Origin: Mixta hanseatica
Lineage (GTDB): Bacteria; Pseudomonadota; Gammaproteobacteria; Enterobacterales; Enterobacteriaceae
NCBI RefSeq assembly: GCF_023517775.1
Contig: NZ_CP082904.1
Location: 1,674,001-1,738,000, forward strand
Reading direction: 5' to 3'
Length of the DNA stretch: 64,000 bases
Shown: positions 1 through 64,000 of the stretch, piece by piece
Numbering within the stretch: position 1 is the stretch's first letter
Layout: each line of letters opens with the position of its first letter
Made by a program: the position numbers and the translations under genes
Notes under the pieces: model-generated
The model's input: the letters and a program-made list of their open reading frames with translations, nothing else
Told to the model about the DNA's origin: nothing
Database searches by the model: none

Positions 1-25
1 GTTTACCGCTGCGCGGCGGTAAACA

Positions 26-676
26 TCAACTTGGCCGTAGCGCTTTCATCCAGCTGACCAGCCGCTGGCGCGTGGCGCTGTCTACCTGATGAAACCACAG
101 CTGAAACAGGCGCTCCCCTGGCATATTTGCGCCAACCACATCGACCGGAAATTTATCCTGTTGCATGCTTAACGGAGGCTGCTGGGCAAAACGCGGTACG
201 GATGCTACCTGACCGTTGCGGTTATAGGCGATCAGCGCCTTTTCCAGATCGGTCTGATGCCCATCCGGTAAAGGCAGGCGATCGCGGCGGCTGGCCACCG
301 TCTGGCCTTTTTCGTCTATCAGAATAAACGCGCTGTTTTTATCAAACTGACGCCGATCGCGCAGGTTTTCCAGCGCGGGCAGCCGAATAGAGATAGATTT
401 GGTGTTAGCGACAAAGGTCACGATTAAAGGGGCGGAGATATAGCTACGCCTGGCATTGCCATGAGATGTGTCGAGTACTTTTTCCACACGGAACAGGAGC
501 TGATGCTCCCCATTGTCCAGCTCCAGTCCATCAGCGCCCTTCAGCAGCGAGCCTGAAATTTTGCGTCCGTCCAGTACCAGTAAATCGATATTGGGATCGA
601 GCTTGAGCGTAGTCGCGTAACAGGATGTTGCGAACAGCAACGCAAACATACCTGAACAGATCAAACGCAGCTTCAT
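26..676 (-). CDS. yccT: YccT/CsgI-family periplasmic protein (DUF2057)
   Basis: 216-residue protein with an N-terminal signal peptide (basic start, hydrophobic stretch about residues 6-20 ending near CYATT), so probably periplasmic. Length and N-terminal pattern fit the YccT/DUF2057 family; in E. coli this protein (CsgI) inhibits curli subunit assembly. The order yccT-yccU-hspQ-rlmI downstream matches E. coli and supports the call. It is divergent from yccU across about 190 bp of AT-rich DNA that must hold both promoters. The function in this organism is by homology only, and no curli genes are in view. Confidence 0.85.
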   Translation of the reverse strand: MKLRLICSGMFALLFATSCYATTLKLDPNIDLLVLDGRKISGSLLKGADGLELDNGEHQLLFRVEKVLDTSHGNARRSYISAPLIVTFVANTKSISIRLPALENLRDRRQFDKNSAFILIDEKGQTVASRRDRLPLPDGHQTDLEKALIAYNRNGQVASVPRFAQQPPLSMQQDKFPVDVVGANMPGERLFQLWFHQVDSATRQRLVSWMKALRPS

Positions 677-865
677 TATTTCTCCAGAAGGCGCACGGGA
701 ATCCCGGCAGTGAATGTATCAAATTCTTACATTATGGCAGCATGTTAACATTTTAACATATTATTTCGTGCCCTGAATCGCTAAATGCGCACAAGGATGC
801 TGGCTGTTCATTCCCACAGCATAAATAACCTAAAATGGGACAATTCATTGTATCAGGAGTGACTT

Positions 866-1291
866 ATGAACGATCAGATGATTGCCGATGTACTGCGTTC
901 CACCCGCACTATTGCGCTGGTGGGCGCCAGCGATAAACCGACCCGTCCCAGCTATGGTGTTATGGCCTGGTTATTGCAACAGGGATATCACGTTATCCCT
1001 GTCAGCCCAAAGCTGGCAGGCCAAACATTACTGGGGCAGAAAGTCTATGCCGCGCTGGCGGATATTCCTGAGCCGGTTGATATGGTAGATGTGTTCCGTA
1101 ACTCAGAGGCGGCGTGGGGCGTGGCGCAGGAGGCGATCGCCATTGGCGCGAAAACGCTCTGGCTGCAGCAGGGCGTGATCAATGAGCAGGCGGCAGTGCT
1201 GGCTGGAGAAGCAGGACTTAACGTCGTAATGGACCGCTGTCCTAAAATCGAAATTCCCCGTCTGGGATTATTGAAAAATCAGGCGCAATGA
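866..1291 (+). CDS. yccU: CoA-binding protein YccU
   Basis: 141-residue Rossmann-type protein of the CoA_binding_2 family. A glycine-rich nucleotide loop is visible at residues 18-25 (ALVGASDK), and the C-terminal part ends in the family-typical VMDRCPKIE motif. No enzymatic function is established for the family. A ribosome-binding site (CAGGAG) lies 8 bases before the ATG. Position between divergent yccT and convergent hspQ is as in E. coli. Confidence 0.9.
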
Positions 1292-1336
1292 CGCGTTAAG
1301 GCGAGTTGAGTCCGGCAGAGCGGAAAGAAAAATGAG

Positions 1337-1356
1337 ATGCCTGGCATGCCAGGCAT
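1337..1356. terminator. 20-bp palindrome between yccU and hspQ
   Basis: Perfect 20-bp inverted repeat (ATGCCTGGCATGCCAGGCAT) in the gap between the convergent yccU and hspQ stop codons, flanked by short A-rich and T-rich runs. The position suggests a bidirectional terminator. The uridine runs are short, so strength is uncertain. Confidence 0.55.
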
Positions 1357-1360
1357 AATT

Positions 1361-1678
1361 TTAGTGACGTAAACGAGGAGATAGTAACTGCTGACGAACC
1401 GACTCAGCCAGCTCATCTAACGAAGGCTGCTCGGGATGAACCGTTTGCGCTTCGCCGGCAAGCTGAGCTTCGGCCAGATAGGTATGAATCGGCTCACCGT
1501 CATCGTCTTCGGTAACGACATGATACCAGGGCGCAGTACGTAACGTCTCATTTGCGCCAACATCATCAATATCCGGGTCGTCTAACGAATACTCGGGATC
1601 GACATCAACTACCACGCCCAGAAAGCCCAGCATCTTATGACGCACCTGCTGACCAATTCCAAATTTACTGGCAATCAT
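1361..1678 (-). CDS. hspQ: Heat shock protein HspQ
   Basis: 105-residue protein closely matching E. coli HspQ over its full length: [14 protein letters not shown] at the start, APWYHVV in the middle, SPRLRH at the end. HspQ binds hemimethylated DNA and acts as a specificity-enhancing factor for Lon protease. The second of two adjacent ATGs is chosen because it reproduces the family start. A ribosome-binding site (GGAGG) lies just upstream. Confidence 0.93.
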
Positions 1679-1741
1679 CAATACCTCCTGACAAACATTG
1701 CCCCTAACCCTTAATATGAGGGCGCAAGCATCGTTTTCAAG

Positions 1742-2932
1742 TTACAGCACGCGGCAGGCAAACCCCTTCAGATAAAGACCTTCAGGATAGCTGGCGATAA
1801 CCGGGTGATCGGCAGCCTGGCGGAACTGCTCTATAAATTGTACATCACGATGCGCGTCTACGGCGGCGTCAGCGATAATTTTCTGAAATAAATCAGTCGC
1901 CATCAGGCCGGAACAGGAGAAGGTCAGGAGCATACCGCCCGGATTCAGCAGCTGCATCGCCAGCATATTGATATCTTTATAGCCGCGACAGGCACCCGCC
2001 AGCTGATTTTTGTTTTCAACAAACTTAGGCGGATCCATCACGATAAGATCAAACTTTTCACCCTGGTCGCGATAGCTGCGCAGCAGCTTAAACACGTCAT
2101 CACGCACGAATTGCGCCTTCGTGACATCCAGGCCATTCAGCTCGATATTCTGACGCGCCACATCCAGCGCCGCCTGCGACGTATCCACGCTGATCACTTC
2201 ACGGCAGCCGCCAAGCAGTGCGGAAACCGCGAAGCCGCCGGTATAAGAAAAGCAGTTAAGCACGCGTTTATCTTGCGCATAGCGACGCGTAGCAAAGCGG
2301 CTGTCGCGCTGGTCCAGATAGTAGCCGGTCTTATGGCCGGTACGAATATCCACCAGCAGCTTCATGCCATGTTCGCTGATCGGCAGCAGTTCAGGCGGCA
2401 GCTCGCCGCAAACCGGTCCCTGCGCCAGCTCCAGCCCCTCTTTTTTACGCACCGCCACATCCGATCGATCGTAAATGCTGCAGTCGGGATAGCACTGCTG
2501 CAGGGCGGAAATAATCGCCGGGCGCTGGTATTCCGCGCCCGCGGAAAGCAGCTGCAGCACCAGGAAGGCGCCAAAGCGATCGATGGTCACGCCAGGCATG
2601 CCGTCGGATTCGCCGGCGATTAACCGGTAGCTGTCCAGACCGTCACGCGCCGCCAGCCAGTCACGCAGTTGCTGAGCAGCCTGCAAACGGCGGACAAAGA
2701 AGGCGATATCGACAGATTCGTCCTGCTGCCAGCTCCAGACGCGCGCGCGGATTTGCGAATCAGGTGAAAAGGCGGCGCGGGCCAGCCATTTGCCCTGGCT
2801 GTCACAAACGTCAATGGTTTCACCACGCTGGGCTTTACCCTCCATACGCGCGACGGCGCCGGAAAAAACCCAGGGATGACGACGGAGCAGGGACTTTTCA
2901 CGTCCCTTAGCGAGAATCAATCGAACGGTCAT
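1742..2932 (-). CDS. rlmI: 23S rRNA m5C1962 methyltransferase RlmI
   Basis: 396 residues, the same length as E. coli RlmI. It has an N-terminal PUA RNA-binding domain (about residues 1-80) and a C-terminal Rossmann methyltransferase. The SAM-binding segment [17 protein letters not shown] and the catalytic VMDPPKF motif are visible, as is the downstream FSCSG cysteine motif typical of the m5C class. It methylates C1962 of 23S rRNA. The gene is divergent from yccX, with 90 bp between the starts. Confidence 0.95.
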
Positions 2933-3022
2933 ATTTTGCTATGCTTACCAACGGAAAATGAGGCGACATTGTCCGGTGGTTACCGGCAAAATGCAATCAG
3001 CGGACATCAGGGGGAGGGCGCA

Positions 3023-3301
3023 ATGACGCAACAATGTATTAAAGCCTGGGTGCATGGACAGGTACAGGGCGTGGGATTTCGCTATAGCACCCAGATGCAG
3101 GCGCAGCAGCTGGGTCTGACCGGCTACGCGCGCAATCTGGACGACGGCAGCGTAGAGGTGTTGGCCTGCGGCGCAAGCGAGAGTCTGGATCAGCTGGTGG
3201 CCTGGTTAAAGGCGGGCGGCCCGCGCAGCGCGCGCGTCGATCGCGTATTAACTGAGCCGCATCAGCCCGGTGAAATACCGCCGCGCTTTACCAGCGGCTA
3301 A
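3023..3301 (+). CDS. yccX: Acylphosphatase
   Basis: 92-residue acylphosphatase, which hydrolyses the carboxyl-phosphate bond of acyl phosphates. The signature [14 protein letters not shown] (catalytic Arg in GFR) and the second motif with the catalytic Asn ([13 protein letters not shown]) are intact. The reading frame is open further upstream, but the ATG at 3023 has a strong Shine-Dalgarno (GGGGGAGGG) and reproduces the family N-terminus. Position between rlmI and tusE is as in E. coli. Confidence 0.93.
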
Positions 3302-3333
3302 CCGCGCGGGGCGGAGTTTGCCTCGCTAAACAC

Positions 3334-3660
3334 TTACAGGCACTTAACCGGTTTAGGCAGCCCGGCTATTTTTGTCGCCTGTTTTGCCGGGCCGTCAGGA
3401 AACAGACGGAACAGATAGCGGCTGTTGCCTTTTTCCTCACCGAATTTTTGTGCCATGGCTTTAACCAGCATTCTCACGGCCGGCGAAGTGTTAAACGTTA
3501 GATAAAACTCGCGAACAAAATGCACCACTTCCCAGTGTGCCTCGCTCATCGTAATCGACTCTTCCGCTGCGATATGCAACGCCAGCGCTTCGCTCCAGTC
3601 CGCGCTATTCAGCAGATAGCCCTGCGCGTCGCGCGCGATTTCTTTACCTTCAAACAGCAC
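3334..3660 (-). CDS. tusE: Sulfur relay protein TusE (DsrC family)
   Basis: 108-residue DsrC/TusE family protein. The sulfur-accepting cysteine is the penultimate residue (KPVKCL), as required for the TusBCD-to-TusE-to-MnmA relay in tRNA 2-thiouridine formation. The N-terminal motif ([17 protein letters not shown]) and the helical core are typical. Convergent with yccX, with a 32-bp gap. Confidence 0.93.
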
Positions 3661-3711
3661 GATGTAGCCTCACTTATTTAACTGACGGCTATATTAGCAA
3701 ACTTAACGGCG

Positions 3712-3746
3712 GCAAAAAATAAGGCCCCGCCGGTGGGCGAGGCCTG
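3712..3746 (-). terminator. Rho-independent terminator of yccA
   Basis: On the minus strand a GC-rich hairpin (GGCCTCGCCC...GGCGGGGCC) is followed by TTATTTTTT, about 35 bases past the yccA stop codon. This is the classical terminator form. Confidence 0.8.
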
Positions 3747-3779
3747 TAGCATGCGTTGAAAATAACCGCTGCTGAATGC

Positions 3780-4439
3780 TTAGTTATTACGCGAGAAGCC
3801 CAAAATGCTCAGCAGGCTGATAAAGATATTGTACAGCGAGACATACAGGCTAATGGTAGCGCGGATATAGTTGGTCTCGCCGCCGTGAATAATATTGCTG
3901 GTTTCCCACAGGATTGCGCCGGTAGAAAACAGAATAAACAGGGCGCTGATAGCTAGCTGTAGAGCTGGCAGCTGCAGGAACAGGTTAGCGACTACCGCCA
4001 CCAGCAGCACCACAAAGCCCGCCATCATCATTCCGCCAAGGAAAGACATATCCTTGCGCGTCGTCAGTACATAAGCAGAACAGCAGAAAAACACCAGCGC
4101 GGTACCGCCCAGTGCCAGCGCAATGGCATCGCCCATGCCTGCCGCCAGGAAAGAGTTCAGAATCGGCCCCAGGCTATAGCCGAGGAAACCGGTAAAGGCG
4201 AAGGCGGCGAGGATACCGGCCGGGCTATTGGCCAGGCGGTAAGTTAAAAACATCAGGCCGTAAAACCCAACCAGCATCAGGATCAGGCCCGGCGCCGGCA
4301 AGTTGAGTAAGGTACTGGCGGTCGCGGTCGCGGCAGAGAAGGCCAGCGTCAGCCCCAGCAGGAAATAGGTGTTGCGCAAAACTTTATGCGTGCTCAGCAA
4401 CGATGTGCCGGCACCAGAGCGGGAAACAATACGATCCAT
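3780..4439 (-). CDS. yccA: Bax inhibitor-1 family membrane protein YccA
   Basis: 219-residue inner-membrane protein with about seven predicted transmembrane segments and the Bax inhibitor-1 family C-terminus ([17 protein letters not shown]). In E. coli, YccA is a modulator and substrate of the FtsH protease that protects SecY from degradation when translocons jam. Four codons lie upstream in frame; the start at MDRIVSRSG is chosen because it reproduces the family N-terminus. Its own terminator follows. Confidence 0.93.
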
Positions 4440-4617
4440 AATGCACCTCATACAGGGGTCACAATCTTAGCGCAGAGCATACGAAGCGCAGGACAAAGGG
4501 AAAAGGCGCTTTACCCTTCTTTACGCGTGAAGCCGCTGTTTTTGTGAGCCAAATGGCGAATATGCCAGCAAATAAAAGCGCTTTGACTGTTTTTCAGCCG
4601 AACAGCAGGGCAGCCTA

Positions 4618-4646
4618 TTTACATTGCATCGAGGGGTGTTTATAGT
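4618..4646 (+). promoter_or_regulatory. Predicted sigma70 promoter of first tRNA-Ser
   Basis: TTTACA (-35), a 17-base spacer and TATAGT (-10) end 12 bases before the mature tRNA start. The spacing and the short leader fit a stable-RNA promoter. Confidence 0.7.
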
Positions 4647-4658
4647 TCGCCTCATTGC

Positions 4659-4746
4659 GGAGGGGTGGCCGAGCGGCTTAAGGCAGCGGTCTTGAAAACC
4701 GCCGATGGGAAACCATCCGAGAGTTCGAATCTCTCCTCCTCCGCCA
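4659..4746 (+). tRNA. serT: tRNA-Ser (anticodon UGA), copy 1
   Basis: 88-base class II tRNA with encoded CCA. The acceptor stem GGAGGGG pairs with CTCCTCC (one G-T wobble). The anticodon loop reads CTTGAAA with TGA as anticodon, the variable arm is long as in tRNA-Ser, and the T-loop is TTCGAAT. Position after yccA matches E. coli serT. It has its own promoter and terminator. Confidence 0.97.
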
Positions 4747-4757
4747 CTAAATTTACG

Positions 4758-4787
4758 ACGGGCCAGCAGCAATGCTGGCCCGTTTTC
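4758..4787 (+). terminator. Terminator of tRNA-Ser copy 1
   Basis: 11-bp perfect stem (ACGGGCCAGCA with TGCTGGCCCGT), 4-base loop, then a short T-rich tract, 12 bases after the tRNA 3' end. Confidence 0.8.
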
Positions 4788-4871
4788 GTTTGTGCCGCCT
4801 GCGCTTCTGCTTACCTTTTCAGCGCGGCGCTGCGAAAATAGTCAGTCAGATATTTTTTATATAAAAGGGGC

Positions 4872-4900
4872 TTGCACAAGCAGAATCAAGCCGTTAGACT
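4872..4900 (+). promoter_or_regulatory. Predicted sigma70 promoter of second tRNA-Ser
   Basis: TTGCAC, a 17-base spacer and TAGACT, followed by a GC-rich discriminator (GCGTCGC) of the kind seen at stringently controlled stable-RNA promoters. It lies about 50 bases before the mature tRNA and differs in sequence from the promoter of copy 1. Confidence 0.6.
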
Positions 4901-4948
4901 GCGTCGCACAATATGACATGTCAGCAACGCAGTTGCAGATTGTCTTGC

Positions 4949-5036
4949 GGAGGGGTGGCCGAGTGGCTTAAGGCAGCGGTCTTGAAAACCGCCGATGGGA
5001 AACCATCCGAGAGTTCGAATCTCTCCTCCTCCGCCA
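4949..5036 (+). tRNA. tRNA-Ser (anticodon UGA), copy 2
   Basis: Identical to the upstream tRNA-Ser gene except for one C-to-T change in the D-loop region (GAGCGG to GAGTGG). It is 88 bases long with CCA encoded. The spacer between the two genes is about 200 bp and is not itself repeated, so the two copies are separate transcription units rather than parts of one precursor. Confidence 0.97.
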
Positions 5037-5045
5037 AATTTTAAG

Positions 5046-5073
5046 AGCCAGCACAGCGTGCTGGCTTTTTTTA
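5046..5073 (+). terminator. Terminator of tRNA-Ser copy 2
   Basis: 9-bp stem (AGCCAGCAC with GTGCTGGCT), 3-base loop and a run of seven T. It differs from the terminator of copy 1 but is equally well formed. Confidence 0.85.
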
Positions 5074-5391
5074 TGGCTGTGATAGCGCCGCCCCTCACAT
5101 TTTTGCCTGCGCCCCACGGCGAATTTAGTCAGCGTCGCGTTTGGCTTGTTAGGGTTTAATTCCCCGCAGCGCGAACGAAACGGCACGCTTCTAAAACATC
5201 TCGTTACTTTTCAATTAGCTATTCCGATTAAAACGCAGTGTCGCACGTCTGTTATAGTCCTGATACGATAGAGAGCCCGCTTCCGCTGCCGCAAAGTATG
5301 GCGCCGGGCGGCATGCTATACCCATTATTGGCGCTGATGCCCTGCGGTCAGCAGCCAGCCAGTCATCATCGGATCGAATGGAACAGTAACA
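5074..5391. other. Non-coding gap upstream of agp
   Basis: About 318 bp with no convincing gene. It must contain the agp promoter; a TATAGT-like -10 hexamer is visible near 5253-5260, but I could not assign a confident -35. A short upstream reading frame (5238-5468) overlaps the agp start in another frame and is treated as chance. Confidence 0.5.
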
Positions 5392-7044
5392 ATGATCAAA
5401 AAACTCAGTCTTTGCGCATTGTCGGTTATTGCGGCGTTACCTGTAGGATTTTCCGCCCACGCCGCTGATGGCGATCTGCAACTTCAGCAGGTATTAATGC
5501 TTAGCCGTCATAACCTGCGGGCTCCGTTGGCTGATAACGGCAGCCTGCTGGCGCAGTCGACCAAAAAGGCCTGGCCCCAATGGGATGTACCCGGCGGCGA
5601 GCTGACCATCAAAGGCGGCGTGCTGGAAGTCTATATGGGACGTTACACGCGGGAATGGCTGGCGCAGCAGGGGCTGATTAAAAATGATGCCTGTCCATCT
5701 TCCAACGAGGTTTTCGCTTACGCTAACAGCCTGCAGCGTACCGTAGCGACCGCGCAATATTTTGTGACCGGCGCGTTTCCTGGCTGCGACGTTACCGTTA
5801 CGCATCAGGATGAAATGGGCGCGATGGATCCTGTCTTCAATCCGGTCATTAGCAATGACAGCGACGAGTTCAACAAGAAAGCGCTGGCGGCCCTGAATGC
5901 GCAGGGTGAAAAGCTGAGCCTTAAGCCAGCGTTCCAGCGTCTGGAAAAAATTGTCGATTATAAAAACTCACCGGCCTGCGCCGGTAAAAAGCAGTGCGCG
6001 CTGAGCAGCGACAATCAAAATAAATTCAGTGCGGAAAATGGCAAAGAGCCGAACGTAGCCGGCCCGCTGAAAGTGGGTAATTCGCTGGTGGATGCCTTTA
6101 CCCTGCAATATTACCAGGGATTACCGTTGGATCAGGTCGCCTGGGGACAGATTAAAACGCCAGAGCAGTGGCAGGAGCTGGCGGCGATCAAAAACGGCTA
6201 TCAGGAGGCGTTATTTACCTCGCCGGAGATCGCCCGTGAAGTCGCGGCTCCGCTGATTGATTACATTCGTAGCCAACTGGTGGATCAGGATAAAGCTTCC
6301 GCGCCGAAAGTGACGTTAATGGTAGGCCATGATTCCAATATCGCCTCGCTGCTGGCAGCGCTGGATGCCAAAGCCTATACGCTGCCAGGTCAGTATGAAA
6401 AAACGCCGATTGGCGGCCAGGTGGTGTTTGAGCGCTGGCACGATGCGAAAGCGGATAAAGATCTGGTGAAAATTGAGTATGTTTACCAGACCGCCGATCA
6501 GCTGCGTGATGCCGAAGCGCTGAGTCTGAGAAACCCGCCCAAACGCGTCACGCTGCAGTTAAACGGCTGCCAGACGGATGCTAACGGTTTCTGTTCCTGG
6601 GAGCAGTTTAGCAACGCGTTAAATGTGGCTCTGCAGGGCACCGCGCTGCAGCCTGCCGAGGCGAAACCAGCCGCGACGCCGGCCGCAGCCGCTGCTCCGG
6701 TATCCGATACGGCAGCGAATAAAGCGGAAGCGGATAAAGCCGCCAAACCGGCTGCTGACAAACCGGCCGCGGATAAGGCCGCCGAGCAGGCAAAAGCGGC
6801 GGAAAAACAGGCCGCCGAGCAGGAAGCGGCAGCAAAAGCGGCGGTAGAAAAAGCCCAGGCTGATGCAGACAAAGCGAAAGCGGCAGCGGCGAAAGCCAAA
6901 GCGCAAGCTGAGCAGGCGGCAAAAGATAAAGCCGCAAGCGATAAGGCCGCAGCGGATGCGCAGCCGAAAGCGGACCCGCAGCCAAAAGCAGCGGATGAGA
7001 AAGCTCAGCAGGCACCTGCGAAACAGACGGAAGCGGCCAGCTAA
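5392..7044 (+). CDS. agp: Glucose-1-phosphatase with long Ala/Lys/Pro-rich C-terminal tail
   Basis: Periplasmic histidine acid phosphatase. The signal peptide (residues 1 to about 24, ending SAHA) is followed by the catalytic RHNLRAP motif with the nucleophilic His, and later by the HDSNI motif with the proton donor. The enzyme part covers about residues 25-415, which fits the 413-residue E. coli Agp. Beyond it lies a tail of about 135 residues made almost only of Ala, Lys, Glu, Asp, Gln and Pro, TolA-like, first Pro-rich and then probably helical. The tail could span the periplasm or bind the cell wall. Phosphatase call is firm; the role of the tail is unknown. Confidence 0.92.
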
Positions 7045-7050
7045 TCGCCA

Positions 7051-7099
7051 GCCACATAATAAAAAAGGGAGCCTCAGGCTCCCTTTTTTATTATGTGGC
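7051..7099. terminator. Bidirectional terminator, 23-bp perfect arms
   Basis: A perfect inverted repeat with 23-bp arms and a 3-base loop (TCA). The GC core GGGAGCC/GGCTCCC is flanked on both sides by A/T runs, so it forms a terminator on either strand between the convergent agp and aldehyde dehydrogenase genes. Arms extend through GCCACATAAT, which is unusually long. Confidence 0.9.
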
Positions 7100-7102
7100 A
7101 GT

Positions 7103-8479
7103 TTACTGCCCGGAAACGACCACCAGTTTCTGGTTCACAAACTCTTTAATGCCCAGATCCGATAGTTCGCGTCCATAGCCTGAACGTTTTACACCGCCGA
7201 AAGGCAGCTCGGCTGCGGTATCGCTGGCAGAGTTAATAAATACCATGCCGGTTTCGATGCGTGACGCCATGCGCTTACCGCGAGCAATATCGCCGGTAAA
7301 CACCGCGCCGCCGAGGCCATAATGGGAATCATTGGCCAGTTGTACCGCTTCGTCATCATTTTCAACCACATAAACCTGCGCTACCGGGCCGAAAAACTCA
7401 GTGAAATAAGCCGGATTATCGCGAGTGATATGGGTCAGGATAGTAGGCTGATAGAAACAGCCGGGGCCAGATATCACCTCGCCACCATAGTGCAGGGTAG
7501 CGCCTTTGGCTACCGCCTCTTCAACCTGCTTTACCAGCGTATCGCGCGCGCTGGCGGAAGAGAGCGGACCCAGCGTACTGTTTTCATCCAGCGGATCGCC
7601 GATTTTGACCGCTTTAAAGGCCTCGGTGAATTTTTCGAGGAAACGATCGGCGACGCTGCGCTGAACGATAAAGCGTTTCGCGGCGGTACATACCTGACCG
7701 GCATTGCTCAGGCGCGCCTGCACGCCCTGACGAACGGCTTCCTCTAAATCGCAATCATCCAGCACCACAAATACATCATTGCCACCAAGTTCAAGGGTAG
7801 TCTTCTTCAGATACTTCCCGGCCTGCTGCGCCACTGCGCTTCCGGCGCGCTCAGACCCGGTCAATGCGGCGCCCTGTACGCGGTCATCGGCAATCAGTTC
7901 GGCCACTTTATCACTGGAGATAAACAGGTTGGTCCATGCGCCTTCGGGCGCGCCCGCTTCGCGCACCAGCTGTTCAAAGACGCTGGCGCAATGCGGAACA
8001 ATCGCCGCATGTTTAGCCAGTACCGGATTGCCGGCCGCCAGGTTTGGCGCCAGCACGCGCATCAGCTGATAGTAAGGGAAGTTCCACGGCTCGACGGCGA
8101 CCAGCACGCCAAGAGGATGATGTTCAACCCACGCCTCGCCTAACTCGGTAGGATAGGGCACCGGCTGTAAAAATTTTTCAGCATGTTCCGCATAGTAGCG
8201 CGCAATCTGCGCGCAAATCTGCACTTCGCCACGGCTCTGCTTCAGCAGCTTGCCCATTTCAAGGCTGGCTATTTTTGCCAACTCATCTGCGCGGCTATCT
8301 ATCAGGTCCGCCAGCTTATGCAGTACCTGAATGCGCGGCTGAATATCTCCCTTTGACCAGGCGGACTGATAAAGCTGCGCAGCGGTTTCCAGCGCCTTTT
8401 CTACATCGTCATCGCTGTGCTCAGGCCAGGTTTTAATCACTTCATTGGTTGCGGGATTAACAGACTGGTAAGTTGACAT
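7103..8479 (-). CDS. NAD(P)-dependent succinate-semialdehyde dehydrogenase, Sad/YneI-like
   Basis: 458-residue aldehyde dehydrogenase. Catalytic Cys in NAGQVCTAAKRF, general-base Glu in LELGGND, and the NFPYYQ cofactor motif are all present. The length fits the Sad/YneI group, which oxidises succinate semialdehyde to succinate; exact substrate is inference. A good AGGAG site precedes the ATG. The gene sits between agp and yccJ, which are neighbours in E. coli. Only about 20 bases separate its start from the yccJ terminator, so it may depend on read-through from yccJ-wrbA or on a promoter overlapping the terminator. Confidence 0.85.
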   Translation of the reverse strand: MSTYQSVNPATNEVIKTWPEHSDDDVEKALETAAQLYQSAWSKGDIQPRIQVLHKLADLIDSRADELAKIASLEMGKLLKQSRGEVQICAQIARYYAEHAEKFLQPVPYPTELGEAWVEHHPLGVLVAVEPWNFPYYQLMRVLAPNLAAGNPVLAKHAAIVPHCASVFEQLVREAGAPEGAWTNLFISSDKVAELIADDRVQGAALTGSERAGSAVAQQAGKYLKKTTLELGGNDVFVVLDDCDLEEAVRQGVQARLSNAGQVCTAAKRFIVQRSVADRFLEKFTEAFKAVKIGDPLDENSTLGPLSSASARDTLVKQVEEAVAKGATLHYGGEVISGPGCFYQPTILTHITRDNPAYFTEFFGPVAQVYVVENDDEAVQLANDSHYGLGGAVFTGDIARGKRMASRIETGMVFINSASDTAAELPFGGVKRSGYGRELSDLGIKEFVNQKLVVVSGQ

Positions 8480-8499
8480 AGGGGGCTCCTTGCGCGGAA

Positions 8500-8526
8500 T
8501 AAAAAAAGGGCGGGAAAATCCCGCCC
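8500..8526 (-). terminator. Terminator between yccJ and aldehyde dehydrogenase gene
   Basis: Minus-strand hairpin GGGCGGGA/TCCCGCCC with a 3-base loop, followed by a run of seven T. It lies just after yccJ and directly before the ribosome-binding site of the next gene. Confidence 0.85.
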
Positions 8527-8542
8527 GCAGGAAGAGGGCTGA

Positions 8543-8773
8543 CTAGACGTTTTTACGTTCAACCACCACGTCATCCCAGGTCAGGACATCTGCATCGGTT
8601 TTATCGAAGGCGCGAAACAGCACGTCATCGTTACCCTGCTGGCGCCAAATCTCTTCCGCCAGTTTTTCATCGTAATTTGCTACTTCAAAAATTGCCTCAG
8701 CAATCTCAGGTGAGGTATGGCGCAGGCTTGCCCATTCGCCAACATGATGTGCTTTGGATTGTTGCGTTGCCAT
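8543..8773 (-). CDS. yccJ: YccJ family small protein
   Basis: 76-residue acidic soluble protein matching the YccJ family ([35 protein letters not shown]). No biochemical function is known. It is 24 bp downstream of wrbA and clearly in the same transcript, as in E. coli, where the pair responds to stationary phase. A terminator follows. Confidence 0.9.
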
Positions 8774-8797
8774 AATATTCTCCTGTGTTGATTGAGA

Positions 8798-9397
8798 CTA
8801 TCCGTTAAGTTTTACCGCCAGTTGGGCGACATGTTTACCCTGGAAGCGAGCGATATTCAGTTCTTCTGCCGTGGGCTGCCGCGATCCATCGCCGCCGGCA
8901 TAGGTCGAGGCGCCATAAGGCGTGCCGCCGCGTACCTGGCTGATATCAAACATCTCTTTAGTGCCGTAGCCGATAGGCACCAGCACCATGCCGTGATGGG
9001 CCAGCGTAGTCCAGGTTGAGGTAATGGTCTGTTCCTGCCCGCCGCCGGTGCCGGTCGAGGTAAATACGCTGGCCAGCTTGCCGTACAGCGCGCCGGAGGC
9101 CCACAGGCCACCGGTACGATCAAGGAAAGTACGCATCTGACCAGACATATTGCCAAAACGGGTAGGGGTGCCGAACAAAATGGCGTCGTACTGCGGCAGT
9201 TCGTCTGGTGTGGCTTCCGGCGCTTCCTGTTGGGTTTTACCGCCAACCTGAGCAAAGCGCTCGGCATCCATGGTTTCCGGCACTCGCTTAACCGTCAACT
9301 CGGCGCCGCTAACGCCGCTTGCGCCTTCAGCGACCGCTTTTGCCATGGTTTCGACATGGCCATACATGGAGTAATACAGCACCAGAATTTTCGCCAT
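8798..9397 (-). CDS. wrbA: NAD(P)H:quinone oxidoreductase WrbA
   Basis: 199-residue flavodoxin-fold protein closely matching E. coli WrbA. FMN phosphate loop [12 protein letters not shown] at the N-terminus, the [18 protein letters not shown] segment, and the [10 protein letters not shown] flavin-binding loop are all visible. It reduces quinones by two electrons with NAD(P)H and protects against redox cycling. First gene of the wrbA-yccJ unit. Confidence 0.96.
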
Positions 9398-9451
9398 TGT
9401 TCAGCTCCCTGTGGAAAGTTGTCGATCTAGCCGGCGCTCAGCCGGACGCAG

Positions 9452-9541
9452 TTACTTTTTCGGCGTAGCAGGCGTTTTATCACCTGATTCCGGCGCCTGT
9501 TTCGGATCGTCTTTACTCTGCTGGGATTGTTTCTGGGTCAT
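9452..9541 (-). CDS. Possible 29-residue polar protein upstream of wrbA
   Basis: Short reading frame encoding 29 residues, highly polar (MTQKQSQQSKDDPKQAPESG, ending PATPKK), probably disordered. A well placed AGGAG seven bases before the ATG and the position 54 bp upstream of wrbA on the same strand support translation. The E. coli neighbour here, ymdF, is longer and different. I do not recognise the protein and cannot assign a function. Confidence 0.45.
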   Translation of the reverse strand: MTQKQSQQSKDDPKQAPESGDKTPATPKK

Positions 9542-9685
9542 AACGTTCTCCTGTAGCAATGAAAGATAACTTCAGTAACAGAGTATAGAAGAACTCAGCG
9601 AGCTTGCCTGGAACCCGTAATGACCATTGACCCGTTGCAGTGAGATCAGCACACTGGCAGCCTTTGTTGTAAGGAATAGAAAACT

Positions 9686-10594
9686 ATGTCGGGCCGGTTC
9701 TCTCGCTACAAATGGGCGCTTACGCTGCAGGAAGGCATTCTGATCTTTATTACCATGATCTGGGGCGGCACCTTTATGGTGGTGCATCATGCCATGACCC
9801 TTAGCGGCCCCTTCTTTTTCGTTGGCGTGCGCTTCGCCACCGCAGCGCTTCTGTTGCTGCTGTTTTCCTGGCGTTCGTTGGGCGACTTTACGCGCCGTGA
9901 ACTGCTTTCAGGCCTGTGGATAGGGATCGCCATCGCCTGCGGCTACGGCTTACAAACCTGGGGCATGCAAACTATCTCCGGCAGCCAGTCGGCCTTTATT
10001 ACCGCGCTCTATGTGCCGCTGGTGCCGCTATTGCAGTGGGCATTTCTGGGCAAAATGCCCGGCGTGATGTCATGGTGCGGCGTGGTGCTGGCTTTTTGCG
10101 GGCTGATGCTGGTGGCCGGCCCGGAGAGCGGCGGTCTGGCGCTTAGCCGGGGCGAGGTCGCCACCTTGCTCAGTACGCTGGCGATTGCGGCGGAAATCAT
10201 TCTCATCAGCGCCAGTGCGGGGAAGGTCGATATTCGCCGCGTGACCATTGTGCAACTGGGCGTGGCATCGCTGTGCTCTTTTCTACTGATGCAGCCCAAC
10301 GGTGAAAGCGTGCCCGCCATGTCGCCCTGGCTTTGGGGCAGTGCCCTGGGGCTGGGGCTGGCCAGCGCGCTGATTCAGGTGACGATGAACTGGGCGCAGC
10401 GCAGCGTTTCCCCTACGCGCGCGACGGTTATCTATGCCGGCGAGCCGGTGTGGGCAGGCGTGTTTGGGCGTATTGCCGGCGAACGGCTGCCTGGCGCGGC
10501 GCTGTTAGGCGGCGCGTTGATTGTTCTGGGCGTATTAGTCAGTGAGTTTAAGCTGAAAAGGCGGGCAAAAACCCAACCCGCCCTGGAAGAGTAA
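9686..10594 (+). CDS. DMT superfamily (EamA) transporter
   Basis: 302-residue inner-membrane protein with two EamA repeats of five transmembrane segments each (about residues 16-145 and 155-290). The conserved WGGTFMV and the YAGEPVWAGVFG helix near the end are typical of drug/metabolite transporters. The substrate is not deducible. It is convergent with rutG, leaving only 3 bp between the stop codons. Confidence 0.85.
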   Translation: MSGRFSRYKWALTLQEGILIFITMIWGGTFMVVHHAMTLSGPFFFVGVRFATAALLLLLFSWRSLGDFTRRELLSGLWIGIAIACGYGLQTWGMQTISGSQSAFITALYVPLVPLLQWAFLGKMPGVMSWCGVVLAFCGLMLVAGPESGGLALSRGEVATLLSTLAIAAEIILISASAGKVDIRRVTIVQLGVASLCSFLLMQPNGESVPAMSPWLWGSALGLGLASALIQVTMNWAQRSVSPTRATVIYAGEPVWAGVFGRIAGERLPGAALLGGALIVLGVLVSEFKLKRRAKTQPALEE

Positions 10595-10597
10595 AGG

Positions 10598-11929
10598 CTA
10601 ACGGTTCTGCCGCACGATGCCAGTCTCGCTTAGCGGCGTAATGCGGCGATAGCGCAGGATAGCGTGCAGAATAATTGCCCCGAAGGTCGCGGTGCCGATG
10701 CCGCCAAGGGTGAAGGCGCCGATTTTCAGCGAGAAGTCGCCCGCGCCCAGCACCAGCGTCACCGCAACCATAATCAGATTGCCGTTCTTGTTTAGATCCA
10801 CCTGATTCTGCAGCCAGATGCGCGCGCCCGCGACGGCGATCAGACCAAAGACCACAATTGAGGCGCCGCCGATAACCGGTGCGGGAATGGTATGGATCAG
10901 GGCGCCAAACTTAGGTGAAAAGCCAAGCAGCAAGGCGATCAGTGCGGCGGCAACAAACGCCAGCGTAGAGTAAACGCGCGTGACGGCCATCACGCCGATA
11001 TTTTCCGCATAGGTAGTGACGCCGCTACCGCCAACGCTGCCGGAAAGCAGAGTCGCCAGTCCGTCGCCGACAAAAGCTCGGCCAATATAAGGGTCAAGAT
11101 TGCGTCCGGTCATGCCGGCGACCGCTTTAATATGTCCAAGATTTTCCGCCACCAGGATCACCGCCACCGGCGCGATCATGGTAATGGCGGAGAATGAAAA
11201 TACCGGCGCGGTGAGCGGCGGGAAACCCAGCCACGGCGCGCTGGCGAGCGCGCTGAAATCGACCGGCTTGCCGAGGGCGAATCCATTGGTTAATAAGGCG
11301 TACAGCGCCCAGGCGGCGATAAGCCCAACCAGAATCAGCAGGCGCTGCACCATCCCCCGGGTAAACACCGCGACCGTCCCGATACAGAGGATGGTCAGCA
11401 CCGCCATCCAGCTGTCAAAAACCGAAGCGGAGACGCTGCGTACCGCGATGGGCGCCAGGTTCAGCCCAATCGCCATCACCACCGCGCCGGTCACTACCGG
11501 CGGCATCAGTCGCTCTATCCAGTCTGTGCCCGCCTTGATTACCACTGCGCCGATCAAGGTATACAGCAGGCCGCAGGCAATGATACCGCCCAGCGCGATG
11601 CCCAGATGCGGATTAAGCCCTTGTCCGTTAAAGCCGGTGACGGCGATCACCACGCCAACGAAAGCGGCGCTGGAGCCGAGATAACTGGGCACGCGCCCGC
11701 CGGTCACCAGAAAGAACAGCAGGGTGCCGATGCCGGACATCATGATCGAGAGATTGGGATCCAGCCCCATCAGCAGCGGCATAAGTACGGTCGCACCGAA
11801 CATCGCCACCGCATGCTGTAGGCCAAGGATTACCGTCTGCCCCAGCGGCAGTGTCTCATCCGGGGCGATAATGCCATCTTCGTCTGTCGCCGTTTTTTTA
11901 TGCCATTGAGGAAACCAGGAATGCGCCAT
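10598..11929 (-). CDS. rutG: Uracil/pyrimidine permease RutG
   Basis: Nucleobase:cation symporter-2 family uracil permease, 443 residues with about 12-14 transmembrane helices. It matches E. coli RutG along its length (LQHAVAMFGATVLMP, MSGIGTLLFF, VAENLGHIKAVAGMTGR). The upstream ATG is discounted because the one at 11929 has an AGGAG site at good spacing and gives the family N-terminus. Last gene of the rut operon; supplies uracil to the RutAF system. Confidence 0.95.
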   Translation of the reverse strand: MAHSWFPQWHKKTATDEDGIIAPDETLPLGQTVILGLQHAVAMFGATVLMPLLMGLDPNLSIMMSGIGTLLFFLVTGGRVPSYLGSSAAFVGVVIAVTGFNGQGLNPHLGIALGGIIACGLLYTLIGAVVIKAGTDWIERLMPPVVTGAVVMAIGLNLAPIAVRSVSASVFDSWMAVLTILCIGTVAVFTRGMVQRLLILVGLIAAWALYALLTNGFALGKPVDFSALASAPWLGFPPLTAPVFSFSAITMIAPVAVILVAENLGHIKAVAGMTGRNLDPYIGRAFVGDGLATLLSGSVGGSGVTTYAENIGVMAVTRVYSTLAFVAAALIALLLGFSPKFGALIHTIPAPVIGGASIVVFGLIAVAGARIWLQNQVDLNKNGNLIMVAVTLVLGAGDFSLKIGAFTLGGIGTATFGAIILHAILRYRRITPLSETGIVRQNR

Positions 11930-11973
11930 TATTTTCTCCTGCAAGGGAAAAGGGATGAGCCGCCGCAGCGGGG

Positions 11974-12498
11974 TTAGCAGGCTTCCTGCCGCAACAAAGG
12001 GTGATAGCCGCGATCGAAATAGATCAGGCCGGATCCCTGCTGATTACAAACCAGCGCCTGCGCCTCACAAAACAGGATATCGTGCGTACCCACGCTGACC
12101 GTCTGACTGATGCGACAGTCAAAAGAGACCGCCGCGCCATTCAGGATCGGCGCGCCAGTGGCCAGCGTGGCCCAGTCGGCAGCGATAAAACGTTCCGCCA
12201 TCGGCGTTTTGCCGCCGAACAGGTTTGACAGCGCCTCATGCTCCGCCGCCAGGGTATTTACGCACAGCACCTGATTCTGCATAAAGGCGGGCCATACCGA
12301 GGCCGAGCGGTTCAGACAAACCAGCAGCGTCGGCGGCGAGTCGGTGACGCTGCAGACGGCCGAGGCGGTAAAACCGGCGCGGCCGCCGGGGCCGTCCGTG
12401 GTGATGATATTTACGGCGGCGCCGAGGCGGGCCATGGCGTTACGAAAGTCCTGTTTCTCTACGCGTGAGAAGGCGGAGGATAAAGCGGTATGAGACAT
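11974..12498 (-). CDS. rutF: FMN reductase RutF
   Basis: 174-residue flavin reductase of the HpaC/RutF split-barrel type ([55 protein letters not shown]). It supplies reduced FMN to the RutA monooxygenase. The ATG at 12498 is preferred over the one two codons upstream because the Shine-Dalgarno AGGA is seven bases from it. It directly follows rutD; rutE, which separates them in E. coli, is absent. Confidence 0.93.
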
Positions 12499-12523
12499 AA
12501 TCATTCCTCATGTGTCGGGCGGC

Positions 12524-13351
12524 TCAGACACGCAGCGTGTCCGGTAGCATCTCTGTCAGGGGAGCAGCAACGTCAGGCGTCGCGTCAAGCCATGCCAGCA
12601 GCAGCTGGTTAAAAGTCTGGCTGTCGGTGACGCTCATGGCATGCCCGCCCCAGTTCATTACCTGAAGCGTGGCGTGGGGCAGCGCCTCACACAATTGCTG
12701 CGAGCAGGTCCAGGGCACCAATAGATCGTCGCGGCTGCAGAGCGCCAGCACCGGCTGGGTGATAGCGGCAGCCGTGGCGCGAAAGTCAGCGTTCATCAAT
12801 GCCTGCAGACGCCGCAGCAGGTTTTCCATTCCCTGAAAATGGGCGCACTGTAGCGCTTCCTCTGCCTCAACGCGTGCTTGCTGGGCGCTAAGCCAGTCGG
12901 CAGGATAAAGAAACAGCGGCTGCGCGCGTACCCAGGCCTCCACGCCGACGTTAAGCAACAAATCCTGACGGACGCGAAAGCAACGACGCGTATGCGCATC
13001 AAGCGTCAGCCAGCCGTTTACCACCACCAGACGATTGACATGCGCTGAGTAGTCTAACGCCAGCTGCAGTCCAATCAGGCCGCCAAGCGCATGGCCTATT
13101 ACATCAAAGCGCTCAATGCCTGCCCGTTGTAAACTTGCTGCCAGCTCGGCGGCCATCTCGCGCAGGCTGTAGCCTTCAGGCAGCGGGTCGGCATTACGAC
13201 CGGTGCCGCGCTGATCATAACTCACTACCCGATAGCGTTCCCGCAGCGCGTTTAACTGCGGCAGCCAAAAGCTGCCCAGGCCGCCTAAGCCCGCCGCAAG
13301 TACCAGCACCGGCGCGTTATCGTTGTCGCAACCCGTAATATCCAGATGCAT
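12524..13351 (-). CDS. rutD: Alpha/beta hydrolase-fold protein RutD
   Basis: 275-residue alpha/beta hydrolase matching E. coli RutD ([36 protein letters not shown]). The nucleophile elbow reads GHALGG, with Ala where hydrolases have Ser; E. coli RutD has the same substitution, so this is a family trait. RutD speeds the aminoacrylate/carbamate steps that otherwise run spontaneously. Only 7 bp separate it from rutC. Confidence 0.93.
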
Positions 13352-13358
13352 TTGTGCC

Positions 13359-13745
13359 TCACTTAGCGATATGCGCAGTAGTGGCGATTTCTACCAACGC
13401 TTCTGGCTTCACCAGCCCGCACTGAATACAGAAGCGAGCCGGTTTATCGCCCGGAAAATATTCAGCGTATGCCTGGTTTATGGCGGCGTAGTGGGCCCAG
13501 TCGGTCAGGAAAATCGCATTGAAGGTCACATCCTCAAGGGTGCCGCCCGCTGTTTCGATCACCCCTTTAATGGTTTCCAGCACGTGACGCGTCTGCGCGG
13601 CGGGATCGCCGACGTGAACCACATTGTTCTGCCGATCGAAGGGCAGCGTACCAGAGACATAGACCACGCCGTCCGCCAGCGTACCGGGAACGAAAGGGGC
13701 GATAGGGGTGCCGCTGCCGGGCGGAATAATCACTTGTTTAGGCAT
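13359..13745 (-). CDS. rutC: Rid-family aminoacrylate deaminase RutC
   Basis: 128-residue YjgF/YER057c/UK114 (Rid) protein. Conserved YVSGTLPFD start region and the C-terminal segment [11 protein letters not shown] with the substrate-binding Arg and Cys are intact. Catalyses or accelerates hydrolysis of 3-aminoacrylate to malonic semialdehyde in the Rut pathway. Trimeric fold expected from family. Confidence 0.95.
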
Positions 13746-13771
13746 CGGGATAGCTCCTGTTTATCAGCGGT

Positions 13772-14506
13772 TCAGGCCTGGCGCTTCAACGGTTGTTCCG
13801 CCAGCGTGGCGCAAAAGGTAGTGACATCGGAAACCCAGCCAAAAAAGGTTTCGATATTAAAAATGGCTGCCTGCTGGGCAAAGGGCGGGCCCGCCTGCAG
13901 GGTGGCGTCCTCCAGCACGATGCCGAAATATTCCAGGAAAAAGCCGTCGCGCAACGTCGATTCTACGCACACGTTAGTGGCGATGCCGGTAAAGACCAGA
14001 TGGCGGATGCCGCGACTGCGCAGCATGCCGTCAAGCGGCGTATGGTAAAAGCCGCTATAACGCGGCTTGGGCAGGACGATGTCGTCCGGCTGCGGCTGCA
14101 GACCCTCTACCAGCGCATAATCCCAGCCGCCTTTAGCCAGCAGTTTGCCCTGTAGCTGCGGCTGTTTGCGCATGGTTTTTAACGCGTTGGATTTGTGATA
14201 ATTCGGCGAGCCGGCGTCCCCGGCCTCCACGTAGCGATCGTCCCAGCCGTTCTGAAACCAGATAATCTGTATGCCGGCGGCGCGCGCGGCCTGCACAGCA
14301 ATGGCGATATTCTCAATCACCGGCCGAGTGGCGGAAACGTCAAAGCCCGCCAAATCCAGATAGCCGCCGGGGCTGGCGTAGGCATTCTGCATATCTACTA
14401 CAATCAATGCCGTTTGCGCCGGCGGGAAAACAATAGGTTCCGGACGGGCGGGCAGCGTTACGGTCGCCTGCTGGCTGGCGCTGGTGCAAGTAACTGCGTT
14501 CATCAT
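13772..14506 (-). CDS. rutB: Ureidoacrylate amidohydrolase RutB
   Basis: 244-residue isochorismatase-family hydrolase. The catalytic triad is visible: Asp in VVDMQNAY, Lys in [10 protein letters not shown], Cys in [15 protein letters not shown]. It cleaves ureidoacrylate (peroxyureidoacrylate) to aminoacrylate and carbamate. Start overlaps the rutA stop, indicating translational coupling, with a strong AGGAGG site inside the rutA end. Confidence 0.96.
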
Positions 14507-15594
14507 GCTACCTCCTGCGCGGCGGCGATAACGTGTGTACGGCAGGCTAACAGCGGCTGAATGCGCTCGCCAAAGGCTTCAATGCCCTGTAAAAAATCAT
14601 CAAAGGTCAATAGCACGCCCTGAGTTCCCTCCACGGCGGCCACCTCGTCCAGCATATGCGCCACGCTGGCGTAGGAGCCGACCAGCGTACCCATATTGAT
14701 ATTCACCGCAGAGGTAGGGTCGGCCATTTGGCGTACGTTGGTATCGCTGCCGGAGCGTTTATCCTGCTGACTCTGGGTGGTCAGCCAGGCCAGCGCCTCC
14801 TCATCCGCGCCCGCCTTATAATGTTCCCACTTCGCACGCGCCGCCTCGTCCGTTTCATCAGCGATAATCATAAACAGCACAAACGAACCGACGTCACGTC
14901 CGGCGGCATCGGCCGCGGCTTTCATGCGCGCCGCCGTCGGCGCAAAAGCAGCCGGGGTATTCACGCCTTTACCAAAGCAAAAGTTGTAGTCGGCATGCTG
15001 CGCGGAAAAGGCCATCCCGGCGTCGCTTTGCCCGGCGCAAATCACTTTCATCGCTTTCTGCGGCCGTGGGCTAAGACGGCAATCGTTCATGGTAAAAAAT
15101 TCGCCTTTCAGGTCGGATTTGCCGCTGCCCCATAGATCACGCAGCACCGTAACGTATTCGGTCAGATAGTCGTAGCGACGCGAGAAATAGTCGTCGCCCG
15201 GCCACAGGCCCATCTGTTCATACTCCGGCTTCTGCCAGCCGGTTACCAGGTTAACGCCAAAGCGCCCCTCGGCTACCGAGTCGATCGTTGCGGCCATGCG
15301 CGCCACAATCGCCGGCGGCAGGGTAAGAGTGGCGGCGGTGGCATAAATTTCGATGCGGGTGGTGACCGCTGCCAGTGCCGCCATTAGCGTAAAAGACTCC
15401 AGATTGTGATCCCAGAACTCGGTTTTACCGCCAAAGCCGCGCAGCTTGATCATCGATAACGCAAAATCGAAATGATACTGCTCCGCTTTCTGTACGATCG
15501 CCTTGTTCAGCGCAAAGGTCGGCATGTACTGCGGCGCGTTGCTGGAGATCAGCCAGCCGTTATTACCAACCGGGATAAAAACGCCAATTTTCAT
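14503..15594 (-). CDS. rutA: Pyrimidine monooxygenase RutA
   Basis: 363-residue bacterial luciferase-like flavin monooxygenase, the first enzyme of uracil catabolism, which opens the ring between N3 and C4 using reduced FMN from RutF. Family features include [17 protein letters not shown] at the start and [24 protein letters not shown] around residue 125. First gene of the operon rutABCDFG. Upstream are a sigma54 promoter, an IHF-like site and a RutR operator. Confidence 0.97.
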
Positions 15595-15678
15595 ATGAAG
15601 CCCTCATGGAAGTGGATTGCCATTATGCGCAGCGGGGCTTCCTGCCTGTCCTGTTCCGGCGGCGCGCAAAACAGATAA

Positions 15679-15694
15679 AGCAATTGGTGTGCCA
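15679..15694 (-). promoter_or_regulatory. Sigma54 promoter of the rut operon
   Basis: Minus-strand TGGCACACCAATTGCT matches the sigma54 consensus TGGCAC-N5-TTGCW exactly, about 85 bases before the rutA start. In E. coli the rut operon is activated by NtrC under nitrogen limitation, so a sigma54 element is expected here. I could not identify clear NtrC sites. Confidence 0.88.
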
Positions 15695-15701
15695 TGATTA
15701 A

Positions 15702-15714
15702 TAATATATTGATT
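15702..15714 (-). promoter_or_regulatory. IHF-like site upstream of rutA
   Basis: Minus-strand AATCAATATATTA fits the IHF consensus WATCAA-N4-TTR at every position and lies just upstream of the -24 element in an AT-rich tract, where IHF bends DNA for enhancer contact at sigma54 promoters. Confidence 0.55.
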
Positions 15715-15768
15715 TTATTGATATTATTTTTGGGGTGAGGTACAGGATAATAATGTAATGCGCTAAAA

Positions 15769-15784
15769 CAGACCATTTGGTCAA
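15769..15784. promoter_or_regulatory. RutR operator
   Basis: CAGACCATTTGGTCAA matches 12 of the 14 defined positions of the E. coli RutR box TTGACCA-NN-TGGTCAA. It lies between divergent rutA and rutR, upstream of the sigma54 promoter, where uracil-relieved repression of the operon is expected. Confidence 0.85.
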
Positions 15785-15913
15785 AATACGCTGCACGAAA
15801 ATCAGGCAGGGCATGCCCAGCCATCAGCTGGCTGACCGATTGCTAAATATTTCTTAACTTAACCGACCAGCTGCTAAGATGCAGCGCGAGCATCGTTCAG
15901 GAAAAGGATCAGG

Positions 15914-16549
15914 GTGAAAGTGGTAAATAAGGCACCAACACGCCGTTCACAGGCGGCAGCGGCAAAGCGTTCAGCAATTCTTGACGCGGCGCTGGAATAT
16001 TTCTCGCAGTTTGGTATGCACGGCACCAGCCTCGATAAAGTGGCTGAACGCGCCGGTATATCGAAAACCAATCTGCTTTATTACTTCCCCTCTAAAGAAG
16101 CGCTCTATATCGCAGTACTGAAAGATATTCTTGATGTTTGGCTGGCGCCGCTGCGGGCGCTGCGCGAGGATCAGGAGCCGCTGGCGGCGATTCGGCATTA
16201 TATTCAGCTTAAGCTGGAAGTCTCGCGCGACCATCCCCAGGCTTCGCGCCTGTTCTGTCTGGAAATGTTGCAGGGCGCGCCGTTGTTGAAAGCCGAGCTG
16301 GAAGGCGACCTGAAAGCGCTGATTGATGATAAATCACGGGTGATTGAAAACTGGGTGGCGCAAAAACGGCTGGCGCCGGTAGAGCCGCAGCATCTGGTGT
16401 TTATGCTGTGGGCGACCACGCAGCACTATGCAGATTTCGCCGTACAGGTTGAGGCGATTACCGGCCAGACGCTGAATGATGAAGCATTTTTTAACCAGGC
16501 GGTGGCTAACGTACAGCATATGGTGACGGAAGGTATCCGCGTGCGCTAA
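15914..16549 (+). CDS. rutR: TetR-family pyrimidine regulator RutR
   Basis: 211-residue regulator matching E. coli RutR. The N-terminal helix-turn-helix (about residues 20-60, with the segment KTNLLYYFPSKEALYIAVL) is followed by a ligand domain with LEVSRDHPQASRLFCLEMLQGAPLL. It binds uracil or thymine and controls rut, carAB and purine/pyrimidine genes. Divergent from rutA with a 319-bp control region containing its box. GTG start with an AGG-type site. Confidence 0.96.
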   Translation: MKVVNKAPTRRSQAAAAKRSAILDAALEYFSQFGMHGTSLDKVAERAGISKTNLLYYFPSKEALYIAVLKDILDVWLAPLRALREDQEPLAAIRHYIQLKLEVSRDHPQASRLFCLEMLQGAPLLKAELEGDLKALIDDKSRVIENWVAQKRLAPVEPQHLVFMLWATTQHYADFAVQVEAITGQTLNDEAFFNQAVANVQHMVTEGIRVR

Positions 16550-16629
16550 AAAGCGATTAAAAAACTTTACCTCCAGCGAAGCGGAATTGCGCCAGGCTTA
16601 TAGCGTGATCTGGTAACGCAGGAGAAAGC

Positions 16630-17595
16630 ATGGATTCCGTTTCCCAACTGGTTTTGGGCGCCTCGGTAAGCATGGCGGCAATGGGGCGCAAAGCGCCGCT
16701 CTGGCAGTCGGCGCTGGTGGGCGCGTTTTGCGGCACCTTGCCCGATCTGGATGTTTTCCTCGATCATGGCGATGCGATTAGCAATATGACTCTGCATCGT
16801 ACCGAAAGTCATGCACTGGTCTGGCTAACGCTGGTTTCACCGCTGCTGGCGTGGCTGATTGCCGGCGTGGTCAGACAGCGTTTTCAGTGGGTTCACTGGT
16901 GGCCTGCCGTCTGGCTGGCGTTAATCACCCATCCGCTACTTGACCTGATGACGGTCTACGGCACTCAGCTGGGCCTGCCTTTTACCGATTATCCCTGGGC
17001 TATCGGCAGCATTTATATCGTCGATCCGCTTTATACCCTGCCGCTGATTATTTGTCTGATCGTCGCCCTGTGGCGACGCCAGCCGCGCTGGAGCCGCATC
17101 GGTTTGCTGCTCAGCTCCACTTATTTGCTGTGGAGCATGGCGGCCCAGGGCATTGCGATCCATCAGGTGGCGCCGCAGGTAGCGCAGCAGCTGGGTGAAA
17201 AGCCTCGCTTACTGGTTACTCCCACCGCGTTCAATACCCTGGTATGGCGCGTAGTCGCCGTCACGCCTGAACGCTACTACGAAGGATACTGGTCGTTGCT
17301 GTCGCCGCGCCGTCCGCTGCAGCTTAGCGTACAGGATCGCGGCATGGCGCTTTATCAACAGCTGAAAGGGGATGCGTATACGGAGCGGGTCGCCTGGTTC
17401 AGCCATGGTTTTTTCGCTATGCAGCAGCGTGACGGTAAGCTGCTGATCGGCGATTTACGGATGGGCGAGGCGCCAAATTTCACCTTCACCTTTGATCTGG
17501 GGCGCCCCGATGCGCGAGACCCTCATCCCTCAAGGCTACCTTCAGCCAGGCCTTCTCTGGCACAAACCTGGCAGCAATTTCGTCAGCGCCTGTAA
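16630..17595 (+). CDS. YdjM-family membrane protein (putative metal-dependent hydrolase)
   Basis: 321-residue protein of the YdjM/DUF457-type family. The N-terminal half has about four to five membrane segments and the family's histidine/aspartate motifs: GTLPDLDVFLDHGD, HRTESHALVWL and THPLLDLMTVYGT. The C-terminal half is soluble. Annotated in relatives as a metal-dependent hydrolase, but no substrate is known. An AGGAG site precedes the start. Convergent with cycA. Confidence 0.8.
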   Translation: MDSVSQLVLGASVSMAAMGRKAPLWQSALVGAFCGTLPDLDVFLDHGDAISNMTLHRTESHALVWLTLVSPLLAWLIAGVVRQRFQWVHWWPAVWLALITHPLLDLMTVYGTQLGLPFTDYPWAIGSIYIVDPLYTLPLIICLIVALWRRQPRWSRIGLLLSSTYLLWSMAAQGIAIHQVAPQVAQQLGEKPRLLVTPTAFNTLVWRVVAVTPERYYEGYWSLLSPRRPLQLSVQDRGMALYQQLKGDAYTERVAWFSHGFFAMQQRDGKLLIGDLRMGEAPNFTFTFDLGRPDARDPHPSRLPSARPSLAQTWQQFRQRL

Positions 17596-17625
17596 TAAAA
17601 AAGGGGCGAACAAGGGTTCGCCCCT
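17596..17625 (-). terminator. Terminator of cycA
   Basis: 10-bp stem (AGGGGCGAAC with GTTCGCCCCT), 4-base loop, followed on the minus strand by TTTTTTATT, located about 40 bases after the cycA stop codon. Confidence 0.85.
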
Positions 17626-17666
17626 GAAGGGTATCAGCGTCAGGATACCCCGCACCGGATTGCGCT

Positions 17667-19070
17667 TTACCGCGCCGCGGCCTTACGGCTGCGCAACCAC
17701 CAGCCAATGGCCAGCAGAATAAACCACAGCGGCGTAACCATCAGCGCCTGACGCGTATCTTCCTGCAGCGTCAGCAGCACGATGACAAACACGAAGAAAG
17801 CCATACATACCCAGCACATCAGCTTGCCCAGCGGCATTTTAAAATGCGACTGCTGGTGGCGCTGCGGATACTTTTTGCGATAGGCCAGATAAGAGCACAG
17901 GATAATGCTCCAGACAAACATAAACAGAATGGCCGAGACGGTAGTAACCATCGTAAATACCGTCATCACGTTCGGGATCAGGTAAATCAGCGCCACGCCA
18001 ACCAGCAGACAGAGACAGGAGAAAAGCAGCCCTGCCGTAGGGACCGCGCGCGCAGAAAGACGACCAAAAGCGCGATGCGCTACGCCCTGTTCCGCCAGGC
18101 CATACAGCATCCGGCTGGTAGAAAAGATACCGCTGTTAGCCGAGGAGGCGGCAGAAGTTAATACTACAAAGTTGACAATGCTGGCCGCCGCCGGCAGGCC
18201 AATCAGCATAAACATTTCAACAAACGGGCTGCGATCGGCCACCACGTGGTTCCAGGGCGTCACCGCCATAATTACCATCAGCGCCAGCACATAAAACATG
18301 ATAACGCGCAACGGAATGGCATTAATCGCGCGCGGCAGCACCTTATGCGGATCGTGCGTTTCCGCAGCGGCGGTACCCACCAGTTCAATACCGACAAACG
18401 CAAACACGGCGATCTGGAAACCAGCAAAAAAGCCGCTTAAACCTTTCGGGAACATCCCTCCTTCATTCCAGATATTCGACAGCGAGGCGGTGCCGCCGCC
18501 CGGTGAAGGATAATGAATCGCCACTAATACAATGCCGGTGACAATTAACGCCACGATAGCCACGATTTTGATGATGGCGAACCAGAACTCCAGCTCGCCA
18601 AACAGCTTAACCGTCACGATATTGAGCGCCAGAAAGGCTACAACGCAAAGCAGGGCGCTCATCCAGATGGAAAAATCGGGGAACCAGAGCTGGAAATAGG
18701 AGCTGATGGCGACAACGTCGGCAATGCCAGTGACCACCCAGCAGAACCAGTAGGTCCACCCGGTAAAATAGCCCGCCCACGGACCAAGCAGGTCGGCGGC
18801 GAAATCGCTAAACGATTTATACTCCAGATTGGAAAGTAATAGCTCGCCCATGGCACGCATCACAAAAAACAGCATAAAGCCGATGATCATATAGACAAAA
18901 ATGATCGAGGGGCCTGCCAGGCTGATGGTTTTTCCGGAGCCCATAAACAGGCCGGTGCCGATAGCGCCGCCGATAGCAATCAGCTGAATATGGCGGTTAT
19001 GAAGACTACGCCGGAGCTTATCCGGGCTCTCTGCTTTCTGCAGCGTTTCTTTGGTTTGATCTGTCATCAA
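17667..19070 (-). CDS. cycA: D-serine/D-alanine/glycine transporter CycA
   Basis: 467-residue APC-family permease with 12 transmembrane segments. Near-identical stretches to E. coli CycA, for example AIGTGLFMGSGKTISLAGPS and FTGWTYWFCWVV. Proton-coupled uptake of D-serine, D-alanine, glycine and D-cycloserine. Monocistronic, with a well-formed terminator and a 290-bp AT-rich upstream region. In E. coli cycA is elsewhere on the chromosome. Confidence 0.93.
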   Translation of the reverse strand: MMTDQTKETLQKAESPDKLRRSLHNRHIQLIAIGGAIGTGLFMGSGKTISLAGPSIIFVYMIIGFMLFFVMRAMGELLLSNLEYKSFSDFAADLLGPWAGYFTGWTYWFCWVVTGIADVVAISSYFQLWFPDFSIWMSALLCVVAFLALNIVTVKLFGELEFWFAIIKIVAIVALIVTGIVLVAIHYPSPGGGTASLSNIWNEGGMFPKGLSGFFAGFQIAVFAFVGIELVGTAAAETHDPHKVLPRAINAIPLRVIMFYVLALMVIMAVTPWNHVVADRSPFVEMFMLIGLPAAASIVNFVVLTSAASSANSGIFSTSRMLYGLAEQGVAHRAFGRLSARAVPTAGLLFSCLCLLVGVALIYLIPNVMTVFTMVTTVSAILFMFVWSIILCSYLAYRKKYPQRHQQSHFKMPLGKLMCWVCMAFFVFVIVLLTLQEDTRQALMVTPLWFILLAIGWWLRSRKAAAR

Positions 19071-19363
19071 ATGGTTCCTGTCTGTGATGTTGTCCGGCTC
19101 TGCTGGCCGATATTTATCAGGCTTACCGGCAGGTAAGTTGGCATAAGATAGTGTAATTAACAGATTATCAGCTAATCATTTTTGCCAATCCTACAGGATT
19201 AAACTCATGATGTTGGCATCATTTATTTACAATTAGCGAGAAGGCGCAACTTTTATCCAGTGCTGATGTAAAAAACGGCAAAATGCTCAACTTTCCCAGT
19301 AAAGATCGGGTTACAGACTACACTTAATCGACAAGCGTAACGGTTTACCAGCGGAGGAAGCGG

Positions 19364-20062
19364 GTGAAAATCATAGCGATAATGCTGATGATTATTTTGG
19401 CTGGACTGGCGAGCGTGCCCTGGTTACAGCGCCATCTTCCATCGCACTGGAACCCCTTTACGCCGCTGGAGGTCAGCGATCCGCCAGGGCTGGTTACGCG
19501 CTATAAACTCCAGCGTATCCGCCACGATCCGGCTGCCTGTCTGGCCGTGCTGCAGCGGGCGCGCGAGGCGGGATTCATCAGTTTTACCCAACCTGCCGCC
19601 ATACGCGGCACCTGCTCGCTGGAAAGCCCGATTCGTATTCAACGCTTTGCCCGGGTGACGCTCAGTAGTAGCTTTTTAGCCAGCTGCCCGCTGGCGGTAA
19701 GCAGCACCATGTTTGTCATTCAGGCCAATCAAATGGCCGTAGCAAGCCCGCTGGCGTCGCCGTTACGGCGCATCGATCATGTCGGAAGCTATGCCTGCCG
19801 CAATATCTATCATCGTGCCCAGGGGCGCTTAAGTGAACATGCAACGGCGGATGCCTGGGATGTCACAGCGTTTCGGCTGGCGAACGGTACACAGATTAGT
19901 GTGGAGCGCGACTGGCACAAAACGGGCGCAGAGGCGGCTTTGCTGCATCAATGGTTTAACAGTAGCTGCGCCTGGTTTGGCAATTCATTGGGTCCGGATT
20001 ATAACGCGGCGCATGCCAGTCATTTTCATCTGGGGATGCGCGGTTACGCACTTTGCCGCTAA
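19364..20062 (+). CDS. Extensin-like C-terminal domain protein
   Basis: 232-residue protein with an N-terminal membrane anchor or signal (residues 1-20) and an extensin_C-type domain. Visible pattern: Cys at CLAVLQRA, RGTCSLESP, SYACRNIYHRA, SEHATADAWDVTAFRLANG, and the closing ASHFHLGMRGYALCR. The His/Asp arrangement resembles peptidoglycan peptidases of the MepA/VanY type, but activity is unproven. GTG start with a GGAGG site. Upstream gap of about 290 bp shared with divergent cycA. Confidence 0.8.
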   Translation: MKIIAIMLMIILAGLASVPWLQRHLPSHWNPFTPLEVSDPPGLVTRYKLQRIRHDPAACLAVLQRAREAGFISFTQPAAIRGTCSLESPIRIQRFARVTLSSSFLASCPLAVSSTMFVIQANQMAVASPLASPLRRIDHVGSYACRNIYHRAQGRLSEHATADAWDVTAFRLANGTQISVERDWHKTGAEAALLHQWFNSSCAWFGNSLGPDYNAAHASHFHLGMRGYALCR

Positions 20063-20681
20063 TTTATAGCTGTTTTATAACGGGATTATGATGCCGGAGA
20101 GCTAATTTACGCCAGGTGTCGTTGGGTCTTATGCTATAACACAGCGCAAAACAGGTTAGCGCCATTTAATAGAAATGCAGATTTTTTTAAAAAGGTTAAT
20201 AGCGATGAACGAAAAAAGCGGTCATGGAAAAATTGTTTTTTGCGGCAATATCGGCATTAACAATCAGCTTATGTTATAGGTCTTGCTATGATATTGTTTC
20301 GCAAGAATATTATTGCAGCATTTTTTTGCGGGCGCAAAAGGCGAAGCAGGAGAACGGCTTTTCCGCGCAGCCAGCTGAAATTGTCAGGGGATTGAATAAT
20401 TTTAAGAAAAATCTTATTCTTTCTGTTTGTTCGCTCAATAATGAGTTGGTACAGGATTGATTAACATAACTTTACTAAATTATAAGGATTAACGCGGCGT
20501 TAGCCAGAACAATTATATTACATTTGCTTAACGGATCATAAAGACAGCATCAGGTCATCCAGGAACGCTTAAGCAATATAATTAAAAGACTTTTTTCGAG
20601 AGCATTTAATTTTTTGTTACATCGGTGGCAGTTTGACTTAAACCACGGCGCGAGCAGGCTTCGCGTACCGGTGAGGCTTTA
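20063..20681. other. AT-rich gap between extensin-like gene and luxR
   Basis: About 620 bp without a convincing gene. It contains one doubtful open frame (20224-20460, 78 residues; N-terminus MEKLFFAAISALTISLC is hydrophobic) with no good Shine-Dalgarno and no recognisable similarity. The base composition is more AT-rich than the flanking housekeeping genes. The promoter of the luxR gene should be here. Confidence 0.4.
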
Positions 20682-21404
20682 ATGACGTTCGATGATTACT
20701 TCGCCTGGCGCAAGGAGGTCGAGGCTCGCTTTTTTTTACTAAATAACACTGAAGAGTTAACGAATACATTACAGCAGCAAGTTGAGGCGCTGGGGCTGGA
20801 GCATTTTGCTTTACTTATCCGCCATCCTGTTCCCTTTACACGGCCTAAAACGTTTCTTTTTACTAACTATCCAAAGAGTTGGATAAAGCGATACGAAAAA
20901 CAAAATTATTATGCTATCGATCCTATTCTTCGTGTTTGCCAGCTGCCAGGAAAATTTATACTGTGGCAAGATGCCGTTTTCGATCGGAATGAAATATTCT
21001 GGCAAGAGGCGAAAGAGCATGGGCTGATTTCGGGCGTTTCTTGTTCGCTGATGGCGCTTAATCGGGCGCTCGGTATATTATCGGCATCATCGAAAAAAAC
21101 AGTGAATATGTTGACGTTCCTGCCGGAACAACAATTAAGACTACAGTATCTTTTGGAACTGTCATTGCAAACTTTACAGCGTTTAGACGATACCTCAATG
21201 CGCATTTTAGATATAACCTTAAGCCAGCGTGAACTGGAAATATTAAAATGGACGGCGGAAGGGAAAACGGCGGTAGAAATTTCACTGATTCTGGCTATCT
21301 CGCCCCATACGGTAAATTTCCATCAGAAGAATTTGCAAAGGCGGTTCAATGCACCGAATAAAACCCAGGTGGCCAGCTACGCAGCGGCAATGGGGTTATT
21401 GTGA
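20682..21404 (+). CDS. sdiA: SdiA-like LuxR-family AHL-responsive regulator
   Basis: 240-residue LuxR-type regulator. The autoinducer domain (about 1-165) keeps the ligand residues in YPKSW, YEKQNYYAIDP and the ILW motif. The C-terminal GerE helix-turn-helix reads LSQRELEILKWTAEGKTAVEI...SPHTVNFHQKN. RHPVPFTRPK and the HTH are strongly SdiA-like, and yecF-uvrY-uvrC downstream is the E. coli sdiA neighbourhood. Unlike E. coli, a luxI gene follows directly, so this is not an orphan receptor. Could also be named as an RhlR-like partner. Confidence 0.88.
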   Translation: MTFDDYFAWRKEVEARFFLLNNTEELTNTLQQQVEALGLEHFALLIRHPVPFTRPKTFLFTNYPKSWIKRYEKQNYYAIDPILRVCQLPGKFILWQDAVFDRNEIFWQEAKEHGLISGVSCSLMALNRALGILSASSKKTVNMLTFLPEQQLRLQYLLELSLQTLQRLDDTSMRILDITLSQRELEILKWTAEGKTAVEISLILAISPHTVNFHQKNLQRRFNAPNKTQVASYAAAMGLL

Positions 21405-21414
21405 GCGTTAGCGC

Positions 21415-21434
21415 AACTACTAAATTTAGTAGTT
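21415..21434. promoter_or_regulatory. Lux-box-like 20-bp palindrome ahead of luxI
   Basis: AACTACTAAATTTAGTAGTT is a perfect 20-bp palindrome and fits the las/rhl-type box NNCT-N12-AGNN. It lies 11 bp after the luxR stop and about 97 bp before the luxI start, a typical place for an AHL-LuxR binding site giving positive feedback. Binding is inferred. Confidence 0.75.
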
Positions 21435-21530
21435 TCATAAGGTTAACCAGTTGTCTACCCTTCGGCCTGGGTATCAGCTGGGCTAACGCCGTATGAATGC
21501 GGCTTAAACGAGGGAGTGCGACAGGGGAAT

Positions 21531-22148
21531 ATGATGAAGATTATCCAAACCCAGCTAAAGGATATGCCATCCTCGTTATTAGCGGAGTTGGGCAGTTATC
21601 GCTATAGCGTGTTTGCACGCGGCGAAGGGTGGTCCATACCTTCCCGGCTCAGTACACCGGGGCAGGAATATGATCGGTTTGACCGCTCTGATGTCACCTG
21701 GCTTCTCGCCTGGCATGCACGTATGGGTATTTGCGGCTGCGCACGGTTAATACAGTGGCAGGAACCGGGAAACGTTGAGGGCATTAGCGTCCCGTTCGAT
21801 CGTAAAGAAGCAGTATGGGAGATGTCCCGCTTTTCAGCCCGCCTGGATGTGGATGCTGAATTACCGCTAACGATTCTTTGGCATGCGGTGCAGCTGGCGG
21901 AGCTTTCCGGCATCGATTATTTAGTCAGCGCGGCGACACCCATGCTGGAGCAGATGTTTGAACAACATAAAGTAGGGTTTGAACCGCTCACGCCGGGTTT
22001 AATTCAGTCTGAAGATAACCTTTTCGCGGTTAAAATTCCGGTTAAGCAGCCACAGCTGGCGGAAAAGTACCGTGGCGCCCGCCGCTTTAGCCCCGAAGAG
22101 GTGCTGCCGTCGCTGGGCGTGTCCATTAACTGGCAATCGGGACGTTAA
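21531..22148 (+). CDS. LuxI-family acyl-homoserine-lactone synthase
   Basis: 205-residue AHL synthase. The invariant residues of the family are present: Arg and Phe in YRYSVFARGEGW (with the Trp), the two Asp in EYDRFDRSD, Arg in GCARLI, Phe in SVPFDR, Glu and Arg in WEMSRFSA. The GICGCARL and AELGxYR stretches are closest to RhlI-type enzymes, which may hint at short acyl chains (inference). It joins SAM and acyl-ACP. The tandem ATG at 21531 is preferred over the GTG at 21516 because AGGGG lies at proper spacing. Ends overlap convergent ydgC by 4 bp. Confidence 0.92.
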   Translation: MMKIIQTQLKDMPSSLLAELGSYRYSVFARGEGWSIPSRLSTPGQEYDRFDRSDVTWLLAWHARMGICGCARLIQWQEPGNVEGISVPFDRKEAVWEMSRFSARLDVDAELPLTILWHAVQLAELSGIDYLVSAATPMLEQMFEQHKVGFEPLTPGLIQSEDNLFAVKIPVKQPQLAEKYRGARRFSPEEVLPSLGVSINWQSGR

Positions 22149-22480
22149 TGCCAGCGCGTCCATAGCGTAATCAGTAACCATGCGGCCAGCACCCAGCATA
22201 GTACGGCGCTGGCCAGCGCAACAGGCAGCCGCATCATACCGATAAAAAACCACAACGAAAGTAAATAAAAGAAGTAGGGCAGAATCGCCCACATGCCAAA
22301 AATCAGCGTAGTACGTAATGCGTTCACGCCTTTATCGGTCGCCACCAGATAATGGGCTATCAGCGCAAAGGTAGGAAAAAGAGGCAGCAGGCCAGCAATA
22401 TAGTAATTTTTACTTTTCGCCAGTATTCCAATCGCCACCACTACCAGTGCGCCGATAAGCGCCTTCAACAGCAGACCCAT
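22145..22480 (-). CDS. ydgC: GlpM-family inner-membrane protein YdgC
   Basis: 111-residue protein with four predicted transmembrane segments that matches E. coli YdgC almost throughout (KNYYIAGLLPLFPTFALIAHY, LPYFFYLLSLWFFIGMMRLP). The family is named after Pseudomonas GlpM, linked to alginate production; molecular function unknown. In E. coli ydgC is not near uvrY, so its place between luxI and yecF is a lineage difference. Confidence 0.9.
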   Translation of the reverse strand: MGLLLKALIGALVVVAIGILAKSKNYYIAGLLPLFPTFALIAHYLVATDKGVNALRTTLIFGMWAILPYFFYLLSLWFFIGMMRLPVALASAVLCWVLAAWLLITLWTRWH

Positions 22481-22547
22481 TGTTTACTCCACGACAAAAG
22501 GGATAACATGCGTGAAGAACTACGTAAAATCAATGGGTTTTCTCGTT

Positions 22548-22772
22548 TTAGCGACGGTAGGCGGCTTTGATTTGACCAATCGTATCAGTGAAGGTTTCCG
22601 CCTGCTGGGGATCGTCCAGCTGGGCAATGAGGCGTTCCATATTAATAATCACTTTCCCCGCATCCGCCTGGCCCATGCCTTTCAGCATCATTGTGACCAT
22701 CGCCTTCAGACAGGCAACTTCGTTCGCCAGTTTTTCGGTATCTTGCGCCGTGTTAAAATCGTTATAACCCAT
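22548..22772 (-). CDS. yecF: YecF family protein (DUF2594)
   Basis: 74-residue helical protein of the DUF2594/YecF family (DTEKLANEVACLKAMVTMMLKGMGQADAGKVIINME). No function is known. Together with the sdiA-like gene and uvrY it reproduces the E. coli sdiA-yecF-uvrY order, here with luxI and ydgC inserted. Confidence 0.9.
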   Translation of the reverse strand: MGYNDFNTAQDTEKLANEVACLKAMVTMMLKGMGQADAGKVIINMERLIAQLDDPQQAETFTDTIGQIKAAYRR

Positions 22773-23253
22773 AGTTTCTCCTTGATAAAATGTGGCAAAG
22801 TTTTGAACAATTGCTCAAATCTGCGATAGCAAGAAAGTATAACATAAATTATGAGACTGTTTTCTCGGTTAGCCCGAGGCCCGCAGAATGAAATCGCGTT
22901 GTGAGCTGGCACGCTAAATAAAAAATTTGGCCTATTTCGGCGGGACAAAAATTCGATTCAGGAGGTTATTCCGCCAGGGGCAGACAGCGCGAGGGGTTAA
23001 TTTAAGCTTTTGTATATAAAGGATTTTAAATTCTTATATGCTTTTTTGCTTATTTTTTAACGGATTTAACGCTTTATTATCGCTGGGCGGAAATAGCCGC
23101 GTCGTGGGGGGAATAACCGGCGCAGAAGCCGGTAATTACCCACCTCTAAAAAAACGGTGAATTATGTTCAAACCTGTCCAGAAAGAGAGTAACATTAAGG
23201 CGATTAATTAAAGTGTCGCCCATAAACACCACCATTTCCGGAGAAATCCTCTT
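22773..23253. other. Non-coding gap upstream of uvrY
   Basis: About 480 bp with no credible gene. AT-rich tracts near 23030-23090 and a GGAG Shine-Dalgarno immediately before uvrY (GGAGAAATCC) are visible. It should hold the divergent promoters of yecF and uvrY. I see no recognisable RNA gene in it. Confidence 0.4.
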
Positions 23254-23913
23254 TTGATTAGCATTCTTCTTGTGGATGACCACGAACTGGTACGCGCAGG
23301 GATTCGTCGCATACTGGAAGATATCAAAGGTATACAGGTAGCCGGCGAGGCATGCTGCGGTGAGGATGCGGTTAAATGGTGTCGAACCCACCAGGTTGAT
23401 GTGATCCTGATGGATATGAACATGCCGGGCATTGGCGGCCTGGAGGCAACGCGTAAAATCGTACGTTTCAATCCTGATGCTAAAATCATTATGCTGACTA
23501 TCCATACGGAGAATCCGCTGCCGGCGAAAGTGATGCAGGCAGGGGCGTCGGGCTACCTCAGCAAAGGCGCCGCGCCGCAGGAAGTGATCAGCGCGATTCG
23601 CTCGGTTCATGCTGGCCAACGCTATATCGCTTCCGATATCGCTCAGCAGATGGCGCTGAGTCAGATTGAACCGGAAAAAGGAGAATCTCCTTTCAGCTGT
23701 TTGTCGGAACGGGAATTGCAGATTATGCTGATGATTACCAAAGGGCAGAAAGTCACAGATATTTCTGAACAGCTTAATCTTAGCCCTAAAACCGTTAACA
23801 GCTACCGCTACCGTATGTTTAGTAAACTGAATATCAATGGTGACGTAGAGTTGACGCATCTGGCCATCCGACATGGCCTGTTTAATGCGGAGTCGTTGAT
23901 CAGTAGTGAATGA
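23254..23913 (+). CDS. uvrY: Response regulator UvrY (BarA/UvrY system)
   Basis: 219-residue NarL/FixJ-type response regulator. Receiver domain: acidic pocket VDDHE, phospho-acceptor Asp in ILMDMNMPG, Lys in LSKGAAP. Output: LuxR-type HTH ([40 protein letters not shown]). Near-identical to E. coli UvrY, which activates csrB/csrC. The start codon is TTG, as in E. coli, with a GGAG site about 8 bases upstream. Overlaps uvrC by 8 bp. Confidence 0.96.
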
Positions 23914-25738
23914 AGTTTTTGATGCAAAATCCTTTCTGAAAACCGTCACCAGCCAGCCGGGTGTCTACCGGATGTATGACAGTGGCGGTACGGTTATTTA
24001 CGTTGGTAAAGCCAAGGATCTGAAAAAGCGCCTCAGCAGCTATTTCCGTAGCAATCTCGCCAGCCGTAAAACCGAAGCGTTAGTGGCCAATATCGATCAT
24101 ATTGATGTCACCGTTACCCATACCGAAACGGAAGCGCTGCTGCTTGAACATAACTACATCAAGCTCTATCAGCCGCGCTACAACGTGCTGCTGCGCGACG
24201 ATAAATCCTATCCTTATATCTTTTTAAGCGGCGATCCCCATCCCCGGTTGGCAATCCATCGCGGCGCCAAACACGCAAAAGGGGAATATTTCGGTCCGTT
24301 CCCTAATGGCTATGCGGTACGTGAGACCCTGGCGCTGCTGCAAAAAATATTTCCGGTGCGTCAGTGTGAAAACAGCGTTTATCGCAACCGCTCGCGTCCT
24401 TGTCTACAGTATCAGATTGGGCGCTGCCTGGGGCCCTGCGTGGCGGGCCTGGTTAGCGAAGAGGAATATGCCCAGCAAACTGAATATGTCCGGCTGTTTC
24501 TTGCCGGAAAAGACGATCAGGTACTGAATATGCTGGTGAGCCGCATGGAACAAGCGAGCCAGACGCTGCGCTTTGAAGAAGCTGCTCGCCTGCGCGATCA
24601 GATTCAGGCCGTACGTCGAGTCACTGAAAAACAGTTTGTCTCTAATCAGGGCGATGATCTTGATGTGATCGGCGTCGCTTACGATGCCGGTATGGCTTGC
24701 CTGCACGTACTTTTTATTCGCCAGGGCAAGGTATTGGGCAGCCGCAGCTATTTCCCGAAAATTCCAGGCGGCACCGAGCTGGCGGAAGTTGTGCAAACCT
24801 TTGTTGGCCAGTTCTATCTGCAGGGCAGCGAATCACGCACATTACCGGGTGAAATCCTGCTTGATTTTAACCTGCCTGAGCGCGAGCTGTTGGCGGACTC
24901 CCTCAGCGAGCTGGCGGGCCGCCGCATTCATATCCAGAGTAAGCCGCGTGGCGATCGCGCGCGTTATCTTAAGCTGGCGCGCACCAACGCCGCTACGGCG
25001 CTGGTGACCAAACTCACGCAGCAGTCCACTATTCATCAGCGGCTGGCGGCGCTGGCCGAGGCGCTTAATTTACCGCATATCAAGCGGATGGAATGCTTTG
25101 ATATTAGCCATACCATGGGTGAGCAAACGGTCGCGTCCTGTGTGGTATTCGACAGCAATGGTCCGCTACGTGCGGAATATCGTCGTTATAATATCAGCGG
25201 CATCACGCCAGGAGATGATTACGCGGCGATGAATCAAGTGCTGCGGCGGCGTTACGGTAAGGAGCTGGAAGCGGAAAAGGTGCCGGATGTGATCCTTATT
25301 GACGGCGGGAAAGGGCAGCTGGGACAGGCGAAGCAGGTTTTCGCCGAGCTTGACGTTAGCTGGGATAAACATCATCCGCTGTTGCTGGGGGTGGCGAAAG
25401 GCAGCGATCGTAAAGCCGGTTTGGAAACGCTGTTCCTCGAGCCGGAGGGCGAAGGGTTCTCGCTGCCGCCCGATTCACCGGCGCTGCATGTGATTCAGCA
25501 TATTCGTGATGATTCCCATAATCATGCGATAACCGGGCATCGTAATAAGCGGGCTAAGGTTAAAAATACCAGCGCGCTGGAAAGTATTGAAGGCGTTGGC
25601 CCTAAACGGCGTCAGCAGCTGTTAAAATATATGGGCGGCTTACAGCCTTTAATGAACGCCTCGGTTGAGGAGATAGCCAAAGTACCCGGCATTTCTCACG
25701 CCCTGGCGGAGAAAATCTTTTACTCGTTAAAACACTAA
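23906..25738 (+). CDS. uvrC: Excinuclease ABC subunit C
   Basis: 610 residues, the length of E. coli UvrC. GIY-YIG nuclease domain at the N-terminus (GVYRMYD...[14 protein letters not shown]), UVR motif about residue 205-240, C-terminal RNase H-like nuclease ([21 protein letters not shown]) and tandem helix-hairpin-helix ([31 protein letters not shown]). Makes both incisions in nucleotide excision repair. GTG start overlapping uvrY implies coupling. Confidence 0.98.
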
Positions 25739-25809
25739 CATTGAATCCCTGGTGGCAATGTAGCAACATACGGGTAAACCCTACTCATGCCAGACAGTTA
25801 GCGTACCTT

Positions 25810-26358
25810 ATGCAATTGAATATACCGACGTGGCTCACCCTGTTTCGTGTTGTGCTGATCCCTTTTTTTGTGCTGGCGTTTTATTTGCCCTTTCATTGGG
25901 GGCCGATGGTTTGCGCCATTATCTTTGTCATAGCGGCGATTACCGACTGGTTTGATGGTTTTCTGGCGCGCCGCTGGAAACAGTCGACCCGCTTTGGCGC
26001 TTTCCTTGATCCGGTAGCGGATAAGGTGATGGTGGCCATGGCGCTGGTGCTGGTGGCAGAACATTTTCACGCCTGGTGGATTACGTTGCCTGCGGCGACT
26101 ATGATTGCGCGTGAAATTATTATCTCTGCCCTGCGTGAATGGATGGCGGAAATCGGTAAGCGCAGCAGCGTTGCGGTCTCCTGGATCGGTAAAGTCAAAA
26201 CGACAGCGCAGATGCTGGCCCTGGTGGCGCTGCTATGGCATCCCAGCCAACTGGTTTCCGCCGTGGGCGTGGTGGCGCTTTATATCGCTGCGGTGCTGAC
26301 TTTCTGGTCGATGTTCCAGTATTTAAGCGCGGCGCGCGGCGATCTGCTTGAGCACTGA
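25810..26358 (+). CDS. pgsA: Phosphatidylglycerophosphate synthase PgsA
   Basis: 182-residue CDP-alcohol phosphatidyltransferase, the length of the E. coli enzyme. The catalytic motif DG-x2-AR-x8-G-x3-D-x3-D is seen as [11 protein letters not shown]...[11 protein letters not shown]. Condenses CDP-diacylglycerol with glycerol 3-phosphate. The frame is open upstream for 23 codons; the ATG at 25810 ([13 protein letters not shown]) gives the family start. Follows uvrC by 71 bp, then tRNA-Gly, as in E. coli. Confidence 0.96.
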
Positions 26359-26408
26359 TCGATGTGGTGTAAAAAGCAGCAATTGAATGACGCGCCAGAA
26401 TAATCTGG

Positions 26409-26436
26409 TTGACTCAGCTGTTCAGGCCAGTAGAAT
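26409..26436 (+). promoter_or_regulatory. Predicted promoter of tRNA-Gly
   Basis: TTGACT, a 16-base spacer and TAGAAT, about 67 bases before the mature tRNA start. Both hexamers are close to the sigma70 consensus. Confidence 0.6.
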
Positions 26437-26503
26437 GCAACACATCGGACGGTAAGAATATTGCCAGAAGGTTAAAAAAATCAGTAGCTTGTTACTGATG
26501 ATT

Positions 26504-26579
<76 letters not shown>

Positions 26580-26620
26580 GATTTAGCGTTGCAGAAGGTT
26601 ATTCCAGCTGCAGCGCAGCG

Positions 26621-26644
26621 AAAAGGGCCTTACGGCCCTTTTTT
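26621..26644 (+). terminator. Terminator after tRNA-Gly
   Basis: Hairpin AAAAGGGCC-TTAC-GGCCCTTTT running into T6, about 40 bases after the tRNA. It makes glyW a single-gene unit and closes the conserved block on the left side of the insertion. Confidence 0.85.
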
Positions 26645-27075
26645 CATTTCAGCAACACCCACTTATGTTTCCCCTCAACGGTTTCGCCAGACATCTCCTT
26701 TGCATTTCTATTAGCGCCTCGCTCTTTTTTACCAGGATTTACGATTTACCGCCATCGCCTTTGAAGAGTATTGTGCAAACAGCGTCATCTTTACGCGGCA
26801 TGCGTCTCATCGGCTTTTTCTGCTTTGGACGATGTTTTAATCTTGCAGCGTTACACCTTTTTAGATGAACGCTGCGCCTGGACAGGAAAGGCGCGTATGT
26901 AGTGCGCCGACACGCTTTACCGTTAGCAAATGGAAATATTGCAGAGCAGATTTAATGATCATTAAATCTGCGGCCGAAACAGGATAGCTGAGGCTGCGGA
27001 CATCTATTGTTTCGCTACTTGCTGTTAGCCGTTTCAGGCACCGACAACAATGATAGTGACAACAGGTAAAACAGT
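26645..27075. other. Leader region of the inserted segment
   Basis: 430 bp without a credible gene. It marks the left edge of the insertion and should contain the tpsA promoter. The notable element is a long palindrome at 26946-26971, listed separately. No integrase gene and no repeat of the tRNA-Gly 3' end was found here or at the right edge. Confidence 0.5.
26946..26971. promoter_or_regulatory. 26-bp perfect palindrome upstream of tpsA
   Basis: Thirteen-base arms without a spacer, left half GCAGATTTAATGA, followed by its exact reverse complement, centred about 117 bp before the tpsA start. It has no T-run and so is not a terminator. Symmetry and place suggest an operator for a dimeric regulator; no regulator gene lies in the inserted segment. 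Confidence 0.55.
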
Positions 27076-29742
27076 ATGAGAAATCGCATAAGCAGGCCCA
27101 CGTACCTAAAATACCATCCAGTAGCAACGTTTATTCTGTTATCTTTAGCTGGCGTGGCGCAGGCCGATTCCGTCAGCAAGCTGACAAATTCCGTTGTTAA
27201 TGGCGTAACGGTTGTTAATATTAACGAAGCGAATGAGCATGGTGTTTCTCATAATATCTATAATAAATTTAATGTGGATAAAAAAGGGCTGATCTTTAAT
27301 AACAGTCAAAATGCTATAAAAACCACGTTGGCAGGGGATATACAAGGCAATAGCAATCTGACATCAGGCGCAGCGAAAGTCATTCTTAATGAAGTTATTT
27401 CTAAAAACCAGAGTGCCCTGCAGGGCTGGTTAGAAGTAGCTGGAAACAAAGCGCATCTTATTATTGCTAACCCAAATGGCATTAGCTGTCAGGGCTGCGG
27501 TTTTATCAATGCGGAAAAAGTGACTGTCACTACCGGTAAACCCGATATGCAGAACGGTATGCTGAAAGGCTATAACGTTAATGGCGGGATGGTGACGCTC
27601 GCCCAGCTGGAAAGCGCCTCGCCAACGGAAATCTTAGCGCGCTCCGTTATCGTTAGCGGCAAAGTTTTTGCTGAAGAGCTCGCGGTGGTAACCGGAAATA
27701 ACTATGTTGATATAACAGGAAAAACAACCGGCACGGTCAAAGCGCAGGGCTATCGCCAGACGTACGGTATCGATGTTGCGGCTCTCGGTGGCATGTATGC
27801 CAATAAGATTAAGCTGGTTAGCAGTGAAAAAGGCGTTGGAGTGCGCAACAGCGGTATTATCGCGGGTAACGCTGATATACAGATCGATAGCAGTGGCAAA
27901 ATTATTAATAACAATGCAAAAATACAAGCGGCCGGATCGATACTGGTCAAGGCACAACAAGGTCTGGAAAATATCACCGGTAGAATAAGCAGTAATAACT
28001 CTTTAACTATAGATATGCCCAAAGGATCAATTGATAATAATCGCGCAGGGATGATTGCGGCAGAAAAAGATATTACTGTAAGCAGCAGCGCATTTAATAA
28101 CATCAATGGGAAAATATCAGCGGGCGGTACGCTGGCAATCAATACACATAATAATACATTGCTTAACCGTGGAAAGGGCGATTCCGTCGGAATTCATGCC
28201 ACCGTAGTGAAGCTGCAAACGGGCTGGCTGGATAATCATCATGGTCTGGTAAAGGGCCACAGTATCGATGCGGCGGCGTCCAGCCTTTATAATAACGATG
28301 GCACGATTGAAGCTACCGGCGATATGAAAATAAGCAGTAACGCAAATATAGACAACCGGCAAGGGTTAATCCGCTCCACTGTGGGCTATCTTCATCTTGA
28401 TGTTGCCAGAGGTAGCATCAACAACGGCAATACAAGAACAGCCGATACATTTAGCGGCGATTCGCAAGGAATCATTGCTGGCGAGGGAGGTATTAACATT
28501 AATACTACTTCGTTCGATAATCGCACCGGGCAAATCGCATCGAAAGGGGATATCTCTATTACTGCTACATCGGGTATGGATAACTATCAGGGTAAAGTAA
28601 CAGGCGACAAAAATATCTCCATGAAAGCAGGTTCACTATTCAATGGTCAGGCTGGTATTAGCAGTACGGGAAATATTGATGTCGAGCTGGAAGATACTTT
28701 TGCCAATAATATCGGCATCCTCAATTCTGACGAAGGTAACATCATAATAAAGGCCATGCATGTTAATAATAAGGGCGGGATTATAAACGGCAGTGATGTT
28801 AATATTCAGGTGAAATCCACTCTGGATAATAGCGCTGCTTTAATGGTGGCGAATAAAAATTTAATCATAACTGCCGCTGGCATGGTGAATAACAGCAATG
28901 CCGAGGACTTTGGTACTGTTTATGGCGGTTACCTGGCAATGCCGAATCAAAAGGGAGGCATGGTTGGCAGGGAAAACGTTGTCATAGATGCCGGGCAATT
29001 GAATAATGAAAATAGCCGTATCGTTTCCGAATTTGGTGCGCTCGCGATTAAGAGTAAGAAAAATATTAATAACGCACTCGGTAGAATCGTGGCTAATTCA
29101 GGTGCTTCCCAGATTAACGCGCAAAGTATTAATAATGACGAAGCTACGATAAGCAGCAAAGGGAGCATGACGATTAATACGGTCTCACTGTCTAATTACG
29201 GTTCAGGCAATCCTATTGATAATGATGCAACCGGGATTATCGCTGCTGATAAAAATTTAACGGTTAATATAGGTAGCAACTTCGTTAATTACGGTTGGGT
29301 AAATGCCAATGAGAATGCTTCTGTTACGGTAGCTGGCATATTTTCTAATCGTAATGTTGTTAGTGCTGGACAGGATTTAACGATTACCACAAAAAATAAC
29401 ATTTACAACTATCGAGACATGGCTGCAGCTAACCATCTGCTGCTTAAAGCTTCTGCAAACATAAAAAATATGTCGGGTGCTAATATAAAAGGAGTGGTGT
29501 CAACCGCAGTTGAGGCTAAAGGCGAATTGGTCAATCAGGGGAATATTGTTAGCGATAACAAGTTAATCTTTCATGTCGACAAAAATATCTATAATTACAG
29601 TAATATATTAACCAGTGGATCGGCCATTATCCACGGGAAAAATTTGTTAAACAGTGGTAGTAAAGCTTATATGGGGGGAGTAATGGGCATGGAGCTAAAA
29701 GCCGATAACATTTCCAATAGCGGGACATTTGTTGGGCTTTAA
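27076..29742 (+). CDS. Two-partner secretion exoprotein TpsA (FHA-type), short
   Basis: 888-residue secreted protein. Signal peptide (about residues 1-30, ending AQA), then the TPS secretion domain with NPNGISCQGCGFIN (NPNGI motif and paired Cys as in ShlA/HecA). The rest (about 270-888) is beta-helix repeats rich in Asn, Ile and Gly (patterns like DNRxGxI and SLFNGQAGI). There is no C-terminal toxin or large adhesin part; known relatives are usually well over 1,500 residues. A hairpin follows the stop, so the end may be natural. Codon use is AT-rich compared with neighbours. Partner tpsB is downstream behind an IS1. Confidence 0.88.
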   Translation: MRNRISRPTYLKYHPVATFILLSLAGVAQADSVSKLTNSVVNGVTVVNINEANEHGVSHNIYNKFNVDKKGLIFNNSQNAIKTTLAGDIQGNSNLTSGAAKVILNEVISKNQSALQGWLEVAGNKAHLIIANPNGISCQGCGFINAEKVTVTTGKPDMQNGMLKGYNVNGGMVTLAQLESASPTEILARSVIVSGKVFAEELAVVTGNNYVDITGKTTGTVKAQGYRQTYGIDVAALGGMYANKIKLVSSEKGVGVRNSGIIAGNADIQIDSSGKIINNNAKIQAAGSILVKAQQGLENITGRISSNNSLTIDMPKGSIDNNRAGMIAAEKDITVSSSAFNNINGKISAGGTLAINTHNNTLLNRGKGDSVGIHATVVKLQTGWLDNHHGLVKGHSIDAAASSLYNNDGTIEATGDMKISSNANIDNRQGLIRSTVGYLHLDVARGSINNGNTRTADTFSGDSQGIIAGEGGININTTSFDNRTGQIASKGDISITATSGMDNYQGKVTGDKNISMKAGSLFNGQAGISSTGNIDVELEDTFANNIGILNSDEGNIIIKAMHVNNKGGIINGSDVNIQVKSTLDNSAALMVANKNLIITAAGMVNNSNAEDFGTVYGGYLAMPNQKGGMVGRENVVIDAGQLNNENSRIVSEFGALAIKSKKNINNALGRIVANSGASQINAQSINNDEATISSKGSMTINTVSLSNYGSGNPIDNDATGIIAADKNLTVNIGSNFVNYGWVNANENASVTVAGIFSNRNVVSAGQDLTITTKNNIYNYRDMAAANHLLLKASANIKNMSGANIKGVVSTAVEAKGELVNQGNIVSDNKLIFHVDKNIYNYSNILTSGSAIIHGKNLLNSGSKAYMGGVMGMELKADNISNSGTFVGL

Positions 29743-29752
29743 TTGAGGAATA

Positions 29753-29777
29753 AAAGCGGTAGGTCGATTACCGCTTT
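29753..29777 (+). terminator. Hairpin after tpsA
   Basis: 9-bp stem (AAAGCGGTA with TACCGCTTT), 7-base loop, starting 11 bases after the tpsA stop. Only three T follow, so it may be a weak terminator or an mRNA processing/stability element between tpsA and tpsB. The IS1 target duplication begins at its last base. Confidence 0.5.
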
Positions 29778-29785
29778 GTTCATTG
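29777..29785. repeat. Left 9-bp target site duplication of IS1
   Basis: TGTTCATTG directly before the left end of IS1, repeated exactly at 30554-30562 after the right end. Confidence 0.95.
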
Positions 29786-29840
29786 GGTGATGCTGCCAAC
29801 TTACTGATTTAGTGTATGATGGTGTTTTTGAGGTGCTCCA

Positions 29841-30116
29841 GTGGCTTCTGTTTCTATCAGCTGTCCCTCCTGTTCAGCTACTGACGGGGTGGTGCGTAAC
29901 GGCAAAAGCACCGCCGGACATCAGCGCTATCTCTGCTCTCACTGCCGTAAAACATGGCAACTGCAGTTCACTTACACCGCTTCTCAACCCGGTACGCACC
30001 AGAAAATCATTGATATGGCCATGAATGGCGTTGGATGCCGGGCAACTGCCCGCATTATGGGCGTTGGCCTCAACACGATTTTACGTCACTTAAAAAACTC
30101 AGGCCGCAGTCGGTAA
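29841..30116 (+). CDS. insA: IS1 protein InsA
   Basis: 91-residue zinc-finger and helix-turn-helix protein of IS1 (four Cys in [12 protein letters not shown] and LCSHCRKTW). It binds the IS ends and represses transposase synthesis; when ribosomes shift -1 at the A6C tract (30092-30098) it is extended into InsB to give the InsAB' transposase. GTG start, as known for IS1. Confidence 0.95.
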
Positions 30117-30538
30117 CCTCGCGCATACAGCCGGGCAGTGACGTCATCGTCTGCGCGGAAATGGACGAACAGTGGGGCTATGTCGGGGCTAAATCGCGCC
30201 AGCGCTGGCTGTTTTACGCGTATGACAGGCTCCGGAAGACGGTTGTTGCGCACGTATTCGGTGAACGCACTATGGCGACGCTGGGGCGTCTTATGAGCCT
30301 GCTGTCACCCTTTGACGTGGTGATATGGATGACGGATGGCTGGCCGCTGTATGAATCCCGCCTGAAGGGAAAGCTGCACGTAATCAGCAAGCGATATACG
30401 CAGCGAATTGAGCGGCATAACCTGAATCTGAGGCAGCACCTGGCACGGCTGGGACGGAAGTCGCTGTCGTTCTCAAAATCGGTGGAGCTGCATGACAAAG
30501 TCATCGGGCATTATCTGAACATAAAACACTATCAATAA
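30035..30538 (+). CDS. insB: IS1 InsB (transposase catalytic part)
   Basis: 167-residue open frame carrying the IS1 catalytic region, made as the InsAB' fusion by -1 frameshifting from insA. The [32 protein letters not shown] and [15 protein letters not shown] blocks of the IS1 DDE-type domain are intact, with no stop or deletion. Confidence 0.94.
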
Positions 30539-30553
30539 GTTGGAGTCATTACC

Positions 30554-30562
30554 TGTTCATTG
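30554..30562. repeat. Right 9-bp target site duplication of IS1
   Basis: TGTTCATTG directly after the right end of IS1, identical to the left copy at 29777-29785. Confidence 0.95.
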
Positions 30563-30571
30563 AGTTGATTA

Positions 30572-32212
30572 ATGACAAATCCAGTTGGCCTTATACGTTT
30601 GGTTTTTTTATTACCCTGTTTTGCTGCAGCACAAAGTAACGTGGAGCAGTTGATAAAAGAACAGCAAAATAACGATAGCGCTGTTCGCCAACAAAACCAG
30701 GTAAAGAAAAAAGATATCTATTCCAGCCACGAAACCAGAGAAACGGATAATCTTACGCTTCCTGATGAGCGCCCTTGCTTCAGGATAGATAAGATGATTG
30801 TAAAGCATAGTTTTCTAAAACAATCAGTCACAGATAAAATCAAGGAAGATAGTGTGGGGCGATGCCTGGGAAAACAAGGGATAACGCTGCTGGCGCAAAA
30901 ACTGCAAGACCGATTTATTAATGCGGGCTATGTTACGACACGGGTTGAAATTCCGCTACAGGACTTATCCTCCAATGTGCTGATATTAAATGTTATCCCC
31001 GGAAGAATTGATGAACTGACGATTGTAAATGATCATGTTTCTCGTGTCATTCTGCCTTTTAAGCAAGGCGATATTCTTAATGTCAGGGATGTTGAACAGG
31101 GCCTGGAAAATCTACAGCGTGTGCCGGGTATGGATGTTAAAATTAATATTGAACCAGCAAAACGTGAGGGATACAGTAAAATCATCGTTTATCCTAATCG
31201 TAAAAAAAAGGGCAATATTCGCGTGTCGGCTAATAACTGGGGCGATAAAAACACTGGGGGCTATGTAATGGGTGCTTCAGGATATGCCTATAACCTGGCT
31301 CATCTAAACGATATCTTTTACCTTTCCGGTAGCCGAAGCGTATCAGGTGGCTATAGCAGCATAAGCAGCGATTATTCTTTCCCATTGGGTTATTGGGAGT
31401 ATGAAGTTTTTTACAGTCATAGCTATTCTCGTCAGCGGATAGATTTAGACGATCTCAATAACTATAGCGGTGAAAGCCACTATGTGAGTATCAAAAGCGC
31501 CAGAATGCTTTATCGCGACAGAGATAAAAAATTTGCCGCCTTTATCGAAGCGTTAAGAAGGAAGTCTGACTATCAACTGGGTGACATTGAACTGGCACGG
31601 CAAAAACGCGATATGAGTAACGTTCGTCTTGGCATTAATTATAAACAAAACTATGCTGCTGCCATGCTCGATAGCACCCTGGCGTATCAGCGTTTTACTC
31701 GCTGGGGCGGCGGGCACCTGGCGCCTGATATGGCTGCGGGCGAGGTAAGTTCAACCAGCCAGCGGCTTAATCTGGATGTAAATTATATTAGGCGACTGAG
31801 CGATAGCTCTTTATCCGCCTACTATGACCTTAAGCTGGCGATACAATATGCGCCTGCAGCTTTAGTTTTACAGGATCAGCTCTCGCTTGGTAGCCGCTGG
31901 GACGTGCGGGGCTTTGAAAACAGTACGGGTCTCTATGGCGATAAAGGATTTTATCTGCAAAACACCGTGAGTTTCCCGACGAAGTTTACGGGGGGTGAAT
32001 ATTATAGTGGCCTCGACTATGGCGAAATTTCAACTTCGTCCTCTTCGCAGCAGCAGGGCGCAACAAAAAGATTAATGGGCGCAACCGCAGGTGTAAAAGG
32101 CAGCATCAACTCGCTGGGATACGACCTCTCATTTTCCGTTCCGCTGCGTTATCCTGCCGAATTGAAAACCAATCGGATGACGCTGAGCTTTAATTTGTTT
32201 TATCTAATATAA
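30572..32212 (+). CDS. Two-partner secretion outer-membrane transporter TpsB (ShlB/FhaC family)
   Basis: 546 residues. Signal peptide (to about residue 20), a helix/linker segment, then POTRA domains (about 65-220, including PCFRIDKMIVK and GYVTTRVEIP) and a 16-strand Omp85-type barrel. The conserved VRGF motif in the L6 loop is present (WDVRGFENSTGLYGDKGFYLQN), and the chain closes with an aromatic, strand-like C-terminus (LSFNLFYLI). It exports the TpsA protein. IS1 now sits 18 bp upstream of its start, so transcription from the tpsA promoter is probably impaired. Confidence 0.92.
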   Translation: MTNPVGLIRLVFLLPCFAAAQSNVEQLIKEQQNNDSAVRQQNQVKKKDIYSSHETRETDNLTLPDERPCFRIDKMIVKHSFLKQSVTDKIKEDSVGRCLGKQGITLLAQKLQDRFINAGYVTTRVEIPLQDLSSNVLILNVIPGRIDELTIVNDHVSRVILPFKQGDILNVRDVEQGLENLQRVPGMDVKINIEPAKREGYSKIIVYPNRKKKGNIRVSANNWGDKNTGGYVMGASGYAYNLAHLNDIFYLSGSRSVSGGYSSISSDYSFPLGYWEYEVFYSHSYSRQRIDLDDLNNYSGESHYVSIKSARMLYRDRDKKFAAFIEALRRKSDYQLGDIELARQKRDMSNVRLGINYKQNYAAAMLDSTLAYQRFTRWGGGHLAPDMAAGEVSSTSQRLNLDVNYIRRLSDSSLSAYYDLKLAIQYAPAALVLQDQLSLGSRWDVRGFENSTGLYGDKGFYLQNTVSFPTKFTGGEYYSGLDYGEISTSSSSQQQGATKRLMGATAGVKGSINSLGYDLSFSVPLRYPAELKTNRMTLSFNLFYLI

Positions 32213-32328
32213 TAATTAAAACAATAAAAAGGAAGGGCGCAAATAGCTTTAACAATGTCGCATGATAGAATATATGCTATTGCCGTCGTTGCTATTGTTG
32301 CGGATAATTAATCTCACAGGGCGTGAAT

Positions 32329-33080
32329 ATGTATATGTATAATGATCTTGCCAATAAAATTGTGTTAGTCACCGGGGCCAGCGGCGATATTGGATTGGCT
32401 ATCTGCAGGCAGTTCCTACAGCAGCAGTGTCAGGTTTATGCCCTGTATAAGTCTCACCGCGATGGGCTAACGCAATTAAAAAGCAGCCATCCACAGGGGG
32501 AGCAGCTGCATATTATTCCGTGCGATTTAACCGATGGCACGGCGATTGAGCAGCTTTGCATCTATCTGGCTAAAACGGCGGGAAACGTTGATATTCTGGT
32601 GAATAACGCCGGCATGGTAAGAGACAGCCTGTTCGCCACTATGCGTTTCGAAGAATTCAGCAGCGTGATAGAGACTAACCTGTTAGCGCTCTTCAGGCTG
32701 ACCAAACGGGCGCTAATGCTGTTAAGAGGTTCTGAGGCGCCGGTGATTATCAATGTCACTTCGATTGCGGCGCTGGTCGCCAGTCCGGGGCAAATTAATT
32801 ACAGCACCTCTAAAAGCGCCATTTTAGGTTTTACGCGCACGCTGGCGGCGGAAATGGCGCCAGCGTGCGGGTTAATGCGGTAGCGCCCGGAATGATTGAA
32901 TCCGGCATGGTTAAAAAAGTCCCCCGGACCGTGGTAAGAGCAATGATTAACAGCATCCCGCTGAAACGGTTAGGGCAGTGCACGGAGATCGCTAATGCTA
33001 TTGTTTATTTAAGTTCGTCCGCCTCCAGTTACATTGTGGGGCAAACCCTGGTTATTGATGGCGGCCTGGTTATGCGCTGA
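32329..33080 (+). pseudogene. 3-oxoacyl-ACP reductase (FabG-like SDR), frameshifted
   Basis: Short-chain dehydrogenase split into two frames. The first (32329-32883) carries the cofactor loop VTGASGDIG, NNAGM, the catalytic Ser in NVTSIAAL and the YSTSK Tyr/Lys. The second (frame of 32865-33080) continues with RVNAVAPGMIES and ends YIVGQTLVIDGGLVMR. The shift is near 32862-32870: one base missing relative to an intact gene. Either a real mutation (most active-site residues lie upstream, but the C-terminal dimer region is lost) or a sequence error. First gene of the synthase cluster; the last base overlaps the next ATG. Confidence 0.85.
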
Positions 33081-33628
33081 TGAAGAACGATTCTATTCCA
33101 CCGCAGGTTTTTCTTGAAATGGGCGGCTGGCGGCAGCCTTTGTTAATGGTCGATCGGATTAATAATTATCAATATGGTGAAAATGGCTCAATTCAGGTGA
33201 TTAAGCATATAACCTATAACGAACCCTATATGCAGGGGCATTTTCCGGACAACCCCATTATGCCTGGTGCGATCATCGCTGAAGTCTTTGGTCAGGCAAG
33301 CGAGTACTTCTCATTCCTGACGGATATATGCGATATCTATCGTCAGCGTTATGGTGTCAAACTGCAATCGCTGCATGATATTTGCAGTGAAATCGAACGT
33401 CCGGATATGAGAGATATTATTCGCGGTCGGCGTGCCCAGGTCCAGGGCGTTTTAGCTGCGCAGAATCTTAAATTTAAAGATATTGCCTATCCAGGGGATA
33501 CGCTTGAGGTAGCAAGCCAGCTGATCTTTTCAGATAACAATGGCTTTAAACATTATTCCGTTAGTGCTCACGTTGGGAAAAGGCTTATTAGCAAAGGAAC
33601 TATTATCAATTACCGGGAAGTAAAATAA
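33080..33628 (+). CDS. FabA/FabZ-like 3-hydroxyacyl-ACP dehydratase
   Basis: 182-residue hot-dog-fold protein. Catalytic His54 lies in QGHFPDNPIMPG and the acidic partner Glu68 in IIAEVFGQ, as in FabZ. It would remove water from a 3-hydroxyacyl-ACP. It is somewhat longer than housekeeping FabZ (about 150) owing to an insertion around residues 80-115. TGATG overlap with the reductase indicates translational coupling. A specialised cluster enzyme rather than the primary FabZ (inference). Confidence 0.85.
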   Translation: MKNDSIPPQVFLEMGGWRQPLLMVDRINNYQYGENGSIQVIKHITYNEPYMQGHFPDNPIMPGAIIAEVFGQASEYFSFLTDICDIYRQRYGVKLQSLHDICSEIERPDMRDIIRGRRAQVQGVLAAQNLKFKDIAYPGDTLEVASQLIFSDNNGFKHYSVSAHVGKRLISKGTIINYREVK

Positions 33629-33648
33629 TAACAATTAGGAAAATTATT

Positions 33649-33942
33649 ATGGAAGATATGCAGAAAGATATAGCCGAGCGTAAAGCGATCCTGCTCACCC
33701 TTAAAAAAGAAATCATTCAACGTTTAAATATTCAACGTGAACCCGGCCAGATTGATGATGATACGCCGCTGTTTGGCAATGGTTTGAAGCTTGATTCAGT
33801 GGATGCGACAGAAATTCTGGTACTGCTTGATAAGGTTTTCGATGTTCAGATCAGCGAAGGTGACGATCCTGCATTTATGCGCACTCTTAATAATCTGGCC
33901 TCTTTTATTATTCAGAAAACCAGAGCCGTCAAACAACCCTAA
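33649..33942 (+). CDS. Acyl carrier protein of the cluster
   Basis: 97-residue acidic carrier protein. The phosphopantetheine attachment Ser50 is in LKLDSVDATEIL, the equivalent of the DSL motif (here DSV). It is the only carrier protein seen in the cluster. Good AGGA ribosome-binding site. No phosphopantetheinyl transferase is present nearby, so a housekeeping one must act. Confidence 0.88.
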   Translation: MEDMQKDIAERKAILLTLKKEIIQRLNIQREPGQIDDDTPLFGNGLKLDSVDATEILVLLDKVFDVQISEGDDPAFMRTLNNLASFIIQKTRAVKQP

Positions 33943-33965
33943 CAACAAGTGACCAGGAAATCGAC

Positions 33966-35123
33966 ATGACCGTGCTTCATGACTTGCATTTAGCTAATCA
34001 GGCCAGAATGGGCCGATATAATCATAAAGACGTGCCTGCTTCTTATCACGAGTCAGCCTGTGAGTACCGGGCCGTAAGAGAAAATGCGCTGTTGGTTGAT
34101 TACTCGCATATGTCGATTGTCAGCGTAATGGGCGAGGATGCCTGGGTACTGGTGAATTACTGCGTTTCTGCTGATGTGGCTGCCCTGCGTGATGAACAGG
34201 CGCTTTATTCACTGATGCTGGATGAAAAGGGCATGCTACAGGGAGACCTTTATATTCTTTGCACTGAAGAGGGTTATTACCTGCTGACGGAAAATATGTC
34301 CTGCGCGCAGGTTATCGCCTGTTTACAACAGGCGTTACAGATGGCTGAGGCGCTGGATATTCAACAGGCGCCGCAAATCAACGCGCTGGATGAAGCGGGG
34401 TGGGGCGCGGTGTTGCTGGAAGGGCCATACTCGTGGGAAATAGTGGCAGAAATTTACGGTTTTGATGTTATCGGTTTGCCCTACCATGAATTTATGCCTA
34501 CCTCTGACGATCTCATCCTCCTCCGCTGCGGTAAACATGGCGAATATGGCTATTTAATGGTGGGAGAGCAAAGCGCGCTGGCAGCGCTGTGGCTAAAACT
34601 GCTCAAAGCCGGCGAGAGGTTTCAGTTGAAAGCGGGCGGCCTGGATTATCAGCAAATCGTCAGGATTGAAAATCCCTGTTGGGACGCCCGCAGCATGAAC
34701 GAGTGGCGTAATCCCGTTGAGCTGCAGCTGCAGTGGGCCATTGATTACCATAAAGAGGACTTTATTGGGAGATCGGCGGTTGAGGCGATCTCTCATCACG
34801 GCGTCACGCGTAAGCTTATCGGCATTATTCCGCAAGAAGAACGCGCGATAATCAGCGCCAATGATCGGGTGCTGATCGAGAAGCAAGAAGTGGGGAAGAT
34901 TATAAAAAGCATTTATTCGCCTGCCCGAGACGCTTTTATTGCCCTGGCGATGATCGATACCGCCTGGGCCTGGTCCGACATTTCAGGGTTTAGACTGCAA
35001 ACCGCGCAGGGCAACATTGCGGCGATGACGCAAAATCTGCCTTTCCTTTATAACCTCAGTATGCGGGTAAGCCCAACGGAACACAGTTTTACTGATGCCG
35101 CCAAACGTCGCTATACGGAATAG
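33966..35123 (+). CDS. GcvT/YgfZ-family folate-binding protein (aminomethyltransferase-like)
   Basis: 385-residue protein with the fold pattern of glycine-cleavage T protein: N-terminal ENALLVDYSHMS, central SLMLDEKGMLQGDLYIL (one of the two Asp of the GcvT DD motif kept), RIENPCWDARSMNEWRNPVEL, and C-terminal KLIGII...GKIIKSIYSP barrel. In a synthase cluster it may transfer or remove a one-carbon group on the product or on an amine starter. It is not part of a gcv operon, and substrate is unknown. Confidence 0.75.
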   Translation: MTVLHDLHLANQARMGRYNHKDVPASYHESACEYRAVRENALLVDYSHMSIVSVMGEDAWVLVNYCVSADVAALRDEQALYSLMLDEKGMLQGDLYILCTEEGYYLLTENMSCAQVIACLQQALQMAEALDIQQAPQINALDEAGWGAVLLEGPYSWEIVAEIYGFDVIGLPYHEFMPTSDDLILLRCGKHGEYGYLMVGEQSALAALWLKLLKAGERFQLKAGGLDYQQIVRIENPCWDARSMNEWRNPVELQLQWAIDYHKEDFIGRSAVEAISHHGVTRKLIGIIPQEERAIISANDRVLIEKQEVGKIIKSIYSPARDAFIALAMIDTAWAWSDISGFRLQTAQGNIAAMTQNLPFLYNLSMRVSPTEHSFTDAAKRRYTE

Positions 35124-35231
35124 CGGATAAGGCCGTAAGCATTCCGCGCGTTATGCGGGTCATAGATTAATTAACAGCCGGGCATGGCCTGGACGCCAAC
35201 GCTGATGACGTTATTTTCGTCAGGGATGAAG

Positions 35232-37799
35232 ATGAAAAACCGAAAAAGAGTGGTTATTACCGGCATGGGGATATTGTCGCCGCTGGCTGATAATATCGTG
35301 GACTTTCGCCAGGCTTTATTCGCTAAAAAATGTGCGATTACTGACAGTCAACGCTTTTCCCGCTGGTTTCCCCATGCCCGTGCGGCGGAAATCCTTTATG
35401 CAGGAGGGTATCCTGAGCTTTCAGAGCAGATTATCCAGTCACTCGATAACGCTGCGCTCTGGGCCTATAAGGTGGGCAAAGAGGCGCTGACGCAGGCCGG
35501 GCTGGTTAGCCATCGGGCGAGCCTTGAAGAAACCGGGCTGATAATTGGCGTCTCCTCAGCCGGAACCGAGGCTTTTCTGCCGCTCTTTGAGCGGCGCATT
35601 CAGGACTTCTCGCTGGCAAAAGCGATCTATTCCGGCGGTTTTTCCTCCTGCTGCGCCAGCGTCTCCAGTCTGCTGGGTCTGAAGGGCGGCTTCGAACTGG
35701 TGGCGACGGCCTGTACCGCCAGTCCCAATGCTGCAGGCATGGCGTATGACGCTATCCAGAACGGCAAAAGCCCAATTATGCTGGTTGCGGGAACCGAGCC
35801 AATTTATTTACCTACCTTTGCCGGCTTTTATGCGCTTAACGTCATGCACCCTGAGTCCTGTACCCCTTTTTCCGGTACGCCAGGCATGTCTATCGGCGAA
35901 GGGGCTGGCGCATTAGTGCTGGAGGAGTACCAGCATGCGGTTGATCGTGGCGCAACCCTCTATGGCGAGATCTTGTCCTACGCTACCTCCTGCGATGCTT
36001 ATCATGAAACCGGACCGGATCCGCGCGCGGGCGGAGCGGTACAGGTCATGTTAAAAGCGCTACGCAATGCCGGCATTGCGCCGGAGCAGGTCGATTATGT
36101 GAACCTTCACGGCACGGGCACCGAGGCCAACGATCGCATTGAAACGCTGGCAATGAAAAAAGTATTCCCACAGAGCGCCAGCCTGCCCGTTAGTTCAACC
36201 AAATCCTGGTTTGGCCATACCATTGGCGCAGCGGGCATCGTGGAGTTAATCGCCTGTCTGGTGACGTTACCCGCCCAGAAGATTTTGCCGACGCTGAATT
36301 TTGGTACGCCGCGCGCAAATTGCGACCTTGATTACGTAGCGAATGATTTTCGCCAGCAACAGGTCAATATCTTCGTCAAAAATAGCTATGCCTTTGGCGG
36401 CAATAATTGCAGCCTGGTGCTCAGTATGCGGCCCGCATCGTTACCCGTCAGCCTCTGTCGGGAAAAACGCGTCGTTATTTCCGGCGCCGGCGCGGTGACC
36501 GCTATCGGACACTCGCTCAATGAGATGCTGGAGGCTATCTGGAATAATCAACAACCCGCGACGCTACAGCCGGTGGTGTTTCATCAGGAGACGCTGGCGG
36601 AGGTAAGGGCGCTGCTTGACGTGTTGCGTGCTACCCGGCAGTTTGAAACCGTGCTGGGTTATGGTTGGCCTGATGTCGCTCCGCTTTTACCGCAGCAGGC
36701 CGAAAACTTTAACACCTTCCAGGTCATCGGGCTGGAGCCGCGCAGGCATCTGCGCCGTTACGATCAACGTAAGGCGACGCGTGGCGGAACCTTTGCGCTG
36801 ATTGCACTCTCAGCGGCATTAGCCAGCGCCAGGCACAAAATCAAAAAAGATGGCGATGAGATTGGCCTGATTATGGGCATGGCGCGCGGCCCGCAGGAAA
36901 CCACCTGGAAATATCTGCAAAGCTTGCAACCCGATCCGCGCAAGGTGCGCACCGCCGAATTTCCCGGCTCGTTAATGAACGCGATGACCACCTTTTGCGG
37001 CATCTCCGCAGGCATCAAGGGCTATACCACCACGCTGGCCACCGGTGAGAACGCCGCGCTGGGCGCATTGACCTATGGCTATGACATTATACGTCAAGCC
37101 CTTCAGGCGCAGGTGATGGTGGGCGGCGCGGACGAGCACTTTCCTTCCATGGCGCTCTATATGGACGCCATCACGCAAAAGCTGCAGATGACCGCGGATG
37201 CAGCGGATTATCAGGTTTACGCGTCAGCGCCGCGGGGTTTTGTGCCGGGGGAGGGTGCCTGCATGCTGTTACTGGAAGCGCCGGAGAGCGCCGAGGCCAG
37301 AGGCGCGGCTGTACTGGCCGAGATCCTGAGTTATGGTAAGTCATGCAGCAACAGCTATTTTGCGGCGGATCGACTAAGCGAGCAAACGCAGGCGATGGCG
37401 CTGGCGATCGGCAGAGCCCTGGCCGATGCCGGAATAACGGCGAAAGATATTGATGTGGTCTGCGGCGGCAGCAACGGCAGCCAGCATCATTCCCAGGTAG
37501 AAATTGACGCTATCTGGCAGGTATTTCAACAGGAAAAGCCGCAGGTGCCGGTGGTGAACTATAACGCCTTTTTTGGCTTTGTCGCTTCCTGTGCCGGATT
37601 GCTGAATCTGGCGGTGCTGATTGATTGCTTCAGGCAGCAGCGTGTTCCCGCCATCCCTCATACGCAGTGGTTTTGCGACTCTCGCCTAAACTTTGTCCGG
37701 GAGCCGCTGCGATTGCCGCTTCAGCACGCTTTATTGCTGGGGTCAAACGAAGCCGGCAACTACTATGCCCTGGTTATTAAAGGAGGGCAGCCTGGATAA
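35232..37799 (+). CDS. Fused ketosynthase / chain-length-factor-like protein
   Basis: About 855 residues made of two thiolase-fold KS domains. Domain 1 (about 5-410) is a complete ketosynthase: Cys161 in TACTASPN, His293 in NLHGTGTEAND, Lys324 and His329 in TKSWFGHT. Domain 2 (about 415-850) starts again with RVVISGAGAVTAIG but has lost the triad: TTLATGENAALG replaces the Cys motif, GGSNGSQHHS replaces HGTGT, FGFVASCAG replaces GHTxGAAG. This is the pattern of a chain-length factor (KS-beta), usually a separate gene. ATG 35232 is chosen for the AGGG spacing; 35226 is possible. Confidence 0.88.
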   Translation: MKNRKRVVITGMGILSPLADNIVDFRQALFAKKCAITDSQRFSRWFPHARAAEILYAGGYPELSEQIIQSLDNAALWAYKVGKEALTQAGLVSHRASLEETGLIIGVSSAGTEAFLPLFERRIQDFSLAKAIYSGGFSSCCASVSSLLGLKGGFELVATACTASPNAAGMAYDAIQNGKSPIMLVAGTEPIYLPTFAGFYALNVMHPESCTPFSGTPGMSIGEGAGALVLEEYQHAVDRGATLYGEILSYATSCDAYHETGPDPRAGGAVQVMLKALRNAGIAPEQVDYVNLHGTGTEANDRIETLAMKKVFPQSASLPVSSTKSWFGHTIGAAGIVELIACLVTLPAQKILPTLNFGTPRANCDLDYVANDFRQQQVNIFVKNSYAFGGNNCSLVLSMRPASLPVSLCREKRVVISGAGAVTAIGHSLNEMLEAIWNNQQPATLQPVVFHQETLAEVRALLDVLRATRQFETVLGYGWPDVAPLLPQQAENFNTFQVIGLEPRRHLRRYDQRKATRGGTFALIALSAALASARHKIKKDGDEIGLIMGMARGPQETTWKYLQSLQPDPRKVRTAEFPGSLMNAMTTFCGISAGIKGYTTTLATGENAALGALTYGYDIIRQALQAQVMVGGADEHFPSMALYMDAITQKLQMTADAADYQVYASAPRGFVPGEGACMLLLEAPESAEARGAAVLAEILSYGKSCSNSYFAADRLSEQTQAMALAIGRALADAGITAKDIDVVCGGSNGSQHHSQVEIDAIWQVFQQEKPQVPVVNYNAFFGFVASCAGLLNLAVLIDCFRQQRVPAIPHTQWFCDSRLNFVREPLRLPLQHALLLGSNEAGNYYALVIKGGQPG

Positions 37800-39021
37800 C
37801 GCAGCGATTATTGCCGGTTACAGCCTCTGTTTGCCGTTCGCCAGCAGCAGCGATGAGCTGATCGCCAATCTACGGCAGGGAAAGCAGGTGGCGACCAGCG
37901 GATGGTTTGCTTCTGATGCTGAGGCCATCAAAGGCGGATTTAAAAGAAACCGGCGTTTTGCGCGACTGCCGCCGGCGAAAGAAAGTGTGTTTGAGCGGCT
38001 GTCGCAGCTGATTGACAGCGCGTGTGAACAGGCGCAGCTGGATAAAAGCTCTCTGGCAGGGGATAACGTTCGGGTTTATCTGACCGGCCTGGGGCCAAGG
38101 GTGGATGCGAAGGCGTATAAATCTTTCTATGATCGCAACGATATCGACGATCTTAAGCTTACGCCATCCGTCACGCAGCTACAGGTAGCGAACATGTCGC
38201 AGGATCGGCTGGCGCATCAGCTAGCGCAAAAATATAGCCTGCGCGCCCTGCCGCCTAACCTTAACTGCGCGAGCAACTCCTCGCTGGCGGCGGTACATAT
38301 CGGCTGTCAGGCGATAGAAAAGGGCGGTGCCGATCTGATCGTGGTGATCGGCTGTGCCGAAATTAAGACTCAGGATTTATGGTTTCTGGAAAGCCAGTCG
38401 ATGCTGGAAAGCGAGGTGGCGCAGCCTTTTGGCATCCACAGCAAAAGCGTGCTGTTTGCCGAGGGATTATGCGTCATGCTGCTGGAAAGCCGTCGCCACC
38501 GCCATGCCCGGCAGCTTAGGGCGGGCATTCAGCTACGCTCGGTGTACAGCCAGATTGGTGCCAGCAGAAGTTATGATGCGGCTTATTTAGCCGCCAGTCT
38601 GTTCAGGCTGATGAAAACAGCGCTGCGTCAGGCTGACGTTGCGCTGACGGACCTGTGCGCGATTATGCCCCATGGCAACGGCGTTGAAGCCAGTGATAAA
38701 GCTGAGGCGCAGGCGCTGACGCTGTTATTAGCGGATGCGGCGATCCCCGTGCTGGCTTATAAAGGGCAGACAGGCTATACCGCCACCGCCTCCGGCGTGG
38801 TTGATTTAATTATTGCGCACCACACCTTAACCCAGCGCGAGCTGATTCCGGCACGCGCGAATGACGCCATAATAAAAGAACTGGCGCCCTGTCTGCTTAC
38901 GGATGGGCAAGTGGTAAAACATCATCAGTCTCATCTGTTGAAAACCGGCGTAAGCGTGGACGGCGCCCTGATCGCGGTGGTGTTATCTGATGATGCCCAG
39001 CGGGAGAACAGAGATGAATAA
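37765..39021 (+). CDS. Ketosynthase-like protein with altered active site
   Basis: About 418 residues, beta-ketoacyl synthase fold. Cys168 in NLNCASNSSLAAV and His303 in MPHGNGVEASD are kept, but the second His is Tyr338 (YKGQTGYTATASG). Such a change may alter decarboxylation or turn the protein to acyl transfer or priming (inference). Start is uncertain: the ATG at 37765 overlaps the preceding gene by 35 bp, while a perfect AGGAGG lies 5 bases before an in-frame CTG at 37792 that would give the usual N-terminus. Confidence 0.8.
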   Translation: MPWLLKEGSLDNAAIIAGYSLCLPFASSSDELIANLRQGKQVATSGWFASDAEAIKGGFKRNRRFARLPPAKESVFERLSQLIDSACEQAQLDKSSLAGDNVRVYLTGLGPRVDAKAYKSFYDRNDIDDLKLTPSVTQLQVANMSQDRLAHQLAQKYSLRALPPNLNCASNSSLAAVHIGCQAIEKGGADLIVVIGCAEIKTQDLWFLESQSMLESEVAQPFGIHSKSVLFAEGLCVMLLESRRHRHARQLRAGIQLRSVYSQIGASRSYDAAYLAASLFRLMKTALRQADVALTDLCAIMPHGNGVEASDKAEAQALTLLLADAAIPVLAYKGQTGYTATASGVVDLIIAHHTLTQRELIPARANDAIIKELAPCLLTDGQVVKHHQSHLLKTGVSVDGALIAVVLSDDAQRENRDE

Positions 39022-39997
39022 TCTTTGGCTATCCTCTTTCTGCCTTATCGAGCCAGAAGATCAATTTTATCTCTATTACCCCAGTTGGCTGAACGTTTGG
39101 GAGTCGCATCTTTATAACCGGGCGATAAAATCAACCCATGCGCAAGGGTGGTATTTCAAACGGTTTGGCTGTGATAACGCCCTGTATGAGCGGGAAATGA
39201 TCCGCAAGCCAGCCTATATAAAATATATCGAAGCGATGGAACAGGCGGCCGATCGGGCTTTACTGCAGCTGACGGCGAAAGAGCGCATGCGGTTAATGAA
39301 ATCGCGTACCGCCTTTATTTACGTTGACGCCTGGGGCGAGTCAGGACTGTTTGAGAATATCAGCAGCGCTCTGCATGTAGCGACGATCGATACGCTACCG
39401 AAAAATCTGTTGAAAAAATTCTCTGTCAAGGCATTCACCTGCAAAGTGCGGGGAGAGCAGCACGGCTTTATGCAGGCGCTGAATATGGCGCAGGATTACC
39501 TTAACTGGAATGTTTTCGATTTTATTGTCATTTGCGCCGCTTATCGCGCCATCCCGCTATTGGTTTTTTCCGCGGCGGAAAGCGTAGCTGAAAATAACCC
39601 GCGCGATTTAAAAATGAATATATCAGTCGAGCGCGTGGGCTGCTTTATTTTTAGTCAGCGAGAAAGCGCTCTGCAGGTAGAGTGCGGCCAATATATGGTT
39701 CCCGCCACTAACGCATTCACCGTTAACCGCCTGTACGACGACAATGCCGTGATTACTCATCTGGCCATTGCCGGGTTAAGTCCTGGATGGCTTTATCCGG
39801 CGCGGGCGGATAAACAGAATGCAGCGGCGCCGGAAACGTTCAGTCTGAGCGAAAAGTATGGCGACAGCGGCTGCCTTTCTCCGGCGCTGAGCTGGATTTA
39901 TCTCGAAAATCACGCCGCCGCTGCCGTAAAAATGCGCACGGTTATGCCCGGTGCGCTGGGCAGCTATCACTATTTCGATACCCGATATCAGACTTGA
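39014..39997 (+). CDS. Unknown protein, possibly degenerate ketosynthase-like
   Basis: 327 residues, no family recognised with certainty. Two stretches resemble worn KS motifs: AFTCKVRGEQHGFMQALNMAQDYL (position of the Cys helix) and KYGDSGCLSPALSWIYLE (position of the GHTxGAAG helix). If so, it is a third non-standard KS of the cluster. No signal peptide. The start at 39014 overlaps the previous gene by 8 bp; open frame extends upstream but has no better site. Soluble, probably cytoplasmic. Confidence 0.5.
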   Translation: MNNLWLSSFCLIEPEDQFYLYYPSWLNVWESHLYNRAIKSTHAQGWYFKRFGCDNALYEREMIRKPAYIKYIEAMEQAADRALLQLTAKERMRLMKSRTAFIYVDAWGESGLFENISSALHVATIDTLPKNLLKKFSVKAFTCKVRGEQHGFMQALNMAQDYLNWNVFDFIVICAAYRAIPLLVFSAAESVAENNPRDLKMNISVERVGCFIFSQRESALQVECGQYMVPATNAFTVNRLYDDNAVITHLAIAGLSPGWLYPARADKQNAAAPETFSLSEKYGDSGCLSPALSWIYLENHAAAAVKMRTVMPGALGSYHYFDTRYQT

Positions 39998-40007
39998 GGG
40001 AATAAGG

Positions 40008-40706
40008 ATGACCAGTAATATCCGAGAACTGCCGGTTATCGCGTTAAGCGGAGTGAATAAAAGCTATGGCCGCAATGAAAACAGCGTTGCGGCGTTAAAA
40101 GCGGTAAATATAGAGGTGGCGCACGGTGAGTTTATTGCCCTATGCGGTCCTTCAGGTGCCGGGAAAAGCACGCTGCTGAACATTCTATCTGGCATCGATC
40201 GGCCAGACAGTGGAACGATAATGTTCTTTGGCAAGATGCTTACTGCACTTAGCGAGCAACAGCTCGCTGTTATCAGAAGCCACTATCTGGGCTTTATTTT
40301 TCAGGCATTTAATTTGATTCCGGTGCTGAATGCGCTGGATAACGTTTGCTATCCGCTGCTGCTTAACGGGCACTGCCGCAAAAAAGAAGCCAGAGCGCGA
40401 GCGCAGCATTATCTCGACAGTGTCGGACTGGCGCAGTTAGCAGATCGCAAGCCGGGACAGCTTTCGGGCGGGCAGCAGCAGCGGGTCGCTATTGCCCGGG
40501 CGCTGGTACATCAGCCAAAGCTGGTGGTTGCGGATGAGCCGACGGGTAATCTCGATTCAGCAACCAGCGAGGCGATACTGGATTTGCTGCTTGATATCAA
40601 TCAGCAAACCGGCACCGCTTTTATTATTTCAACGCACTCTGCGCAGCTAAAAGCGCGTGCCGGGCGGAGCATCGACATCAGGGATGGGCAGATCGATGAG
40701 AATTAA
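40008..40706 (+). CDS. ABC transporter ATPase, LolD/MacB type
   Basis: 232-residue ATPase. Walker A GPSGAGKST, Q-loop FQAFNLIP, signature LSGGQQQRVAIARAL, Walker B LVVADEPTGNLDS and switch His in STHS are all present. MacB/LolD-type proteins work with FtsX-like permeases in mechanotransmission, moving lipids or lipoproteins out of the inner membrane without a transmembrane channel. Pairs with the permease 636 bp downstream. AAGG site before ATG. Confidence 0.92.
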   Translation: MTSNIRELPVIALSGVNKSYGRNENSVAALKAVNIEVAHGEFIALCGPSGAGKSTLLNILSGIDRPDSGTIMFFGKMLTALSEQQLAVIRSHYLGFIFQAFNLIPVLNALDNVCYPLLLNGHCRKKEARARAQHYLDSVGLAQLADRKPGQLSGGQQQRVAIARALVHQPKLVVADEPTGNLDSATSEAILDLLLDINQQTGTAFIISTHSAQLKARAGRSIDIRDGQIDEN

Positions 40707-41346
40707 CAGCTGGCTGTTTTGCTGGATCGGGCTGATGGCGGGTTTAACCACGCAGGCAGCCAGCCTCGCTACGCCACCGCAGGTAGAAAAAGTGCTTCAG
40801 CACTCGTTCCCCGTCAACAGAGCCGAGCTACAGGCTCTGACAGAGGCGCTGTGGACGGAATACCAACAGCAGCAAAATATTACCTCATTAATTTTCTACG
40901 CCTACGGAACGCTGAGGCTGGCGGAGCAATTTACTGCTGAAAATGATGTGGTCAGGGCCGCTGAATATGCCCGGACCGGATTTTTTTATCTCGACGAAGC
41001 CGCAGAACGTTATGAGAACGATCCGCGTGTACGTTATTTAAGAGCCAGAGTTGACGCCTTTCTGCCCGCTGCCTCTGGCCGTTGTGTTATCGCGTTGAAC
41101 GACACGCAATTTATCCTTGATGCTGCCGTAACGTACCAGAGCGCTATGCTCAGCAAGATTATTTATATGCGTTACCGCGCGTTGAAGAATTGCCGTCAAT
41201 TTAAGCAGGCGGCAGCCTTGCTGACCCGGCTAAAGCAGCAGAATCCCTCTTTATCTTCCGTTGTTTTAACGTCAGATGCTGCGCCTGAATGGGATAGCAG
41301 CGAAACGACGCAAATCCTGCTTCCTTTAGCCCGGGGAAAGGAATGA
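40696..41346 (+). CDS. Exported helical protein of the transporter operon
   Basis: 216 residues with a signal peptide (about 1-23, ending TTQAAS), then a mostly helical, TPR-like sequence (FYAYGTLRLAEQF, AAEYARTGFFYLDEAAERY, KQAAALLTRLKQQNP). Starts inside the ATPase gene end (11-bp overlap) and its stop overlaps the permease start, so the three are coupled. Probably a periplasmic accessory protein of the exporter; no family named. Confidence 0.6.
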   Translation: MRINSWLFCWIGLMAGLTTQAASLATPPQVEKVLQHSFPVNRAELQALTEALWTEYQQQQNITSLIFYAYGTLRLAEQFTAENDVVRAAEYARTGFFYLDEAAERYENDPRVRYLRARVDAFLPAASGRCVIALNDTQFILDAAVTYQSAMLSKIIYMRYRALKNCRQFKQAAALLTRLKQQNPSLSSVVLTSDAAPEWDSSETTQILLPLARGKE

Positions 41347-42650
41347 GCGCTACTGCAAGCCTTATTGTCACCGCGCTTATCGCGAGCCTGGTAGTTTATT
41401 GCATGCTGTGCAGCTGGCAGATAACCCAGTTCGCGCTGTTGAATCTTTTTCGACATAAGCGGCGTTCATTTTCTACGCTAACGGCAATGGTCATCGGCGG
41501 CGTGGCCATTTTTACCTGGGGCGGATTTATTGATTACGCCTTCTGGATCCTGAAAGAGCAAACCATCAGGATGAATGTAGGCCATCTCCAGCTTTATCAT
41601 CCGCTCTGGTTCCAGACATCGAATAAGACCCTGAGTTTGATTAAAGATTACCCCACGCTGAAGGCGCAGATAGAAAACCAGCCAGAACTGGCGGAGAAAA
41701 TTGCCACGCTATCCGGGCAGCTGGCGTTCACCGGCGTTATTTCCCACTATGAAAATGAAACCTCAGGCTATTTTTCTGCGTTGGGCATCGAGCCGGTGCC
41801 GGCGCTCAAACTCGGATCTTTCGAGAAAATGCTGTCGGGCAGCGATCTGTCACGCATTAAAAAAGAGGAGATCACCCTGGGCAGCGGTTTGGCCGCCACG
41901 CTTAACGCTCATTATGCCGACTGGCTGGATTTGATGGTGGTTAACAGCAGCGGCGGACAGGGGGCGCTCTCGTTAAAAGTGCGCGGCATTTTTTCCTCTG
42001 GTATGAAAGATTACGATGACGTGGCAATAAAGGTGCCGTTGGTTACCGCCCAGCGCATCATGGGCACCCAGGGCGTCAGTAAAGTGATCATTTTATTAAA
42101 AAATGATGCCGATCTTCCGGCGTTTCGCGCCCGTTTGCAGCAATGGATCGAGGAAAAAAATCTGCCGTTAACCATTCGCAGCTGGAAAGACGTCTCGCTG
42201 TTTTATCAGCAGGTTGAAGGCCTGCTTTCCGGCATCTATTTCTTTATTCGGGCTATCGTGGCGCTGATGGTTATTTTTATGATTAGCAACGCTATGGCGA
42301 TGAATATCGTAGAGCGTACCCGAGAAATCACCACCTTGCGCGCCATTGGCCTCAGACCGGCTCATATTACCCGCCTGTTTTTGTTGGAGGGCATCTTTAT
42401 TGGCGGCCTCGGTGGGATGGGTAGCCTGCTGGCGGGGTTCGCTCTGGCCGGGCTGGTTAACCTGCAGGGCATTGCCATGCCGCCTTCCCCCGGGCAAACC
42501 CACGGCTATATTGCCTTTATCAAAACGGACAGCCCGGAACTGTACGCCGCAACGTTTTTTTTGCCGGTGCTGACCGCCGCGCTGGCCGCTATTTTGCCTG
42601 CCATCCGGGCATCGCGTTTAAACATCGCCGACGCGTTTAAATACAGCTAA
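41343..42650 (+). CDS. FtsX-like ABC permease (MacB/LolC type)
   Basis: 435-residue permease with one N-terminal transmembrane segment, a large periplasmic domain (about 60-285) and three C-terminal segments. The FtsX motif region is clear: ISNAMAMNIVERTREITTLRAIGLRP followed by LFLLEGIFIGGLGG, and a closing LPAIRASRLNIADAFKYS. Only one permease is present, so it should act as a homodimer with the upstream ATPase. Confidence 0.9.
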   Translation: MSATASLIVTALIASLVVYCMLCSWQITQFALLNLFRHKRRSFSTLTAMVIGGVAIFTWGGFIDYAFWILKEQTIRMNVGHLQLYHPLWFQTSNKTLSLIKDYPTLKAQIENQPELAEKIATLSGQLAFTGVISHYENETSGYFSALGIEPVPALKLGSFEKMLSGSDLSRIKKEEITLGSGLAATLNAHYADWLDLMVVNSSGGQGALSLKVRGIFSSGMKDYDDVAIKVPLVTAQRIMGTQGVSKVIILLKNDADLPAFRARLQQWIEEKNLPLTIRSWKDVSLFYQQVEGLLSGIYFFIRAIVALMVIFMISNAMAMNIVERTREITTLRAIGLRPAHITRLFLLEGIFIGGLGGMGSLLAGFALAGLVNLQGIAMPPSPGQTHGYIAFIKTDSPELYAATFFLPVLTAALAAILPAIRASRLNIADAFKYS

Positions 42651-42660
42651 AGGAAGAGAG

Positions 42661-43431
42661 ATGAAAAGGGCAAGGATTGCCGTATGGATTTTCGTCAGTG
42701 GGTGGGCCAGCGCCGCGCCGCCGTCGGCGCTGGAAATTATTCGGCGGGCGGATGAAGTACGCTCTCCTAATAAGCCTTTCCGCTATACCGTAACCATAGA
42801 GGAATATAAATCGACAGCGTCGCAGCCAACCAGTAAACAGATACTGGATATCTCGATGCGCTTTATCAAGCCGGAAAAGGATAAGCAGGCGGATGCGCGT
42901 TCTCTGGTGCGCTTTGTCTGGCCTGCACGCGACCGGGGGAAAAGGATGCTGTCGAACTGGTACCAGCTTTGGTTTTACACGCCTGAGCTGCGTCGGCCGA
43001 TTCCCATCTCGCCTCAGCAAAGATTGCTGGGGCAGATCGCCAACAGTGACGTTATCGTCACTAACTTTGAATATGCCTATCATGCCGAACGGTTGAATGA
43101 CGCGCCCTGTGGAGAAACCTTTTGCTACCGGCTGGCGCTAACAAGAAAGCTTCCTGCCGCCACCTGGCCCAAAATAGTGTATTGGGTGGAGAAGGGCGGT
43201 GACTATCGGCCCTGGAAAGCAGCCTACTATTCACTGGATGATAAGTTAATTAAGCAGGTCCTCTATCAGAACTATCAGCCGGTATTAGGTAGAGCAAGAC
43301 CGACAAAAATTGTGGTACAGGATCTCCGCCACGGCCAGGCTTATTCGGTAATGGAATACAGCGATATTCGCTTTGAATCTCTCCCCGACGCTTATTTCAC
43401 CAAAGCCTGGCTCCAGCGGGGAGGGCAGTGA
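42661..43431 (+). CDS. LolA-like outer membrane lipoprotein-sorting family protein
   Basis: 256-residue exported protein (signal about residues 1-19) of the LolA-like family annotated as outer-membrane lipoprotein sorting. Features are ALEIIRRADEVRSPNKPFRYTVTIEEY, MRFIKPEKDKQ, and FEYAYHAERL with a Cys pair (CGETFC). Members often sit beside FtsX-type permeases and are thought to carry a lipidic cargo across the periplasm. AGGAAG site 6 bases before ATG. Confidence 0.82.
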   Translation: MKRARIAVWIFVSGWASAAPPSALEIIRRADEVRSPNKPFRYTVTIEEYKSTASQPTSKQILDISMRFIKPEKDKQADARSLVRFVWPARDRGKRMLSNWYQLWFYTPELRRPIPISPQQRLLGQIANSDVIVTNFEYAYHAERLNDAPCGETFCYRLALTRKLPAATWPKIVYWVEKGGDYRPWKAAYYSLDDKLIKQVLYQNYQPVLGRARPTKIVVQDLRHGQAYSVMEYSDIRFESLPDAYFTKAWLQRGGQ

Positions 43432-44792
43432 TGGCGGGAATAGCCCGGCCGCAGTTGGCGCTCTTATTGTTTCCGCTCCCGCTGGCGGCGGATTGTCAGC
43501 CGCAGGCTGAGGTAGCGCTTTATGCACAGCAGGCCTGGACGCACAGAAGTGCTTCCCGCTGGCAAATAGGGCAGAAAAATCCTTACCGGGTGGATAACGG
43601 CATAAGCGATCTGGCTATCAAATACGCTAATCGCTGTGAGTTAATTGCCAACGTACTCAGCGCGGATCTATCGCTGGTGGGATTAGCTTATTATTCCTGG
43701 CGCAGGCCAGGCGATTTTGAAAAAGATCGCGGCCACGCGCGGGCCCTGTTTCATCGGCTAAGCCTGGCTTACCAGCTGTCAGCGATGCTGTTGCTCAGCG
43801 CCGGTAAATTCAGCGCGAAACCGGGACTAATTTATATAAAATCGCCTGCGGACCTGCTGCGTAATTACGATGTCGGCTTTAAAATGGGTAGAATTTACCA
43901 TCCGACGCTACAGACAAATTATTCCGATGCCGCCTGGGGAATAAAATTATCAGCAGAACAGCCTGACTACGGCTGGTCTTTTACCGCTGTACCGCAGCTA
44001 ACGCGCATTAATCGACGTGATGAATCATCCAGTGACTGGCCTGCTATTCAACGTTCCAACGCCAGCGGGCGCTATCTGTTTTCTTATAGCGATTATCGCC
44101 TGCCCGGCCATCTGCCCGCGGTAAGCTTGCGGCTGGGCGATAGCCCAGCGCTGGCCGTCGCCGACAGTTTTTATCCTGCACCACAATGGCTCCTTAACGC
44201 CGAACTGGCCTGGCATGCTAAACAGCAGTGGCGTCATTTCATGGATGCCTGGGCTGAACAGGTAGAAAACTACGCCTTTCCCAACGCGCTTTTTCAGCGC
44301 ACCCGCCAGCAAGGCATGGAACTGGCGTTGTCGGCGCAATATAGCAACCAAAGCTTCAGCCAGTTTGGCGTGGAATATTATTTCCAGAGCGAAGGCTATT
44401 CGCGTCAACAGTGGCGCAGGCAGGCAGCGTTTATTCGTTATCTGCATCAGCACACCGGATATGCTTCGTTAGATGGCGCCCGGAACGCCTATAAATATTT
44501 AATGGCGGCAGAGATAGATAATATTGCCAGGCAGGGCAACCTCCAGGGAAAACATTACCTCAATACCTATGCCACGTTGATGATGGCCAATGATGCCAGC
44601 CTGCGCGCCTATAGCATTGTTAATCTGCAGGATAAAAGCGCGCTGCTGGGTTTACATATGAATCAACCGCTGACGTCGGCGGGAATAGATATTTATGGTG
44701 GAGCTTATGGCACACAGGGAAGCGGCAACACGGAATTTGGCCTGTTTGGCAAAACGGCAGGAGTTTACGCCGGGATTAAATATTATTTCTGA
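43431..44792 (+). CDS. Putative outer-membrane beta-barrel protein
   Basis: 453 residues. Signal peptide (about 1-20), then alternating amphipathic strands rich in Tyr, Trp and Ser/Asn, and a terminal strand ending in Phe (GVYAGIKYYF), the signature recognised by the BAM complex. No family is recognised. Following the LolA-like gene, it may be the outer-membrane receiver or exit of the product. Start overlaps the previous stop as TGATG; GTG at 43428 is an alternative. Confidence 0.7.
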   Translation: MAGIARPQLALLLFPLPLAADCQPQAEVALYAQQAWTHRSASRWQIGQKNPYRVDNGISDLAIKYANRCELIANVLSADLSLVGLAYYSWRRPGDFEKDRGHARALFHRLSLAYQLSAMLLLSAGKFSAKPGLIYIKSPADLLRNYDVGFKMGRIYHPTLQTNYSDAAWGIKLSAEQPDYGWSFTAVPQLTRINRRDESSSDWPAIQRSNASGRYLFSYSDYRLPGHLPAVSLRLGDSPALAVADSFYPAPQWLLNAELAWHAKQQWRHFMDAWAEQVENYAFPNALFQRTRQQGMELALSAQYSNQSFSQFGVEYYFQSEGYSRQQWRRQAAFIRYLHQHTGYASLDGARNAYKYLMAAEIDNIARQGNLQGKHYLNTYATLMMANDASLRAYSIVNLQDKSALLGLHMNQPLTSAGIDIYGGAYGTQGSGNTEFGLFGKTAGVYAGIKYYF

Positions 44793-44801
44793 GAAAACAT
44801 A

Positions 44802-45722
44802 ATGGATATAGACAGTCAACAACGGCCTGCGGCATTGGTTTTTGCCGGGCAGGGGAATCCCGCTATCGGTATGGGGGCCGATCTCTGGCAGGGGAATCAA
44901 CGTATCCGCAGGATTTGGGATTGCGCCAGCGATATTTCGGGTATCGATATTCGTCGGGTTTGTTTAACAGGTCCGCTGAATAAGCTGGTTCAAACCCCAG
45001 TACAGCAGCTTGCCGTCACGGCAATCAACCTCTCTTTTTATACGCTGCTACAGGAAAAAGGGGTAAATATTAGCGTTTCCTGCGGCCATAGCGTGGGTGA
45101 GTACAGCGCCCTGTATGCCGCAGGCGCTATTCAGCTGGAAACGCTGTTCACGCTTATTCACTTCCGCGCGGCCACCATGCATGAGCTCAGCAAAAAATAT
45201 AAGGGTTCTATGCTGGCGATAAAGGGAATGAACGTTCTCACCCTGCGTGAGGTGCTTGTTGACTGTGCGTCTGAGCTGGATATCAGCTGTGATAACAGCT
45301 GCCGTCAGCAGGTGGTTGGTGGAACAACCGCTGCGTTAAGCGCGTTTACACGGCGTACCCGCTGCGCGACGATCAGGTTGGGAGTGAGTGGAGCCTGGCA
45401 TACCCGGCTGATGCAGGAGGGCGTTCAGCCGATGCGCGATTTTCTTGCTGCGCTGGCTATCAGACAGCCCCAGCATCAGGTGTTAATGAATGTCAGTGGG
45501 CAACCTGAATACAATCCGGCGGCCATCCGCGAGAATTTGTCACTGCATCTGACCCATACCGTTAGGTGGACGGATACGCTCACGCATCTGTTAGCCAGAG
45601 AAAATCCACCGTTGCTTATCGATATCAGCCATAAAGCCTGGCTGGCATTGTTGCTAAACGACTTTCCTGATTTCACGCCGCAGCGGTTATTACACTGCAG
45701 AAATATCCTGGCAAGGCAATGA
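44802..45722 (+). CDS. Malonyl-CoA:ACP transacylase (FabD-like)
   Basis: 306-residue acyltransferase. FAGQGNPAIGMG start, nucleophile Ser97 in CGHSVGEYSALYAAG, Arg122 in FRAATM for the malonyl carboxylate, and His200 in SGAWHTRLM are all in place. Loads malonyl units on the cluster ACP. A second, cluster-owned copy besides the housekeeping FabD expected elsewhere. No stop or gap. Confidence 0.9.
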   Translation: MDIDSQQRPAALVFAGQGNPAIGMGADLWQGNQRIRRIWDCASDISGIDIRRVCLTGPLNKLVQTPVQQLAVTAINLSFYTLLQEKGVNISVSCGHSVGEYSALYAAGAIQLETLFTLIHFRAATMHELSKKYKGSMLAIKGMNVLTLREVLVDCASELDISCDNSCRQQVVGGTTAALSAFTRRTRCATIRLGVSGAWHTRLMQEGVQPMRDFLAALAIRQPQHQVLMNVSGQPEYNPAAIRENLSLHLTHTVRWTDTLTHLLARENPPLLIDISHKAWLALLLNDFPDFTPQRLLHCRNILARQ

Positions 45723-45729
45723 GGCCGTT

Positions 45730-46731
45730 ATGATCCCTGATTATCTCACTTTCATTCGCTATCAGGACAAAAGATTACTGCCTTTTATTTACCTGACATT
45801 TTTCGTGGTGTGGGGACTGTTCTGGAAAAATAGCGCTTATTCACTTACCCCACAGCATGCGGGATCGCTCAGCGCCATTCTGGCAATAGTGCTGTTCTAT
45901 CTTATTTATGATTTAAAAGCGTACTGGATGTACAGGGGCGCAATCAAGAATGTCGATCTCAGCTGCTTTAGCGGCAAGAAACTTTCCGCAACGGAAAGCT
46001 TTTTGGCCCGTCCGCTGGTGACATGTGCGGTTAGCGCACTGGTCTGCTGGACAATCGTTTATTGGGGGTTAGCGTTAGCGGAAAGCCGCTATGCAATCTT
46101 AGCCCTCTATAGCCTGCTGCCCTTACTGGTATACCTGATATATCGGGGAGTGCGATCGGTTTATATTAGGCAGTTAGCCCACATCACACGGCAGAAAATA
46201 CGGCATCGTACGCTTTATCACTACCTGAGCGGCTTTATGTTAATGAACAGCGCGTTGAATGTATTGACGGTCAGTCCGCTGGAAAACCACCCCGATTTTT
46301 CCCTGCATCACGGCTGGGCATCACTAAAGCTTACGGTGGCAATGTTTATTTTGTGCATGGTGGTGTTAGCTATCAGCCTGCTTTTTGCCCGTCTGTCAAA
46401 GAAATCTGCTTTCCTTGGCAAACTGTTTTTGCGGGAGATCGATTTTTCCTTTTCAACGACGATGCCTTGCGCTGCGCTGCAGGCGAAACCGCTGGCTGTG
46501 CGGCTGGTTTTTTTTGCCCTGTTACAAATGCTGTGGATTGCTTTTATCAATGCGCTGTTGGCCTTGCTGGCATGGAGCCTGCCGTTTAGCCTGTACTTCC
46601 TGGTCTGTTATCTGCCGGCAAGCTTCTGTTATTTACTGCATCTCTACTGGCAATGGCATACAGATTTCCTGACCGCCTGTGATATGTACTTGCGTTGCAG
46701 TGAGATCGATAAGCGGGCCAGTCTCTGGTAA
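45730..46731 (+). CDS. Integral membrane protein of unknown function
   Basis: 333 residues with about seven to eight hydrophobic segments (for example FIYLTFFVVWGLFW, LSAILAIVLFYLIYDL, LTVAMFILCMVVLAISLLF). No family motif recognised. It is the last gene of the cluster, 7 bp after the transacylase, so clearly co-transcribed. Might modify, glycosylate or transport the product; this is not visible in the sequence. Confidence 0.6.
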   Translation: MIPDYLTFIRYQDKRLLPFIYLTFFVVWGLFWKNSAYSLTPQHAGSLSAILAIVLFYLIYDLKAYWMYRGAIKNVDLSCFSGKKLSATESFLARPLVTCAVSALVCWTIVYWGLALAESRYAILALYSLLPLLVYLIYRGVRSVYIRQLAHITRQKIRHRTLYHYLSGFMLMNSALNVLTVSPLENHPDFSLHHGWASLKLTVAMFILCMVVLAISLLFARLSKKSAFLGKLFLREIDFSFSTTMPCAALQAKPLAVRLVFFALLQMLWIAFINALLALLAWSLPFSLYFLVCYLPASFCYLLHLYWQWHTDFLTACDMYLRCSEIDKRASLW

Positions 46732-47098
46732 AATAAGCTTTAGTCAGCACCTGCCCGATCCCACAGATTCATGTTACGGCTGTTGCGACGGTAAAAATCC
46801 GGCTATAACCTATAGCGGTTCGCTAACGGAGAGAGGCCAGCTGGCGAGGCTTTAACCGAGCAGAATAAAAACAGAACAGAAAGCGTTGATGATTCGTACA
46901 GCGTTGTCAGATATGGAAAAGCTTCTTAAAAAATTTAAGTTTTGGGGGTTGCCAACCACCGCAAGTTAGTCCATAATGCCGTCCATCTGATGAGGGAACG
47001 CGAAAAAACTTCTCGAATCAACGAGTTAGCATGTGATCAAAGAAGCGACTCCAGTTAAGAATTAGATGGTTCGAATTCGGACAATCAAACGGAATAAA
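46732..47098. other. Right border region of the insertion
   Basis: 367 bp between the last cluster gene and cysT without a credible gene. It has the predicted cysT-leuZ promoter near 46949-46977. I see no integrase remnant, no copy of the tRNA-Gly end and no clear terminator for the cluster. Confidence 0.5.
46949..46977 (+). promoter_or_regulatory. Predicted promoter of cysT-leuZ
   Basis: TTGCCA, a 17-base spacer and CATAAT, followed by a GC-rich stretch (GCCGTCC) as in stringently controlled stable-RNA promoters. It would give a leader of about 115 bases before tRNA-Cys. A separate promoter is needed because the glyW promoter is 20 kb away behind a terminator. Confidence 0.6.
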
Positions 47099-47172
47099 GG
47101 CGCGTTGGCAGAGTGGCCATGCAGCGGATTGCAAATCCGTCCACCTCGGTTCGACTCCGGGACGCGCCTCCA
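47099..47172 (+). tRNA. cysT: tRNA-Cys (anticodon GCA)
   Basis: 74 bases with encoded CCA. Acceptor GGCGCGT pairs with ACGCGCC, the anticodon arm CGGATTGCAAATCCG carries GCA, and the T-arm is CGGTTCGACTCCG. Directly followed by leuZ, as in E. coli. Confidence 0.97.
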
Positions 47173-47183
47173 CTTTACACCCT

Positions 47184-47270
47184 GCCCGGGTGGTGAAATC
47201 GGTAGACACAAGGGATTTAAAATCCCTCGGCTGTATGGCTGTGCGGGTTCAAGTCCCGCCCCGGGCACCA
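47184..47270 (+). tRNA. leuZ: tRNA-Leu (anticodon UAA)
   Basis: 87-base class II tRNA with encoded CCA. Acceptor GCCCGGG pairs with CCCGGGC, the anticodon arm AGGGATTTAAAATCCCT carries TAA, and there is a long variable arm. It is 11 bases after tRNA-Cys and shares its precursor. Confidence 0.97.
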
Positions 47271-47314
47271 TAATGAATACCGAATAAAATCAAAGCAATA
47301 AGTAGTAATGTCGT

Positions 47315-47337
47315 AACCGCCCAAGGGCGGTTTTTTT
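47315..47337 (+). terminator. Terminator of cysT-leuZ
   Basis: Hairpin AACCGCCC/GGGCGGTT running into T7, 44 bases after tRNA-Leu. About 250 bp of AT-rich, gene-free sequence follows before the next gene. Confidence 0.85.
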
Positions 47338-47593
47338 GTTTCTAAAATTCCTTTTCCTGACATTACTCCTGATATTCGATTTGCTCGTTCCTGCGTTTTA
47401 AGCTGAGCTTTGTAGGAATGAATGTTTCTGTTATTAGTTACAACATTCTAATTATCAAACAACCAGCCGGCCATCAACCACCGCGCCAACATACGCCAGG
47501 CAACAGAGAAAGCGGCGGTAGCAGGGCGCTTTTTGACTATTAACAAACGAATGCAGACAAAAAAGCGCATAATAGCGCCTTGCTTAGCTCGCT

Positions 47594-48334
47594 GTGTCAT
47601 CACTTACTATGTTAATTCGTCAGGATGAGGCCAGAACCTTTATCACCGATAGTTGGCTGGCCGCAACGCTTGCGCTGGTCGCAGGCGCGCTCAATACCGC
47701 CGCGTTTGAGGCGGTAGGGTTTTTCTCGGCCAATATGACTGGCAATGTCTCTTCGTTCTCCGAGCGGCTGGCGCGCGCTGAGCTGCCGGTCGCGCTGTTT
47801 TTTCTCGAAATTATTTGCCTGTTTATTCTTGGCTCCACCTTTTCAACGCTATTGATTAACCACGGTCGCCGCCACGGCATCCGCTCTGTCTATGCCATTA
47901 ATATTTTGTTGGAGGCGCTGTTACTGCTGCTGTTGGGCGGGGCAGAGCTCTACTACCCGCAGATCGCAGGCGGGATCCTGATGATCCTTAGTCTGAGTTT
48001 CTTAATGGGCCTGCAAAATGCTGTGGTTACACGCATATCCAACGCGCGCGTGCGTACCACCCATGTTTCCGGTACGGCAACCGATATCGGTATAGAACTG
48101 GCGATGTTGGTGGATATTGTGCGTCGTCGGGAATCAACGGAATATTCTCCGATCTATCTGCAACGGTTGATGCTGCATGGCTCAACTATCACGGCATTTT
48201 TACTGGGCGGCGTCGGCGGGATTTGGCTGTATAAAATAATGGAGAATGGCTTTCTGCTGGTGGTAGGTGTTTTTCTGATGTTATTGGCGCTAAGTTACCT
48301 GAATAAAGCCCGCCGTCAGGCGGCGGGCAAATAA
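47594..48334 (+). CDS. YoaK/DUF1275 family membrane protein
   Basis: 246-residue inner-membrane protein with about six transmembrane segments. The DUF1275 pattern is clear: AGALNTAAFEAVGFFSANMTGNVS near the start and GLQNAVVTRISNARVRTTHVSGTATDIG in the middle. E. coli YoaK belongs here; function unknown. Start is GTG at 47594 or ATG at 47609; no strong Shine-Dalgarno helps decide. Convergent with the SulP gene, 21 bp apart. Confidence 0.82.
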   Translation: MSSLTMLIRQDEARTFITDSWLAATLALVAGALNTAAFEAVGFFSANMTGNVSSFSERLARAELPVALFFLEIICLFILGSTFSTLLINHGRRHGIRSVYAINILLEALLLLLLGGAELYYPQIAGGILMILSLSFLMGLQNAVVTRISNARVRTTHVSGTATDIGIELAMLVDIVRRRESTEYSPIYLQRLMLHGSTITAFLLGGVGGIWLYKIMENGFLLVVGVFLMLLALSYLNKARRQAAGK

Positions 48335-48355
48335 AGACTTAATGCATTGTCCTGG

Positions 48356-49858
48356 TTACAGCGTACCGCTCAGACGACGATGAAAATCGCTACTGCGCGT
48401 ATCCAGTCCGATAATGGTTACCCTGGCGTTATAGCGCTGATAGCGATTCTCGATTGCGTCAAGCGCCGCGACGCTGGAGGCATCCCAAATCTGCGCGTGG
48501 GTGAGATCAATCGTGACATTCTGTGGATCGTGCGCATAGTCAAAATGCTCAAACAGATCATTGCTGCTGCCGAAAAACAGCGGGCCACGCACTATATAAC
48601 GTACGGATTCACCATCAGCGCTCAGCTGCCGTTCCGCATGAATAACGTGCGCTACGCGGCGGGCAAACAGCAAAATCGCAAAAATCACGCCGCTAACCAC
48701 GCCAATCGCCAGATTGCCGGTCCAGACGGTCATGGCAACCGTCAGCGCCATAATCGCGGTTTCCGATAGCGGGATACGCTTCAGGGTGACGGGCTGCAGG
48801 CTATGCCAGTTAACGGTTTTCAGCGCGACGATCATCATAATACCAGCCAACACTACCATCGGAATCTGCGCCATCAGCGCGCTCAGGCCGGTAACCAACA
48901 GCAGCAGAACCAGCGCGGCCGCGACGGTAGAGATGCGCGTACGCGCCTTGCCTAATTCAACGTTGACAATGGTCTGGCCAATCATGGCGCAGCCGGCAAT
49001 TCCGCCGTAAAAGCCCGCAAGGATGTTGCCGATGCCGAGGCCCCAGCACTCACGGCGCTTGCTGGAAGGGGTATCGGTCAGATCGTCAACCAGCTTCGCC
49101 GTCAACAAGGACTCCATAATGCCGACCAGGGCGATGCTCAGCGCCGTCGGCCAGACAATCTGCAGCGTCGCCAAATTAAGCGGCACGGCCAGCTGATTCA
49201 GCCCCGGCAGGCCGGCCTGCATCGGACCTTCATCCCCAACGTTGGGCACATGCAGCCCGCAGAAAATGGCAATCGCAGTGATCACCACAATCGCCACCAG
49301 TGGGGAAGGGACGCTCTTTAAAACGCGCGGCAGCAGCAGGACGATTGCCAGTGTCAGGGCAAACAGCAGCCATACCGGCAGCGACTCTCCCCAAACGTGC
49401 GGTACCTGAGCAAAAAAGATCAGCACGCCCAGCGCGTTAACAAAGCCCAGCATCACCGAGCGAGGAATATAGCGCATCATACGCGCCAGTCCGGCGAGGC
49501 CGAACAGGATCTGTATCACACCGCCCATCAGCACGGCAGGCATAATGTATTCCACGCCATGCGCGCGTACCATCGGGCCGATGACCAGCGCAACCGAGCC
49601 GGCAGCCGCGGTCACCATTGCCGGACGGCCGCCCAGCAACGATAGCGTCAGCGCCAACACCACCGAAGCAATCAGGCTGACTTTCGGATCAACACCGGCA
49701 ATCACGGAAAAAGAGATCACTTCAGGGATCAACGCCAGCGCAGTAATCACGCCAGCCAGGCATTCACGCGTCAATAATTTAGGCGAGCGCAGTACGCGAG
49801 CGACAGTTAACTCGCTGTCGGCATGCTTTTCGGCGTTTGCCTCAGAAGAGGTGGTCAT
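48356..49858 (-). CDS. SulP-family anion transporter with STAS domain
   Basis: 500 residues. SulP membrane domain (about 35-390, beginning LLTRECLAGVITALALIPEVISFSVIAGVDP) with 12-14 segments, then a C-terminal STAS domain (about 400-500, YIVRGPLFFGSSNDLFEHF, DLTHAQIWDASSVAALD). Likely sulfate, bicarbonate or dicarboxylate uptake; ion not deducible. The start at MTTSSEANAEK is preferred; the frame is open 16 codons further upstream. Confidence 0.85.
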   Translation of the reverse strand: MTTSSEANAEKHADSELTVARVLRSPKLLTRECLAGVITALALIPEVISFSVIAGVDPKVSLIASVVLALTLSLLGGRPAMVTAAAGSVALVIGPMVRAHGVEYIMPAVLMGGVIQILFGLAGLARMMRYIPRSVMLGFVNALGVLIFFAQVPHVWGESLPVWLLFALTLAIVLLLPRVLKSVPSPLVAIVVITAIAIFCGLHVPNVGDEGPMQAGLPGLNQLAVPLNLATLQIVWPTALSIALVGIMESLLTAKLVDDLTDTPSSKRRECWGLGIGNILAGFYGGIAGCAMIGQTIVNVELGKARTRISTVAAALVLLLLVTGLSALMAQIPMVVLAGIMMIVALKTVNWHSLQPVTLKRIPLSETAIMALTVAMTVWTGNLAIGVVSGVIFAILLFARRVAHVIHAERQLSADGESVRYIVRGPLFFGSSNDLFEHFDYAHDPQNVTIDLTHAQIWDASSVAALDAIENRYQRYNARVTIIGLDTRSSDFHRRLSGTL

Positions 49859-50083
49859 AATAGTGCGGGCTCTTATTGTCTTAATGTCAGATGCAGCAGA
49901 GTGCATCGTGGTTCTGAAAGGTTTGAGTTGCCCATACAGGACAAGAGGCGCATGTTACCTTTAATTCTTTGCTGATACCAGTTTCAGACCGGGCTTCCCC
50001 TGATAAGAAGCACCAGCCTGAAACGGGATGGCATCGCCATCATCACTGCATTATTACGCGATACCGCCGACGAAATCGGGCGA

Positions 50084-50344
50084 TTAACCGATAATATCAT
50101 CTTCCGTTTTGTTAACGACCATCTCCAGAACGTGACGATAAACATCTAACATGACGACATCGCTTTCCAGTTCAAGGCGCTGGATAAGTCGGGAAATGAT
50201 CGCTTTATTGGTCACCGGCTGTCCTGCCTGCAGGATCTCCGCCACGACCGCACCCAGCACCTCTCCTTCGTTTACAGCACCCTTGTCCTGCAGGTTGAAA
50301 TAATCAGAAATGTCCTTGTCGGTTTGCGAGATAGTTGTCTGCAT
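50084..50344 (-). CDS. AriR/YmgB-family small regulatory protein
   Basis: 86-residue helical protein of the biofilm/acid-resistance family (YmgB/AriR, YcgZ). The stretch EGEVLGAVVAEILQAGQPVTNKAIISRLIQRLELESDVVMLDVYRHVLEMVV matches the family core. In E. coli such proteins link blue-light and cold signals (BluR/YcgE) to Rcs and biofilm control. GAGGA site before the ATG at 50344. A promoter-terminator pair lies just upstream. Confidence 0.78.
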   Translation of the reverse strand: MQTTISQTDKDISDYFNLQDKGAVNEGEVLGAVVAEILQAGQPVTNKAIISRLIQRLELESDVVMLDVYRHVLEMVVNKTEDDIIG

Positions 50345-50474
50345 GTTCGTCCTCTTTAACGCGACTGCCAGCGCGTCAAGGCTTAAGGGATCGGCCAAAT
50401 CAGATAGCCGACGTTTAATTTTACGGTCGAAAACGAATAATGTCGTGAGCAGAAGGCAACGCATCCTTCAGGCG

Positions 50475-50569
50475 AAAAAAAACCTCTGAAGGTGGAAATC
50501 CGAGTTAAACACCTTCAGAGGCGACGCAAATGCATCATTCGTTACAGAGCTTTGCTTAGCTCAGCGAGG
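50475..50569 (-). ncRNA. Candidate small RNA upstream of the AriR-like gene
   Basis: A minus-strand promoter (see 50575-50602) is followed by about 95 bases with no open frame and then by a strong intrinsic terminator: 12-bp perfect stem CACCTTCAGAGG/CCTCTGAAGGTG (50510-50521 and 50483-50494) and eight U. This is the layout of a Hfq-type small RNA gene. I do not recognise it as a named RNA. Alternative: an attenuated leader of the AriR-like gene, whose ATG is 130 bases past the terminator. Confidence 0.5.
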
Positions 50570-50574
50570 TTAAA

Positions 50575-50602
50575 GTTATACAAAAAAGGTAAATCTGTAC
50601 AA
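50575..50602 (-). promoter_or_regulatory. Predicted promoter of the candidate small RNA
   Basis: Minus-strand TTGTAC, a 16-base spacer and TATAAC, embedded in AT-rich DNA. Both hexamers match four or five of six sigma70 consensus positions. Confidence 0.5.
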
Positions 50603-50993
50603 AAGAACATTAAACAAAAAGTGCTATTTCTTAATAATCAAATAATTAAATAGCTAACTAAGTACACGAAAGCTATACAATCTCATCATAAAAACGTTTC
50701 GCTTGTAACATTGGCTCAACCGTCGCGTTTTTAAACGAACCTTTAAAAGATTGAAACGCGCATCGTATTAACAGGCAGACAGCATCTCGCCACTCATGCC
50801 ACACCCCGGGTACAAATCGTCTACTATCAGTTGCGTTAACCTGTAGTGCAGGAAACGATACGATTCTCTCGCCGTAGCAATGCCATTTTTTGCACCATAA
50901 TAACCCCATGAGATTCTTCCCAAGCTGTTTCCTCAGCGCCTATACTTATCGATGGCTATTTACATAGAAGTCTAATCATTAGGTGCCTATATT
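50603..50993. other. Gap upstream of the efflux operon
   Basis: About 390 bp without a supported gene. A minus-strand open frame (50673-50909, 78 residues) lacks a Shine-Dalgarno and similarity and is not called. The efflux operon promoter and the small palindrome at 50972-50982 lie at the right end. Confidence 0.4.
50972..50982. promoter_or_regulatory. Possible MarR-type operator
   Basis: CTAATCATTAG, an 11-bp palindrome, 11 bases before the TTG start of the MarR-family gene. MarR-type repressors often bind such sites over their own promoters. Short, so chance cannot be excluded. Confidence 0.4.
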
Positions 50994-51422
50994 TTGGATT
51001 CCTCTCAGCGCTTTCCTCGCCTGTTACAGTTGACTGCCCATGCCTGGCGGCTGGCTATCGGCCGTCGGCTAAAAGAGAGCGGCCTTAGTATGAACAGCTG
51101 GCTGGCTATTGCTACGCTGGCTAACGAAAGCGAACCGATGACGCAAAAGGCGCTGGCGCAGGTGCTGGGGCTGGAGGAGCCCAGCATGGTACCGTTGATT
51201 GATCGGCTGGTGGCGCAGCGGCTAATCGAGCGTCTGCAGCCGGAAGAAGATCGCCGCAAGCGCCTGCTGATTGTGACAGTCGAAGGCTGGACGGTTTTTG
51301 ACAAAGTGAAAGTAGAAGCTGACCGGCTGCGCGATGAGCTGCTGGCGGATATCGACAGCAATGAGCTGGCGATAGCCCAGCGCGTATTACAACAGCTGCT
51401 GGATAAAACAGGAACCCTCTGA
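50994..51422 (+). CDS. MarR-family repressor of the efflux operon
   Basis: 142-residue winged-helix regulator. MarR core: MTQKALAQVLGLEEPSMVPLIDRLVAQRLIERLQPEEDRRKRLLIVT, including the DR-x-(R/K)-R wing. Starts with TTG and ends 1 bp before the efflux pump gene, so it most likely controls this operon in response to a phenolic or drug-like ligand. SlyA/EmrR-like in size. Confidence 0.87.
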   Translation: MDSSQRFPRLLQLTAHAWRLAIGRRLKESGLSMNSWLAIATLANESEPMTQKALAQVLGLEEPSMVPLIDRLVAQRLIERLQPEEDRRKRLLIVTVEGWTVFDKVKVEADRLRDELLADIDSNELAIAQRVLQQLLDKTGTL

Positions 51423-51423
51423 C

Positions 51424-53109
51424 GTGGCTAAATCGAACCCTTATGCTCCGCGTCAGTGGCAGCCGCATGAAAAGCCGATGCTGCCTGGCTCACCGTCCAC
51501 GCCAATTCATCCCACTAAAAAGCGTATTGCGTTTGGGCTGGTTGGTCTGCTGATTACCCTAACGGGCGCGCTAAGCAATGCGCTGGTCACGGCTAACCTG
51601 ACTAATCTACAGGGGACTTTTGGCGCTTATTCCAACGAGATCGCCTGGCTGCCGGCGGTCTACGTAATGGGGAATATTTCTATTAACCTGCTGCTGGTGA
51701 AATTCCGCCAGCAGTTTGGCCTGCGCATCTTTACCGAGGCTTTCCTGCTGCTGTATGTGCTGGTGGCTTTTTTTCATCTGTTCGTTAACGATCTCAGTTC
51801 GGCGATCATTGTCCGCTATGCGCATGGCATGGTGGCGGCTGCGCTGAGTTCGTTGGGCATCTACTATCAGATCCAGGCATGGCCGGCCAAACATCGCCTG
51901 AAGGCGCTGGCGATCGGCATTAGCGCCTCGCAGCTGGCTATTCCGCTGGCGCGGCTGTTCTCTTCCGAGCTGTTGCAGCTGGAAGAGTGGCGCGGACTTT
52001 ATCTGTTCGAGCTGGGGCTGGCGATGGTGGCGCTGGGCGGCGTGCTGATGCTGAAACTGCCGCCGAGCGAACGCAGTAAGGTGTTTGAAAAAATGGATTT
52101 CGTCACCTTTATTTTAATGGCGCCGGGGATGGCGTTACTGTGCGGCGTGCTGTCTCTGGGGCGCATCGAATGGTGGTTCAGCACCCCGTGGCTCGGTATC
52201 TGCCTGGCACTGGCGCTGGTGCTGATCGTCAGCGCGGTAGTGGTGGAGCATAACCGCAAAAATCCGCTGATTAATACGCGCTGGCTCGGCAGCGGCGCCA
52301 TTGTCCGTCTGGGCATCGTTATGATTATGATGCGTGTGGTACTGGCGGAGCAGAATAGCGGAGCCATCGGCTTTTTACAGCAGGTCGGCCTGCTGAACGA
52401 TCAGATGCGCGGCCTGGCGCTGGTGATTATCGCCGGTGTGGTGCTGGGCATTACCGCCAGCGCGTTGACCTTAAAACCGGCCCATTTTAGCTGGCCGATT
52501 GTCACCTCTTTGCTGATTATGATGATCGCCTCGTTTATGGATAGCCACTCCAACCCGCTGACGCGCCCGCATAATATGTATTTCAGCCAGTTCCTGCTGG
52601 GTTTCAGCAGCGCATTCTTTATGGCGCCGGCGATGCTGTTGGGCATCGGCAGCGTAGTGACCCAGCCGAAAAATCTGGTGAGTTTTGTGGTGCTGTTCGG
52701 CATGAGCCAGAACCTGGGCGGCTTGATTGGCTCGGCGATCCTCGGCACGTTTCAGGTGTGGCGGGAAAAATATCATTCCAGCCTGTTGGGCGATCAGCTT
52801 TCCCTGCTCGATCCCAACGTTACCGAACGCCTCAGCCAGTACAGCGCGCTGTTTAACAGCCAGCTGGGCGACACGACCTTGCTCAGCGCCCAGGCAACGG
52901 CGCAGCTGCAAAGCGTAGCTACGCTGCAGGCTAATGTGCTGGCGTGGAACGACACCTATTTACTGACCGCCGGGATGGCCTTTTGTACCCTGGTATGGGT
53001 GCTTTATCGCCTGACGCGCCAGCGTATTATCACCCGACGCCAACAGCGGCGCGATGCCGCCGCTGCTCAATCAATTCCGGCAACATCAGCCAGCATGGAG
53101 AAACAATGA
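51424..53109 (+). CDS. MFS drug efflux permease, EmrB/DHA2 family
   Basis: 561-residue inner-membrane transporter with 14 predicted transmembrane segments. DHA2-type features are NEIAWLPAVYVMGNISINLLL after helix 1 and GLRIFTEAFLLLYV in the next loop. A proline-rich cytoplasmic N-terminus (about 30 residues) precedes. Works with the EmrA-like adaptor and NodT-like channel in the next two genes. GTG start; ends overlap the adaptor (ATGA). Confidence 0.88.
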   Translation: MAKSNPYAPRQWQPHEKPMLPGSPSTPIHPTKKRIAFGLVGLLITLTGALSNALVTANLTNLQGTFGAYSNEIAWLPAVYVMGNISINLLLVKFRQQFGLRIFTEAFLLLYVLVAFFHLFVNDLSSAIIVRYAHGMVAAALSSLGIYYQIQAWPAKHRLKALAIGISASQLAIPLARLFSSELLQLEEWRGLYLFELGLAMVALGGVLMLKLPPSERSKVFEKMDFVTFILMAPGMALLCGVLSLGRIEWWFSTPWLGICLALALVLIVSAVVVEHNRKNPLINTRWLGSGAIVRLGIVMIMMRVVLAEQNSGAIGFLQQVGLLNDQMRGLALVIIAGVVLGITASALTLKPAHFSWPIVTSLLIMMIASFMDSHSNPLTRPHNMYFSQFLLGFSSAFFMAPAMLLGIGSVVTQPKNLVSFVVLFGMSQNLGGLIGSAILGTFQVWREKYHSSLLGDQLSLLDPNVTERLSQYSALFNSQLGDTTLLSAQATAQLQSVATLQANVLAWNDTYLLTAGMAFCTLVWVLYRLTRQRIITRRQQRRDAAAAQSIPATSASMEKQ

Positions 53110-54194
53110 GCCAGCAGGAAGAAGTCAACGCCGCCGAGCGCGAGCGCAATAATAAATTCCGCATCCTGTCGATCGCCGTTGGCAGCGGCATAGCGTTAGT
53201 TGGCGTACTGGTGATCCTGTACGCCTGGCAGCTATGGCCGTTTACCAGCGCGGTGCAAAGCACGGAAAATGCCTATGTGCGCGGCCAGATAACCTTTATC
53301 AGCCCGCAGGTAAGCGGCTATATCACCGCCGTTAACGTACAAGATCTGCAGCCGGTGCATAAGGGCGATCTCCTGATGACCATTGACGATCGTATCTATC
53401 GTCAGCGGGTTGAGCAGGCGAAAGCGCAGCTGGCAATGAAGCAGGCGGCATTAGCCAATAATCAGCAGCAACGCCATAGCGCCGAAGCGGTGATTGAGCG
53501 CAACCAGGCCGCGCTGGAAAATGCCCGGGCGCAGGCGGTCAAAAGCGGCTTTGATTTAAAGCGGGTGGAAAATCTGGTGGCGGACGGTTCGCTCTCCATT
53601 CGTGAACGAGACGCGGCGCGTGCGGCTAACAGCACGGCGGTCACTGCCGTACAGCAGGCGAAGGCGACGCTGGAAGTATCGCGTCAGGATCGGCAAACGG
53701 TGATGGTTAACCGCGCTTCGCTGGAGGCGGATGTCGCTAATGCGCAGGCGGCGCTGCAGCTGGCGCAAATTGATCTGGATAACACACGGATTATCGCGCC
53801 GGAAGAAGGGCAGTTGGGGCAGATTTCGGTACGGCGCGGCGCGTATGTTTCGGCGGGAACCCGACTGACTTCGCTGGTGCCGGGACAAAAATGGGTGATC
53901 GCCAATATGAAAGAGACGCAGATGGCGCACGTGCGCCCCGGTCTGCCGGTCACCTTTAGCGTTGATGCCCTGAACGGCGCAAAATTTCATGGCATCGTGG
54001 AATTTATCTCGCCGGCGGCCGGCTCGGAGTTCAGCGCGATTTCACCGGATAACGCCACCGGCAACTTTGTGAAGATAGCGCAGCGTATCCCGGTACGCAT
54101 CAGGATCACCGATGATGCTCAGGCGCGCCTGCGTCCCGGCATGTCAGTAGAAGTGAATATCGATACCTCCGGCGCAGAGGAGCCACGCTCATGA
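53106..54194 (+). CDS. EmrA/HlyD-family membrane fusion protein
   Basis: 362-residue periplasmic adaptor with one N-terminal transmembrane helix (about 18-40). Then a biotinyl-lipoyl-like half (NAYVRGQITFISPQVSGYITAVNVQDLQPVHKGDLLMTID), a long coiled-coil hairpin (about 95-215) rich in Gln and Ala, the second lipoyl half (TRIIAPEEGQLGQISVRRGAYVSAG) and a beta-barrel. Joins the MFS pump to the outer-membrane channel. Overlaps both neighbours by 4 bp. Confidence 0.9.
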   Translation: MSQQEEVNAAERERNNKFRILSIAVGSGIALVGVLVILYAWQLWPFTSAVQSTENAYVRGQITFISPQVSGYITAVNVQDLQPVHKGDLLMTIDDRIYRQRVEQAKAQLAMKQAALANNQQQRHSAEAVIERNQAALENARAQAVKSGFDLKRVENLVADGSLSIRERDAARAANSTAVTAVQQAKATLEVSRQDRQTVMVNRASLEADVANAQAALQLAQIDLDNTRIIAPEEGQLGQISVRRGAYVSAGTRLTSLVPGQKWVIANMKETQMAHVRPGLPVTFSVDALNGAKFHGIVEFISPAAGSEFSAISPDNATGNFVKIAQRIPVRIRITDDAQARLRPGMSVEVNIDTSGAEEPRS

Positions 54195-55567
54195 TGCGCT
54201 GGAAACCGCAGGCGCTGGCGCTGCTGATCCCTTTGTTGGTCGGCTGCGCCCATGAAGTCGACAAGGCGCCGTCATCATTGCCGATCCCGCCCCAGTGGCG
54301 CGAGCAGGTTGGGCCGTCCGCCGCGCCGGAGGCGAACTGGTGGCGTAACTTCGCTGATGCCGATCTGAACCGGCTGGTGGAGCAGGCGCTGCGAAACAAC
54401 CCCGATATTCTGACCGCCCGTTCACGCGTCGATCAGTACCGGGCGCAGCTGCGCGCCGCCACCGGCGATAATTTCCCGACGCTGGACGTCGGCGTAGGCG
54501 CAACCCGCGCGCGCTCGCTCTCCGCCGCAACCGGGCTACCGCGCGAGGGCGATGTGTATCAGGGGCTGCTGCAGGCTAACTATGACGTGGATCTGTGGGG
54601 AGCGCGCAGCAGCAGTATCGATGCCGCCCGCGCGTCGCTGGCGGCGCAGCAGGCCGCCGCCGCCGCCGCTGAGCTGACTATCGCTACCTCGGTCGCTTCC
54701 GGCTACATCTCATTGCTGGCGCTGGACGAGCAGCTGCGCGTGACCCAGGCGACGCTGGCGACGCGCGAAAACTCGCTTAATCTGGCGCAGCGCCAGTTTG
54801 CCGCAGGTTATACCTCGCGGCTGGAGTGGATGCAGGCCGCCTCGGAATATCAGGCGGCGAAGGCGCAGATTCCGCAGCTTGAGCATCAAATCCATCAGCA
54901 GGAAAACGCGCTAAGTATTTTAGTCGGCATGAATCCGCGTCGCATTGCCCGTCAGTCGAATTTTACCGGAGTGATGCCGCAGCGTTTGCCGTCGCTGCTG
55001 CCGTCAGAGCTACTGCAGCGACGTCCGGATATCGTTCAGGCTCAGCGGCAATTGCTGGCGGCGGATCGCTCGCTCGCCTCTTCTCAGGCGCAGCTGCTGC
55101 CTTCGCTGAATCTTACCGCCTCCGGTACCTTGCAATCTTCGGTGCTGCATCAGCTGGCGGATAATCCCTTCCACCTGTGGAGCATTGGCGGCAGCGTACT
55201 GGCGCCGTTGCTGAACCGGGAAGCGCTGACGGCGCAGGTGGATGTGTCGATGGCTTCGCGTAATCAGGCGCTTTATGGCTATGAAAAAGTGGTGCGCAAC
55301 GCCTTTAGCGAAGTGAACGATGCGCTGGATGCGATTCAGCAGACCCAGGCGCAGCTGCAGGAAGTCGAAAAGCAGCAGGAGATAGCCGCCGATACGCTGC
55401 GTATCGCCCGCAGCCGCTATCAAAATGGCTATGCCTCTTATCTTGATGAGCTGGATGCTCAGCGCACGTTGTTCAGCGCGCAGCTGAACGTGGTGCAGTT
55501 GAAAAGTAATTTACTGTTGGCGCAAATCGATCTCTATCGGGCGCTGGGCGGCGGCTGGCAGCCTTAA
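54191..55567 (+). CDS. NodT-family outer-membrane efflux lipoprotein
   Basis: 458-residue outer-membrane factor. Lipoprotein signal with lipobox LLVGC, then two OEP repeats (about 60-250 and 265-455), with family motifs NWWRNFADADLNRLVEQALRNNPDI, YDVDLWGARSS and LLQRRPDIVQAQRQLLAADRS. Forms the trimeric exit duct of the tripartite pump. Last gene of the operon, with coupled start. Confidence 0.92.
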   Translation: MMRWKPQALALLIPLLVGCAHEVDKAPSSLPIPPQWREQVGPSAAPEANWWRNFADADLNRLVEQALRNNPDILTARSRVDQYRAQLRAATGDNFPTLDVGVGATRARSLSAATGLPREGDVYQGLLQANYDVDLWGARSSSIDAARASLAAQQAAAAAAELTIATSVASGYISLLALDEQLRVTQATLATRENSLNLAQRQFAAGYTSRLEWMQAASEYQAAKAQIPQLEHQIHQQENALSILVGMNPRRIARQSNFTGVMPQRLPSLLPSELLQRRPDIVQAQRQLLAADRSLASSQAQLLPSLNLTASGTLQSSVLHQLADNPFHLWSIGGSVLAPLLNREALTAQVDVSMASRNQALYGYEKVVRNAFSEVNDALDAIQQTQAQLQEVEKQQEIAADTLRIARSRYQNGYASYLDELDAQRTLFSAQLNVVQLKSNLLLAQIDLYRALGGGWQP

Positions 55568-55718
55568 GCTTTTCCAACGTGCCGGTGTGGTAGACGCCGG
55601 CGCGGCTTTAACCGGGCTGTTATCCTTTTAACCGATTGTGCTACACTGAACGGCCGCATCGCAGAAGCCGGGCGGTGTCTGCTTTACCGGTTATGCCCGC
55701 TTGTGATGATAACTAAAA

Positions 55719-55862
55719 ATGAATGAATCTTTGCCGCCTGAGCCCCCAGAAAGAGAAGAACTGCCGCTGCTTGACGATGCGCAATTTGCCATAGTGGTGC
55801 TGTTATTGACCTCTTTTACCCTGATATTCTTTATTCTCATCGTTACGCTATGGATGTCATAA
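55719..55862 (+). CDS. Possible 47-residue single-span membrane protein
   Basis: Begins MNESLPPEPPEREELPLL: acidic, Pro-rich N-terminus followed by one hydrophobic span (FAIVVLLLTSFTLIFFILIV) near the C-terminus. No similarity recognised and no clear Shine-Dalgarno, but the composition is protein-like and a second membrane ORF follows 43 bp later. A TACACT -10-like hexamer lies at about 55641. Confidence 0.45.
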   Translation: MNESLPPEPPEREELPLLDDAQFAIVVLLLTSFTLIFFILIVTLWMS

Positions 55863-55905
55863 TTCATTCAGAACAAGGTCCGGTTGTTTAATAAGGAGAT
55901 CAGCG

Positions 55906-56103
55906 ATGGAAAACCGTGACGATAAGCTTATTGCGTTAATTGGTTTACTCTCTGCCAGCCTGATCGGCGTCATGTTTCTCTTGGCCATGACCTGGCTGAC
56001 CGATATCCGCCGTCCAACGCCTGCCGCGCTGGAAGTCCAGACCTGCACCATGCCGCCTGCCTCTTCTGACGCCCAGCCCAGCGATGCGGTATCCCCGCCT
56101 TAA
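55906..56103 (+). CDS. Small single-span membrane protein, unknown
   Basis: 65 residues: short polar start (MENRDDKL), one transmembrane helix (IALIGLLSASLIGVMFLLAM) and a Pro/Ser/Ala-rich tail with a lone Cys. A good AAGGAG site lies 8 bases before the ATG. No family recognised. Probably co-transcribed with the preceding small ORF. Its stop overlaps the convergent glycoside hydrolase gene. Confidence 0.55.
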   Translation: MENRDDKLIALIGLLSASLIGVMFLLAMTWLTDIRRPTPAALEVQTCTMPPASSDAQPSDAVSPP

Positions 56104-57260
56104 CCTTTCGCCCGATTCTGTAATTTGATCTGTTGGCTGCGTAGCGCCAGCGCCAGCGGCTCATACAGCGTGCGGCTGCCGTTGGGGTCGGGCAGGCCAA
56201 ACAGCGGGCCAGGCGAGCGACGATCGTCTGCCCATGCTGGATATTCCACCACCGGATAGAGCGAAATACCTTCCATCGCTACACCCTGATCCAGCGCCAG
56301 TTCGACCTCGTCAGCGACAATATTCAGCCAGTTGACCCGCGCCTCGCCTTCCGCGCCGGTTTCGGCGATCAGCATCGGACGCTGGTAGCGTTGCCAGACC
56401 TCCTCCAACAACAGATGCAGCGGACGCCAGGCGGGATGCGTGGCGTTTAAGGTAGTGCCGTCGCTCAGCCATTGGTTATCGGGATAGTAATTCAGGCCGA
56501 TAATATCCAGCGCTTCCGGGCTGCCGCCCAGTTCCGGGCACCGTTTGCCGCACAGCATATCCCAGGCATCAAACTGGGAAAGATGCTGACGCTGCGCCTC
56601 TTCCTGCGCGGTAGCGTTATCGGCGGCCGGAGCGACATGCACCAGCGGATCCGTTAGCACAAAGCGCGCCTGCGGATAAACCTCGCGGATCGCGGCGATA
56701 GCCGCCAGGCTGGCGCGAACCAGCTGTTTTTTTAGCGCCAGGCCGCGCCCGCTCGCATAGGGGTTAAGCCAGGCGACTTCCGCGCCGGCCCATGACCAAA
56801 AAGAGATCTGGTTAATCGGCGTAAAAAAGGGCTGTTCAATACCCTCATTGCGCATCACTTCCGCCATGGCGCGGGCAAAGCGGGCGAATGAATCCACAAA
56901 CTCCACTGACCAGATATCAAGATGTTGCGGATAACCAAAGTGCGCCACTTCCCAAATCACCTGAATGCCGTGCTGACTGGCGGCATGTACCATCGGCAGG
57001 AAAGAGGACCAGTCATATTCGCCGGGCGTTTTTTCAATCAGATACCAGCGAGCGCCGTCGCGTGCGGTCAGCAGGCGATGCTCTACCAGCGCGGCATAAT
57101 CCTTGTGGATCAGCATGTCGTGCCCGCTGCTGATAATCATATCCAGACGCTTGCCTTCACGGCGGCAGGCGGTCGAGCAGGGGAAACTACCCTGAAAGAA
57201 ACTGTTAAACAGGGACGGTTGATGACGCTGCGATGACACGGTGGATGAGGTAACTCGCAT
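56100..57260 (-). CDS. Glycoside hydrolase, GH1-like TIM barrel
   Basis: 386 residues. TIM-barrel hydrolase with a possible acid/base-region motif (FFTPINQISFWSWAGAEVAWLNPY) and a C-terminal nucleophile-like AETGAEGEARVNW, in the pattern of proteins annotated as family 1 beta-glucosidases. The FPCSTACRREGKRLDMIISSGHD N-terminal block is typical of this uncharacterised subgroup. No signal peptide. Natural substrate unknown. AGGAGAAG site before the start. Confidence 0.7.
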   Translation of the reverse strand: MRVTSSTVSSQRHQPSLFNSFFQGSFPCSTACRREGKRLDMIISSGHDMLIHKDYAALVEHRLLTARDGARWYLIEKTPGEYDWSSFLPMVHAASQHGIQVIWEVAHFGYPQHLDIWSVEFVDSFARFARAMAEVMRNEGIEQPFFTPINQISFWSWAGAEVAWLNPYASGRGLALKKQLVRASLAAIAAIREVYPQARFVLTDPLVHVAPAADNATAQEEAQRQHLSQFDAWDMLCGKRCPELGGSPEALDIIGLNYYPDNQWLSDGTTLNATHPAWRPLHLLLEEVWQRYQRPMLIAETGAEGEARVNWLNIVADEVELALDQGVAMEGISLYPVVEYPAWADDRRSPGPLFGLPDPNGSRTLYEPLALALRSQQIKLQNRAKG

Positions 57261-57366
57261 ACGGTTCTTCTCCTGGAAAAAAGGCAGGCGCGGAACGTTT
57301 CGCTAAGTCTAGACTAAATGACACTTCAGACCCGATTTTCACCGTTGATATTACGAGGAACGAGAT

Positions 57367-57918
57367 ATGCATAGCCGACTACGTATCATCCAGGGCGATA
57401 TTACGCGCCAACAGGTAGACGCGATCGTGAATGCGGCGAACAGCAGCCTGCTTGGCGGTGGCGGCGTGGATGGCGCGATCCATCGCGCGGCGGGGCCGGC
57501 GCTGTTGGCCGAATGCCGCCAGCTGGCGGCGAGCCGGGGCGGCTGCCCGACCGGAGAAGCGGTGCTGACCGGTGCAGGCAATTTACCGGCGCGCGCGGTG
57601 ATCCATACCGTTGGCCCGGTCTGGCGCGGCGGCGGCCATGGCGAAGCGGAGCTGCTGGCCAGCGCCTATACTCATAGTCTGCAGCTGGCGGCGGAGCAGC
57701 GTTTTGCCACCATCGCCTTTCCGGCCATCAGCACCGGGATTTATGGTTACCCAAAAGCAGCGGCGGCGACGATCGCCTTACGCGCCATCGGCCAGTTTTT
57801 GCAGCAGCACGACTATCCGCAGCAGGTGTGGCTGGTCTGTTTTGACGAGGAAAGCTATCGTCTTTATCGCCAGCATTCAGAACAGTCGGATGACGCCGGC
57901 GGAGCAGCCGGTGAATAA
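57367..57918 (+). CDS. ymdB: Macro-domain O-acetyl-ADP-ribose deacetylase YmdB
   Basis: 183-residue macro domain. ADP-ribose pocket motifs: [27 protein letters not shown] and [13 protein letters not shown]. coli YmdB deacetylates O-acetyl-ADP-ribose and inhibits RNase III. It is followed by clsC, as in E. coli, with a 31-bp gap. GAGGAA site before ATG. Confidence 0.95.
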
Positions 57919-57949
57919 TAACAATCAGATTTAGAAAAAAGGAAAAATA

Positions 57950-59422
57950 ATGGCTGAAGCGCTTTACCCGCAGGATAACCTTTCGCCTGCAGACAGCCGT
58001 ACTCGCCTCGCCAGGGCCGTTAAACCCCGTACCGCTCAGCATCCTCAGCACAGCGGTATCCATTCATTGAGCGATGGGCTGGATGCTTTCGCTGCCCGCT
58101 ACCAGCTGCTGTCGATGGCCGAAGAGCGCATCGATATTCAGTACTACATTTGGCAGAACGATATGTCCGGGCGGCTGCTATTCAGTGCGCTGCTGGAGGC
58201 GGCAGATCGCGGCGTCCAGGTCCGTCTGCTGCTGGATGACAACAATACGATGGGGCTGGATAAAACGCTGAGCGAATTGAATCGCCATCCCCATATCGAA
58301 ATCCGCTTGTTTAACCCGTTCTCTTTTCGCACCTTGCGGGCACTGGGCTATCTTAGCGACTTTGCTCGCCTCAACCGGCGCATGCACAATAAAAGCCTGA
58401 CCGTTGACGATATGGTGACTATTGTCGGCGGGCGTAATATCGGCGATGAATATTTTGGCGCAGGCAAACAGCCGCTGTTTTCCGATCTGGATGTGATGGC
58501 GATCGGGCCAGTAGTGGAAGAGGTGGCGGCAGATTTTGAGCGCTACTGGCAGAGCAAAGCGGTTACCACCTTTTCCGCCGTTGTGGATAATGCGCCGGAT
58601 GATTCGCGCGCGGCGGTGACGCTGCCGGAAGCCTGGCGCGACAGCGAACAGGTGCAGCGCTATATGCAGCGCCTGCAATCCTGCGGTTATATGGCGCAGC
58701 TGGACAGCGGCGAACTAGAGATGATCTGGGCGCCGACGCGTTTGTTGAGCGACGATCCGCGTAAAGGGCTGGGCAAGGCGCGGCGCGCCACTTTGCTGCC
58801 GCAGCGGATGATCGAAATTATTGGCCGCCCGCAGCGGCAGTTCGATATTATTTCCGCCTATTTTGTTCCGACGCGCGCGGGCGTAGCGCAGCTGCTGGCG
58901 CTGGTGCGCAGCGGCGTTAAAATCGCCATCCTCACCAACTCGCTGGCGGCTAACGATGTCTCGGTGGTGCATGCCGGCTATGCCAAATGGCGGAAAAAAC
59001 TGCTGCGTCACGGCGTTAAGCTGTATGAGCTAAAACCGCAGGCGCACAGTGAAGAGAAACCGCACGACCGCGGGCTGACCGGCAATTCCGGCTCCAGCCT
59101 GCATGCCAAAACATTCAGCGTTGATAATGAAAAAGTATTTATCGGCTCTTTCAACTTCGATCCGCGATCGGCGGTGCTGAATACTGAAATGGGGCTGCTG
59201 ATTGAAAGCGAAGTGTTGGCCAGCACTATCCACCAGCGCTTTGTCGAGGAGATGCGCGAGCGTGCCTGGACGCTGCGGTTAGATAAATGGGGCCGGGTTA
59301 ACTGGGTGGAATATGAAGGCGAACCAGGAGAGATCGTGCATAAGCATGAGCCGAAAACGCGCTTTATTCAGCGGTTGCTGGTGCGTCTGGTCTGGCGTCT
59401 GCCGGTGGAGTGGTTATTGTAG
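57950..59422 (+). CDS. clsC: Cardiolipin synthase C
   Basis: 490-residue phospholipase D family enzyme. Two HKD motifs are intact: HNKSLTVDDMVTIVGGRN (about residue 145) and HAKTFSVDNEKVFIGSFN (about residue 385). E. coli ClsC, together with YmdB, uses phosphatidylethanolamine and phosphatidylglycerol to make cardiolipin. Close to E. coli ClsC (473 residues) with a slightly longer N-terminus. AAAGGA site. Confidence 0.95.
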   Translation: MAEALYPQDNLSPADSRTRLARAVKPRTAQHPQHSGIHSLSDGLDAFAARYQLLSMAEERIDIQYYIWQNDMSGRLLFSALLEAADRGVQVRLLLDDNNTMGLDKTLSELNRHPHIEIRLFNPFSFRTLRALGYLSDFARLNRRMHNKSLTVDDMVTIVGGRNIGDEYFGAGKQPLFSDLDVMAIGPVVEEVAADFERYWQSKAVTTFSAVVDNAPDDSRAAVTLPEAWRDSEQVQRYMQRLQSCGYMAQLDSGELEMIWAPTRLLSDDPRKGLGKARRATLLPQRMIEIIGRPQRQFDIISAYFVPTRAGVAQLLALVRSGVKIAILTNSLAANDVSVVHAGYAKWRKKLLRHGVKLYELKPQAHSEEKPHDRGLTGNSGSSLHAKTFSVDNEKVFIGSFNFDPRSAVLNTEMGLLIESEVLASTIHQRFVEEMRERAWTLRLDKWGRVNWVEYEGEPGEIVHKHEPKTRFIQRLLVRLVWRLPVEWLL

Positions 59423-59446
59423 CGGGCATCCTTGCCCGCCGGTGAC

Positions 59447-60574
59447 TCAGGGGCGGGCTTTTTTGCCGGAAAACAGGAAGCGCAGCAGCGGAATGCGCAG
59501 ATGAATTTCATACAGCACGAAGGCGATGCCGAAGACAAACACCAGGCCAGCGATAAAGCCCAGCGCATTATTATGAATATGCGGCGTAATAAAGATGCCG
59601 TACAGCAGCGTCAGCGGATGATGCACCAGATAGATAAACAGCGAGGCATTCACCAGCCAGGTAATGCGCGCGGAATGGGCATTTAAAAAACGGTGGCCAA
59701 AAGCGAACACCAGGTTCACCATCCACAGGCCCATCAGCATCGACACCACCGCATCGATTTCATACATCCAACCTTCGCCGCTGCTGTAGCGCTGGTTGGC
59801 CATATAGGCGAAAAACGCCAGCAGCGCGCCGAGCAGCGTCCAGGGATTAAAATGCACAAAGCGCGCTTTCAGCGCTGGATTGCGCCAGGCTAACGCGCCC
59901 AGACAGAAGAAAGGCAGATAGAACAGCGTCTGCATTACTGCGAAGTTAAACAGCCCGTCGATAAGCAGCGCTGGCTGAAAAATAAAGATCAGACGGCGGA
60001 AGAGACACCAGCACAGGCTATAAAACAGCATCGCCAGGGTTAAGGTGATCCAGCCAGGCGCGGCCGCATCGCTTTGCGTCTTCTCGGTCAGCCGACGAAA
60101 CAGCAGCAGCCCCAGGGTGGTAAGAATAACCAGCACCAGCAGGAACCACAGATGGGAGATCAGCTCCCAGACCAGGGTATTCACTTTCTCGTAAGTGGAA
60201 AACTGCGCCCAGCCGTTGATTTTCCCGGTCCACTCTTTCAGCATAAAAAACTGCGGCAGGGTAATCAGCGGAATGGCGCTGAGCATCGGAATGCCGACGC
60301 GCTCTACGCGCACCTTCCACCACTCGCGCGGCGCATAACGCAACCAGAGCATATAAGAAAAGTAACCGGATATGACAAAAAACACCTGCATACGGAAAGC
60401 ATGAATAAAATCATTAAACACGGTTAACCACAGCGACGGTTCGGCGCTGTTTACGGACCACTGGTGGCTGGAATAAATAAGAGAAACATGAAAAGGAACG
60501 CCAAGAAGCATCAGATAGGCGCGAATAGAATCGAAGAAATATTCACGCTGCTGGGGTTTAGTACGCATAGTCAT
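59447..60574 (-). CDS. opgC: Glucans biosynthesis protein C (OPG succinyltransferase)
   Basis: 375-residue acyltransferase-3 membrane protein with about ten transmembrane helices. The opening [32 protein letters not shown] has the family His, and [19 protein letters not shown] follows. It adds succinyl groups to osmoregulated periplasmic glucans. Divergent from opgG with a 233-bp gap, the E. coli mdoC-mdoGH layout. Convergent with clsC. Confidence 0.95.
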
Positions 60575-60807
60575 CCAGTTTTAGTATGTTTTATATACCG
60601 GTTCGCCCTGAACCTGACAAAAGTAAGCGCTTTACTTTACCGGAACGGGAATCCATATAATATCAGCCGATTCTGTAACAGACGATCAACGCAGAGATAA
60701 GTCCTGAACGCAGAGAATACAGGAACAAAACGAGGGGTATACTGTCGGAAAACCGAATAATCCATTAATATGGATGGGATTGATTTAAGCACACGAAAGG
60801 GGGGGAT

Positions 60808-62373
60808 GTGCTGATTACTAACAAAAATAAATCGGGACTGAAAAAACTGCACTGGGTCAGTGCGGCAGTTCTGTTTGCCTTGTCTACCAACAACAGTTGG
60901 GCTTTTAGCATTGATGATGTAGCAAAAGAGGCAAAATCGTTAGCTGGAAAAAGCTTTGAAGCGCCGAAGAGCAATTTGCCCTCTCAGTTCCGTGACATGA
61001 AATATGCTGACTATCAGCAAATTCAGTTTAATCACGATAAAGCCTATTGGCATAAACTGAAAACGCCTTTCAAACTGGAGTTTTATCATCAGGGCATGTA
61101 TTTCGATACCCCGGTGAAACTTCATGAAATCACCGCTAATGCGGTACGGGAAATCAAATACAGCCCGGAATATTTTAATTTTGGCAATGTTCAGCACGAT
61201 CCGGAAACCATTAAGAACCTGGGCTTCGCCGGTTTTAAAGTGCTCTATCCATTGAACGCCAAAGATAAAGATGACGAAATTACCAGCTTCCTCGGTGCCA
61301 GCTATTTCCGCGTCATTGGCGGCGGCCAGGTTTATGGCCTCTCTTCTCGCGGCTTAGCGATCGATACCGCGCTGCCGTCCGGCGAAGAGTTTCCGCGCTT
61401 CCGCGAATTCTGGATTGAGCGTCCGAAGCCGCAGGATAAACAGCTGGTTATCTATGCGCTGCTTGATTCGCCGCGCGCCACCGGCGCTTATCGCTTTGTG
61501 CTGCGTCCGGGCAAAGATACCAACGTAGATGTACAGGCAAAAGTCTATCTGCGTGACAAAGTGGGCAAACTGGGCGTTGCGCCATTGACCAGTATGTTCC
61601 TCTATGGCCCGAATCAGCCTTCTCCGATAGTCAACTATCGTCCTTCTCTGCATGATTCCAACGGTCTGTCGATTCATGCCGGTAACGGCGAATGGATCTG
61701 GCGTCCGCTGAATAACCCGAAACATCTGGCGGTCAGCACCTTTACCGTGGAAAACCCGAAAGGTTTCGGCCTGCTGCAGCGCGGACGCGAGTTCAACCAG
61801 TATCAGGATCTCGACGATCGTTACGATCTGCGCCCAAGCGGCTGGATCGAGCCGCAGGGCGACTGGGGTAAAGGTCGCGTAGAGCTGGTCGAAATCCCGA
61901 CGGCAGATGAAACCAACGATAATATCGTCGCCTTCTGGACGCCGGAGAACCTGCCGGAGCCGGGCAAGGAAATGAACTTTAAATATCGTTTGCACTTTAC
62001 CCGTGATGAAGACCAGCTGCACTCGCCGGATACCGCCTGGGTGAAAAACACGCTGCGTTCTACCGGCGATGTGAAACAGTCAAACCTGGTGCGCCAGCCA
62101 GACGGCACCCTCGCGTTTGTGGTGGATTTCGTCGGTCAGGATATGAGCGCGCTGCCGGATAACACACCGGTCGCCCCTCAGGTGAGCATCGGCAATAACG
62201 GTGAGATTGTGGAACAGAGCGTGCGCTACAACCCGGTGACCAAAGGCTGGCGTTTAATGCTGCGCATTCGTGTGAAAGACAATAAGCAGCCGACCGAAAT
62301 GCGTGCCGCACTGGTTAACGGTGATAAGACGCTGACGGAAACATGGAGCTATCAGTTGCCTGCCAATGAATAA
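60808..62373 (+). CDS. opgG: Glucans biosynthesis protein G
   Basis: 521-residue periplasmic protein of the OpgG/OpgD family, with signal peptide (about 1-32, ending SWA) and two domains: beta-sandwich (about 33-390) and Ig-like C-terminus. Close match to E. coli OpgG in length and sequence ([40 protein letters not shown]). It is needed for the branching and structure of periplasmic glucans. GTG start preceded by a G-rich site; the ATG two bases earlier is out of frame. Overlaps opgH by 8 bp. Confidence 0.95.
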
Positions 62374-64000
62374 ATCAATCCTAACTCCCGCTGACTATAT
62401 CGACGCGCTGCCGCTGCCGCCGGACGGCAAAGCGGCGCTGTCGGCAAACCTGCCCGCCCCGGAGGCGGGCGGTGAAGTTTACAGTAAACTGCATCAGCAG
62501 CTGGGCCAGAACGGTCCGGCCGAAGCGCGTCCCGACGACGCGCCGCTGACCTCGGTAAAGTCACGTATTGAAATGAGCTGGCCGGAGTCGCTGGACGACG
62601 GTAAACAGTTCAGCGAGGATTATCTCGGTCGTACTACGCTGAAGGCGATGCCGCCGGTAAAGCGCTCGCTGATGTTCCCGGAAGCCTGGCGTACCAACCC
62701 GCTGGCGCGCGCCTGGGATTCGCTGCGCGGACGTAAGTCAACGCCGCGCTACGCCTCAGCGGAAGAGCAGCGTCAGGAAGACAAATGGCGTCATGTGGGA
62801 TCGATTCGTCGCTATATCCTGCTGATCCTGACGGTTTTCCAGACGGTGATCGCCACCTGGTATATGAAGACGATTCTGCCTTACCAGGGCTGGGCGCTGA
62901 TCGATCCGATGGATATGCTCAACCAGAACTGGCAACAGTCGCTGCTGCAGCTGCTGCCTTATGTCCTGCAAACCGGGATACTCTTTCTGTTCGCCATTCT
63001 GTTCTGCTGGGTATCGGCCGGTTTCTGGACGGCGCTGATGGGTTTCCTTCAGCTGCTAATCGGGCGCGATAAATACAGTATCTCTTATACGCTTACCGGC
63101 AATGAGCCGATCGATCCTAACCACCGCACCGCGTTGATTATGCCGATCTGTAACGAAGACGTAGAGCGCGTTTTCGCCGGTTTGCGCGCTACCTGGGAAT
63201 CGGTGGTGCGTAGCGGAGAGAGCCAGCATTTCGATGTTTATATCCTGAGCGACAGCTACGATGCCGATATCGCGCTGGCAGAGCAGAAAGCCTGGATGGA
63301 GCTGGTGCGTGACGTGGGCGGGGCAGGGAAGATCTTTTATCGCCGCCGCCGCCGCCGCGTGAAACGTAAAAGCGGCAACATCGATGACTTCTGCCGCCGC
63401 TGGGGCAGCCAGTACAGCTATATGGTGGTGCTGGATGCGGATAGCGTGATGAGCGGCGAGTGTCTGACCGGTCTGGTGCGCATGATGGAAGCGAATCCCA
63501 ACGCCGGTATTATCCAATCTTCGCCGAAGGCATCCGGAATGGATACGCTCTATGCGCGCTGTCAGCAGTTTGCCACGCGCGTTTACGGGCCGCTGTTTAC
63601 CGCTGGGCTTCACTTCTGGCAGTTGGGCGAGTCGCACTATTGGGGCCATAACGCCATTATCCGCGTGAAGCCGTTTATAGAGCACTGCGCGCTGGCGCCG
63701 CTGCCGGGCGAAGGCTCGTTTGCCGGATCGATTCTTTCCCATGACTTTGTCGAAGCTGCGCTGATGCGCCGCGCCGGCTGGGGCGTATGGATTGCCTACG
63801 ATCTGCCCGGCTCGTATGAAGAGCTGCCGCCGAACCTGCTGGATGAGCTGAAGCGCGACCGCCGCTGGTGTCACGGCAACCTGATGAACTTCCGTCTGTT
63901 CCTGGTGAAAGGGATGCATCCGGTGCACCGCGCGGTGTTCCTGACCGGCGTGATGTCCTATCTTTCGGCGCCGTTGTGGTTCCTGTTCCTTGCGCTCTCT
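62366..64000 (+). CDS. opgH: Glucans biosynthesis glucosyltransferase H (partial, 3' end outside window)
   Basis: First 545 codons of OpgH (about 850 residues in relatives); continues past the window edge. Two N-terminal transmembrane segments (around 145-165 and 195-225), then a GT2 domain with [16 protein letters not shown], the metal-binding [22 protein letters not shown] and RDRRWCHGN, the equivalent of the QxxRW motif. It polymerises glucose from UDP-glucose into periplasmic glucan backbones. Start overlaps the opgG stop, as in E. coli. Confidence 0.95.

What the first reader, a model, noticed from the sequence alone, without database searches (positions are those of the whole stretch)
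32329..46731. Possibly undescribed type II FAS/PKS cluster coupled to a Lol/Mac-like exporter
Fourteen co-directional, mostly overlapping genes combine chain-building enzymes (KR, DH, ACP, KS-CLF fusion, second KS, MAT) with an ABC ATPase, FtsX permease, periplasmic protein, LolA-like protein and an outer-membrane barrel. It resembles aryl polyene clusters in logic, but I see no ammonia-lyase, AMP-ligase, thioesterase, glycosyltransferase or MMPL exporter. The exporter set suggests that a membrane-bound acyl product is moved to the outer membrane.
Basis: partly seen in the sequence, partly recalled or inferred. Interest (0 to 1): 0.88.

Follow-up and report, generated by a model that had tools for sequence, protein, structure and literature searches.

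The report
Adhesin-linked polyketide-lipid operon
This DNA holds a damaged copy of a 17-gene operon that E. coli O157:H7 carries whole and of which laboratory E. coli K-12 keeps only one gene and a fragment of another (ycdU, ymdE); it is predicted to build an unusual fatty or polyketide chain and likely sends it, together with a secreted adhesin, to the cell surface.

Summary
The window (a Mixta species) carries 16 genes and an acpS remnant of a conserved 17-gene operon: tpsA, tpsB, acpS, KR, DH, ACP, GcvT-like, KS-CLF fusion, second KS, degenerate KS, ABC ATPase, periplasmic gene, LolE/LolF-like permease, LolA-like gene, predicted barrel, MAT, ycdU-like. Here acpS is mostly deleted, KR frameshifted, and IS1 splits tpsA from tpsB. 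The same 17 genes, all open and in the same order, are ECs_1282-ECs_1298 of E. coli O157:H7, largely within O-island 47, noted in print as 'adhesin and fatty-acid biosynthesis'. At least 80% of the cluster is in 367 of 5,426 complete E. coli genomes; at this locus K-12 keeps only ymdE (3' end of MAT) and ycdU. I found no paper on product or mechanism. New here: among 51 loci, the branch with TpsA (25 of 26 assessable) lacks the FabL-like enoyl reductase found in all 23 assessable other loci. Best reading: a type II FAS/PKS whose acyl chain is exported to the outer membrane, likely working with a TpsA fibre. Product and lipid-adhesin contact are untested.

The parts
26504..26579 (+). tRNA-Gly, left edge of the island; tRNA-Cys/tRNA-Leu at 47099-47270 are the right edge
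   Evidence: ARAGORN; in relatives G006 and G007, without the cluster, tRNA-Gly and tRNA-Cys lie 41 and 52 bp apart
27076..29742 (+). tpsA: 888-aa exoprotein with TPS domain and haemagglutinin repeats, no C-terminal effector domain found by Pfam
   Evidence: Pfam PF05860, PF05594; TpsA upstream in 25 of 26 assessable A+C loci
29841..30538 (+). IS1 (InsA/InsB frames) inserted between tpsA and tpsB
   Evidence: Pfam; absent between the two genes in M. theicola L026
30572..32212 (+). tpsB: ShlB/FhaC-type outer-membrane secretor with POTRA domains
   Evidence: Pfam PF03865, PF08479
32243..32296 (+). remnant of acpS (holo-ACP synthase), most of the gene deleted
   Evidence: tblastn of Rahnella AcpS residues 104-121, 56% identity, E 0.026, at the expected place; a gap of about 300 bp relative to M. 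theicola
32323..33080 (+). KR (FabG-like), frameshifted by a short deletion; frames 32323-32883 and 32865-33080
   Evidence: catalytic S/Y/K in 50 of 50 relatives
33080..33628 (+). DH (FabZ-like)
   Evidence: Pfam PF07977; H54/E68 in 51 of 51
33649..33942 (+). ACP
   Evidence: Pfam PF00550; attachment Ser in 49 of 49
33966..35123 (+). GcvT-like folate-domain protein without the usual catalytic Asp
   Evidence: Pfam PF01571/PF08669; Asp replaced in 52 of 52
35184..37799 (+). KS-alpha fused to KS-beta (CLF-like)
   Evidence: C177/H309/H345 in 50 of 50, KS-beta Cys replaced by Gly in 50 of 50
37771..39021 (+). KS3, non-canonical ketosynthase-like protein (start codon uncertain; frame open from 37693)
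   Evidence: Cys position variable (C in 28 of 50), His301 and Tyr336 in 50 of 50
38990..39997 (+). orf335, degenerate ketosynthase-fold protein, possible KS3 partner
39951..40706 (+). ABC ATPase (LolD/MacB type)
   Evidence: Pfam PF00005
40657..41346 (+). predicted periplasmic protein, unknown family
   Evidence: no Pfam; signal-like N-terminus read by eye in the sequence
41343..42650 (+). FtsX-type permease, closest to LolE/LolF
   Evidence: NCBIfam lolCE 85.5 bits, below cutoff; PDB LolE E 6e-12, LolF 5e-11
42661..43431 (+). LolA-like periplasmic carrier
   Evidence: Pfam PF17131; PDB 3buu E 3e-38
43428..44792 (+). predicted outer-membrane barrel, no known family
   Evidence: no Pfam or PDB hit; C-terminus ends in an aromatic residue, weak strand periodicity z 1.8
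44802..45722 (+). MAT (malonyl-ACP transacylase); homologue of K-12 ymdE
   Evidence: Pfam PF00698; S97/H200 in 12 of 12; tblastn to ymdE 50%
45730..46731 (+). YcdU homologue, predicted integral membrane protein
   Evidence: 59 homologues incl. E. coli YcdU; 41% to K-12 YcdU; AF2 pLDDT 88.6, no PDB fold match at E<=0.001

Best explanation
This is a damaged Mixta copy of a conserved 17-gene operon (present whole in E. coli O157:H7) that is predicted to make an acyl chain by a dedicated type II FAS/PKS and likely exports it, as a membrane lipid, through a Lol-like route to the outer membrane, where it would act together with a TpsA fibre secreted by TpsB. Shown: gene content and order, conserved active sites of DH, ACP, MAT, KS-alpha and (in relatives) KR, homology of the permease to LolE/LolF, co-inheritance of tpsA/tpsB with the enzymes, and the complementary distribution of TpsA and a FabL-like enoyl reductase. 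Inferred: AcpS arms the ACP; MAT loads malonyl; KS-alpha/CLF, KR and DH run iterative cycles with no dedicated enoyl reductase, so the TpsA-clade product is probably more unsaturated (polyene-like) than the product of the ER-bearing clade, unless host FabI fills in; KS3-orf335 is a second, non-condensing KS-fold pair for priming or chain transfer; the GcvT-like protein is a folate-dependent tailoring or accessory factor, not an aminomethyltransferase; YcdU transfers the chain to a lipid or helps translocate it; ABC-FtsX extracts it, LolA-like carries it, the barrel places it in the outer membrane. In this Mixta strain the pathway may work only if housekeeping FabG, and AcpS or the APE cluster's Sfp-type PPTase, stand in.
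For: Same 17 genes, all open, same order, in O157:H7 Sakai; same layout on an Enterobacter plasmid and, with a shortened KS-fusion frame, on a Rahnella plasmid. 51 named loci, gene maps. Tree: groups A (22 rows) and C (5) form one side of a branch, SH-aLRT 100. TpsA in 21 of 22 A and 4 of 4 assessable C loci, 0 of 24 others; FabL-like ER in 23 of 23 assessable others, 0 of 27 A/C loci; ER identity from one member, L057, whose best PDB hit is 3oic FabL E 2.7e-36 against 3.3e-25 for the next. Mantel r with the enzymes: TpsA 0.70, TpsB 0.78, other operon genes 0.75-0.90; 0 of 2000 permutations as high. Active sites. Permease, LolA-like.
Against: No product is known. Group C lacks TpsB, LolA-like and the barrel and has a permease of only 28-29% identity, so the export route is not universal. 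L045 lacks tpsA, and E. coli O158:H23 keeps the enzymes without tpsA and with a broken tpsB. TpsA has the lowest Mantel r of the genes tested, and no gene outside the operon was run as a control. Gain of TpsA and loss of the ER are polarised by a root on L077/L080, which did not form one side of a branch. YcdU, the periplasmic protein and the barrel have no characterised homologue; the barrel rests on weak signs. Loss of a cluster ER does not prove unsaturation, since housekeeping FabI may act (the cispentacin pathway uses it; passage). This copy has acpS deleted and KR frameshifted.
Confidence: 0.5

Rival explanations
1. The chain is attached covalently to TpsA (or TpsB) and serves as a lipid anchor or decoration of the adhesin, so the enzymes, exporter and TPS pair form one protein-acylation system.
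For: TpsA is confined to one side of a branch of the core tree and kept in 25 of 26 loci there; the cluster TpsAs examined are short, with no C-terminal effector domain found by Pfam (4 proteins); in the four Morganellaceae genomes searched the cluster TpsA is the best and near full-length match to the M. theicola TpsA.
Against: The ER-bearing clade has the same enzymes, mostly with the same exporter, and no TpsA in the flanks held, so the product has a use without it. No acyltransferase-like gene was gained with TpsA; no invariant Cys in TpsA, and L043's has no Cys at all. In one search other TPS proteins of those genomes match the N-terminal 300 residues at higher identity (up to 47%), and the Providencia row flags two stops inside.
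Confidence: 0.2
2. The enzymes make a soluble secondary metabolite exported by a MacB-like tripartite pump; TpsA is incidental cargo of the island.
For: Permease also matches MacB weakly (E 2e-7); clusters occur on plasmids and islands.
Against: Permease is closest to LolE/LolF and comes with a LolA-like carrier, typical of lipid or lipoprotein sorting; no MacA-type or TolC-type Pfam hit in the cluster; tpsA/tpsB distances follow those of the enzymes.
Confidence: 0.15
3. An aryl-polyene-type pigment pathway that borrows starter activation from elsewhere.
For: KS-CLF, KR, DH, ACP and LolA-like parts; no ER in the TpsA clade.
Against: Lacks acyl-ACP synthetase, thioesterase, acyltransferases and RND exporter listed for APE in PMC8253772 (table passage); has GcvT-like and two extra KS-fold proteins; the genome has a separate APE-like cluster.
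Confidence: 0.08
4. In this Mixta strain the locus is a decaying relic with no function (compatible with the best explanation for the family).
For: IS1 insertion, acpS deletion, KR frameshift; E. coli K-12 keeps only ymdE-ycdU and Mixta relative G005 only a 1.15-kb scar, so loss is common.
Against: The 14 genes compared have intact frames with dN/dS 0.08-0.29 against M. theicola, although that averages over the whole time since divergence; housekeeping enzymes might substitute. An assembly error at the KR cannot be excluded.
Confidence: 0.45

Closest known systems
E. coli O157:H7 Sakai ECs_1282-ECs_1298, largely within EDL933 O-island 47 (z1528-z1556)
   Same: All 17 genes in the same order, 40-80% protein identity to the window
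   Different: All 17 frames open, no IS1; lies between pga/ycdT and the SpLE1 element; the same stretch also holds a phosphodiesterase gene, grvA and a fimbrial cluster. Placement in OI-47 is by position (grvA = z1531, length 31.7 kb); I did not fetch EDL933, and ycdU and the 3' end of MAT are shared with K-12
E. coli K-12 ymdE-ycdU
   Same: ymdE is the last 303 bp of the MAT gene and ycdU the last gene of the operon (98.4% and 98.6% to Sakai)
   Different: The other genes are absent from this locus, with IS3D beside the remnant
Aryl polyene clusters (ApeA-R)
   Same: KS-CLF, KR, DH, ACP and a LolA-like carrier
   Different: No acyl-ACP synthetase, thioesterase, acyl/glycosyltransferase or RND pump; adds GcvT-like, KS3, orf335, ABC-FtsX, TpsA/TpsB
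LolCDE/LolF and MacB exporters
   Same: LolE/LolF-like permease with ABC ATPase, LolA-like carrier
   Different: One permease gene only; extra barrel and periplasmic protein; cargo unknown
Two-partner secretion (FhaB/FhaC, ShlA/ShlB)
   Same: TPS domain and ShlB with POTRA domains
   Different: Co-inherited with a lipid/polyketide pathway; group C has no adjacent tpsB
Cispentacin type II PKS (AmcB/E/F)
   Same: Weak NCBIfam matches of ACP, DH and KS genes
   Different: All far below the curated cutoffs

Membership tests
TpsA-FAS/PKS operon (ECs_1282-1298 type) | Gene order tpsA-tpsB-acpS-KR-DH-ACP-gcvT-KSKS-KS3-orf335-ABC-peri-FtsX-LolA-OMP-MAT-ycdU | tested here: met
   Colinear tblastn matches of all window proteins to Sakai (the AcpS query was Rahnella's, since the window keeps only a remnant)
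TpsA-FAS/PKS operon (ECs_1282-1298 type) | Intact acpS and KR in this copy | tested here: not met
   acpS mostly deleted, KR frameshifted
Type II PKS/FAS | Discrete KS, CLF-like partner, ACP, KR, DH with conserved active sites | tested here: met
   (KR intact only in relatives)
Type II PKS/FAS | Acyl/polyketide product on the ACP | not testable with these tools
   no chemistry available
Aryl polyene (APE) cluster | Acyl-ACP synthetase, thioesterase, acyl/glycosyltransferase and RND exporter in the cluster | tested here: not met
   Pfam of the 14 cluster genes; component list from PMC8253772
Aminomethyltransferase (GcvT) | Catalytic Asp at the first position of the DD motif (E. coli Asp97; role recalled) | tested here: not met
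   G/T/S/A/L in 52 of 52
Aminomethyltransferase (GcvT) | Folate-domain family by sequence | tested here: met
   Pfam PF01571 130 bits; PDB 1yx2 E 8e-37; below the NCBIfam GcvT cutoffs
Two-partner secretion | TPS domain exoprotein plus ShlB/POTRA secretor | tested here: met
Two-partner secretion | TpsA secreted through this TpsB | not testable with these tools
   needs bench work
Lol-type lipid exporter | LolE/LolF-like permease with LolD-like ATPase and LolA-like carrier | tested here: met
   (sequence only; below the NCBIfam lolCE cutoff)
Lol-type lipid exporter | LolC plus LolE heterodimer | tested here: not met
   only one FtsX-type gene in the cluster
Ketosynthase fold (orf335) | Thiolase/KS fold | tested here: met
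Ketosynthase fold (orf335) | Cys-His-His catalytic triad | tested here: inconclusive
   no Cys or His among the invariant or 90% columns of the 38-row alignment A2, but the residues were not superposed on a KS active site

The most novel reading that the evidence does not exclude
One branch of an old Gram-negative lipid-making PKS gave up its enoyl reductase and took on a secreted fibre: the resulting polyene-like lipid in the outer membrane is the anchor or partner of the TpsA adhesin, a protein-lipid surface system carried by O157:H7 and many enterobacteria, of which K-12's ymdE and ycdU are the stump.
Probability: 0.25. Interest if true: 0.87.

Novelty: new variant of a known kind. Interest (0 to 1): 0.68.

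Why it matters
It gives an origin to two unexplained E. coli K-12 loci: ycdU matches 2646 and ymdE 2608 of 5426 complete E. coli genomes, and the pair has been discussed as a mastitis-linked core (PMC4951805, passages) without being tied to a pathway in the passages seen. It ties a long-annotated but, as far as my searches show, functionally unexplained part of O-island 47 to a family spread over Enterobacterales, Pseudomonas, Paraburkholderia and a Desulfatitalea, and offers a testable prediction: exchanging the enoyl reductase for an adhesin changes the lipid and its use. It also presents a PKS with two KS-fold pairs and a folate-domain protein that lacks the GcvT catalytic Asp.

Tried and rejected
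Aryl polyene membership: rejected (missing components; separate APE-like cluster in the same genome). Cispentacin-type PKS: considered because of NCBIfam hits, rejected because scores are far below cutoffs (PMC10698177 passages). GcvT as a true aminomethyltransferase: rejected on the missing Asp. Direct repeats at the island ends: only chance-level matches. PDB sequence search for orf335 with its alignment: no hit at E<=1, later resolved by fold. YcdU fold search: no hit at E<=0.001, best 0.8. Barrel sequence search: none at E<=10. First E. coli search with the Mixta KS gene found nothing by megablast; the E. coli copy was then used.

Paper searches (all ten) showed no paper on the product or mechanism in their listings. 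They cover only open-licence PubMed Central papers. The 2001 EDL933 genome paper, which I recall describing O-island 47 as an adhesin and polyketide or fatty-acid biosynthesis system, was not seen. All 15 papers opened were seen only as passages, not in full.

Rows dropped: the tree used 49 rows having all three genes (L051, L072-type gaps and others fall out); the Mantel test used 19 of the 23 A rows, the window included, dropping L043, L045, L051, L053 for lack of a complete gene; L072 (contig starts at GcvT) was left out of the TpsA count; L084 (ends inside GcvT) was left out of the ER count. Both counts hold only within the flanks fetched, up to 10 kb a side.


Full report
What is there. 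The window lies in a Mixta genome: M. theicola and M. tenebrionis are the nearest named rows in the core tree. They are the 3' part of a longer operon that begins with tpsA (27076-29742) and tpsB (30572-32212). In 21 of 22 group A loci tpsA, and in 22 of 22 tpsB (in L050 in two frames), stand in front of acpS and the KR.

This copy is damaged. IS1 reading frames (29841-30538) separate tpsA from tpsB. acpS is reduced to a C-terminal remnant near 32243-32296 (E 0.026, supported by position and by a gap of about 300 bp against M. theicola). The KR is split by a short out-of-frame deletion relative to M. theicola. The 14 other genes compared have intact frames with dN/dS 0.08-0.29 (the ycdU-like gene was not compared). 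The genome holds a separate aryl-polyene-type cluster whose Sfp-type protein might arm the ACP (identified by my reading of the ORFs, no profile run there).

Family. A scan of one genome per species with the GcvT-like alignment gave 51 loci. Gene maps fall into three sets, which the core tree (49 rows, quick method, SH-aLRT only) recovers. Group A (22 named loci; Enterobacterales and one Acinetobacter record) has the 17-gene layout as far as the flanks reach. Group C (5; Proteus, Providencia, Morganella) has tpsA but no adjacent tpsB, LolA-like gene or barrel. The other 24 loci (Serratia, Erwinia, Cedecea, Paraburkholderia, Pseudomonas, Desulfatitalea and others) have no tpsA in the flanks held. 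A+C is one side of a branch with SH-aLRT 100. The root, on L077/L080, is unsure, because these two did not form one side of a branch.

The swap. The other loci carry an extra short-chain reductase. The one tested (L057) has FabL enoyl-ACP reductase as its best solved relative (3oic, E 2.7e-36; next 3.3e-25). Relatives of it, closer to it or to the Desulfatitalea copy than to the cluster KR, are in 23 of 24 of these loci, the exception being a contig that ends inside the GcvT-like gene, and in 0 of 27 A/C loci. TpsA shows the reverse: 25 of 26 assessable A/C loci, 0 of 24 others. A clusters seen through ycdU in annotated records also list only one SDR inside the cluster. So presence of TpsA and absence of the reductase fall on the same branch. 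That is a correlation with one event each, not proof of a functional link, and which state is older depends on the root. Within A, distances of TpsA and TpsB follow those of the enzymes (Mantel r 0.70 and 0.78; other operon genes 0.75-0.90; 19 rows); no gene outside the operon was run as a control.

Export. The permease is closest to LolE and LolF among solved structures, and PF17131 LolA_like is present. The barrel and the periplasmic protein have no known family. YcdU gives a confident helical model with no PDB match. That the cargo is a lipid is inference.

Known before. In E. coli O157:H7 Sakai the same genes are ECs_1282-ECs_1298, colinear with the window, all 17 frames open. PMC8565820 (passage) gives O-island 47 as z1528-z1556, 31,727 bp, with grvA as z1531; PMC5567499 (passage) calls the island 'adhesin and fatty-acid biosynthesis'. 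From grvA and the length I infer that the operon up to MAT lies in this island, while ycdU and the 3' end of MAT are shared with K-12; EDL933 itself was not fetched. Other genes of the island, vmpA and grvA, are studied (passages), and a whole-island deletion raised type III secretion (PMC3378721 passage), which cannot be assigned to this operon. A place covering at least 80% of the 20.3-kb E. coli cluster is found in 367 of 5426 E. coli genomes, and at least 80% of its tpsA in 367; 2652 have some match to the cluster. Not every E. coli copy is whole: O158:H23 lacks tpsA and has a broken tpsB. ycdU matches 2646 and ymdE 2608 of 5426. In K-12, ymdE equals the last 303 bp of the Sakai MAT gene (98.4%) and ycdU is 98.6% identical. 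PMC4951805 (passages) reports ymdE and ycdU as uncharacterised.

Mobility and loss. In Mixta the cluster lies between tRNA-Gly and tRNA-Cys. Of seven relatives, G006 and G007 have these tRNAs side by side, G005 has a 1.15-kb scar with ends of tpsA and the ycdU-like gene, and in G001-G004 the cluster lies next to the tRNA-Cys/Leu pair. Plasmid copies exist in Rahnella (its KS-fusion frame is shortened) and Enterobacter, the latter with an IS6 transposase gene of the same accession on each side.

Verdict. Real and conserved, not a new discovery as a locus, unexplained as a function, and damaged in this strain. The new points are the extent of the operon, the ER/TpsA swap, the second KS-fold pair, and the origin of ymdE-ycdU.

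Noticed in passing
G000:C1:78000-91400 (L034:1-13339): The same Mixta genome carries what reads as an aryl polyene cluster with an Sfp-type phosphopantetheinyl transferase; two of its KS genes were hit. No profile search was run on it.
   Followed up: partly
L021:4758-27668: On Enterobacter bugandensis plasmid pEC105227L the operon lies between two IS6-family transposase genes with the same protein accession, like a composite transposon.
   Followed up: no
L104:1703-2855: A Mixta relative without the cluster keeps a 1.15-kb scar with ends of tpsA and of the ycdU-like gene between tRNA-Gly and tRNA-Cys.
   Followed up: yes
L039:199-6237 and L053:197-6193: Two tandem tpsA genes precede tpsB in Tenebrionibacter and in an Enterobacteriaceae MAG.
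   Followed up: no
L033:14325-15086; also L055, L056, L058, L070, L078: An extra ORF of about 250 aa lies between orf335 and the ABC gene in several group B loci; the L033 one has no Pfam match.
   Followed up: partly
L038: A record named Acinetobacter sp. ANC 4558 carries a group A operon otherwise seen in Enterobacterales: transfer or a misassigned contig.
   Followed up: no
L066, L068, L074, L076: Morganellaceae operons have tpsA without an adjacent tpsB and a permease only 28-29% identical; tpsB-like genes exist elsewhere in those four genomes.
   Followed up: partly
L086:12242-28526: E. coli O158:H23 keeps acpS to ycdU but lacks tpsA and has a tpsB pseudogene, so the operon decays from its 5' end there.
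   Followed up: no
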